A stretch of 35,789 nt of DNA, taken from positions 1-35,789 of IMG/VR virus record IMGVR_UViG_3300031825_000393; one strand, written 5' to 3'. A program made the position numbers and the translations under genes. The notes below the pieces were generated by a model that was given only the letters and a program-made list of their open reading frames with translations, ran no database searches and was not told the DNA's origin. This document shows, piece by piece, positions 1-35,789 of this stretch (positions are counted from its first letter, which is position 1; the number at the start of each line of letters is the position of its first letter). Source of the stretch: a virus.

Positions 1-501
1 TCATTCGCTGTCGACTGCGAAGCTATAATCTCCGGCTTCGATCTTCTTCCGTGCTTTGTTGAAGTAGCGCTCTGGCGCGGTGATGCTGACCGACCGCGCA
101 ACATCGAGCCGATCCATAAGCTCGCGGAGTTCCTTCTCAGCCGCATCGGCGCCGGAATGTACGGTGACCAACGCTACTTGTCGAAATCTGTCCTGGAGCG
201 CCTTGAATGACGCAGCGCTGGACGCGATTTCCGTAACGCTAGTCTGGATCTTCAAACCACTGGCGAGAGCAGGGAAAAGGCTTGCCAGCAGGCTTAGCGA
301 AGCGATGACCACTGGGGAGGCGGCGTCCTTAAGGACTGAGAAACCCGCAAGGGCACCGAAGATGATTGGAGCAACAATAAAGAAGGTGTTTGTGAGCCTG
401 ATGCGCCGAAGCCAGATGAAGAAGCAAGTGGATGTGTAAAGGCAGGACTCTTCCTGACGGCGAGCCTCCGTTGCGATAGCTTTCAAGCGCTCGTCCATCA
501 T
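1..501 (-). CDS. SLATT-family two-transmembrane CBASS effector
   Basis: Membrane effector that probably damages the inner membrane when it senses the nucleotide made by the adjacent CD-NTase. The 166-residue product has a charged N-terminus, two hydrophobic segments at about residues 39-57 and 62-82, and a soluble helical C-terminal half, which is the SLATT layout. The start at 501 was chosen because its ATGA overlaps the TGA of the CD-NTase (498-500), showing translational coupling; a longer frame to 630 exists but only overlaps the upstream gene. The stop codon lies at the first three bases of the window, so further operon members to the left cannot be excluded. SLATT assignment is by topology and gene partner; the subfamily number is not determined. 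Base composition is lower in GC than the phage genes. Confidence 0.75.
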   Translation of the reverse strand: MMDERLKAIATEARRQEESCLYTSTCFFIWLRRIRLTNTFFIVAPIIFGALAGFSVLKDAASPVVIASLSLLASLFPALASGLKIQTSVTEIASSAASFKALQDRFRQVALVTVHSGADAAEKELRELMDRLDVARSVSITAPERYFNKARKKIEAGDYSFAVDSE

Positions 502-1382
502 GGCAGCAAGGGTATCCTTGCGCCAAAGATCTTCTGCCACTCGTCTCCCGCAGATACCACCATGTCCTCCCGTTCGAAATCGCAGGCCTTCTTGGCTCGG
601 TCGTATGCTGTTTGCGCCCTGCTCACCCACTCATCGCCGACGTCGTAGAGATCTGCCGAGTTCGGGGCCCAAACAAAGCTGTTCCGCTTGTTCAGCAGAA
701 ATTCCAAGAAATCCCGCACAAACCAGTCATAATAAAAATAATCCTGATCCCGGAACTGATAGTCCGTAATAAATTCGGCTACCAAGATTTCCATGACGAA
801 GGATTTTATAGGCACAGAGCAGTGAAATTTCCATGCCTTCATTATTTGGATCAAGGGCCGCGCGTTTGAACGGGAAGCCGCATCTGCCGAATTTAGCATA
901 CGGAATTCTGCGGAGGGGTTGGCGGTCTTCCAGCGCCCTCCATTGTTTGTATCAGGCATCAACCAACGATTGTCATCATATCGGAAGACCGGGACGACCT
1001 CGATCGTGACCGAGTTAAAGCCGACGACGACGACCTGTCCGTCTCCGCGCATGCGGGTCTGACCGTATGTATTCTCGAGATGCCCTTTGACTTCTTGAAG
1101 GAGGGCTGACTGCCCGTTCCCGACATATCCGTCGAAGCGATGGTAAACGTCGAGCGGCAGTTGCATGAATACGTCAATGTCATTTGGAGGACGGATGGCG
1201 GTTCCCTTCCCCCATGATCCTACCATGAAGCCAGGGGGGCTTTCCGAAGTCGGACCCCAGTATGCACGCTCCAAACACTGACGCACGCCCAGCTGCTTGC
1301 CCGTGCCATCATCGACCTCTGCAACGGTCAGCTGCAAAGAGAGATGAAAGTCTCGAAACCTTTTAGTGACGCCCGTCCACAT
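498..1382 (-). CDS. CBASS cyclic-oligonucleotide synthase (CD-NTase)
   Basis: Nucleotidyltransferase of the SMODS/CD-NTase family, expected to make a cyclic di- or trinucleotide alarm on phage infection. With the start at 1382 the protein has 294 residues. It shows the fold's catalytic signature: GSWGKGT with Gly55-Ser56, then NDIDVF with Asp68 and Asp70, and a third acid Glu128 in TIEVVPVF. The C-terminal half would be the helical product-binding lobe. A GTG at 1445 would add 21 residues; 1382 is preferred because residues beginning MWTGVTKRF start just before the usual family N-terminus, though no clear Shine-Dalgarno is visible at either site. It overlaps the SLATT gene by four bases. No E1/E2, JAB, HORMA or TRIP13 genes are visible, so a type I (short) CBASS is most likely. 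Confidence 0.85.
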   Translation of the reverse strand: MWTGVTKRFRDFHLSLQLTVAEVDDGTGKQLGVRQCLERAYWGPTSESPPGFMVGSWGKGTAIRPPNDIDVFMQLPLDVYHRFDGYVGNGQSALLQEVKGHLENTYGQTRMRGDGQVVVVGFNSVTIEVVPVFRYDDNRWLMPDTNNGGRWKTANPSAEFRMLNSADAASRSNARPLIQIMKAWKFHCSVPIKSFVMEILVAEFITDYQFRDQDYFYYDWFVRDFLEFLLNKRNSFVWAPNSADLYDVGDEWVSRAQTAYDRAKKACDFEREDMVVSAGDEWQKIFGARIPLLP

Positions 1383-1455
1383 GAGACGAACGGTAGCGCT
1401 AGAGCGATGAAATGCCACCCCTTTTATATTAAGGTGACCGGCCACTTAGTAAGCC

Positions 1456-1734
1456 GGGAGGGGGCGGGAAAAAGGTAATCTCTATAACATGGCTGTAAAT
1501 TCAATGGCTTACATGTAACATTACCTATAATATTTCTATAACCAGATTATACCTTTTGAGAGTGATTTGACGGCCAGAAAAAAGGCTTAGTTTTCAATGG
1601 GATTATAGTTTTACCCCCTCAGAGATTGCAGAAAATTATAGGGAAGGAGCAACCCCACAAGCCGCAGAAATCCGCCATTTTTTAGCGGATGACCGGAACA
1701 TATTGGTGAGATTACCTTTTTCCCGACCCCTTCC
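1456..1734. repeat. Inverted repeat flanking the CBASS upstream region
   Basis: CGGGAAAAAGGTAATCTC at 1465-1482 recurs as its exact reverse complement at 1708-1725. Extending outward to 1456 and 1734 gives 25 matches in 27 positions. The two copies bracket a 225-bp AT-rich segment that contains the likely CBASS promoter. The function is unknown. Confidence 0.8.
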
Positions 1735-1798
1735 GCCTTCAACGGCGAACGCGCATGGTTTTTCGGGGATGTCGCACCGGCCCGAATAGGGCGCTCTG

Positions 1799-1893
1799 GG
1801 TGCATCAAAACGCATCAGCGCAGGCCGCCTCATGATCGGCAACCGGCCAAGGATCTAGGCGGCTTTCCGGGGGGTGTCGATGGTGCATCAAAA
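1799..1893. repeat. Direct repeat GGTGCATCAAAA beside cos
   Basis: GGTGCATCAAAA occurs at 1799-1810 and again at 1882-1893, in the same orientation and ending 20 bp before the cos-like sequence. Repeats beside cos can be terminase-binding sites; here that is only an inference from position. Confidence 0.45.
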
Positions 1894-1912
1894 GGGACAT
1901 GAAAAGTGCGCG

Positions 1913-1934
1913 GGCGAGGCGGGGGGAAAAGCGC
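1913..1934 (+). other. cos: Putative P2-type cos site
   Basis: The sequence begins GGCGAGGCGGGG (1913-1924) and ends AAAAGCGC (1927-1934). The P2 cohesive end, as I recall it, is GGCGAGGCGGGGAAAGCAC, so the first 12 bases are identical and the remainder differs by a two-base G insertion, an extra A and one substitution. It lies between the end of the portal operon and the cargo genes, where P2 has cos next to gene Q. The cut positions cannot be read from the sequence. Confidence 0.75.
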
Positions 1935-2087
1935 GTTTTGAGGGGTGGCAGGGGGGCACCCCCGGCCCCGGCCCCCGGCTGCTGGGCCTCGCGCCGATCC
2001 GCGGGCCTCGCCGCCCCGGTCCAGCCCTTCGGAACCGTGGCAGGCCGCGTAATATTCTTGCGCGGCGGACGATCTGCGCCGGGCATG

Positions 2088-2115
2088 AAAAAAGGCGGCC
2101 CGAAACCGGACCGCC
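2088..2115 (-). terminator. Rho-independent terminator of the P-Q operon
   Basis: Read on the minus strand, a 9-bp GC-rich stem (2115-2107 with 2102-2094, one G-T pair) with a 4-base loop is followed by six T residues (2093-2088). It stands 40 bp downstream of the last gene of the leftward operon and before cos. Confidence 0.85.
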
Positions 2116-2154
2116 TCACATGCTGCCGGAGGACCGGCGATCAGTGCGACATGA

Positions 2155-2445
2155 TCAGCCGCCCTTGATCAGCAGCGCCACCGCGCATGTCACCGCAAGC
2201 GGCGCGATCCAATCCACCCATTGGTCCAGCTTCGGCCAGACCCGCAGGTCGAACCGGCCCCACCATGGCATGTTGGCGCGTCGCCCGTTACCATACTGCT
2301 CGATCCACCGATATTCCGCCTGATCGACCTCGCGCCCGATGAAATAGGCGGACGCCAGCGCGGCCCCGGCCCACCAGTTGCCGGTCAACAGACCGATAGC
2401 CGCCTGCGCGACCAACGCCATGATAGCGTGCTGAAAATAGTTCAT
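2155..2445 (-). CDS. Small phage membrane protein, last gene of portal operon
   Basis: A 96-residue protein with a hydrophobic N-terminal stretch (about residues 5-35), a central conserved-looking GREVDQAEYRW segment followed by NMPWWGRFD, and a second hydrophobic stretch near the C-terminus (about 80-93). Small inner-membrane proteins with this GRE-QAEYRW and PWW pattern are known from many tailed phages and have no established function. It lies 46 bp downstream of the portal gene on the same strand and just before the operon terminator. It could be a holin-like or superinfection-related protein, but nothing in the sequence decides this. Confidence 0.7.
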   Translation of the reverse strand: MNYFQHAIMALVAQAAIGLLTGNWWAGAALASAYFIGREVDQAEYRWIEQYGNGRRANMPWWGRFDLRVWPKLDQWVDWIAPLAVTCAVALLIKGG

Positions 2446-2491
2446 GAGGGCAAAACTCCCTTTGCGGTTGGAAGATGCGATGGGCGGGCGG

Positions 2492-3541
2492 CTATGCAGC
2501 TTTCACCCGCTCACGGAACTGGACCGCTTCGAAGCCCAGCTGGTCGTTGAGTTCGAGGAACACGGACTGCAACGGCCCGATCTCCAGTTCAAAGAAGCTG
2601 TCGAGCGCCTTGGCCGGATCGCCGAAGCCGCCCGCGTTCGCCGGGATGATGCCGAGCAGCTGGGGCGGCACCCGATGCGCGGCCAGCACGTCGTCCCGCG
2701 TCGTATTCTTGATCCCAAGGAATTCGTCGTTCGCCCCGACCTGCGCGATGGGCAGCAGCTTGATCCCGTTCTCTTTCCCGTTGGGCGAGTGGACGAACAG
2801 ATTGCGGAAGTTCCCCGGCCCCTTCGACTTCCTGAGCGCGTCGCGCATCCCATCCACGTCACCATCGGCGAATTCGCCGGTCGCATAGAGGATATAGCCC
2901 GCGTGGCTCCCGTTCTCGAAATAGCGGCGGCGGAACAGCGTGGCATTCTCATTGAGCAGGGCCGACTGGAGCGCCGACAGATATTCGGGGATGCCATAGA
3001 TCTCCTGATTGACGTCGGGCGCGATCAGCTGGTGGACGGTGCCCGGATCGAACTCGCTTTCCGTCCTTTGCCCAGGCACCCACCAGAAGCGGCCCGGCTC
3101 GACACCGCGCCGCGTATATTTCGCGAGGCAGTGATCGAGCCGCATCACACCGCCGAGCCGGTTCCGCACCCCCTGCACATAGGCGTTCCCCATCACCAGA
3201 TAGTCCTGCACCAATCCCGCGAATGCCTTCCGCGACAGCCACGGCGTCGGCTCAAGGCTGGCCGCGAGCATGTTGCGCTTGAGGATGATCGCGCTCGAAT
3301 GGTGCGGCGACGCACGAAACGCGCGGGCAAGGCCGTCCAGCGAGATAGGCGGCTCATACCAGCGATGATTGTGCCAGCACTCCAGCATGTCGAGCAGGGT
3401 GGCCCGGCTCAGCACCGGCTCAGGATCCCCGAAGGTGAACGCCTCGATCGAGCGCGAGCGGTTGTCATTGGCCGCGACGATCGCGCCCTGCGGCGGCGCT
3501 GCCGATTCCCGGCGGTTCATACGGCGTGCGCGCTTGCTCAT
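2492..3541 (-). CDS. Q: Portal protein, P2 gpQ family
   Basis: Forms the dodecameric portal at the capsid vertex through which DNA is packaged and to which the tail attaches. The product has 349 residues, close to the roughly 344 of P2 gpQ. Typical gpQ stretches are visible: the FTFGDPEPVL segment near the N-terminus, the WYEPPISLDGLAR region, LVMGNAYVQ in the middle and RVPPQLLGIIPANAGGFGD near the C-terminus. The start codon overlaps the end of the terminase gene by four bases (ATGA), so both are translated from one leftward late mRNA, as in P2. Confidence 0.95.
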   Translation of the reverse strand: MSKRARRMNRRESAAPPQGAIVAANDNRSRSIEAFTFGDPEPVLSRATLLDMLECWHNHRWYEPPISLDGLARAFRASPHHSSAIILKRNMLAASLEPTPWLSRKAFAGLVQDYLVMGNAYVQGVRNRLGGVMRLDHCLAKYTRRGVEPGRFWWVPGQRTESEFDPGTVHQLIAPDVNQEIYGIPEYLSALQSALLNENATLFRRRYFENGSHAGYILYATGEFADGDVDGMRDALRKSKGPGNFRNLFVHSPNGKENGIKLLPIAQVGANDEFLGIKNTTRDDVLAAHRVPPQLLGIIPANAGGFGDPAKALDSFFELEIGPLQSVFLELNDQLGFEAVQFRERVKAA

Positions 3542-5391
3542 TCGAAAATCTCCAGCTTGCCCTTTGGCGCTTCCTTGCCGTCGAGCGGTTCATTCATGAG
3601 GATGTGCATGGTTGCCCAGGCGAGATCCGCGTGGCCGTCATTGCCGCCGCGTCCCGCCTTGAACGTGATGTTGCGTCCGCTGGTGGTCAGCGTCTTCTTG
3701 ATCGAGACGAAGGCCGAAACGAGATCGAGCAGGCCGCTGTCGAAGGCGAGGCGGCCCCGGCGGATGACGTTCTGCGCCTTCATGATCATCTGCGCCTTGA
3801 GTTCGAGCGAATATTCGATCTTGGCGACGGCACTGCCCGGCAGCGCGCCCGGCTTGGCGAGCAGCTGATAGACGCCCGCGCCCACGCCCTTGGCGTCGAT
3901 GCCCAGATAGGAGCAGGTATAGCGGCTCAGCACCGCCTTGATGAATTCGGCCTGCTGCTCGAAATCGAGACCGCGCAGCTGGTGACGCTCAAGGATGCGG
4001 AACTTGCCGCCCTCGATCAGCGGTGGTGCGGCGATGACCAGCGCGGCATTATCGCCATTCTCGCTTTCCTGCGGGTCATAGCCTGCCCAGACCGATCGAT
4101 TGCCATAGGGTCGCGCCGCTTCGGGATTGAAGTCGGGCCACTCGATCAGGCTGTCGCAGCCGCAGGCGATCATGTCGTTGAATTTGAAGGCCGACATGCT
4201 GTCGTCCACGAAGTCACACATGAACAGATTGGCGAACTCGTCGGGCGCGTATTCGTCCTCCAGTTCCTCAATGTCGAATAGGTCGCACCCGCCCGCCTCC
4301 GCATCGCGGATGTTGACGATGTTCCGCCATATCCGGTCAGGGCCGACGCTGCCGATCGCCAGCGCGGCATGGCTGACGTCGATCTTGATCCGATCTTCCT
4401 TCTTGCGCCGCCGGTTGCGCCTATCGCCGGTCCAATAGGGATGGGCCGGATGCGCGACGCTGGACGGCGTGGAGAAGTAGGTTTTCCGCCACTTCTTGTG
4501 CGTCGCCATGCCAGAGGCGACCTTGTTCAATTCCTCGAACGAATGGACCCAGAAGAATTCGTCAAAATAGAAATTGCCGTGGCGGCCCTGCGCCGTGCGG
4601 AAGTTGGTGCCAAGGAAATGCAGTTCCGCCGCCGCTTCCTCCGCTGGCCGCAGATCCGACGTGATGAGCATTGGGTCGCCGGTTAGCGTGACGCCGACCA
4701 GCTTGGCGAAGCTGACGATATAGGATCGGAACTGATGCGCCTGGGCTTTTGATGCCGACAGGAAGATCTGGTTACGCCCCGTCTCGATCGCATCGATCAA
4801 CGCTTCGAAGGCAAAATAATAGGTCGCGCCGATCTGGCGCGACTTGAGGATCATGCGGGTGCGCTGATCCTTCGCCTGCCACCAGCGATGCTGATAATCA
4901 TACAGGCCGTCGAGGAAGATGCGCTTGAGTTCTGCCGCCTGCTCAGCGGTGAAATGGTTCTTCTTCGCCTTCTTGCGCGGCCCCGCATTGCGGTTCGCCA
5001 CATTGTCGTTGAGATCGCCCGCATGGCCGCCGGGAGCCTCATAGCGGCGGACCTTGGCGAGCGTTTCGATCTGCCGGGACAGGGCGTCCATTTCGACATA
5101 GTCGCCGCCGGTCTTTTTCTCCTTATGGATCAGCTGCATCAGCTTGATCTCAAGGGAATCCTCGATCTTGCGGATTGACGGGGCGTCATCCCAGCGGTCG
5201 CGCTGTTTCCACGCCTCGATCGTCGCGCGCGGGATCGATCCGCCCCTGTCCCCGACGATGCCATGCAGCGCGAACTCCTCCGCGATCTGCGTCACGCCAT
5301 ATCCGCGCCAATAGAGGCTGCGGGCATGGCGGCGCGGATCGAACTGCCACATGACGCTGGGCGCGCCGGGCTGGGGGGATTGCGTGGTCAT
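3538..5391 (-). CDS. P: Terminase large subunit ATPase, P2 gpP family
   Basis: Motor ATPase that packages DNA into the procapsid. At 617 residues it is slightly longer than P2 gpP. The N-terminus has a helix-turn-helix-like segment (about residues 27-65, YWRGYGVTQIAEEF through IEAWKQRDRW). The ATPase core shows a Walker-A-like SRQIGAT at about 184-190 and a Walker B FYFDE at about 274-278; the C-terminal half carries the nuclease-fold acidic residues (GYDPQESENGD, GIDAKGVG). It is the first gene of the leftward operon, starting 47 bp from the shared dyad at 5438-5461. No Shine-Dalgarno is obvious before the ATG at 5391. Confidence 0.95.
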   Translation of the reverse strand: MTTQSPQPGAPSVMWQFDPRRHARSLYWRGYGVTQIAEEFALHGIVGDRGGSIPRATIEAWKQRDRWDDAPSIRKIEDSLEIKLMQLIHKEKKTGGDYVEMDALSRQIETLAKVRRYEAPGGHAGDLNDNVANRNAGPRKKAKKNHFTAEQAAELKRIFLDGLYDYQHRWWQAKDQRTRMILKSRQIGATYYFAFEALIDAIETGRNQIFLSASKAQAHQFRSYIVSFAKLVGVTLTGDPMLITSDLRPAEEAAAELHFLGTNFRTAQGRHGNFYFDEFFWVHSFEELNKVASGMATHKKWRKTYFSTPSSVAHPAHPYWTGDRRNRRRKKEDRIKIDVSHAALAIGSVGPDRIWRNIVNIRDAEAGGCDLFDIEELEDEYAPDEFANLFMCDFVDDSMSAFKFNDMIACGCDSLIEWPDFNPEAARPYGNRSVWAGYDPQESENGDNAALVIAAPPLIEGGKFRILERHQLRGLDFEQQAEFIKAVLSRYTCSYLGIDAKGVGAGVYQLLAKPGALPGSAVAKIEYSLELKAQMIMKAQNVIRRGRLAFDSGLLDLVSAFVSIKKTLTTSGRNITFKAGRGGNDGHADLAWATMHILMNEPLDGKEAPKGKLEIFE

Positions 5392-5437
5392 CGGGGCGGA
5401 CCATGCCCCGCGCCCAAGCCCCTGATCATTGGCGTCT

Positions 5438-5461
5438 ATTTGGATAGCCGCCTGTCCAAAT
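5438..5461. promoter_or_regulatory. Late-operon dyad 1, between divergent P and O
   Basis: ATTTGGA (5438-5444), a 10-base spacer TAGCCGCCTG and TCCAAAT (5455-5461) form a perfect 7-bp dyad. The spacer and arms are almost the same as in two other copies before J and V. P2 also has its divergent late promoters between P and O, each with an Ogr-binding dyad. The centre is 58 bp from the P start codon and 105 bp from the O start codon. Identification as the Ogr site is inferred. Confidence 0.75.
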
Positions 5462-5464
5462 GCA

Positions 5465-5498
5465 GGGGCTTGAGCATGTCAGCCCAACGCCCCTTTTT
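5465..5498 (+). promoter_or_regulatory. Stem-loop with T-run in the leader of gene O
   Basis: GGGGC (5465-5469) pairs with GCCCC (5489-5493), with a further imperfect inner stem, and TTTTT follows at 5494-5498. It looks like an intrinsic terminator or attenuator but lies directly after the late dyad and 56 bp before gene O, where full termination would silence the head genes. It may only be a leader structure. Confidence 0.4.
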
Positions 5499-5554
5499 CT
5501 GGTCCCGTCAACGCCTAGCCGCGCCGCCAGCAATCAAGGGAACCGGAACCGACC

Positions 5555-6403
5555 ATGGCAAAGAGCAAATTTTTCCGCGCTTTCGTAGAAGGCTTCACCG
5601 CCAGCGACGGTCGCAAGATCGAGGCGTCGTGGATTGACGACATCGTCGCCACCTTCAACGCGGAAACCTACACGCCGCGCATCAATATCGAACATATCAA
5701 GGGCTACAGCCCCGAACCGCCGTTCAACGGCTATGGCGATGTTGTCGCGGTCAAGGCCCAGACCGACGAACTGACGATCGACGGCCAGACCGTTCGCCGC
5801 CGCGCCCTCTATGTGCAGGTCGAGCCCAATGATCAGCTGATCGCCATGCGCGCCAAGGGCCAGAAGCCCTTCCCATCGGTCGAAATCGCGCCCGACTTCG
5901 CGGGCACCGGTAAGGTTGGACTGGTCGGCCTCGGCCTGACCGACAATCCTGCCTCCCTCGGCACCGAAGCGTTTAATTTTTCCGCGCTCAAGCCGATGTT
6001 CGACGCCCGCAAATCCTCGCCCAACAATCTGTTTTCCGAAGCCTTCGAGGCGGTGGAAATCGAACTGGAGGAAGCACCGGTGGACGGCACCGGCATCGCC
6101 GCCGCCATCGTCTCCGGCTTCGCGAGCCTTGCCGCCAAGTTCACCGGCGGCAGCGACGACAAGCCCAAGGCGCAGGAACAGGAAAAGCCCAAGCCTGCCA
6201 ATGACAACAGCTTCGACATCGCCGCTTTCAGCGCCGGGATTGCCGAGCAGGTCGCCGCCGCCGTGAAGCCCGCCAATGATGCAGTGACCAAGATCCAGGG
6301 CGATTTCGCCGCGCTGGTCGCCAAGCTGGAATCGACCGAACAGACCGGCTTTTCGCGCGCACCCGCGACCGGCGGTTCCAACGCGATCCAGACCAACTGC
6401 TGA
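5555..6403 (+). CDS. O: Capsid scaffold and maturation protease, P2 gpO family
   Basis: Guides procapsid assembly and cleaves itself and other head proteins. The product has 282 residues, as in P2 gpO (about 284). The serine-protease triad known for gpO (Asp19, His48, Ser107) is matched by Asp18 (ASDGRK), His47 (NIEHIKG) and Ser108 (FPSVEI). The C-terminal part (about 170-260) is rich in Ala, Glu, Lys and Pro, as expected for the scaffold region. A GGGAACCGGAA stretch precedes the ATG. It heads the rightward head operon O-N-M. Confidence 0.95.
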   Translation: MAKSKFFRAFVEGFTASDGRKIEASWIDDIVATFNAETYTPRINIEHIKGYSPEPPFNGYGDVVAVKAQTDELTIDGQTVRRRALYVQVEPNDQLIAMRAKGQKPFPSVEIAPDFAGTGKVGLVGLGLTDNPASLGTEAFNFSALKPMFDARKSSPNNLFSEAFEAVEIELEEAPVDGTGIAAAIVSGFASLAAKFTGGSDDKPKAQEQEKPKPANDNSFDIAAFSAGIAEQVAAAVKPANDAVTKIQGDFAALVAKLESTEQTGFSRAPATGGSNAIQTNC

Positions 6404-6445
6404 TCCTCGCCGCCGCCCGCCTCAACACCTTGGAGTAACCCCCAC

Positions 6446-7498
6446 ATGCGTCGTGAAACCCGTCTCGCGTTCAACGCCTATCTGGGCCAGATCGCTCGCC
6501 TCAATGGCGTGGAACTCGCCACCGAAAGCTTTTCGGTCGCCCCCACCGTCCAGCAGACGCTGAGCCAGCTGATCCAGCAGTCCAGCGGCTTCCTCCAGAA
6601 GATTTCGTTCGAAACCGTGCCCAATCAGGAAGGCCAGAAGGTCGGCGTCGGCGTGACGCGCCCGCTCGCTGGCCGCGTCAACACGCGCGGCGGCACCCGC
6701 CGGGCACCCACCGATCCGACCGACACCAGCGATGGCGGCAACTATCGTTGCGAGCAGACCTTTTACGATCACGCGATCAGCTGGGAACGCCTCGACGCAT
6801 GGCGCCACAAGCCCGAATTCCAGACGCTGGTCCGTGACGTCATCGTGCAGCGTCAGGCGCTCGACCGCATCACCATCGGTTTCCACGGCACGTCGGTCGC
6901 CGCCACCACCGATCTGGTCGCCAATCCGCGCCTTCAGGACGTCAACAAAGGCTGGCTGCACAAGATCCGCCAGTATGCGCCGGAGCGCGTGCTGGACGAC
7001 GGCGCGCTGTCGGGCGCGGGCAAGGCGATCTATGTCGCCGACACCGACGACGCGACCAAGCGCGACTATGTCAATCTCGACGCGCTGGTGAAGGACGCCG
7101 CCGCCGGGCTGCTCGATGAATGGCATCAGGAAGCGGATGACCTTGTCGTCATGATCGGTCGCGATCTGGTCCACGACAAGCAGATGCCGATCGTCAACAA
7201 GGCGGGCAACACCCCGACCGAGCAGCTGGCGCGTGACATCATCCTGCGCGGTGCCAATCAGGTCGGCGGCTATTATGCCGAGCGCGTTCCCGACTTCCCG
7301 ACCGCGACCCTGCTCATCACCAGCTACAAAAATCTGGCGATCTACGAGCAGGAGGAATCGCGCCGCCGCTACGTCAAGGACGAACCGGAACTGACCCAGA
7401 TCGCCAACTATGAAAGCGTCAACGAGGCTTTCGTGGTCGAAGATTACGGCAAATGCGCCCTGATCGAAAACATCGTCATGGGGCCGAAGCCCGCCTGA
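6446..7498 (+). CDS. N: Major capsid protein, P2 gpN family
   Basis: Forms the icosahedral shell. At 350 residues it is close to P2 gpN (about 357). The N-terminus RRETRLAFNAYLGQIARLNG and the following LSQLIQQSSGFLQKI are characteristic of the family, and the C-terminal segment EAFVVEDYGKCALIENI is the expected end. GGAG lies just before the start. It is 42 bp downstream of the scaffold gene, in the usual O-N-M order. The N-terminal part is probably trimmed by gpO, as in P2; no cleavage site is assigned here. Confidence 0.95.
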   Translation: MRRETRLAFNAYLGQIARLNGVELATESFSVAPTVQQTLSQLIQQSSGFLQKISFETVPNQEGQKVGVGVTRPLAGRVNTRGGTRRAPTDPTDTSDGGNYRCEQTFYDHAISWERLDAWRHKPEFQTLVRDVIVQRQALDRITIGFHGTSVAATTDLVANPRLQDVNKGWLHKIRQYAPERVLDDGALSGAGKAIYVADTDDATKRDYVNLDALVKDAAAGLLDEWHQEADDLVVMIGRDLVHDKQMPIVNKAGNTPTEQLARDIILRGANQVGGYYAERVPDFPTATLLITSYKNLAIYEQEESRRRYVKDEPELTQIANYESVNEAFVVEDYGKCALIENIVMGPKPA

Positions 7499-7544
7499 TC
7501 GGCGCGGCCCTAACGCTATTCCCTCCATCTGACAGGACACGTCA

Positions 7545-8342
7545 ATGAGCCTCGCTCGTCGCAATCGTGATCGCATTCTCGCTGCCCAGATCGTCAACGC
7601 AGCGGCTGCACCTGCTGGTGGAGGGGGTGTCGCCCCTGCTGCTGCGCCTCTCCCGGCAGCAGGGGCGTCAAACGCCTCGCTGGCTGAACGCGCCGCTGCG
7701 CAGATTGTCCTTCGGCTGACGCATGACCTGCGCCGCCTCAAGGAAATCCGTTCGATCGACATGAAGATCGCCGCTAAGCGCGAAATGCTGCCAGAATATG
7801 TCGATTGGGTCGCCGGGGTCGTTGGCGCAGATGCTGGCGTGGGCACCGGCCTCGCCGCCGAAGTGGTCCCGACGGTCATGGTCTGGCTGATCGACGTCGC
7901 CTCCTATGGCGAAGCCCTCGACCTGCTGCCCTTCATGCTGGCGCATAAGGTCGCTATGCCGAGCCGATACCAGCGCGACGCGGCGACGATCGCTATTGAG
8001 GAAATCGCCGACGCCGCGAACAAGGCGCAGGGCGCGGGCGCTGATTTCCCGCTCGAAATTCTCGCCCGCGTGGGTGAACTGACCGCCGCCTGCGATATTC
8101 ACGATCAGGTCCGCGCCAAGCTGCTCAAGGCGACCGGCACGGCTCAGCTGGCCGCCGCCGAAGATCTGGCGGCGGATGAAGGCAAGCCCGCGCTGGAAGC
8201 CGCGCTGGCGACCATGACCGAAGCCCAGCGCCTGCATGACCGGATCGGCGTCAAGGACAAGATCAAGCGGGCGAACAAGCTGCTGGCGGCCATAGCCGCC
8301 GCGTCCGCACCCAACAACGAACAGGGCGGGACCGCCGCCTGA
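7545..8342 (+). CDS. M: Terminase small subunit, P2 gpM family
   Basis: Partner of the gpP ATPase; in P2, gpM contributes the endonuclease that cuts cos. The 265-residue product starts with a basic segment (SLARRNRDRI), followed by an Ala/Pro-rich linker at about residues 20-45, then the conserved gpM core around LKEIRSIDMKIAAKREMLPEY and the alpha-helical region VMVWLIDVASYGEALDLLPF. Its place directly after the major capsid gene is the P2 order. With the cos-like sequence near 1913 and the P gene, the packaging machinery looks complete. Confidence 0.93.
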   Translation: MSLARRNRDRILAAQIVNAAAAPAGGGGVAPAAAPLPAAGASNASLAERAAAQIVLRLTHDLRRLKEIRSIDMKIAAKREMLPEYVDWVAGVVGADAGVGTGLAAEVVPTVMVWLIDVASYGEALDLLPFMLAHKVAMPSRYQRDAATIAIEEIADAANKAQGAGADFPLEILARVGELTAACDIHDQVRAKLLKATGTAQLAAAEDLAADEGKPALEAALATMTEAQRLHDRIGVKDKIKRANKLLAAIAAASAPNNEQGGTAA

Positions 8343-8465
8343 CAGGCTCGCCCCCGGCGCTCAGGGGCGGATCGCGCGATGCGGGAGGCTTTCGAGCCGT
8401 AGGGCCGCACTCTGCCCCGATCCTCACCCCTGTAAGCCGGTGGGCCGAAATCGGAGGAATCATCA

Positions 8466-8693
8466 ATGCTCGCTCTCGCTTGGCTGATCATCAAGGCCGT
8501 CCTTCTGCTGATCATCATGGCGATCGGCGGCATCATGGTCGCCTTCGGCATCACTTTCCGCTTTGTCATGGGCTTGGAAGCGCGCCCCTCCACCATCGCG
8601 CGCTTCGCATGGCTCTGCTGGGGTCTGGCGGGCCTCGGCGTCCTCGCCTTCGTCTATGCCGGTTCCGGCCTCGCCCAGATCGCGATGGCATGA
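8466..8693 (+). CDS. Small two-segment membrane protein between M and L
   Basis: A 75-residue protein that is almost entirely hydrophobic, with one segment at about residues 5-30 and a second at about 46-72, separated by a short loop with Arg and Glu. GGAGG occurs about 10 bases before the ATG. It is translationally coupled to the next small gene (ATGA at 8690-8693). P2 has no gene between M and L, so this is an insertion in the head operon. It might be a holin or antiholin-like protein or a membrane-acting exclusion factor; there is no domain evidence for either. Confidence 0.65.
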   Translation: MLALAWLIIKAVLLLIIMAIGGIMVAFGITFRFVMGLEARPSTIARFAWLCWGLAGLGVLAFVYAGSGLAQIAMA

Positions 8694-8791
8694 CGGTTCG
8701 CGAGCGCATTGCCGCCTGCGCAATGGGCGGCCTTCTCGCTGCGATTCCCACCGTCTGGATCCTCCTGTTTTTTGAAGCGGTATTGCCATGA
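8690..8791 (+). CDS. 33-residue membrane protein
   Basis: A very short gene whose ATG overlaps the previous stop (ATGA) and whose TGA overlaps the start of gene L in the same way (8788-8791). The double overlap is the main reason to accept it. The product has a short charged head (MTVRERI) and a hydrophobic stretch from about residue 8 to 28 with a terminal Pro. The function is unknown. Confidence 0.6.
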   Translation: MTVRERIAACAMGGLLAAIPTVWILLFFEAVLP

Positions 8792-9270
8792 CCTTCGTCG
8801 CCCGCCCTTCCGCGTCTGAGATCGAACAGCCCCCGGCGGAAGAAACCGACGTCGTCAACGACGGATTCTTCCCGAACATTGCCCCGGCGGCTGTCCGGGA
8901 GGCCGCGAGGATCCCGACCAACATCACGCCCGCCCGCCTGCGCGCCGCCATCCTTGGCGCGATCATGACCGTGGAAATCGACCTGCGCGCATTCGCCGCG
9001 GCTTCCATCGCCGCAGGCCATGCCACGCTGGCCGCCGTTCCCGCGCCCCAGCTGGACGGGAAAAGCGTGCAGCTGATCCGCTACCACCGCGCCATCGCGC
9101 TCTATGCGAAGGCCGAACTGATCGAGCGCCACCGGGATTTTGACACCTCGGCAGCGGGCGGCGGTCAGGCGGACGAACTCACCCCGTCCATCGGCGAACT
9201 GCGCCGCGACGCGCAGCACGCGGTCCGCGACATGCTGGGCCGCACGCGGACTGTCGTGGATCTGATCTGA
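8788..9270 (+). CDS. L: Head completion protein, P2 gpL family
   Basis: Closes the packaged head at the portal vertex and prepares it for tail joining. The product has 160 residues (P2 gpL about 169). The start FVARPSASE and the following FFPNIAPAAVREAARI, TPARLRAAI and YHRAIALYAKAELIERHRDFDTS segments are family-typical. It overlaps both neighbours by one to four bases and stands before gene X, as in P2. Confidence 0.93.
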   Translation: MTFVARPSASEIEQPPAEETDVVNDGFFPNIAPAAVREAARIPTNITPARLRAAILGAIMTVEIDLRAFAAASIAAGHATLAAVPAPQLDGKSVQLIRYHRAIALYAKAELIERHRDFDTSAAGGGQADELTPSIGELRRDAQHAVRDMLGRTRTVVDLI

Positions 9271-9494
9271 TGGCGTCCGAGCAGCGCCTTGTCGCCCGAT
9301 CAGGGGACAAGCTGGATCTGCTGCTGTGGCGCGATGCCGGGCTTGGTCCAAGCGAGATTTCCCGCGTCTGCGACGCCAATCCGGGGCTGGCCGATCTTGG
9401 CCCCATTCTTCCGCTCGGCACCATCGTCATCGTGCCCGCAACCGCCGACGCAAGCGCAACCCGCGTGCGCCCCCTCATTCAGCTTTGGGATTGA
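9270..9494 (+). CDS. X: Tail protein X, P2 gpX family
   Basis: Small tail assembly protein with a LysM-like fold. The 74-residue product has the family pattern: a short N-terminus (ARSGDKLDLLLWRDAG), a middle ANPGLADLGPILPLGTIVIVP and an acidic/aromatic end (IQLWD). It overlaps the end of gene L (TGATG) and precedes the lysis genes, as in P2. Confidence 0.92.
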   Translation: MASEQRLVARSGDKLDLLLWRDAGLGPSEISRVCDANPGLADLGPILPLGTIVIVPATADASATRVRPLIQLWD

Positions 9495-9497
9495 TCC

Positions 9498-9830
9498 ATG
9501 GACCTCCGCCACCTTCTGGAATCCGCCGCCGAATTGATCGGATCGCTAACCCCGTCGCTGATCGGTTCAGCGGTCGCGCAGGCATGGAAGCCCGCCCTGC
9601 CTTTCCGCCAGCGTTTCCTCCAGTGGGTCGTTGGATCGACGGTCAGCTATTACGCGACCATCGCCATCATCGCCGTGACGGGATGGAACCACTTCGCCGC
9701 GCAGTCGATCGCGTTCGCCGTCGCGCTGCTCGCCTTCGACGCCACCCCCCGCATCGCCAAAGCCGCGATCGACACGCTGACCAGCGTGCCGGGCCGCATC
9801 GCTGACCGCTTCCTCCCTGAGAAGGACTGA
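9498..9830 (+). CDS. Holin-like membrane protein
   Basis: A 110-residue protein located where P2 has its holin gene Y, immediately before the endolysin. It has hydrophobic segments at about residues 43-64 (VVGSTVSYYATIAIIAVTG) and 67-85, plus a weaker N-terminal segment and a basic C-terminal tail (ADRFLPEKD), compatible with a small holin. Sequence resemblance to P2 gpY is not apparent, so the call rests on topology and context. Confidence 0.7.
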   Translation: MDLRHLLESAAELIGSLTPSLIGSAVAQAWKPALPFRQRFLQWVVGSTVSYYATIAIIAVTGWNHFAAQSIAFAVALLAFDATPRIAKAAIDTLTSVPGRIADRFLPEKD

Positions 9831-9832
9831 CC

Positions 9833-10285
9833 ATGCAGCTGTCGCCCAATTTTAGCCTGGCTGAATTCGTCGCCTCCGCGACGGCGTCCGCCCAGCGCAT
9901 CGACAACACCCCCAGCGCCGCCCAGATCGCGGCCATGAAGACGCTCTGCGCAAAGGTGCTGGAGCCGCTTCGCGCCCATTTCGGTAAACCGGTCCACCTT
10001 ACGTCGGGTTTCCGCTCGCCCAAGCTGTGCCTCGCCGTCGGTTCGACCGTGGACAGCCAGCACGCCAAGGGCGAGGCGGCCGATATCGAGATCCCCGGCG
10101 TCGATAATGTCACGGTCGCCACCTTCATCCGCGACCGCATGGCTTTTGACCAGCTGATCCTCGAAAATTACACGCGGGGCCAGCCCAACAGCGGGTGGAT
10201 CCACGTCAGCTATCGCGATGGAAGGCTGCGCAAAGACGTGCTGACCTATTCGCGCCGGGCCTATTTCAAGGGGCTACTGGCATGA
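9833..10285 (+). CDS. M15-family peptidase endolysin
   Basis: Peptidoglycan peptidase that should release progeny by cutting peptide stems or cross-links. The 150-residue product contains the zinc-ligand pattern of M15 peptidases: His77 and Asp84 in SQHAKGEAADIE and His124 in WIHVSY, preceded by LTSGFRSPKLC. It is a single catalytic domain without signal peptide, so it needs the neighbouring holin-like protein to reach the wall. It replaces the lysozyme-type gene K of P2. The start lies two bases after the preceding stop. Confidence 0.92.
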   Translation: MQLSPNFSLAEFVASATASAQRIDNTPSAAQIAAMKTLCAKVLEPLRAHFGKPVHLTSGFRSPKLCLAVGSTVDSQHAKGEAADIEIPGVDNVTVATFIRDRMAFDQLILENYTRGQPNSGWIHVSYRDGRLRKDVLTYSRRAYFKGLLA

Positions 10286-10677
10286 TCGGGAGATCGCACC
10301 TCGCTATGGCCGCCGCGCTGGCCGCCTGCACCGCAGGAATCGGCGGCTTTTTCTACGGCACCAGCGTCGGCAGCGCGCAGGAACAGGCCGCGCAGAAACG
10401 CGCCGACGATGCGCGGGAGGCCGAACGCAAGAAGCTACAGGCCCAGCTGGACGCCTCGACCGAGCGCGCACAGGCGGCGGAATATGCCCGGCAGGGCAAT
10501 GTCAGGGAAATCTACAATGAAACTCAGAAGGTCATCGAAAAGCCGGTCTATCGCAATCTGTGCGTTGATGCTGACGGCGTCGGCCTGCTCGACCGCGCCG
10601 CAGCAACGGCCAACAGCGAAGATCTCTGGGGGATTGCTGGCGACACCCGCCCCATTGCCGAAGGTGCAGCGGACTGA
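10282..10677 (+). CDS. Inner-membrane spanin (Rz-like)
   Basis: Inner-membrane part of the spanin complex that fuses inner and outer membranes at the end of lysis. The 131-residue product has an N-terminal membrane anchor (about residues 8-30), then a long charged coiled coil rich in Ala, Gln, Glu and Lys (about 35-75) and a conserved-looking end with KVIEKPVYRNLCVDADGVGLLDRA, typical of phage Rz-like proteins. It overlaps the peptidase stop by four bases. Its 3' part contains the start of an Rz1-like gene in another frame. Confidence 0.83.
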   Translation: MIGRSHLAMAAALAACTAGIGGFFYGTSVGSAQEQAAQKRADDAREAERKKLQAQLDASTERAQAAEYARQGNVREIYNETQKVIEKPVYRNLCVDADGVGLLDRAAATANSEDLWGIAGDTRPIAEGAAD

Positions 10678-10807
10678 CGCGGGCGAGATGACCGGGGCGC
10701 AATGCCTCGGCAGTCTCACCAGCATCTATGACGTCGCGGGCCAGATCCGCGCCACCCTGATCGAATTGCAGGCACAGGCCCGCATGGCGAACGGAAAGGC
10801 GGACTGA
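10517..10807 (+). CDS. Outer-membrane spanin lipoprotein (Rz1-like)
   Basis: Starts inside the Rz-like gene in the +1 register and runs 130 bases past its end. The 96-residue product has a basic N-terminus (MKLRRSSKSRS), a hydrophobic stretch (IAICALMLTASA) and a lipobox cysteine in TASAC at residue 24, as expected for a lipoprotein. AGGGAA lies about 9 bases before the ATG at 10517; an in-frame ATG at 10499 is an alternative. Rz1 proteins partner with Rz in the periplasm. This one is long for Rz1, with a helical C-terminal half. Confidence 0.78.
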   Translation: MKLRRSSKSRSIAICALMLTASACSTAPQQRPTAKISGGLLATPAPLPKVQRTDAGEMTGAQCLGSLTSIYDVAGQIRATLIELQAQARMANGKAD

Positions 10808-10809
10808 CG

Positions 10810-11328
10810 ATGCGCAAGGCCGACAGCCTGCGGCAATGGCTCACCGCCTTCCTGCCCGATCTGAAAACCCATCCTGACCGCCTCCAGATCTATGTGGAAG
10901 GCGGCCAGATCGGCACGCGCCAGTCCCGCACGCTGTCATTCGTCTATGCCTATACGCTCAAGGTCGGAATCTGGGAGTTTGCGGGCGACGCCGACAAGAT
11001 CATGGTGCCGATGCTGGCATGGATCGAGAAGGAACAACCCCAGCTGCTGCGCCGCTCCGATGGTCAGCCCTTCACCTTCGAAGCCGAACTGCTCGATGGC
11101 GAAGCGTCGGACATCCTGATCTCGATCGACCTGACCGAAACCGTCCTTGTCGTGCCCCGCGCCGATGGCAGCGGCTATGACGTCGAGCATCCGGCGGAGC
11201 CGAATTTCGCCGATGCCTTCGACGGCGTCACGGCCTCATTCCTGCAAGGCTTCGGCAATACCGAACTGCTGGCTGAGACGTCCGATCCCGACGCTGATCT
11301 GACCCCAGCGATTCCGCCGAACGCATGA
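10810..11328 (+). CDS. R: Tail completion protein, P2 gpR family
   Basis: Needed to finish the head-proximal end of the tail. The 172-residue product begins with MRKADSLRQWLTAFLPDLK, the typical gpR start, and continues with LQIYVEGG and a core around YTLKVGIWEFAGDADKIMVP. P2 gpR has about 155 residues; the extra length is a C-terminal acidic tail. It overlaps gene S by four bases. Confidence 0.92.
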   Translation: MRKADSLRQWLTAFLPDLKTHPDRLQIYVEGGQIGTRQSRTLSFVYAYTLKVGIWEFAGDADKIMVPMLAWIEKEQPQLLRRSDGQPFTFEAELLDGEASDILISIDLTETVLVVPRADGSGYDVEHPAEPNFADAFDGVTASFLQGFGNTELLAETSDPDADLTPAIPPNA

Positions 11329-11996
11329 GCGAGGATCTCGCCGAAATCGAGCGGATCGCCGGGGCGCTGATCCGCAGCCTGTCGTCAGGCCAGCGCCGCA
11401 CCCTCATGCGCCGCATGGCCCGCACCTTGGCCCAGAGCCAGCGCGAGCGCATCGCCGCCCAGCGCCAGCCTGACGGCTCGAAATTCGAGGCGCGCAAGGA
11501 AAAGGCCCCGCCGGTGTCGGGCCGGGGCGCGACATGCTTCCTATATCCTTCCGGCGGCGGCGGCGAGCCGCGCAAGGTCATCATGAAATCTTTCGCCTGG
11601 ACGACGGGCCGCATGATGACCGGCTTCGATATTGAGGCAGGCGGGATCCGCTCATTCGAGTTCGACAAGGTCGTAAAGTGGCTCCCGGTGCCGGAGGAGC
11701 ATCGCAACGCGGGCGGCAGCAGCCTGCGTCGTCGCGGGGGCCTTCGGCGTCGCGCGATGTTCCGGCGCTTGGCGAGCGGGCGATTCCTACGCACAGGCGC
11801 GGATGATCAGGGCTTCTGGGTTGGCTTTTCGGGCAAGGTGTCACAGATCGCGGGCGTTCACCAATATGGCCTGCGCGACAAACCGTCGCTGCGGGCGCAG
11901 GCAGTCTCCTACCCCAAGCGCGAACTGCTGGGCGCTACGGCAGCGGATCGAGAGCAGCTGCTTGACCTTCTCTACACTCATGTTGCTCAAGCATGA
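11325..11996 (+). CDS. S: Tail completion protein, P2 gpS family
   Basis: Acts with gpR to complete the tail. The 223-residue product has the gpS pattern: an N-terminal helical part with LRR-type basic stretches (QRRTLMRRMARTLAQSQRERIAAQRQPDGS) and a C-terminal HQYGLRDKPSLRAQAVSYPKRELLG segment. It is longer than P2 gpS (about 150), mainly because of a central insertion. It is the last structural gene before the XRE/ImmA cargo and probably ends this late operon. Confidence 0.92.
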   Translation: MSEDLAEIERIAGALIRSLSSGQRRTLMRRMARTLAQSQRERIAAQRQPDGSKFEARKEKAPPVSGRGATCFLYPSGGGGEPRKVIMKSFAWTTGRMMTGFDIEAGGIRSFEFDKVVKWLPVPEEHRNAGGSSLRRRGGLRRRAMFRRLASGRFLRTGADDQGFWVGFSGKVSQIAGVHQYGLRDKPSLRAQAVSYPKRELLGATAADREQLLDLLYTHVAQA

Positions 11997-12037
11997 GCCG
12001 CCGCGAAGGCTCCTTAAAATCGTGTTAACCAAACCTC

Positions 12038-12072
12038 TTGCGGATGTTAGCAAATTCTGCTAAATAGTTAAC
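12038..12072 (+). promoter_or_regulatory. Promoter and operator of the XRE/ImmA pair
   Basis: A perfect dyad TTAGCA-N5-TGCTAA at 12047-12063 lies between a possible -35 (TTGCGG, 12038-12043) and an extended -10 (TG, one base, then TAAATA at 12061-12066) with a 17-bp spacer. GTTAAC occurs at 12024 and 12067 around it. Placement of the dyad over the core promoter suggests autorepression by the XRE protein. Confidence 0.6.
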
Positions 12073-12157
12073 AGCGTTGCAGGCAGGGGGGTTTTTAGAT
12101 GGTCAGGAACAATGCGAGCATGACGCGGGGGCGTCGCATTTCTGAAAGGAAATTGGC

Positions 12158-12517
12158 ATGACCCCATTTGGCAAGGCTGTAAGGCATCTGAGGATCGAGC
12201 GGGAGATGTTGCTCGGTCAGATGGCAGATTGCCTCGGCATCACGTCCGCTTACGCGAGCCAGATTGAAACTGGCAAGCGCCCCATTCCGGCAGGTTATGT
12301 GGAGCGGATCATCAACCTTTACCAGCTGGACGCTGAGCAGGCGCAGGGCCTGCGCAATGAAGCGATCCAATCCACGAATACCTTTAACATCAACATTCCG
12401 GCGGATGCGCAACGCGCAGACCGGGTGCTTGCCAGCGAACTCGCGACCGAATTTGCCCGGCTGACGCCCGAAGCCAAAAGCCGGATCCTGAAAATCGTGA
12501 AGGGTGAAGGGAAATGA
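12158..12517 (+). CDS. XRE-family helix-turn-helix regulator
   Basis: A 119-residue DNA-binding protein with an N-terminal helix-turn-helix (about residues 5-60): FGKAVRHLRIEREMLLGQMADCLGITSAYASQIETGKRPI. The C-terminal part is a short helical tail. AAGGAAA precedes the ATG. It overlaps the ImmA/IrrE metallopeptidase gene by four bases, a widespread pairing in which the peptidase relieves repression by cutting the regulator. The dyad at 12047-12063 is a likely operator. The less GC-rich DNA here and the position between late operons mark it as cargo. Confidence 0.87.
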   Translation: MTPFGKAVRHLRIEREMLLGQMADCLGITSAYASQIETGKRPIPAGYVERIINLYQLDAEQAQGLRNEAIQSTNTFNINIPADAQRADRVLASELATEFARLTPEAKSRILKIVKGEGK

Positions 12518-13059
12518 TTGGCAGTCAGACTGTTGTGGCTCCTCTCAGCCGCGACGCGATCGAAACCTTCGCTCTCGCGTGGCGACGGGCTTTGGGGTTT
12601 GACGACGCCCAACCGGTCGACATGCTCAAGATCATCGAGTTCATCCTTCCGATGATCTGGGACGATTACACCTACGAGATTGTGGACGACGCTGAGTTGG
12701 GCGAGGCTGAAGCAACGACATCCACCACCAATCGGCATATTCGTATCGGGCTAGGGCCTTACGAGCGCGCGATGCACGGCATTTCCAGATATGCCTTCAC
12801 GCTTGCTCATGAACTTGGCCATCTGCTCCTTCACACAGGCAAGCCGACTTCGTTGGCGCGGGGGACGGTTAAACCGTTCCTCAATCCCGAATGGCAGGCA
12901 GACACTTTCGCGGGGGCGTTCCTCGTCCCCGCAGGTGAAGCTCGCAAATGTTTGTCGGTCGAAGAGATTGCGGCTCGTTTCAGGATCAGTCAGGCCGCCG
13001 CTCAGGTCCGAGCAGATGTCCTGAAAATACCCGGTCTTTCAAAGAAAAAGGGGCACTGA
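12514..13059 (+). CDS. ImmA/IrrE-family metallopeptidase
   Basis: Zinc endopeptidase expected to cleave the XRE regulator encoded just upstream. The 181-residue product has the zinc motif HELGH at residues 99-103 (FTLAHELGHLLLH) and a downstream PEWQAD segment with Glu126, matching the third zinc ligand of this family. It is coupled to the regulator gene by an ATGA overlap. Together they resemble the ImmA-ImmR switch of ICEBs1 and toxin-antitoxin-like pairs. It is probably not needed for virion assembly, because it lies between late operons and has its own promoter. Confidence 0.88.
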   Translation: MIGSQTVVAPLSRDAIETFALAWRRALGFDDAQPVDMLKIIEFILPMIWDDYTYEIVDDAELGEAEATTSTTNRHIRIGLGPYERAMHGISRYAFTLAHELGHLLLHTGKPTSLARGTVKPFLNPEWQADTFAGAFLVPAGEARKCLSVEEIAARFRISQAAAQVRADVLKIPGLSKKKGH

Positions 13060-13208
13060 GAAAACCCAGCACCCCGAAAGTTTTTCCTGCTCAGAACCGT
13101 CGCCCCTGTGTAGGTGCGCGTCCCGAACCAGAACTTAAAGCAGAGTGCATATAGCACATTCGGTACGGAACGCAAAGATCATCGGGCGACTAAATAGCGA
13201 GGCTTCTC

Positions 13209-13337
13209 ATGTCTCCACTGGCAGCTCCAGGCAAACGCCTGATCTTCCGTCCGTGGATCACAAAGAAGGATGGCTCGCGCTTGTATGCCCGTCAGGTCGG
13301 CAAGCGCGCGTTCCCGATTTGGGTCGATAAGGACTAA
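13209..13337 (+). CDS. Conserved-looking 42-residue basic protein
   Basis: An ATG at 13209 preceded by GAGG (13199-13202) opens a 42-codon frame ending in TAA at 13335. The product starts MSPLAAPGKRLIFRPW and ends AFPIWVDKD; it is basic and compact. Small proteins with an RLIFRPW-type start and a PIWVD-type end are, from memory, common as hypothetical proteins in alphaproteobacteria, but no function is known. A longer frame through the same bases (13145-13330) has no such features and is rejected. It stands between the ImmA gene and the J operon. Confidence 0.55.
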   Translation: MSPLAAPGKRLIFRPWITKKDGSRLYARQVGKRAFPIWVDKD

Positions 13338-13348
13338 TGTAAAGGTCG

Positions 13349-13376
13349 GCGGGCTACCTGCATCAGGGTAGCCCGC
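13349..13376. terminator. Hairpin between cargo and J operon
   Basis: GCGGGCTACC (13349-13358) and GGTAGCCCGC (13367-13376) form a perfect 10-bp stem with an 8-base loop, 12 bp after the 42-residue gene. No T-run follows, so intrinsic termination is uncertain, but a transcription boundary is plausible because late dyad 2 begins 21 bp further on. Confidence 0.5.
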
Positions 13377-13396
13377 AGATCACAGCTTCTGACTGC

Positions 13397-13420
13397 ATTT
13401 GGATAGCCGCCTGTCCAAAT
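13397..13420. promoter_or_regulatory. Late-operon dyad 2, before gene J
   Basis: ATTTGGA (13397-13403), the same 10-base spacer TAGCCGCCTG as dyad 1, and TCCAAAT (13414-13420). It lies 36 bp before the first possible start of gene J; its centre is about 58 bp from the alternative start at 13466. A GGGGCA...TGCCCC hairpin follows (13424-13453). It is assigned as a late activator site because it is shared with dyads 1 and 3. Confidence 0.75.
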
Positions 13421-13456
13421 ACAGGGGCATGGCGCACCCCCATAGCCTGCCCCGAC

Positions 13457-14359
13457 ATGGCGGCCATGGCCGATGCAACCTTCACCGCCGTTGATCTGTC
13501 GCGCCTTCCCGCGCCCGACGTCATAGATCCGCTCGATTTCGAGACGATCTATGCGGATGCCGTCGCATATATGCAGACGCTGATGCCGGAATTTGTAAGC
13601 CGGGACAGCGATCCGGCATCCAAGCTGCTCCAGACCTTCGCCTATTTCGCCCAGCTGCTGCGCCAGCGCGTCAATGACGCGGCCCGCGCCGTCATGCCCG
13701 CCTATGCCGTGGGCGCGGATCTCGACAATATCGCCGCCCTCTTCGGCATCACCCGTCTGACCATCACCCCGGCGGATGAAGTGCTGGGGATCCCGGCTGT
13801 CATGGAAAGCGACGCCGATTTCCGCCGCCGCATGGTGCTGGCCCCCGAAGGCTATTCCGTGGCTGGGCCGGAAGGGGCCTATATCTTCCACGCTCTGTCG
13901 GCGGACCCCGATGTGCTGGACGCCAGCGCAACCAGTCCCGACCCCGGCGAAGTGCTGGTGTCGGTCCTGTCACGCACTGGGTCTGGCGCGGCATCCGCCG
14001 GGCTGGTCGCCACCGTCGCCGCCTATGTGTCCGACGAGACGCGCCGCCCGCTGACCGACTTTGTCACCGTCCAGTCCGCCGCGATCGTCAATTACAACGT
14101 CAACGCCACCATCACGACGTTCAGCGGCCCCGATGGCAGCGTGGTTCTCGACGCGGCCCGCGCCAAGTTGGATGACTATGTCGCCTCCAGCCACCGTCTT
14201 GGCCGTGACATCACCCGATCCGGCATCTTCGCCGCTCTGCATGTCGAGGGCGTGCAGAATGTTGTCCTGACGTCCCCGGCTGCGGACATCGTCGTTTCGC
14301 GCGAGCAGGCCCCCTACTGCACCGGAATCACGCTCACCTACGCGGGGACGGGCGAATGA
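13457..14359 (+). CDS. J: Baseplate assembly protein, P2 gpJ family
   Basis: Forms the wedge part of the baseplate. The 300-residue product matches P2 gpJ in length (302). Family-typical segments include FETIYADAVAYMQTLMPEF, SDPASKLLQTFAYFAQLLRQRVNDAARAVMPAYAVGADLDNIAALFG and the later FRRRMVLAPEGYSVAGPEGAYIFHALSADP. No Shine-Dalgarno is evident; an in-frame ATG at 13466 would give MADATF as the start. It overlaps gene I by four bases. Confidence 0.94.
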   Translation: MAAMADATFTAVDLSRLPAPDVIDPLDFETIYADAVAYMQTLMPEFVSRDSDPASKLLQTFAYFAQLLRQRVNDAARAVMPAYAVGADLDNIAALFGITRLTITPADEVLGIPAVMESDADFRRRMVLAPEGYSVAGPEGAYIFHALSADPDVLDASATSPDPGEVLVSVLSRTGSGAASAGLVATVAAYVSDETRRPLTDFVTVQSAAIVNYNVNATITTFSGPDGSVVLDAARAKLDDYVASSHRLGRDITRSGIFAALHVEGVQNVVLTSPAADIVVSREQAPYCTGITLTYAGTGE

Positions 14360-14907
14360 CCTATCCGTCCATTCTGCCCCCCGCATCGACCGATCTTGAG
14401 AAGGCGCTGGAGCAGGTCGTTGCGCGCCTGCTCGACATCGCCGTGTTGGTGAGGGAAGTCTGGTCGCCAACCAACTGCCCCAGCGCGCTGTTGCCATGGC
14501 TGGCGTGGGGCCTGTCGCTCGATAACTGGTCGAGCGATTGGCCGGAAGGCATCAAGCGCGAGCGCGTCCGCAAGGCCATCTCCATCGCACGCCAGAAGGG
14601 CACGGCAGCATCCGTGCGCGGTGTCGTCCAGAGCTTTGGCGGCTCGGTCGCAATTCGCGAATGGTGGCAGATGGAGCCGAAAGGCGACCCTTTCACATTC
14701 AGCCTTGTCCTCAATCTTGACCAGAACGGCGCGCCCGCATCGGCGGCCTTTGTCGATCAGGTCATCGCAGAAGTCAGCCGCGCCAAGCCGGTGCGCAGCC
14801 ACTTCACCTTCACCCAGGGCATCACCGCGAAGGCCAGCATCGGCCTGATCGCGGCTGTTCGCCCGACCATCTACGCCCGCCTGTCCTGCACGGCACCGGC
14901 GGCCTGA
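14356..14907 (+). CDS. I: Tail/baseplate protein, P2 gpI family
   Basis: Baseplate protein that links the wedge to the fibres. The 183-residue product has the gpI hallmarks: SILPPASTDLEKALEQVVAR near the start, CPSALLPWLAWGLSLDNWS, and a KGTAASVRGVVQSFGG segment followed by WWQMEP. P2 gpI has about 176 residues. It overlaps J and precedes the fibre gene by 11 bp, as in P2. Confidence 0.94.
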   Translation: MTYPSILPPASTDLEKALEQVVARLLDIAVLVREVWSPTNCPSALLPWLAWGLSLDNWSSDWPEGIKRERVRKAISIARQKGTAASVRGVVQSFGGSVAIREWWQMEPKGDPFTFSLVLNLDQNGAPASAAFVDQVIAEVSRAKPVRSHFTFTQGITAKASIGLIAAVRPTIYARLSCTAPAA

Positions 14908-14918
14908 CCGGAGGAATC

Positions 14919-17366
14919 ATGGCCCTTACCGCTATCGTCACCAATGCGGGCCGCGCCGCGCTTGTAAATGCCAGCAACACCGGCACCGCGCCCGTCACCA
15001 TCGCGCAGGTCGGCCTGACCGCCACCGCCGTCGTCCCCGGCGTCGGCATTACGGCACTGCCCGGCGAATATAAGCGCGTCGCCACGATCTCCGGTGATGT
15101 CGTGGCCGACGACACCATCCACCTGATCGTTCGCGACGAAAGCGCGGATGTTTTCACGGTCCGCAGCTTCGCGCTTTATCTGGCCGATGGCACCTTGTTC
15201 GCCGTTTACGGGCAGGCTGGCGTCATTCTGGAGAAGTCGGCGCAGGCCATGATGCTGCTGGCGATCGACGTGCAGTTCGCCGACGTGGCCGCCGCCATGC
15301 TGACCTTCGGCAACGCTAATTTTCTCAATCCGCCCGCCACCACCGAAATACAGGGCGTGGTGGAACTGGCAACTGTAGGGGAAGCGCAGGCAGGCATTGA
15401 TGCGCTGCGTGCGCTCACCCCTGCCGCCGCCAAGGCTGCCATTCTTGGCTGGCTGCTGGCGCAGGACGGTTCGGGCAGCGGCCTCGACGCCGATCTTCTC
15501 GATGGGCAGGACGGCAGCTATTATTCAAATATCCCCCAGCGGCTCGGTTACACGCCCGTCAATAAGGCGGGAGACACGATGACCGGCAGCTTGAGCCTTG
15601 TCTTTGCCGGAGGCCCAGCGCTCACCCTCAATTCTTCGGGAGTGGCCATCGGGAAGCTCACGATGCAGAACGATGGCAACCTCATGCTCTACCGCAACGC
15701 TGGGAGCGGAGATGCCGCCGTGTTCGGCGTAAACAGCCAAACTGGTCCATTCACAGTGTATATGCCGATGACGCGGCAGGGCAACACTGTGTGGGACGCA
15801 GGCAATGATGGCAGCGGCTCCGGCCTGGACGCCGATCTACTCGACGGGCAGGATGGCAGTTATTATTCCAACATCACCCAGCGCCTCGGCTTTACGCCTC
15901 TCAACAAAGCAGGGGACACGGCCTCCGGCAGGATCGGATTTACCGGCGGCGTGACGGGGAATAACTCGCTTGCCACCGCGACCTCGAACCTTGGCGAGAT
16001 TGAGGTGCGCGGTAACGGAAACGGTGCCGCGATGATGACTTTCCATCGTCCTAACTCGCGGGCTGTCTATTTCGGCTTGGACACGGACAACAGCCTGAAA
16101 ATAGGCGGGTGGAGCCTCGGCGCTACCGCCTATACGATGTGGCATTCGGGCAATGATGGTGCTGGCTCCGGCCTCGATGCCGATTTGCTCGACGGCTATC
16201 AGGCATCGCAGTTCATGCGGAACAACAACAGTGGATGGGTCGCGTCGGAGGAAGGCACTCCGCGCTTTTTCTTCTCGGCTAGTTCCAGCACTTATGCGCG
16301 CATCAATACCTCGTTCCGCTGGCAGAACACGGCAAGCTCTGATGTGGCGTCGCTAGATGAGAGCGGCAATATCTGGCTTAATGGCCAGATTGATACGACC
16401 CGCGTCCTTTGTCGGGCGAATGGGGACGGGCAGGCCGTCAAAATCGGCGATGACGCTTGGCTGGGCGACGTGAATATCTCCAACGGCCTGCGCATCACCG
16501 GCGTTCAGAATGCGGATCGCGGATATCTTTGTTTCGGGAACGCGGACGTGACCGTGCTGGGTCGGATCGGAACGGGACCGCTGACTTATAACGGCTATAC
16601 GCTCTGGCATGCAGGTAACGATGGCTCCGGTTCCGGCCTCGACGCCGATCTTCTCGACGGCCAAGACGGCAGCTATTATTCCAACGTCACTGCGCGGCTA
16701 GGCTATACGCCCGTCAACAAGGCGGGCGATACTATCAGCGGGCAGCTTACGGCGGGCGGATTGGTCAACAATTCGTCGCGCACCTATTTCGGCCGCGATG
16801 GCGGTGGGTGGCATTGGTTCGCGGGCGCGGGCCTTCCAGCGGAACCCGGTAGCCTCGCGATCGGATTTGCGAGCGATGGCACAAACATCACGACCATCAA
16901 TTTCATGATCAACGGCGGCGCGAAATTGCAGCTGTCCAGCAGCGGCGCGACGATCAGCGGAAACGCCGTCTGGCATGCTGGAAATGATGGCTCCGGCTCT
17001 GGCCTAGATGCCGATTTGATCGACGGATATCAGGCCAGCGATCTCGCTAAGATGGCCGATTTCGCAAACAATCTCTCCGCTGCCGGTTATCAGAAGCTGG
17101 CCGGGGGGGCGATCCTGCAGTGGTGCACCACAGCGACGCAGCAAAATGTCGAAACAACCACGACGGCCACTTTCCCGATCCAGTTCCCCAACGCCGTGCT
17201 GGATGTCCAGCTGACTACCCGCGTCGATATCGCCAGTGTCGAAGCGGATACTTGGTATCAGCTGGTGGGCGACCCGTCGTTGAGTGGATGCACTGTCATG
17301 CGCGCGCGCTCGGACAATGACGCAGACCGCCCCTCCTACTGCCGCATCTTCGCCCTCGGTCGATAA
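14919..17366 (+). CDS. H: Tail fibre protein, P2 gpH-like, with repeated collar modules
   Basis: Receptor-binding fibre. The N-terminal 150 residues (ALTAIVTNAGRAALVNASNTG through ATTEIQGVVELAT) are the conserved tail-collar attachment domain found in P2-type fibres. The shaft holds five modules beginning DGSGSGLDADL, at about 15465, 15807, 16155, 16620 and 16986; three continue GQDGSYYSN and a YTPVNKAGDT-like stretch, two continue GYQAS. Each is introduced by a WHAGN- or WDAGN-like phrase. The 815-residue chain ends in a globular region (about 700-815) that probably holds the receptor-binding tip. GGAGG precedes the ATG. Confidence 0.93.
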   Translation: MALTAIVTNAGRAALVNASNTGTAPVTIAQVGLTATAVVPGVGITALPGEYKRVATISGDVVADDTIHLIVRDESADVFTVRSFALYLADGTLFAVYGQAGVILEKSAQAMMLLAIDVQFADVAAAMLTFGNANFLNPPATTEIQGVVELATVGEAQAGIDALRALTPAAAKAAILGWLLAQDGSGSGLDADLLDGQDGSYYSNIPQRLGYTPVNKAGDTMTGSLSLVFAGGPALTLNSSGVAIGKLTMQNDGNLMLYRNAGSGDAAVFGVNSQTGPFTVYMPMTRQGNTVWDAGNDGSGSGLDADLLDGQDGSYYSNITQRLGFTPLNKAGDTASGRIGFTGGVTGNNSLATATSNLGEIEVRGNGNGAAMMTFHRPNSRAVYFGLDTDNSLKIGGWSLGATAYTMWHSGNDGAGSGLDADLLDGYQASQFMRNNNSGWVASEEGTPRFFFSASSSTYARINTSFRWQNTASSDVASLDESGNIWLNGQIDTTRVLCRANGDGQAVKIGDDAWLGDVNISNGLRITGVQNADRGYLCFGNADVTVLGRIGTGPLTYNGYTLWHAGNDGSGSGLDADLLDGQDGSYYSNVTARLGYTPVNKAGDTISGQLTAGGLVNNSSRTYFGRDGGGWHWFAGAGLPAEPGSLAIGFASDGTNITTINFMINGGAKLQLSSSGATISGNAVWHAGNDGSGSGLDADLIDGYQASDLAKMADFANNLSAAGYQKLAGGAILQWCTTATQQNVETTTTATFPIQFPNAVLDVQLTTRVDIASVEADTWYQLVGDPSLSGCTVMRARSDNDADRPSYCRIFALGR

Positions 17367-17376
17367 GGAAGACATC

Positions 17377-17760
17377 ATGCCGCTCTATTTCAGCCCAGCC
17401 AGTGCTGCCTTTTACGACGATGGCTTTCATTCGATCATTCCGGCAGACGCTCTGGAGATCAGCCAAGCGCGCCACGCCGAATTGATGGAAGAGCAGGGCA
17501 CAGGGCGCGTCATCGCAGCCGGACCCGATGGCCTTCCGATCACTCTCGATCCGCCCGCTCCATCGGATGACCAGCTGCTGGCGTGGATGCGCAGGCGGCG
17601 CAATCGCCTCCTGGCTGAATGCGATCATACGCAGATGCCCGACATCACTCTGTCGGAAACCCAGCGCGAAGCTTGGCGGGAGTACCGGCAGGCTCTCCGC
17701 GATCTGCCCGAAACGACCAATGACCTTACGGCCATCGAATGGCCGGCACCTCCCGCCTGA
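17377..17760 (+). CDS. Tail fibre assembly protein-like (gpG position)
   Basis: Probable chaperone for folding or trimerising the fibre. The 127-residue product begins PLYFSPASAAFYDDGFH, carries a linker with LDPPAPSDDQLLAWMRRRRNRLLAECD, and ends in a helical part with ETQREAWREYRQALRDLPE, a pattern common to phage tail-fibre assembly proteins. AAGGAA lies 6 bases before the ATG at 17377; the longer frame to 17284 only overlaps the fibre gene. The position right after the fibre is the P2 gene G position. Confidence 0.85.
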   Translation: MPLYFSPASAAFYDDGFHSIIPADALEISQARHAELMEEQGTGRVIAAGPDGLPITLDPPAPSDDQLLAWMRRRRNRLLAECDHTQMPDITLSETQREAWREYRQALRDLPETTNDLTAIEWPAPPA

Positions 17761-17771
17761 AAGGACCATCC

Positions 17772-18029
17772 ATGACTGACCTGAAATACAAGATCGGCGC
17801 GTTCAACAGCGAAAACCGGACAGTGCCCGTCACCTTCACCAGCGGCGACATCAGCCACGAACGAACCGTCAACGCGGTGCTGAAGGATGACGGCAGCTAT
17901 GATCGCACCGGCACCAAGGCTCGCGTCGAGGAAGTGGCGCGCGGCGTCGCTCACAAGATCGGCCTTGGCGTCATCACCGTGCCACTGCCGGAACCGGAAA
18001 TGCCTGCAGTCGAACCGTCAGCCGAATAA
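17772..18029 (+). CDS. Small conserved phage protein after fibre genes
   Basis: An 85-residue protein starting MTDLKYKIGAFNSENRTVPVTFTSGDISHERTVNAVL and ending in a Pro/Glu-rich tail. AAAGGA precedes the ATG at 17772. It is the last gene of the J-I-H operon and lies about 100 bp before the terminator. I do not recognise a family; it could be a fibre accessory or a second assembly factor. No membrane segment or signal is present. Confidence 0.7.
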   Translation: MTDLKYKIGAFNSENRTVPVTFTSGDISHERTVNAVLKDDGSYDRTGTKARVEEVARGVAHKIGLGVITVPLPEPEMPAVEPSAE

Positions 18030-18035
18030 AGACCG

Positions 18036-18058
18036 GCGGCGGCTATGAACGCCGCCGC
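18036..18058. repeat. GC-rich stem-loop after the fibre operon
   Basis: GCGGCGGC (18036-18043) and GCCGCCGC (18051-18058) pair with a 7-base loop directly after the last fibre-operon gene. There is no T-run. It may protect the mRNA 3' end or assist termination with the stronger hairpin at 18128. Confidence 0.45.
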
Positions 18059-18127
18059 TCCCCCTTTGCGGAGGGGGCTTGGGATGTCCCCACATCTCCA
18101 AACCGCGAGCCTGCACTCGCACTCTCA

Positions 18128-18150
18128 GGGCGGCGCGCCCGCCCGTTTTT
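18128..18150 (+). terminator. Rho-independent terminator of the J-I-H operon
   Basis: GGGCGG (18128-18133), loop CGCGC and CCGCCC (18139-18144), then G and five T residues (18146-18150). It separates the fibre operon from the methylase gene. Confidence 0.75.
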
Positions 18151-18200
18151 GAGTTCCCTCCGTGGCTTGCCGCGTCGGGACATCGTGCAGGATTTCCTAC

Positions 18201-19019
18201 ATGTCTACCCCCTTTGTTCTCGTTCGCCCCGTTTCGCCCGTCGCCGGATATATCGGCGGAAAGCGCAACCTTTCCCGGCGGATATGCGCCATCATCGATA
18301 GCATCCCGCACAGCAGCTATGCGGAGCCGTTCGTGGGCATGGGCGGCATCTTTCTGCGCCGCACGCGCCGCCCCCGCGCCGAAGCGATCAACGACATTTC
18401 CGGCGACGTCGCGACGCTGTTCCGCTGCCTTGCGGAGCATTATCCCTATCTGATCGACATGCTGCGATTCCGCGTTGCAAGCCGCGCCGAGTTCGAACGG
18501 CTGCTGGGGCAGGATCCCGACCGCCTGACCGACCTGCAGCGCGCGGTGCGCTTCCTCTACGTCCAGCGCCTCGCATTCGGCGGCAAGGTAAGGGGCCGGG
18601 GCTTTGGCGTCGATGCAGCATCCCCGGCGCGGTTCGACGTCGGCAAGATCGAACCCATGCTGGCAGAAGTGCATGAACGCCTGCAATCCGTCGTCATAGA
18701 GCGCCTGCCCTATGGCGAATTCATCCGCCGCTATGACCGCGACGGCGCGCTGTTCTACCTCGATCCGCCCTATTGGGCGTGCGAGCGCGACTATGGCGCG
18801 GACGTTTTCGGGCGCGACGACTTCGCCGCGCTCGCCGATCAGCTGGCCGGGATCAAGGGCCGCTTCCTGATGTCGCTCAATGACAATCAGGGCGTGCGCG
18901 ACACCTTCGCCCGCTTCACCATCGCGCCGATCGAGACCACCTATAGCGTGGGCGGCAAGCCGACGAAGGCCGGGGAAGTCTTGATCAGCAATTTCCCGCT
19001 GCCCGCGAACGACGTCTGA
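18201..19019 (+). CDS. Dam-type adenine-N6 DNA methyltransferase
   Basis: Adenine methyltransferase of the D12 class, likely to protect phage DNA from host restriction or alter regulation; the recognition sequence cannot be read here. The 272-residue product has YIGGKR (17-22), FVGMGG (44-49, cofactor binding) and the catalytic DPPY (188-191), in the order of the Dam family. The ATG at 18201 follows AGGA at a suitable distance; the frame to 18162 is less likely. It stands alone between a terminator (18128-18150) and late dyad 3 (19035-19058), so it is an accessory gene. Confidence 0.92.
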   Translation: MSTPFVLVRPVSPVAGYIGGKRNLSRRICAIIDSIPHSSYAEPFVGMGGIFLRRTRRPRAEAINDISGDVATLFRCLAEHYPYLIDMLRFRVASRAEFERLLGQDPDRLTDLQRAVRFLYVQRLAFGGKVRGRGFGVDAASPARFDVGKIEPMLAEVHERLQSVVIERLPYGEFIRRYDRDGALFYLDPPYWACERDYGADVFGRDDFAALADQLAGIKGRFLMSLNDNQGVRDTFARFTIAPIETTYSVGGKPTKAGEVLISNFPLPANDV

Positions 19020-19034
19020 TCGGCAACGCCCTGC

Positions 19035-19058
19035 ATTTGGATAGCCCCCTGTCCAAAT
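19035..19058. promoter_or_regulatory. Late-operon dyad 3, before gene V
   Basis: ATTTGGA (19035-19041), spacer TAGCCCCCTG (one base different from the other two copies) and TCCAAAT (19052-19058). Here the arms extend to 13 bp (CCCTGCATTTGGA, 19029-19041, with its complement at 19052-19064). The centre is about 55 bp before the start of gene V. Confidence 0.75.
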
Positions 19059-19101
19059 GCAGGGCCGCGAAAGGTCTGAGCGCCCGCGCCATGGTCCGCG
19101 C

Positions 19102-19638
19102 ATGGCAAGCACCCAAGATCCCGAACAGCAGGTCGGTGAAGCGATCCAGTATGGCGTGATCGCAACCGTCGATTATGCCAATGCCACCTGCACCGTCACG
19201 CTGGGCGACCTGACCACGGGCGAACTGCCGTGGGTGGCCCAGCGCGCGGGCGGGATGCGCTACTGGTCGCCGCCCACTGTCGGGGAACAGTGCGTCGTGC
19301 TGGCCCCGGAAGGTGATCTGGAAAACGGGCTGGTCGTTCTGGGCCTCTATTCCGACGACAACCCACCGCCGTCCAATGATCCCGATGTCGTTCAGATCGA
19401 CATGCCCGATGGCGCGTCGTTCAGCTACAACCATGCCACCCACGTCCTCGCTATCACGCTCCCCGCAGGCGGCACGGCCACGGTTGACGCCCCCGGCGGC
19501 ACCACATGGACCGGCGACATCAACCTTAGCGGCACTCTGACCGCCACGACGGACGTTATCGGCGGCGGCAAGAGCCTCAAGGGTCACAAGCACAGCGGCG
19601 TGCAGGCTGGCAGCGCGCAGACCGGGACGCCCGTCTGA
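19102..19638 (+). CDS. V: Baseplate spike protein, P2 gpV family
   Basis: Membrane-piercing spike at the tail tip. The 178-residue product has an N-terminal OB-fold region (IATVDYANATCTVTLGDLTTGELPWV, GMRYWSPPTVGEQCVVLAPEGDLENGLVVLGLY), a beta-helix-like repetitive part (about 95-150) and a C-terminal GHKHSG with His162 and His164. The same HxH motif binds iron at the P2 gpV tip. The ATG at 19102 was preferred over a frame beginning at 19057, which would start inside the late dyad. P2 gpV is longer (about 211). Confidence 0.93.
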   Translation: MASTQDPEQQVGEAIQYGVIATVDYANATCTVTLGDLTTGELPWVAQRAGGMRYWSPPTVGEQCVVLAPEGDLENGLVVLGLYSDDNPPPSNDPDVVQIDMPDGASFSYNHATHVLAITLPAGGTATVDAPGGTTWTGDINLSGTLTATTDVIGGGKSLKGHKHSGVQAGSAQTGTPV

Positions 19639-19988
19639 TGGTCGGCATGGCACGCAATAGCGGCGCACCGCTCGATGGCCTCGAACATATCAAGCAATCG
19701 GTGCGAGACATTCTTGCCACCCCGGTCGGCACGCGTGCCGGTCGCCGCGAATATGGTTCCCTGCTGCCCGAACTGATCGACCAGCCCATGACCGCCGCGA
19801 ACATCCTGCGGATCTATGCAGCGTCCGCTGTCGCCGTCTCGCGCAATGAAGATCGCATCCGCCTTCGCCGTGTCGGCCTTGCCGCCGGAGATCGCCCTGG
19901 AGCCGCCACCATCATCCTCGACGCGGACCGGACCGACACCGCCGCCGCGAACGCCCGCACTCGTCTCGTCCTGCCCCTCTCTCTCTAG
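19638..19988 (+). CDS. W: Baseplate protein, P2 gpW family
   Basis: Baseplate wedge protein of the gp25 lysozyme-like fold. The 116-residue product equals P2 gpW (115) in length and shows DGLEHIKQSVRDILATPVGTRAGRREYGSLLPELIDQPM, the classic gp25/gpW core. It starts in the TGATG overlap with gene V. In P2 W is followed by J and I; here it is followed by the sheath gene. Confidence 0.94.
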   Translation: MVGMARNSGAPLDGLEHIKQSVRDILATPVGTRAGRREYGSLLPELIDQPMTAANILRIYAASAVAVSRNEDRIRLRRVGLAAGDRPGAATIILDADRTDTAAANARTRLVLPLSL

Positions 19989-20003
19989 CCCAAGGAGCCT
20001 GAC

Positions 20004-21179
20004 ATGCCCTTTAAGCATGGAATCACCGTTACCGAGATCAGCGAAGGCGCACGCACGCTGACCGCCGTATCCACCGCCATCATCGGCTTGGTCGCCACCG
20101 CGTCCGACGCCGACGCCGACGTCTTTCCGCTCGATCGCCCTGCGCTGGTGACGGATGTTGAAGCCGCGATCGGCGATGCGGGTGTGCTGGGTACGCTGGC
20201 GAAGTCCCTGCGCGCCATCGCCGACCAGACCCGCCCCATCATTGTCGTTGTCCGCGTCGCGGAAGGCGACGACGCCGCCGAAACCGCCACCAACGTCATC
20301 GGCACCACGGACGGAACGGGCCAGAAGACCGGGATGCAGGCGCTGCTGGCCGCGCAGGCGCAACTGGGCGTCAAGCCGAAGATCCTCGGCACGCCGGGTC
20401 TTGAAACGCAGGCGGTAACGGCGGCGCTGGCTGTCGTGGCGCAGAAGCTGCGCGGCTTTGCCTATGCCCGCGCGATCGGCGAAACCGTTGCCGCCGCGAC
20501 GCTGTATCGCGCCAATTTCAGCGCCCGCGAACTCATGCTGCTGATGCCCGATTTCCTCGCATGGGATACGGCCACCAGCGCCAATGTTACCAGCTACGCT
20601 GCCGCCCGCGCCATGGGTATGCGCGCGCTGATCGATGAAACCGTTGGGCCGCACAAGACCCTGTCCAATATCGCGGTGCAGGGCGTCGTCGGCCTGACCA
20701 AGGATATTCATTGGGATATTGAGGATGCGGGAAGCGAAGCGGGGCTGCTCAATGCGGCGGAAGTGACGGCGCTGGTCCGCACCGACACCGGCTATCGCTT
20801 CTGGGGCAACCGGACCACGGCGGACGCGGACAGCCTGTTCGTCTTTGAAAGCACGGTCCGCGTCGCGCAGCTGCTGGCCGACACGATCGTCAACGGCATG
20901 ATGTGGGCTATCGACAAGCCCCTGACCCCGGCGCTGGCGAAGGACATCATCGAGACGATCAACGGCTTCTTCCGCCAGTTGAAGGCGCAGGGGATCATCC
21001 TCGGCGCGAATGCATGGTTCGATGAGGCGAACAACAGCACGGCCAGCCTCAAGGCGGGCAAGCTGCGCATCGACTATGACTACACCGTCCCGCCGCCGCT
21101 GGAAGATCTCGGCTTCAACCAGCGCATCACGGACAGCTATTTCGCCGACTTCGCGAGCCAGCTGGCCGAAACGGTCTGA
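20004..21179 (+). CDS. FI: Tail sheath protein, P2 gpFI family
   Basis: Contractile sheath subunit. The 391-residue product is close to P2 gpFI (396). It starts with FKHGITVTEISEGAR and contains TAIIGLVATASDAD, the DRPALVTD segment, and C-terminal FGNRTT-like FWGNRTTADADSLFVFESTVRVAQLLADTI and GKLRIDYDYTVPPPLEDLGFNQRIT. AAGGAG precedes the ATG. The sheath-tube order FI-FII is kept. Confidence 0.95.
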   Translation: MPFKHGITVTEISEGARTLTAVSTAIIGLVATASDADADVFPLDRPALVTDVEAAIGDAGVLGTLAKSLRAIADQTRPIIVVVRVAEGDDAAETATNVIGTTDGTGQKTGMQALLAAQAQLGVKPKILGTPGLETQAVTAALAVVAQKLRGFAYARAIGETVAAATLYRANFSARELMLLMPDFLAWDTATSANVTSYAAARAMGMRALIDETVGPHKTLSNIAVQGVVGLTKDIHWDIEDAGSEAGLLNAAEVTALVRTDTGYRFWGNRTTADADSLFVFESTVRVAQLLADTIVNGMMWAIDKPLTPALAKDIIETINGFFRQLKAQGIILGANAWFDEANNSTASLKAGKLRIDYDYTVPPPLEDLGFNQRITDSYFADFASQLAETV

Positions 21180-21218
21180 TCCCGCCCCCTTTATCCCTTC
21201 ATCACATAGGAGCCAGCG

Positions 21219-21731
21219 ATGGGACTGCCCCGCATCCTCAAGAACATGAATTTTTATAACGAAGGCTTCGCCTATGGCGGCGAGTGCAAGACCGTCAAAC
21301 TGCCGCCCCTCAAGCGCAAGCTGGAGGAGTATCGCGGCGGCGGCATGAACGCCCCGCTCCAGATGGACATGGGCATGGAGGCCATGGAACTCGGCCTGAC
21401 CTTTGGCGGGCCTGTCCGCGACGTCCTGCGCCAGTGGGGCGTTCCCACGGTGGACGGCGTGTATGTCCGCTTCGTCGGCGCATATCAGCAGGACGACAGC
21501 AGCGCCGTCGATACCGTCGAGGTCATCGTGCGGGGTCGATATTCCGAGATCGACCCCGGCGATCAGGAGGTCGGAGAACCGGGCGAGTTCGCCGCGACGA
21601 TGGCGCTCGCCTATTACAAGCTGGTCTGGAACGGGCGGACGGAAATCGAGATCGACCCGATCAACATGGTCGAGATCGTGGGCGGCGTGGATCGCACCGC
21701 CGAACTGCGCGCCGCCATCGGCATGTTCTGA
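21219..21731 (+). CDS. FII: Tail tube protein, P2 gpFII family
   Basis: Major tail tube subunit. The 170-residue product matches P2 gpFII (172). Typical segments are LPRILKNMNFYNEGFAYGGECKTVKLPPLKRKLEEYRGGGMNAPL and the C-terminal YYKLVWNGRTEIEIDPINMVEIVGGVDR. TAGGAG precedes the start. Confidence 0.95.
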   Translation: MGLPRILKNMNFYNEGFAYGGECKTVKLPPLKRKLEEYRGGGMNAPLQMDMGMEAMELGLTFGGPVRDVLRQWGVPTVDGVYVRFVGAYQQDDSSAVDTVEVIVRGRYSEIDPGDQEVGEPGEFAATMALAYYKLVWNGRTEIEIDPINMVEIVGGVDRTAELRAAIGMF

Positions 21732-21788
21732 TCCCTGCGGCCCGGCGCTCATCGTCGGGCCGCCCTTCCCTGAAATCTGGAGAGTATC

Positions 21789-22097
21789 ATGAGCGACACC
21801 ACCGATCCCCTGTTCCGCACCGTATCCCTCGACGCGCCGATCGTGCGCGGCGAAACCTCGATCGAGGAATTGAAACTGCGCAAGCCCCGTTCCGGCGAAC
21901 TGCGCGGCCTTTCGCTGGTCGATCTGGGCCAGCTGAAGGTGGACAGCCTGACCAAGCTGCTGCCCCGGATCTCCATGCCCACCCTGACCGAAGCCGAAGT
22001 CGGCAATATGGAACCGGCGGACCTGCTGGCCTGCGGTGCGGAGATCGGGAGTTTTTTGCTTCAGAAGTCGCAGCGTGCGGCTGTCCTCGATCAGTAG
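21789..22097 (+). CDS. E: Tail assembly chaperone, P2 gpE family
   Basis: Chaperone for tape-measure-guided tube assembly. The 102-residue product contains IVRGETSIEELKLRKPRSGELRGLSLVDL, the usual gpE core. Near its end the reading frame passes a T TTT TTG slippery heptamer at 22052-22058, so a portion of ribosomes should shift into the overlapping E' frame. P2 uses the same signal. The unshifted product ends SFLLQKSQRAAVLDQ. Confidence 0.92.
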   Translation: MSDTTDPLFRTVSLDAPIVRGETSIEELKLRKPRSGELRGLSLVDLGQLKVDSLTKLLPRISMPTLTEAEVGNMEPADLLACGAEIGSFLLQKSQRAAVLDQ

Positions 22098-22237
22098 ATG
22101 ACGCGATGGCGGACGTGGCGATCATCTTCCATTGGTCGCCCGCCGTCATGGACGGAATGGATCTGTCCGAACTGATGGGCTGGCGCGAGCAGGCCGCCCG
22201 TCGATCGAAACCCCCTGAAAAGCCCGGAAAGCGATAA
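21789..22237 (+). CDS. Frameshifted tail chaperone E-E'
   Basis: Joined product of a -1 frameshift at TTTTTTG (22052-22058): 90 residues in the E frame and then 59 in the -1 frame (starting at 22058 and ending at TAA 22235-22237), 149 in all. The -1 frame encodes DDAMADVAIIFHWSPAVMDGMDLSELMGWREQA-type sequence, the GpE/E' family, with the FHW motif. Splitting E' off as an independent gene at ATG 22106 is possible but less likely, because the heptamer is exactly placed. In P2 the E+E' fusion has about 142 residues. Confidence 0.85.
22052..22058 (+). promoter_or_regulatory. Slippery heptamer for -1 frameshift
   Basis: TTTTTTG read as T TTT TTG in the E frame, the same heptamer as in P2 gene E. 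The -1 frame is open from here to 22237. Confidence 0.85.
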
Positions 22238-24717
22238 TGGCGGACAAGAATCTTCGGCTCCAGATCATCCTTGAGGCGCTGGACAAGGTCACATCGCCCC
22301 TGAAATCCATTACCGGCGCGTCGTCCGCCGCGCGCCGCGATCTGGCAAAGACGCAGGAGGAACTGAAATCGCTCGGTGCCCTGCAAAAGCAGGTCGGCAG
22401 CTACAAGGCGGCGGAAAACCGCTTCGCCGATGACAGCCGGAAATATCAGGAGGCGCAGGTCCGGCTTGCTGCCTTGCGGGAACAGCTGGAGGCGACGGAA
22501 AAGCCCACCAAGAAGCTGCGCGACGAATTCGCGCGGACCGAAAAGCAGGCCGCCGCGCTGACCGCGCGCCTCGACAGCAACGGCGCGGAATTACAGCAGC
22601 TGGCGGGCAAGCTATCCGCCGCTGGGATCGACGTGGGCGAACTCGCCGCCCATGAAGATCGCCTTGCCCAGCGCACCGTAGAAGCTAACCAGGCGCTACG
22701 CCAGCAGACCGCCCAGCTGGAGAAAGTGGCGAAGGCAAACCGCAATTCGGAAAAACTGAATGAGGTCAGCCAGAAGGCGACGGGCATGGGCCTCGGCATG
22801 GTCGCCGCAGGCACCGCCGCCGGTGCGCCGATCGTCATGGCGACCAAGCAGGCGATGACGCTGGAAAGCGCCATGGCCGACGTCCGCAAGGTGGTGGATT
22901 TTTCCACGCCCGAAGCCTTCAACAAGATGTCCAACGACATTTTGGAGATGAGCACGCGGATCCCGATGGCGGCGGAAGGCATTGCCCAGATCGTCGCCGC
23001 CGCTGGCCGCGCCAATGTGCCGCGTGAGGAACTGATGCGCTTCGCCGAAGATGCGGCGAAAATGGGCGTCGCGTTCGACAGCACCGCAGAAGATGCGGGC
23101 AATACCATGGCGAAATGGCGCACCGCGTTCGGCTTGCCGCAGGATGGCGTCGTGGCGCTGGCTGACCAGATCAACGCCCTGACCAACAGCTTCGGCGGCA
23201 ATGTCGGGGCTGTGACCGACATGGTGACGCGCATCGGCCCGTTGGGCAAGGTGGGCGGCCTCGCTGCCGCCCAGATCGCGTCCATGAGCCAAGTCCTGTC
23301 CAGCGTCGGCGTGGAATCGGAAATCGGCGCGACCGGCATCAAGAATATGATGCTGGCGCTCACCAAGGGCACGTCGGCCACGAAATCGCAGCAGGGCGCG
23401 CTCAAGGCGTTGGGGCTGGATGCGGTGCAAATGTCGAAGGACATGCAGAAGGATGCCGGGGGCGCGATCACCAACGTCCTAGAGCGGATCCAGAAGCTGC
23501 CGAAAGAGGCCCAGGCCGGGATGCTGACCGAACTGTTCGGCTCCGAAAGCGTCGCCGCTATCGCGCCGATGCTGACCAGCCTCGACCAGCTGAAAACGAA
23601 TTTCGCCATGGTCGGCGACAGGAGCAAATATGCAGGCTCCATGAACAAGGAATTCCTGTCGGCCATCGCCACCACGGAAGGGGCGACCGGCTTGGCGGGC
23701 AACGCCCTGTCGGCGCTCAACATCACCATGGGCCAGTTCCTGCTGCCCACCATCGTCAAGGTGTCGGGCTACGTCTCGAAAGCGGCTGTGGCGGTGCGTG
23801 GCTGGGCGCAGGAACATCCGGTGCTGGCGAAGGGCATCATGATATTCATGGGCGCGGGGGCCGCGCTGCTGATCCTGCTCGGCGGCCTCGCACTGGCCTT
23901 CGCCGCCCTCACCGCCGCCGCAGCGCCGTTGGGCATCGCTCTGGGGCCATTGCTGCTGATCGTCGCGGCCATCGCTGCGGTCGCCGCCGCAGCATATCTG
24001 ATCTACGACAATTGGGGCGCCATATCCGCATGGTTCGGCGGCCTGTGGGAAAGCATCAAGGGGATGGTCAGCGGCGCGATCAGCTTCCTGATCAACGCTT
24101 TCCTGACCTTCTCCCCGCTTGGCCTGCTGATCCGCGCCTTCATGCCTGCGCTGGCCTATCTCCAGTCGCTTAATTTTACCGAGATCGGCCGCAACCTGAT
24201 CCAAGGGCTGATTAACGGCGTCTTGGGGATGCTCGGCGCGCTGAAAAGCACCATCGTCAACACGGCCAGTTCCGTCGCCAATTGGTTCAAATCCAAGCTG
24301 GGCATCCATTCGCCGTCCCGCGTCTTCGCCGGGCTGGGCGGGTTCGTCATGGCCGGTCTGGATCAGGGACTTTCCGACAACAGCAGCGGCCCGCTGGATC
24401 GCATCGCCGAACTGTCCGACCGGATGACGAAAGGCTTTTCGGCCAGCCCCATCATTCCGCGGATCATGGATCTGTCGGGGCAGATGGCGAGCGCGATCGG
24501 CGCGGGCACCGCCGGGGCGGCCATGGCCGTCGCATCCCCGGCTGCGGCACAGCAGCCGGCCACTAACCCGACCGCCGCCACCGCGCCCGCACCGGCCACC
24601 TATGAACTGCATTTCCACGGCGTCACCGGCGATCCGCAGGACATCGCCGACAAGGTGCGCGAGGCGATCGAGCAGATCGAGCGCGAGCGGCGCGGGCGCG
24701 GCTTCGGCGACGAATAA
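22237..24717 (+). CDS. T: Tail tape-measure protein, P2 gpT family
   Basis: Sets tail length and is ejected with the DNA. The 826-residue product is near P2 gpT (815). Residues 20-180 are coiled coil (AARRDLAKTQEELKSLGALQKQVGSYKAAENRFADD and following). The conserved tape-measure core lies at about 190-500 (TLESAMADVRKVVDFSTPEAFNKM; GVESEIGATGIKNMMLALTKGT). Two strongly hydrophobic stretches at about 527-560 and 565-590 follow, then KLGIHSPSRVFAGLGGFVMAGLDQG. A Pro/Ala/Thr-rich linker precedes the C-terminal LHFHG segment. It starts in a TAATG overlap with E'. Confidence 0.95.
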   Translation: MADKNLRLQIILEALDKVTSPLKSITGASSAARRDLAKTQEELKSLGALQKQVGSYKAAENRFADDSRKYQEAQVRLAALREQLEATEKPTKKLRDEFARTEKQAAALTARLDSNGAELQQLAGKLSAAGIDVGELAAHEDRLAQRTVEANQALRQQTAQLEKVAKANRNSEKLNEVSQKATGMGLGMVAAGTAAGAPIVMATKQAMTLESAMADVRKVVDFSTPEAFNKMSNDILEMSTRIPMAAEGIAQIVAAAGRANVPREELMRFAEDAAKMGVAFDSTAEDAGNTMAKWRTAFGLPQDGVVALADQINALTNSFGGNVGAVTDMVTRIGPLGKVGGLAAAQIASMSQVLSSVGVESEIGATGIKNMMLALTKGTSATKSQQGALKALGLDAVQMSKDMQKDAGGAITNVLERIQKLPKEAQAGMLTELFGSESVAAIAPMLTSLDQLKTNFAMVGDRSKYAGSMNKEFLSAIATTEGATGLAGNALSALNITMGQFLLPTIVKVSGYVSKAAVAVRGWAQEHPVLAKGIMIFMGAGAALLILLGGLALAFAALTAAAAPLGIALGPLLLIVAAIAAVAAAAYLIYDNWGAISAWFGGLWESIKGMVSGAISFLINAFLTFSPLGLLIRAFMPALAYLQSLNFTEIGRNLIQGLINGVLGMLGALKSTIVNTASSVANWFKSKLGIHSPSRVFAGLGGFVMAGLDQGLSDNSSGPLDRIAELSDRMTKGFSASPIIPRIMDLSGQMASAIGAGTAGAAMAVASPAAAQQPATNPTAATAPAPATYELHFHGVTGDPQDIADKVREAIEQIERERRGRGFGDE

Positions 24718-24730
24718 GGGAGAAGATACC

Positions 24731-24916
24731 ATGCGAGTAAAAGTCGGAGATCAATGGTTTGAGGCAGGCTCCGGATTCCCGGTCATGGTCGAACTCACCC
24801 CAGCTGACCGCAGGAACATTGCGAATATGGCTGAGACCGCGACGCGCTATGCCCTGTTCCATGATGCAGACGCAGCGGTGTCGCCTGATCGCAAATATGA
24901 ATGGATGGCGGAGTAG
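24731..24916 (+). CDS. 61-residue protein between T and U
   Basis: An ATG at 24731 follows GGGAGAAG and opens 61 codons. The product begins MRVKVGDQWFEAGSGFPVMVELT and ends PDRKYEWMAE; it is soluble and acidic. I have seen similar short proteins elsewhere in proteobacterial prophages, but cannot name a family. It lies between the tape measure and gene U, where P2 has none. Confidence 0.6.
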   Translation: MRVKVGDQWFEAGSGFPVMVELTPADRRNIANMAETATRYALFHDADAAVSPDRKYEWMAE

Positions 24917-24921
24917 CGGCT

Positions 24922-25335
24922 ATGCACCTGATGGCGCTGGGCATGTTCCTGTTCGAGATCGGGACGCTGGCCTATGATGAAATGCAGCGGAAAACGGACT
25001 GGCAACATGCCCGGTCCCCCCGCATCGGTGCGCGGGACGCGACGCAATATGTCGGCCCCGGTGATGAAACGATCAGTCTGTCGGGCACGGTCTATGCCGA
25101 GATCGCGGACGGGCGCGTTTCGCTCGATGATCTGCGCACCATGGCGGACGATGGCGAGGCACTGCCGCTGGTCGATGGCAGCGGGACCGTCTATGGCAAT
25201 TTCGTCATTACCGCGCTTGATGAGCGCCATGCCTTCATGATGTCCGATGGCCGGGCCCGTCGCATCGACTTCGGCATAGATCTGCTGCGCGTGGATGATC
25301 CGGCGGCGGCCAACAATGCCCAGGCATCGGCATGA
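24922..25335 (+). CDS. U: Tail terminator/U protein, P2 gpU family
   Basis: Tail protein needed for assembly of the distal end. The 137-residue product begins MALGMFLFEIGTLAYDEMQR, then has GARDATQYVGPGDETISLSGTVY and DDLRTMADDGEALPLVDGSGTVYG, all gpU signatures. The ATG at 24922 fits GGAG at 24909; an earlier ATG at 24901 adds seven residues but overlaps the upstream gene. It overlaps gene D by four bases. Confidence 0.92.
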   Translation: MHLMALGMFLFEIGTLAYDEMQRKTDWQHARSPRIGARDATQYVGPGDETISLSGTVYAEIADGRVSLDDLRTMADDGEALPLVDGSGTVYGNFVITALDERHAFMMSDGRARRIDFGIDLLRVDDPAAANNAQASA

Positions 25336-26342
25336 GCGAGAAGATCAACAATATCGCGGACTGGCGCGTGACGCTCGACGGCACGGATCTGTCCGATCGC
25401 CTGCGCCCACGCCTCGTCTCCCTCTCCCTGTCGGAAAAGCGTGGCGATGAAGCCGATCAGTTGGACATTGTGCTGAACGATACCGACGGCATGTTGGGGA
25501 TCCCGAAGGAAGGCGCGGTGCTGAAAGTGCAGCTGGGCTGGAAACAGGGCCGCGATGTGACCGCCGGTCTGATCGACAAGGGCAGTTTCAAGGTGGACGA
25601 CGTCTCGCACAGCGGCCCGCCCGATCAGATCACGATCAAGGCGCGGGCCGCCGACTTCACCAGCCAGATCCGCAACCGCCGCGAGCAGAGCTGGAAGAAT
25701 ACGACGCTGGGCGCGGTGCTGAAAGACGTCGCGGGCCGGAATGGACTGATGCTCAAGGTCGCGCCCGATCTGGCCTCGATCGCGCTCCCGTCGATCAGCC
25801 AGAGCCGGGAAAGCGACATCGCCTTCTTGCGCCGCCTTGGCCGCGAGCATGACGCCGTGGCGACCATCAAGGACAAGCATCTGATCTTCGCGCGGAAGGG
25901 CGCGGGCACCACGACCAGCGGCAAGGCCATGCCGACCCTGACGATTCGCCGCACTGATGGCGACCGCCATATCTGGCAGCGACAGAAGCGGGACGGTCAG
26001 GAAGGCGTCACGGCCAGCTGGCACGACAAGAAGGGCGCGGCGCGCAAAACCTTCACCGTGGGCAAGGCGGACGGGGCGAAGAAGCTGCGGAAGGTCTATC
26101 CTGACGAGGCGTCCGCGAAGCGCGCCGCTGTCGCGGAACGGGACCGCCTCAAGCGCGCCCCGGCCACGCTGGACATGAAGCTGGCGCTGGGCCGCGCCGA
26201 CGCCATCCCCGAAGCCCGCGTTTCCGTCAGCGGATATAAGGATGAGATCGACGCGACCACATGGCTGATTTCGGAAGTGACGCACCGGCTCGACAAGGCG
26301 GGCGGATTCGTCACTGATCTGAAGATGGAAACCGCACCTTAA
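25332..26342 (+). CDS. D: Late control protein / tail hub gpD
   Basis: Baseplate hub protein, gp27-like fold, that binds the spike and starts tube assembly. The 336-residue product shows the gpD pattern: WRVTLDGTDLSDRLRPRLVSLSLSEKRGDEADQLDIVLND, SGPPDQITIKARAADFTSQIRNRREQSWKNTTLGAVLKDVA, and GRNGLMLKVAP. P2 gpD has about 387 residues. It is the last late gene and runs tail-to-tail into the SEC-C gene, overlapping it by four bases; no terminator hairpin separates them. Confidence 0.94.
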   Translation: MSEKINNIADWRVTLDGTDLSDRLRPRLVSLSLSEKRGDEADQLDIVLNDTDGMLGIPKEGAVLKVQLGWKQGRDVTAGLIDKGSFKVDDVSHSGPPDQITIKARAADFTSQIRNRREQSWKNTTLGAVLKDVAGRNGLMLKVAPDLASIALPSISQSRESDIAFLRRLGREHDAVATIKDKHLIFARKGAGTTTSGKAMPTLTIRRTDGDRHIWQRQKRDGQEGVTASWHDKKGAARKTFTVGKADGAKKLRKVYPDEASAKRAAVAERDRLKRAPATLDMKLALGRADAIPEARVSVSGYKDEIDATTWLISEVTHRLDKAGGFVTDLKMETAP

Positions 26343-27055
26343 GCCGCTCCTTTCCCGCAGCAATACCGGTGCTTTCGTCCAGAACCACAATCACAGAGTC
26401 GATTGCCCAGCCTCTTGAGCCATGCCGCTTCCAATGATTTCAAGGTCTCAAAGCCAATCTGGCGCAAATGCATCTTTTCGATGTGCAGAAGCGGAGAATC
26501 TCCCTCAGGTCCACTGGCGATCCATCCCGCCAAATTCTCATGCGCCAGTTTGTGGTATCGCTCGTCCAATTCTGGATCGACGTGAGCCCCACCATCCTGA
26601 TTGGCGACGATGGTCACGAAATCGCCACGGGTAAGAACAACCCCCTCTGGAGAGCGAAAAACCTCCTCGTGCCACCAATCAGAAAATGGCAGCCATTTTC
26701 CCTTGTGAGGGGGACCTTGGTCGAGAACTGGTACGAACGCTGCCCCGGCGTTGCTGATCCTCATCATTACCAAGGGGTGCCACGCGACCAGATTGCCTGG
26801 ATGCGCCGGGGTGGCATAGGAGGCAAGCGGCGCGTCAGCCATATCTAACTGACCGATAAGGGAATGTGACGACGCACTTGAATAAACAAGAATGCGAATG
26901 GCGAGAGCAATCCGCCTGTATTCAGCCGTATGGCCTTCGTCAAAATCTCTACAAGACCGTTCCAGAAATGTAAGCTGATCCTGAAACTGTAGTTCAAGTG
27001 CACTGAGTGGCACGGGCACGCGCGGCGGCTTCGGCTGTTTGGGCTTCTTGGACAT
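26339..27055 (-). CDS. SEC-C motif protein, accessory
   Basis: A 238-residue soluble protein with a basic start (MSKKPKQPKPPRVPVPLS), a middle segment LTRGDFVTIVANQDGGAHVD and a C-terminal SEC-C zinc motif, CDCGSGRKHRYCC with Cys221, Cys223, Cys232 and Cys233. Proteins with the ANQDGGAHVD phrase are widespread and uncharacterised; the SEC-C end suggests metal or nucleic-acid binding. It is on the opposite strand to the late genes, between gpD and the repressor, has lower GC than its neighbours and is probably cargo. It might be a defence or lysogenic-conversion factor. Confidence 0.75.
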   Translation of the reverse strand: MSKKPKQPKPPRVPVPLSALELQFQDQLTFLERSCRDFDEGHTAEYRRIALAIRILVYSSASSHSLIGQLDMADAPLASYATPAHPGNLVAWHPLVMMRISNAGAAFVPVLDQGPPHKGKWLPFSDWWHEEVFRSPEGVVLTRGDFVTIVANQDGGAHVDPELDERYHKLAHENLAGWIASGPEGDSPLLHIEKMHLRQIGFETLKSLEAAWLKRLGNRLCDCGSGRKHRYCCGKGAA

Positions 27056-27087
27056 AAATCGGCCTATCTTGGAAGTTGGAACCTTAC

Positions 27088-27558
27088 TCAGCGCAGGAGT
27101 GATGCTTTCTGGTGATCGAATTCTTCGCGCGTGAGCAGGCCCCGGTCGAGCAGATCGCCGAGCTTAGCCAGTTCATCAGCGGTCGATGTCGTGGCCGCCG
27201 GTGCGTTCGGCGTCCTCGACCGTTTGATGCCCTCTTCAACGGCAATCCGAAGGCGTTCGAAGGCGGCATTTTGCTTCTTGCCTTTGAACAGGACGCTATT
27301 CTCATCCTTCGTGGCGGCCATCAATCCGCCCCGGCTTTCATTCCCTCCGACGATCGAGAATTGAATGTAGCCCGACGTCAACATGTTCGCGGGCTTGAAC
27401 TGGATAGCCGCGATGCTTGCGAACGGGATCCGCTTTTCGCCTTTCAATCCGTGAAGGCTGAATGACATCAGGCCCTTTCTGCGGATGGTCAGGCCATCGC
27501 TGTCCACCGCCACGCTCGCGCCATATCCTTCGAACAGATTATTGCCATTTTGGACCAT
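27088..27558 (-). CDS. DUF4429-like/SHOCT-domain protein
   Basis: A 156-residue protein. The N-terminal part (about residues 10-95) has the beta-rich GLTIRRKG, KRIPFASIAAIQF and GYIQFSIVGG features of PH-like domains. After a Pro/Ala/Thr linker comes a SHOCT domain at about 127-156 (LAKLGDLLDRGLLTREEFDHQKASLL). The start at 27558 is chosen for a strong AGGAGG (27568-27563). SHOCT proteins act in oligomerisation or nucleic-acid and membrane contexts without a fixed role. It is 32 bp upstream of the SEC-C gene and could share its mRNA. The 217 bp upstream hold no gene. Confidence 0.78.
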   Translation of the reverse strand: MVQNGNNLFEGYGASVAVDSDGLTIRRKGLMSFSLHGLKGEKRIPFASIAAIQFKPANMLTSGYIQFSIVGGNESRGGLMAATKDENSVLFKGKKQNAAFERLRIAVEEGIKRSRTPNAPAATTSTADELAKLGDLLDRGLLTREEFDHQKASLLR

Positions 27559-27775
27559 GTTTCCTCCTATCGTTTCCACTACGGAACGAGGGTTTGAGGG
27601 TGTGCAAGATACTTGTCCACAATGATTTTTTCCGCGCGCGCGTTTACCTCTTTCCTACTTGTTCCTCTTTAGTCAGAACGAGAACGAATCAGGAACACGC
27701 GGGGATGTGCTAAGTTGAGCGGGCGAGCGATCAGACTGACGCCGGGATGCGAATTTGCCTGTCAGGCCTGCACCG

Positions 27776-28321
27776 TCAGGTGCGCGACGATGGTGCAGAT
27801 GCGCGATGATCTGTGGCGGGAGATCGAGACGCTTCTGCGCCTACAGGCGATGGAGCCGCGTGTGGATCAAGCACGAGAGGTCCACACGCTGCGATGCCAG
27901 ATGGAAGCCGTCGAGCGAGAATTTCAGCGGCTTCGTCCTTTGTCGCCCCTTCTGGCACCAGCACTAGCAGGCTGCGGAACATATCGCGCAGCGCAGTTTC
28001 ACTAGGCAAAGCGAGCGGCATCGAAACATATTGCACCTGAGGCTGGGCCGCCTCGATTGCGTTGCCTTCGGGCTCCGCCTCGCCCTCATTCAGCCCGGCC
28101 AGCTTCATGACCTCCGCTGCGTCGATTCCATGCGAGGCCAGCACGGACGCTATTTTCCGCGTTAGGTCGATGGGAAGGAAAGATTTTTTGTAATCGTAAG
28201 TACTTTCATACCGGGCGTATGACCCCAATGGCATCTCCAACGCATCGGCCATCGCACGCACTGTTAGGCGAGGAACCGCAGATTTCCGCAGTTCTTTGAG
28301 TTTCGTTGCAACCTTTTCCAT
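27776..28321 (-). CDS. Helix-turn-helix prophage repressor
   Basis: Probable lysogeny repressor. The 181-residue product has an N-terminal helix-turn-helix (about residues 18-40, LTVRAMADALEMPLGSYARYES) and a long low-complexity C-terminal part with LPSETALRDMFRSLLVLVPEGATKDEAAEILARRL. No LexA-type peptidase Ser/Lys pair was seen, so induction probably works by another route. It is transcribed away from the early operon, and the 86-bp gap holds repeated operator-like sequences. P2 C is much shorter (about 99). Confidence 0.82.
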   Translation of the reverse strand: MEKVATKLKELRKSAVPRLTVRAMADALEMPLGSYARYESTYDYKKSFLPIDLTRKIASVLASHGIDAAEVMKLAGLNEGEAEPEGNAIEAAQPQVQYVSMPLALPSETALRDMFRSLLVLVPEGATKDEAAEILARRLPSGIAACGPLVLDPHAAPSPVGAEASRSPATDHRASAPSSRT

Positions 28322-28338
28322 GGTCGTAGGACATCACC

Positions 28339-28399
28339 GGAAAGCCGAACAAAGTCTCACCCTAAAAGGTGTTGACTTTTCGTTCGGGAAAGTCGAACA
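28339..28399. promoter_or_regulatory. Early promoter and operator region
   Basis: GGAAAGCCGAACA (28339-28351) and GGAAAGTCGAACA (28387-28399) are 12/13 identical direct repeats 48 bp apart. The second overlaps the palindrome GTTCG-N7-CGAAC (28382-28398). A rightward -35 TTGACT lies at 28372-28377; the expected -10 position falls on the second repeat and is a poor match to consensus. The early transcript would begin very near the ATG at 28408. Repressor or Cro binding to these repeats is inferred. Confidence 0.6.
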
Positions 28400-28407
28400 C
28401 AATCACC

Positions 28408-28701
28408 ATGATACAGGGTGATGCATTGTTCGGGATTTGGGGTGGCGTGCGCAAGATGGCGCGCGATCTCAACCGCCCCGCTTCAACCGTCCACGGTTGG
28501 AAGAAGGAGGGACGGGTTCCGGCCAATGAGCAGCAGCATGTGCTTCAAATTGCCGAAGAACTCGGCCTGCCCATCACCGCTGATCATGTCGTGTTCCCTC
28601 TGGGTCGGCCCAATGCCGCCGCCCCTGTTGAACTAACGGAAATGCCCATTGGCGTCGCTTGCGATCGGGCACCGGAAACGCAACGAAAGGACGTCCACTG
28701 A
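28408..28701 (+). CDS. Cro-like carph-isopro domain regulator
   Basis: First gene of the early operon. The 97-residue product contains the carph-isopro helix-turn-helix: FGIWGGVRKMARDLNRPASTVHGWKKEGRVP (about residues 8-38) and the following HVLQIAEELGLPITADHVVFP. It is expected to act like Cro against the divergent repressor. The ATG at 28408 is chosen over 28369 because the -35 lies between them; there is no Shine-Dalgarno, so leaderless initiation is possible. It overlaps the next gene by one base. Confidence 0.85.
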   Translation: MIQGDALFGIWGGVRKMARDLNRPASTVHGWKKEGRVPANEQQHVLQIAEELGLPITADHVVFPLGRPNAAAPVELTEMPIGVACDRAPETQRKDVH

Positions 28702-28985
28702 TGACAGTCATCAGCATGCCCGCGCGCAAGTGCGGCAAGTCTTTCTCGCACGTCGAGAAGATCGAAATCGGCCTGCTCAACGCTCTTTTCGATGCCGGTC
28801 ATCCCCTGACGGTGACGGATCTCGAAACGAAGCTGCGCTGCCACCGCCGCGACCTGTTGCGCGCCATCACCGCGCAATATCGCCTTGGCAACGTCCGCAA
28901 GGGCCAGCCTGTCGAACTCACCACTTCCGGCCATATCGCCGTTGCAGCTGGGCGCTATGCAGGCGCGGTGGCGGTGGCAGCATGA
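28701..28985 (+). CDS. Small early protein with winged-helix-like core
   Basis: A 94-residue product with the segment KIEIGLLNALFDAGHPLTVTDLETKLRCHRRDLLRAITAQYRLGNVRKGQPVELTTSGHIAVAAG, which reads as a winged helix: helix, turn, recognition helix, then two strands. It may be a DNA-binding regulator of the early operon; no specific family is recognised. The start at 28701 overlaps the preceding stop, and the following gene begins in its stop. Confidence 0.75.
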   Translation: MTVISMPARKCGKSFSHVEKIEIGLLNALFDAGHPLTVTDLETKLRCHRRDLLRAITAQYRLGNVRKGQPVELTTSGHIAVAAGRYAGAVAVAA

Positions 28986-29179
28986 GCCGTCCCGAATATC
29001 GGCTGCGCGGGCAATATGTCGCGCGTCACACCTTCACGGTGCCGGAAGAACTCACCGCCCTGCGCGACGAACCGGCCCCGACGCCGCAGCTGCCGCGCTG
29101 GTATAGCCTCGCCGCTTTTCTCATCATGAGCAGCGCCACGATCTTCGCCATGTGCGCCATGGGGAGGCCGGGAGCATGA
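28982..29179 (+). CDS. Small single-span membrane protein
   Basis: A 65-residue early protein with a soluble N-terminal half (SRPEYRLRGQYVARHTFTVPEEL) and a hydrophobic span at about residues 42-61 (YSLAAFLIMSSATIFAMCA). It overlaps both neighbours by four bases (ATGA), which supports it as a real gene. The function is unknown; it might serve as an exclusion or host-takeover factor. Confidence 0.7.
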   Translation: MSRPEYRLRGQYVARHTFTVPEELTALRDEPAPTPQLPRWYSLAAFLIMSSATIFAMCAMGRPGA

Positions 29180-29439
29180 CAGAACGCGCTGCGCCCCTCG
29201 ACAGCCAAACCCGCGAACTCGCATGGCGGGAATGCCTCACTTCCGCACGCAAATCCCTCCAGTTCGCGGCGGGCTGCGTTCCACCCACCAGCCTTGCCCG
29301 CTCGATCATCGACCACGACATAGAGCGGATCGATGCTCTGTTGAAGGATGCGGCAGCCCTCGTTCATCAGGCCGATTGCATTTCGTTCTCCGTTGCGTCG
29401 CCGGGGCCGTGCGATTGCAACGCCGGGGAGCGCAAATGA
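29176..29439 (+). CDS. Small hypothetical early protein
   Basis: An 87-residue soluble product (MTERAAPLDSQTRELAWREC onward) that is mainly helical, with Cys residues near the C-terminus (CDCNAGE). It is coupled to both neighbours by four-base overlaps. No family is recognised. Confidence 0.68.
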   Translation: MTERAAPLDSQTRELAWRECLTSARKSLQFAAGCVPPTSLARSIIDHDIERIDALLKDAAALVHQADCISFSVASPGPCDCNAGERK

Positions 29440-29906
29440 CGAAGGTCCGCGCCCCTCTGTCCTTTTCCCTCGCCATCACCACGGCTGTCGGCCTGATTGG
29501 CTGGGATCAGGCCGCGAAGATCACCCGGCGGTCGAAGCGGGCTGTCCGCTATTGGAGCGAGAGCGACAAGGCCAGCCTGCCCACGCTCGATCAGGCCATT
29601 ACCCTTGACCGGCAATTCATGGCTTTGGGCGGCGGCTTCGCGCCGATCCTCGAAAGCTATGCGCGGCAACTGGACATTTCGCTGCTCGATACGCTGGCTT
29701 GCCGCGAGGCGCTGGCCGACGACATCGCCCAGGCAACGCAGGAATCGGCGGGCGCGATCAGCAGCAGCATCCATGTGACGTTGCCCGGCTCAACGCCCAC
29801 CGAGATCTATCACGCCATCAAAGAGACTGAGGAAGCCAGCGGGGCCATGAACCGGCTGCTGACCCGTCTAAAATCCTTTCTGCCCGGCAATGGTGCCGCG
29901 CAGTGA
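29436..29906 (+). CDS. Early operon protein with HTH-like N-terminus
   Basis: A 156-residue protein. Residues 10-45 (SLAITTAVGLIGWDQAAKITRRSKRAVRYWSES) look like a helix-turn-helix of the type that senses a target and then a substrate, and TLDQAITLDRQFMALGGGFAPILESYARQLD follows. The C-terminal half is helical with TPTEIYHAIKETEEASGAMNRL. It probably regulates early or late transcription, but a precise family is not recognised. The start overlaps the previous stop; Ogr follows 17 bases after the stop. Confidence 0.7.
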   Translation: MTKVRAPLSFSLAITTAVGLIGWDQAAKITRRSKRAVRYWSESDKASLPTLDQAITLDRQFMALGGGFAPILESYARQLDISLLDTLACREALADDIAQATQESAGAISSSIHVTLPGSTPTEIYHAIKETEEASGAMNRLLTRLKSFLPGNGAAQ

Positions 29907-29923
29907 TCACTGGGGGAAAGCTG

Positions 29924-30220
29924 ATGGCGGGACTGCCTCACGTCACTTGTCCGGCCTGCGGGGGCCGTGCCCACTCTAGGGCCGTAGGAAAGAACAGCAC
30001 GCTCTATCGAGAGCTTTATTATCGCTGCCGCAATCCTGACGCCTGCGGCCATGAATTCGTGGTCGAAATGGTCGCGGTGCGCGCCACGAAAGCGAGCCGC
30101 TTTCCCACGCCGCTCGCGGTGCTTCCCCTCACCACATGGCACGCGGCGGCCAATGACCGGGCCGCAGCCAACGATGACGGACCTGATCATGAACCCGCTG
30201 CCGCCGCTGTAGCCGACTGA
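29924..30220 (+). CDS. ogr: Ogr/Delta-family late-gene transcription activator
   Basis: Zinc-finger activator of late promoters. The product has 98 residues from ATG 29924, which follows TGGGGGAAAG; a GTG at 29903 is an alternative. The finger has Cys9, Cys12, Cys35 and Cys41: CPACGGRAHSR, LYRELYYRCRNPDACGHEFV. The C-X2-C-X22-C spacing equals that of P2 Ogr, with one extra residue in the last interval. A Pro/Ala-rich tail follows. In P2 ogr follows gene D; here it is in the early operon between a regulator-like gene and the primase. Its targets are probably the three ATTTGGA dyads. Confidence 0.92.
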   Translation: MAGLPHVTCPACGGRAHSRAVGKNSTLYRELYYRCRNPDACGHEFVVEMVAVRATKASRFPTPLAVLPLTTWHAAANDRAAANDDGPDHEPAAAAVAD

Positions 30221-30318
30221 CCCCAGCGGGCCGCGCCCGCACCTCCCTGACCGACGAAACCCAGCCCGGCGCACCCGCCGCCGGGATCGGCCCCTTATTG
30301 CCTGAGAAGCCTGACCCG

Positions 30319-33033
30319 ATGCGTGAAGACATACTCCGCGAAGTCACAGCCCGCCTGATCAAAGACTATAAATTTGCCGAGCGTGGCGACTTCCTGCGCG
30401 AGGGCAAATGTCCCCAGTGCAAGGAAGGAAAGAAGGCGCTCTGGACGCCCGCAGGTCATCCGTGGATTTTGCGCTGCGGGCGCGTCGATAAGTGCGGATG
30501 GGAAGGCGAAACCAAGAAGCTTTACCCTGATATTTTCGATGATTGGTCAAAGCGCTACAAGCAGTCGCCGCAAAACCCAAACGCCGCCGCCGACGCCTAT
30601 CTGATCGCCGCGCGCGGCCTCGACATCACGCCGCTCAAGGGCGCTTACACGCAGGAGCGCTATCACGATCAGGATCTGAACATCGGGTCGGCCACGGTGC
30701 GCTTCCCCATGCCCGGCGGCGGCTATTGGCAGCGCCTGATCGACCAGCCCCACCGCTTCGGCGACAAGAAGGCCACCTTTTCCTATGGCGGCGGCTATCG
30801 TGGGCATGTCTGGACCTATCCCGGCGACACCCCGCAGACGCTGGCCCGCGCCGAAGAAATCTGGATCGCGGAAGGAATCTTCGACACCATCGCCCTGCGG
30901 CAGAATGGCATCGTCGCGGTGTCGGCCATGTCCTGCAACAATTTCCCCAAGCAGTTTCTGGTCGACCTTCGCAAAGCCATTGGCGATGATCCCTTGGCCG
31001 GGGCCGGGCCTCGCCTGATCTTCGCCTATGATCAGGGCGCCGCCGGTGTCGACTATACCATCGCGCATGTCGCCGAAGCCCGGAAGGCTGGCTGGGTTGC
31101 GAGCGCGGCGCAGGTCCAGATGGATGGCGAGGGCGAGAAGCGGGATTGGAACGACCTGCACCAAGCCGATCGCCTCCAATCGCATCACATCGCGAAATAT
31201 CGGTGGGCGGGGGAAGTCACGATCGCGGGCAGCGCCGACGAAAAGGCGTTCCTGATCTACAAGCAGTTTAAGACGGCTTCTTTCCCCCTGATCTTCAACC
31301 AGCGCCAGCTGTGGGCGTCCTTCTCTCTGGAACGGATCGAGAAGATCCTTGAGGAACTGCGGGGCGCTGACCCGACGATCGAAAAGCTGCCCTATCAGGA
31401 ACAGTGGGAAATGGCGGCCAGCAAAGCCGCCGACATTACCGAACTGGCAAACTGCACCTTTCGCACGCTGTATTTCCAGAAGGACGCCCATATTGAGGAG
31501 GGCGCGTATTTCCTCCGCGTCGATTTCCCCCGCGTGAAGGGCCAGCCCCGGCGCGAGACGGTCAAGGCGACCTTCTCCGGTGCCAATCTGTCCGCCGGGG
31601 CCGAATTCAAGAAGCGGCTCGCATCGGTGGCGCACGGCGCGCAATGGACCGGCACGACCGGCCATCTGGACAAGCTGATGCAACGCCAGTGGGCCAGCAT
31701 CCGCTTGGTCGAGGCGATCCAGTTCACCGGATATTCGATCGACCATGAAGCCTATCTGCTGGGCGATCTGGGCGTCAGCAAGGGCAAGGTCGAGAAAGTC
31801 AACGAGGACGATTATTTCGTCTTCTCCCGCAAGGCGGTGAAGCTGCGCACGGCGGATCGACTGTTGAAGATCAGCTATGACGCGGATCGCCTCGATCTGG
31901 ACTGGCTCCAGCCCGTCTTTCAGGCGTGGGGTCCGAAAGGCTATGTCGTCCTGACATTTTGGGTGCTGTCGCTCTTTGCCGAGCAGGTCCGCGCCATGCA
32001 GGATTCCCTTGGCTTCCTCGAAGTGACCGGCCCTCCCGGCACCGGCAAATCCACGCTGATCGCCTTCCTGTGGAAGCTGATGGGCCGCGTCGGCAACTAT
32101 GAAGGCTTCGACCCGACCAAGGCCACCAATGCCGGTATCTCCCGCACCTTGGGGCAGGTCGGCAATCTTCCGGTGGTGCTGATCGAGGGCGACCGCAATC
32201 AGGAAACACCGCACAGTCGCCGGTTCGAATGGGACGAACTGAAAACCGCCTATAACGGTCGCGCCGTCCGCACCCGCGCCATCGCCAACGGCGGCATGGA
32301 AACCTTCGAACCGCCTTTCCGGGGCGCGATTGCCATCGTGCAGAATGATCCGGTCGAGGCGTCCCCAGCGATGCGCGAGCGTATCATGGGCCTGACGATC
32401 GACAAGGCAGGCTGGGGCGAACACACCCGCGAGGCGGCGGAAAAGGTCGCCCGCATCGATCGCGACGACGTCTCAGGCTTCATCGTCCACATCGTCCGCA
32501 AAGAGGCGGAAATCCTGCAATGCTATCGGGAACGCTTCGCCCAGCACCGCGACGCCATGCTGAAACAGCCGGGCATCCGCAATAACCGCTTGGCGCTGAA
32601 CCATGCCCAGCTGGCCGCGATGTTCGACGCCATGCAGATCGTGGTCAACAAAATCCCGAAAGCCGCGGCTGATGCCACGCACGATTTCATCCGGGAAATG
32701 CTGACCGACAGGCAGCGCCTGGTCGAACATGATCATCCCCATGTCGAACTGTTCTGGGAGCGCTTCGACTGGATCGCGGCGCAAGAGAGCGACACTGTCG
32801 TCACCCCGATCGACCACAGCCGCACCGGCGAGGTTTTTGCGATCAACCTTGTGCAGTTCGAGCAGAAATGCGGCGATCTGCGCCTGTCGCTGCCGCCTAT
32901 GAACGAACTCAAGCGGCTGCTGAAAAACAGCAAAGCCCGGAAGTTCCTCGCTCACAAGCCGGTCAATTCCCGCACCGGCAAGACCGTCAACTGCTGGGTT
33001 TTTGCCCGGCCCACCAACACCCCCTCCGCTTAA
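30319..33033 (+). CDS. Toprim primase-helicase
   Basis: Replication protein of 904 residues. Domain order: N-terminal zinc finger (Cys31, Cys34, Cys53, Cys59), Toprim domain with Glu185 in WIAEGIFDT and Asp238 in FAYDQG, a long middle region (about 300-560), then an ATPase with Walker A GPPGTGKS at 571-578, a Walker-B-like PVVLIEGD and an arginine-rich region beyond. It resembles phage primase-helicases rather than the P2 rolling-circle protein A. The ATG at 30319 follows GAGAAG; a TTG at 30298 would add seven residues. The 98-bp gap after ogr holds no gene. Confidence 0.93.
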   Translation: MREDILREVTARLIKDYKFAERGDFLREGKCPQCKEGKKALWTPAGHPWILRCGRVDKCGWEGETKKLYPDIFDDWSKRYKQSPQNPNAAADAYLIAARGLDITPLKGAYTQERYHDQDLNIGSATVRFPMPGGGYWQRLIDQPHRFGDKKATFSYGGGYRGHVWTYPGDTPQTLARAEEIWIAEGIFDTIALRQNGIVAVSAMSCNNFPKQFLVDLRKAIGDDPLAGAGPRLIFAYDQGAAGVDYTIAHVAEARKAGWVASAAQVQMDGEGEKRDWNDLHQADRLQSHHIAKYRWAGEVTIAGSADEKAFLIYKQFKTASFPLIFNQRQLWASFSLERIEKILEELRGADPTIEKLPYQEQWEMAASKAADITELANCTFRTLYFQKDAHIEEGAYFLRVDFPRVKGQPRRETVKATFSGANLSAGAEFKKRLASVAHGAQWTGTTGHLDKLMQRQWASIRLVEAIQFTGYSIDHEAYLLGDLGVSKGKVEKVNEDDYFVFSRKAVKLRTADRLLKISYDADRLDLDWLQPVFQAWGPKGYVVLTFWVLSLFAEQVRAMQDSLGFLEVTGPPGTGKSTLIAFLWKLMGRVGNYEGFDPTKATNAGISRTLGQVGNLPVVLIEGDRNQETPHSRRFEWDELKTAYNGRAVRTRAIANGGMETFEPPFRGAIAIVQNDPVEASPAMRERIMGLTIDKAGWGEHTREAAEKVARIDRDDVSGFIVHIVRKEAEILQCYRERFAQHRDAMLKQPGIRNNRLALNHAQLAAMFDAMQIVVNKIPKAAADATHDFIREMLTDRQRLVEHDHPHVELFWERFDWIAAQESDTVVTPIDHSRTGEVFAINLVQFEQKCGDLRLSLPPMNELKRLLKNSKARKFLAHKPVNSRTGKTVNCWVFARPTNTPSA

Positions 33034-33048
33034 ATCAGGAAGGCAATC

Positions 33049-33444
33049 ATGCAGGCTCAATCTGTAGATAATCCCGCGCCCGCGATGCGCATGGCATCCG
33101 TCCCCGATGGCAAGGGCGGTTTCACCCATCAGTTGGTGCCCGCCACAACCGCCGCCCCGGTCAGCAAAGGCCGGAAAAAGCAGCACGTTCCCGATCCCAT
33201 CAATGCCAATCCCGACGCCGCCGCCCAGCAGTTGGCCCAGCTGATCGAGCGCGTCGAGCGCCTTGAGGAAGAGAAGAAGGGCATCAACGACGACATCAAG
33301 GACGTCTATCTGGAGGCGAAAGCCACCGGCTTCGACGCCAAGGTCATGAAGTCCATCATCGCCTTGCGGAAGATGAACCCCAACGACCGGATGGAAATAG
33401 AGGCGATCCTCGAAACCTATAAGACCGCGCTGGGAATCGTCTGA
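33049..33444 (+). CDS. GapR-family (DUF2312) nucleoid protein
   Basis: A 131-residue protein whose C-terminal 80 residues ([72 protein letters not shown]) match the GapR/DUF2312 family. Caulobacter GapR is a small DNA-binding protein that clamps overtwisted AT-rich DNA ahead of replication forks. The N-terminal 50 residues are a low-complexity extension. Located directly after the primase-helicase, it probably helps phage replication or takes over host chromosome functions. AGGAAGGC precedes the start. Confidence 0.93.
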
Positions 33445-33641
33445 TGCGCAGCCGGTCCAAGCCCGCCATCCACGCCATCGGTTGCCGCTGCGATTCCTGC
33501 GGCACCGCTGGCCGTCGCAGCCGCCGCCTCGAACTGGCGATAAAGGGCGCGACCCGCGCGCTTTTTCTGGTCGCTGTCGTCTGCGCCATCCCTTTCATCA
33601 TCGCCCGTTTCGTGGCCTCCATTCAGGAAGAACGCCGTTGA
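33444..33641 (+). CDS. Small membrane protein with Cys motif
   Basis: A 65-residue product with CRCDSCG near the N-terminus (possible zinc knuckle, residues 14-20) and one hydrophobic span at about residues 40-58 (ALFLVAVVCAIPFIIARFV), followed by a basic/acidic tail. The start overlaps the previous stop by one base, the next gene begins inside its stop. The function is unknown. Confidence 0.7.
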   Translation: MRSRSKPAIHAIGCRCDSCGTAGRRSRRLELAIKGATRALFLVAVVCAIPFIIARFVASIQEERR

Positions 33642-34120
33642 CCGCCTTTCAGAAAATCGCCCGCGCTCAGTCCGCCGTCATCTTCATCTGCGCCGATTGC
33701 GGCCGTCAGCATAACAGCCAGACCGCCGACGTGCCGAAGGGCTGGGCATTGATCGCCATGGACTGTCCCGGCTCCCCCTTCGTCCGCTGCCCCGACTGCG
33801 CCAGCAGCGTGGCGCAGGCCCAGCATGATCGCATGACGGATTACATGACGACGATGCACCCGCCCCAAGCGGACCAATGGCGCAAGCTGTCGCTGCAAGA
33901 ACATACCACCCTGAGTTTGTTGGCCGACAGAGCGCAGGGCATGACATGGGAGATCGCCCGCGCCTGCGGCTATATGGCTGGCCGCCGGTGCATGCCGCAG
34001 GTCCGCAACATGCTCCGCCGCCTCGAACGCTGGGGCTATGTTCACCATGCCAAGACCCCCGACGGCTATTACGCGACCTATTCCATCACGGACGCGGGGC
34101 GCAAGGCGGTGCAGCCATGA
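33638..34120 (+). CDS. Zinc-ribbon/winged-helix protein
   Basis: A 160-residue protein that starts with TTG at 33638 overlapping the preceding TGA; AGGAAG lies 8 bases upstream. The N-terminal part has a zinc-ribbon-like pair CADCG and CPDC (about residues 18-55). The C-terminal half is a winged helix: LSLLADRAQGMTWEIARACGYMAGRRCMPQVRNMLRRLERWGYVHHAKTPDGYYATYSITDAGRKAV. It is probably a DNA-binding regulator; the target is unknown. Confidence 0.75.
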   Translation: MTAFQKIARAQSAVIFICADCGRQHNSQTADVPKGWALIAMDCPGSPFVRCPDCASSVAQAQHDRMTDYMTTMHPPQADQWRKLSLQEHTTLSLLADRAQGMTWEIARACGYMAGRRCMPQVRNMLRRLERWGYVHHAKTPDGYYATYSITDAGRKAVQP

Positions 34121-34566
34121 CCGCCGCCCCATGGGCCATCACGACGGATGCCCATTGGGACGCCATCGTGTCGGAGTGCAAGCGCCGGGAGTCGGGATGG
34201 GCGGAAGAGATCCGCAAGGCGGGCAACGGCGATAAACGCTGGCGTCTGACCGAAGCCCGCAACGCCGACATGGCACAATGGCACATCATGGCCGTCCTGA
34301 TCGCCCGCAAGTTGGGTATCCCGACGCTGGAGCGCGAGGAACTGACCGGCATTGGTCGGCCACCTAACCCGACCGATCGGGAAGGGTGGCTTGCCATCGT
34401 CGCCACCGCGCGCCGCGCGCTCGATAAGGCCGCCGATCGCGATCATCTGCCCGTCTATCGGCACCTCTACCTCATTTGGCGCTGGGCGCATCTTTACGTC
34501 CATGTCTGGGCGCTGCCCGCCCTCGATCTCCGCGCCGCCACCATCGAGCAAAGGAACGCTGCATGA
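34117..34566 (+). CDS. Hypothetical early protein
   Basis: A 149-residue soluble product that starts MTAAPWAITTDAHWDAIVSECKRRESGWAEEIRKAG. It has no obvious domain; it contains LTEARNADMAQWHIMAVLIARKLGIPTLE and a Trp-rich end (LIWRWAHLYVHVWALP). It overlaps both neighbours by four bases, so it belongs to the same operon. The function is unknown. Confidence 0.7.
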   Translation: MTAAPWAITTDAHWDAIVSECKRRESGWAEEIRKAGNGDKRWRLTEARNADMAQWHIMAVLIARKLGIPTLEREELTGIGRPPNPTDREGWLAIVATARRALDKAADRDHLPVYRHLYLIWRWAHLYVHVWALPALDLRAATIEQRNAA

Positions 34567-34730
34567 CGCAGTTCACCACGATAGACGGCCTGAAACGGGC
34601 CGCGAAGCGCCTGAAAAAAGAACAGGGCATCAAGCACGCGGATGCACTGGAGCGCATCGCCCGCAATGCAGGATTCCAGAACTACCAGCACGCCCTGCGC
34701 TCGCTCCAGAGCGAAGGCGGTGAAGCATGA
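34563..34730 (+). CDS. 55-residue basic helical protein
   Basis: A product that begins MTQFTTIDGLKRAAKRLKKEQG and contains HADALERIARNAGFQNYQHALRSL. This short pattern (KRLKKEQGI-HADALE-AGFQNY-HAL) is common at the N-terminus of several mobile-element proteins of unknown function. Its overlaps with both neighbours support it. It may bind nucleic acid. Confidence 0.68.
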   Translation: MTQFTTIDGLKRAAKRLKKEQGIKHADALERIARNAGFQNYQHALRSLQSEGGEA

Positions 34731-35005
34731 GAACCTTCCGCATCAGTGTCACCCAGACCATCGATATTTCGCTCGATGAAACCAAATTTGACGGCCAGTT
34801 CATGGGCGAGTTCCGTCAGCACTTCTTCCCATTCGATACCGTCGAGCAGCACGCCGAGCATCTTGCCCAGCTGTGCGCGCGGGGCGTCTATGATCTCAGC
34901 CCCTATTCCAGCGAATTTGTCGAAGGTTATGGCCTTTCCCTCGACATGGGCATCAAAGCGGTCATCCACTCGACGGATACCGAGTTTGAGGCCGAAATCG
35001 CATGA
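34727..35005 (+). CDS. Hypothetical early protein
   Basis: A 92-residue acidic soluble product starting MRTFRISVTQTIDISLDETKFDG and ending ADTEF-like STDTEFEAEIA. It is coupled to the preceding and following genes by four-base overlaps. No family is recognised, and no membrane segment or metal motif is present. Confidence 0.68.
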   Translation: MRTFRISVTQTIDISLDETKFDGQFMGEFRQHFFPFDTVEQHAEHLAQLCARGVYDLSPYSSEFVEGYGLSLDMGIKAVIHSTDTEFEAEIA

Positions 35006-35697
35006 GCGGCGAACTCACTTCACGCCCGAAGGGCAGCAGCCGCCATCCTTGGGATTGGTATGTTGAGGAAAAATGGGTGACGCATCGCCTGCTCGACATG
35101 ATTGCCCTGGAATCGGACGTCACCTATCTGGATCCCTGCTGCGGCCAGCTGCATATCCCGGAGGCCATGACCGAACGCGGCTTCAATGCCTACGGCACGG
35201 ATTTATTCGACCGCGCCGCCGGGCACCGGCTGTTCATGGGCGAACATGACCTGCTCGGCGACCAGCGCCATCTACTGGAGGCGGGCGGCGGCCTGTCGAT
35301 CATCTTCAACCCGCCATTCTCTTTCCAGAATGGCCGCCTTGTGCGCGGTCTGGCGGAAAAGTGCATCCGCCGCGCCCTGTCGATCGCCTCGCACAAGGTC
35401 TGCGCCCTGCTGCCCCTAAAATGGCTCGCCAGCGAAGGCCGCTACCGGCTTTTCACGGACGAGACGCCGATCGGCGTGTGGATCCTGTGCGAACGGCCCT
35501 CCATGCCCCCCGGCAACATCATCGAGCAGTTGGGCGACAACGCATACGATCATGGCAAGATCGACTATATGTGGGTGGTCTGGGACAAGCGCCGCGCACC
35601 CATGACGGACTTTCAAGGTCGGCCATTCGCCCCGACCTTCTGGATACCTCCCCGCGAGAAGGCCCAGATGGAAAAGCAGTTGAGGTTCGCGGCATGA
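35002..35697 (+). CDS. Putative DNA methyltransferase (NPPF motif)
   Basis: A 231-residue protein with a SAM-binding-like DPCCGQ at residues 44-49, an acidic residue at the end of strand 2 (GTDLFD, Asp67) and NPPF at 103-106, the arrangement of a gamma-type amino-methyltransferase. No separate target-recognition domain is visible. It could protect phage DNA or regulate transcription; the substrate is not readable. It follows an ATGA overlap and precedes an excisionase-like gene. Confidence 0.75.
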   Translation: MSGELTSRPKGSSRHPWDWYVEEKWVTHRLLDMIALESDVTYLDPCCGQLHIPEAMTERGFNAYGTDLFDRAAGHRLFMGEHDLLGDQRHLLEAGGGLSIIFNPPFSFQNGRLVRGLAEKCIRRALSIASHKVCALLPLKWLASEGRYRLFTDETPIGVWILCERPSMPPGNIIEQLGDNAYDHGKIDYMWVVWDKRRAPMTDFQGRPFAPTFWIPPREKAQMEKQLRFAA

Positions 35698-35789
35698 GCG
35701 GCCCGGTCCTATTGACGCCCATGGAGGCAGCTAAGCGCCTCCACATCAGCGACAAGACCTTGCGCCGCATCCGCCAGCAGGGCCATATT
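35694..35789 (+). CDS. Excisionase-like helix-turn-helix protein (partial)
   Basis: The first 32 residues are visible before the window ends: MSGPVLLTPMEAAKRLHISD then KTLRRIRQQGHI. The LTPMEAAKRLHISDKTLRR stretch is a MerR/AlpA/excisionase-type helix-turn-helix. It starts in the stop of the methyltransferase gene. In P2-like phages a gene of this type normally neighbours the integrase, so the integrase is probably just to the right. Confidence 0.75.
   Translation, partial: MSGPVLLTPMEAAKRLHISDKTLRRIRQQGHI

Follow-up and report, generated by a model that had tools for sequence, protein, structure and literature searches.

A CX5C Ogr-type zinc finger and an ATTTGG-N12-CCAAAT dyad before the late operons of a P2-like prophage of sphingomonads

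The window, by which we mean the whole stretch of 35,789 nucleotides analysed here (positions 1 to 35,789 of IMG/VR record IMGVR_UViG_3300031825_000393), is by its gene content a P2-like (Peduoviridae) prophage of sphingomonads. The Q-P, O-N-M-L, V-W, J-I and F-D structural genes are present (Table 1), and we detected the families of the portal, scaffold, tail terminator, baseplate, sheath and gpD. For N, M, L, X, S, I, W, FII, E, T and U the names are presumptive, given by gene order. The J-I-H and V-W blocks are exchanged in order compared with P2, and J-I-H and V-W-F...D are separate, each with its own dyad. Within the late region, S and the J dyad are separated by a gene pair for an HTH protein and an M78 (IrrE-like) peptidase (12158-13059), possibly a moron or a second regulator. 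Right after D lies a minus-strand gene (26339-27055) whose product ends, by eye, in something like a SEC-C metal-binding motif and which is likely a moron. The tail fibre H (14919-17366) carries repeated GSGLDADLLDGQDGSYYSN-type segments.

Table 1. Genes, operons and candidate regulatory sites in the window
Feature	Position	Strand	Remarks
Late operon P-Q (terminase, portal)	2492-5391	-	Q phrog_68; P from tblastn matches with its homologues in relatives and in annotated phages
CATGGT, candidate -10 of P late promoter	5400-5405	-	putative
Dyad 1, ATTTGG-N12-CCAAAT	5438-5461		P/O gap, common to the divergent P and O late operons
Late operon O-N-M-L-X-lysis-R-S	5555-11996	+	O phrog_73, R phrog_65; other names by order
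Dyad 2, ATTTGG-N12-CCAAAT	13397-13420	+	before J-I-H operon
CATGGC, possible -10 of J late promoter (weaker)	13456-13461	+	putative
Late operon J-I-H	13466-17366	+	J phrog_4226; H tail-fibre families
Dyad 3, ATTTGG-N12-CCAAAT	19035-19058	+	before V-W-FI...D operon
CATGGT, candidate -10 of V late promoter	19090-19095	+	putative; -12 to -7 from V start codon at 19102
Late operon V-W-FI-FII-E-T-U-D	19102-26342	+	V phrog_9992, FI phrog_23, D phrog_52
CI-like HTH regulator, divergent from early operon	27776-28321	-	PF13560 E 0.029, phrog_8 E 0.0065 (weak)
Four early ORFs, first HTH-like	28408-28701, 28701-28985, 28982-29179, 29176-29439	+	overlapping stop/start codons
phrog_38866 protein, no assigned function	29436-29906	+	directly upstream of ogr; overlaps preceding ORF
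ogr, Ogr/Delta-type zinc-finger candidate late activator	29924-30220	+	98 aa; PF04606, phrog_603
Primase/helicase downstream of ogr	30319-33033	+	phrog_1139 E 2.2e-285

Using a profile search, we matched the ogr product to Ogr_Delta (E 2.6e-11, 43.7 bits, cut-off 26.3) and, as second family, to the phrog_603 transcriptional regulators (E 2.5e-14); the start codon is preceded by a strong Shine-Dalgarno match. The cysteines C9, C12, C35 and C41 form the motif CX2CX22CX5C, against CX2CX22CX4C given for P2 Ogr (PMC3931495, partial text), and the P2 sequence itself also reads CX4C, which bears out the one extra residue near Cys41 proposed in the first-pass annotation; it lies before that cysteine. 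CX5C is fixed in 48 of 48 close relatives (33 viral and 15 genome loci). We found CX4C in the Ogr of P2, KL3, KS14, FLC5, Acica, Momento, Smp131, Dobby, one Klebsiella phage and one Zymomonas plasmid-prophage, as well as in four other sphingomonad Ogr genes located in host genomes of CX5C relatives. The finger of 186 B is by eye a CX4C followed by another Cys, which a regular expression reads as CX6C, and the same kind of search gave no clean finger for the Ogr-like match of HP1. By profile, the window Ogr is thus a PF04606 member outside the strict P2-type CX2CX22CX4C subgroup. Each of the 19 phage records examined encodes exactly one Ogr. We found no solved structure among Ogr relatives, and the AlphaFold model is poor (pLDDT 61.5) and served for no residue mapping or fold search. 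Two Ogr genes of the window clade (L102 and L106) occur on different contigs of one Croceibacterium xixiisoli genome, thus two such prophages may meet in one cell.

In the window, a packed run of genes starts opposite the CI-like gene; ogr comes sixth in it, 17 nt behind the phrog_38866 ORF and 98 nt ahead of the primase. Its placement between early regulators and the primase, as first annotated, therefore stands, with the CI-like gene and overlapping early ORFs on one side and the replication gene on the other. The gene overlaps suggest that the early genes and ogr are co-transcribed; we found no consensus sigma-70 promoter in front of the early operon. In all 48 loci of the relatives, ogr has the phrog_38866 gene immediately before it (-1 to 29 nt from the phrog_38866 stop to the first aligned ogr residue). 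D is found upstream of ogr by 2.0-7.2 kb on the same strand in 41/41 loci that hold D, and a minus-strand CI homologue separates the two in 14/14 loci where both D and a CI homologue were detected. Gene positions thus place ogr beyond the repressor on its early side, near the early genes and in their direction. Because the positions of phrog_38866, D and CI are kept and each record has one Ogr, ogr appears to be stably an early-operon gene in these phages. Three loci with more than 3 kb downstream of ogr (L016, L017 and L018) have no match to the window primase behind it; here the replication gene appears to have been exchanged while the phrog_38866-ogr pair stayed. In an unannotated human faecal record of 10336 bases (MT836451.1), a primase 59% identical to that of the window is accompanied by an Ogr-like match. 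A second phage DNA methyltransferase (phrog_799) closes the early region of the window (35002-35697).

The first-pass annotation had regarded this location as a special relocation that changes the timing logic of the phage. We found no support for this reading: the early-side location occurs in 48/48 close relatives and in seven named phages of Burkholderia, Acidovorax, Stenotrophomonas and Pseudomonas. Burkholderia KL3, KS14, FLC5 and Momento and Acidovorax Acica have Ogr flanked by the repressor on one side and the primase or replication gene on the other, and the position of the PF04606 match indicates the same side in Smp131 (Stenotrophomonas) and Dobby. KS5 gp8 and KL3 gp9 are listed as Ogr (PMC3091744, partial text), and in phiRSY1 an Ogr homologue is followed by eight same-direction ORFs, possibly early genes (PMC5694545, partial text). 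Judged by gene order, an early location of ogr is common outside the laboratory coliphages, and ordinary. In a Klebsiella relative, ogr still lies behind D, as in P2. The premise that P2 expresses ogr from a late position held in part: the gene does sit behind D, but the P2 record also annotates it with its own -35/-10. The timing claim is not new either, because the authors of the K139/Smhb1 study already raised the possibility, from where ogr lies, that late genes are expressed at a different time (PMC8537503, partial text). In the record of coliphage 186, the B promoter is annotated as CI-repressed; direct immunity control of the activator is therefore already known.

We detected ATTTGG-N12-CCAAAT with at most one mismatch at three sites in the window (0.06 expected; none of 100 shuffles reached three), and only at the starts of late operons. 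The unusual dyad noted at first reading is thereby confirmed, with TGG-N12-CCA in place of the P2 TGT-N12-ACA. Matches to the P2-type pattern in the window are at chance level, with zero at late operons. We rejected TTGT-N12-ACAA as the late site of the window: its 10 one-mismatch matches exceed the 4.0 expected and the count in any of 100 shuffles, and none is at a late start. We scanned 24 contigs drawn from the 33 viral contigs of relatives and found the window form (at most three mismatches) in 17, while reversed-pattern controls gave zero. Five of the seven other contigs are short pieces that begin downstream of V and lack that promoter; in G021, 43 nt before V, perfect ATTTGG/CCAAAT arms enclose a spacer that diverges further, and the arms of the remaining contig, G010, are ATCGGG/AGCGGG. 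A scan for the 12-base gap only, at P, V and J of KL3, KS14, FLC5, Acica and the Zymomonas plasmid-prophage and with start codons extrapolated, gave no convincing ATTTGG dyad, which in so limited a scan does not speak for its absence. In the open-licence literature we found no paper on the sphingomonad dyad. A DNA methyltransferase gene (18162-19019, phrog_56) ends 15 nt before the V dyad, and a homologue is found near the V site in several relatives.

Across the sites of one phage, the arms change together and the gap remains at 12 bases. P and V of G030 both carry ATTTCG/CGAAAT, from which its J site (ATTTTG/CGAAAT) differs by one mismatch. In G027 a CCCAAT half is common to P, J and V and the other half varies (ACTGGG, ATTGGG, ATATGG). 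G010 has ATCGGG/CCCGCT at P and J and AGCGGG/CCCGCT at V, and the V dyad of G034 is ATCGGG/CCCGAT. One half of the J dyad of G028 is CCCAAT, thus single mismatches occur within the main arm class. G032 has an ATTTCG P dyad in a genome with three Ogr genes on other contigs, so its dyad-Ogr pair was left unassigned. The genome G037 holds two prophages: the first has a CX5C Ogr and ATTTGG dyads. In the second, a CX4C Ogr goes with GTTGT-N14-ACAAC, which is found at P/O and between V and J and likewise spans 24 bp. Because these two prophages differ in both Ogr type and dyad, the dyad tracks the phage and not the host. The Ogr tree is weakly resolved; the labels on it cluster (7 changes, as low in 0/200 shuffles), with near-copies contributing to this figure. 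Beside the first knuckle there are two candidate residues: Ala13, which goes with the ATCGGG class, and position 8, where T, N or Q occurs. As residues that may set arm choice they are only a lead, with about three switches and with position 8 varying within the main class too.

The distance from the dyad centre to the A of the V start codon is 55.5 nt in 24 of 26 V promoters and 56.5 nt in the other two, and CATGGT occupies -12 to -7 of V in 23 of 26 phages. For J the distance to the start codon is 56.5-57.5 nt (11/11 rows) and for P 57.5-58.5 nt (12/12 rows, after correction of two alignments that began one codon off); O is looser, at 90-108 nt from the dyad end (12 rows). In the 186 record, activator site centres lie 54.5, 57.5 and 58.5 nt from transcript starts, and one site between divergent promoters is 54.5 and 57.5 nt from their starts. 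Likewise, in the P2 record a single site serves P and O, about 55 nt from either start, and the annotation puts the start site of V on its start codon. Shine-Dalgarno scores show no match for V (-1.1) and J (-0.9) and a fair, intermediate one for P (-4.9); FI, FII, E, H and ogr score -6.4 to -9.5, and some internal genes, such as S and U, are also poor. If the site-to-start geometry of P2 and 186 holds here, the V, J and P messages would begin at or no more than about 3 nt before the start codon.

Like P2, the window has the PF04606 finger and a single putative activator site for divergent P and O. The centre of its V dyad lies about 55 nt from the V start codon; in P2 a like distance separates site and transcript start, and the V start site is annotated at the V start codon, as predicted for the window. 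P2 differs in having ogr behind D with its own promoter, a CX4C finger, the consensus TGT-N12-ACA (PMC3931495, partial text) and operons V-W-J-I-H-G and F...D against J-I-H and V-W-F...D in the window. In 186, as proposed for the window, the activator gene is under immunity-repressor control and one B site lies between divergent promoters, but B is located between D and attP behind its own CI-repressed promoter. KL3, KS14, FLC5, Momento and Acica share the early-operon location between repressor and primase or replication gene, but have CX4C fingers, and the N12 scan, run on KL3, KS14, FLC5 and Acica, gave no ATTTGG dyad at P, V or J. Smp131 resembles the window in its late operons, rearranged in the same way with promoters PP', PO', PJ' and PV', and in an Ogr ahead of the primase; it differs in its TGT-N12-ACA-like sites and CX4C finger (for promoters and sites, PMC3931495, partial text). 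The Ralstonia phages phiRSY1/phiRSA1 likewise have an Ogr homologue followed by same-direction, possibly early ORFs, and dyads before late operons, but their dyad is reported as TGTTGT-X13-ACAACA (PMC5694545, partial text). Vibrio K139 and Salinivibrio Smhb1 share a non-P2 ogr location with a proposed change of timing, but in them ogr lies between the portal and replication endonuclease genes (PMC8537503, partial text).

We consider it highly probable, taking the proposal as a whole, that an Ogr from the early operon binds the ATTTGG dyads and drives the late operons, with leaderless or near-leaderless V, J and P. Judging from the gene overlaps, ogr would be the sixth cistron of an early operon under repressor control and would precede the replication gene. 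Homology, together with arm changes that follow Ogr, suggests that a zinc-finger dimer occupies ATTTGG-N12-CCAAAT some 55 bp before the late start sites and would recruit host RNA polymerase to a CATGGT-type -10. Dyad 1 would drive P and O divergently, dyad 2 J-I-H and dyad 3 V-W-F...D. The V, J and P messages are predicted to begin at or 1-3 nt before the start codon and thus to be leaderless or nearly so, and the O message would keep a leader of about 50 nt. Against the proposal as a whole stand the J CATGGC, which ends only 4 nt before the start codon and is too close for a standard -10, the fair Shine-Dalgarno of P, the lack of a sigma-70 consensus before the early operon and the poor Ogr model.

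The dyad might instead be an RNA hairpin near the start of the late messages that acts in processing or translation control and not as an operator. The window 24-mer does pair almost throughout when G-T pairs are allowed, and its distance to the start codon is fixed. When 50 distinct 24-mers are compared, however, Watson-Crick pairing reaches 92-100% at the six outer pairs, where positions 3-5 show symmetric replacements, and only 16-76% at the six inner pairs (26-84% with G-U); moreover, the O and P sides use one common site. Because the outer pairs are kept with compensating changes and the inner pairs are not, we read the pattern in these alignments as that of a protein dyad, and rejected the hairpin, which on the inner-pair counts is very improbable. 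A different phage regulator could be the protein concerned, most likely the phrog_38866 product, with Ogr acting elsewhere or as a co-activator. That protein, to which no function is assigned, is encoded upstream of ogr in 48/48 loci and would change together with the dyad just as Ogr does. We nonetheless judge this improbable, since the dyad lies where the Ogr/B sites lie in P2 and 186, with the same 55-nt geometry, and since within the single host G037 CX4C and CX5C Ogrs go with different gaps and arms.

Even with Ogr as the dyad-binding activator, the early location could truly alter timing, so that late genes come on with early transcription and with no requirement for replication. The packing of the early operon genes would fit this, as would the Smhb1 authors' proposal from ogr location (PMC8537503, partial text), but CI already controls the 186 activator gene directly, with that gene on the D side. 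In P2, as Birkeland and colleagues reportedly found in 1991 in work on ogr timing, late transcription also requires phage DNA replication, even with ogr expressed. We therefore regard such a change of timing as rather unlikely, though less so than a phrog_38866 binder.

The CX5C finger and the ATTTGG dyad are a new variant of the known Ogr system, and the early location of its gene is ordinary; more telling than that location is the paired dyad site before each late operon, changing with the activator. It is possible, though we hold it only tentatively, that these phages form a natural re-targeting series of activator and operator, in which a CX5C Ogr meets at least four arm forms (ATTTGG, ATTTCG, ATTGGG and ATCGGG) with N12 fixed and with V, J and P leaderless. 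The extra finger residue may set a shifted read-out, as with GTTGT-N14 for CX4C and ATTTGG-N12 for CX5C in G037. With matched activators and operators varying within a single group of close phages, Ogr recognition could be worked out by swaps at sites already known. The fixed dyad-to-start spacing predicts leaderless late messages, and the dyad can be used to search Sphingomonadales prophages for late operons.
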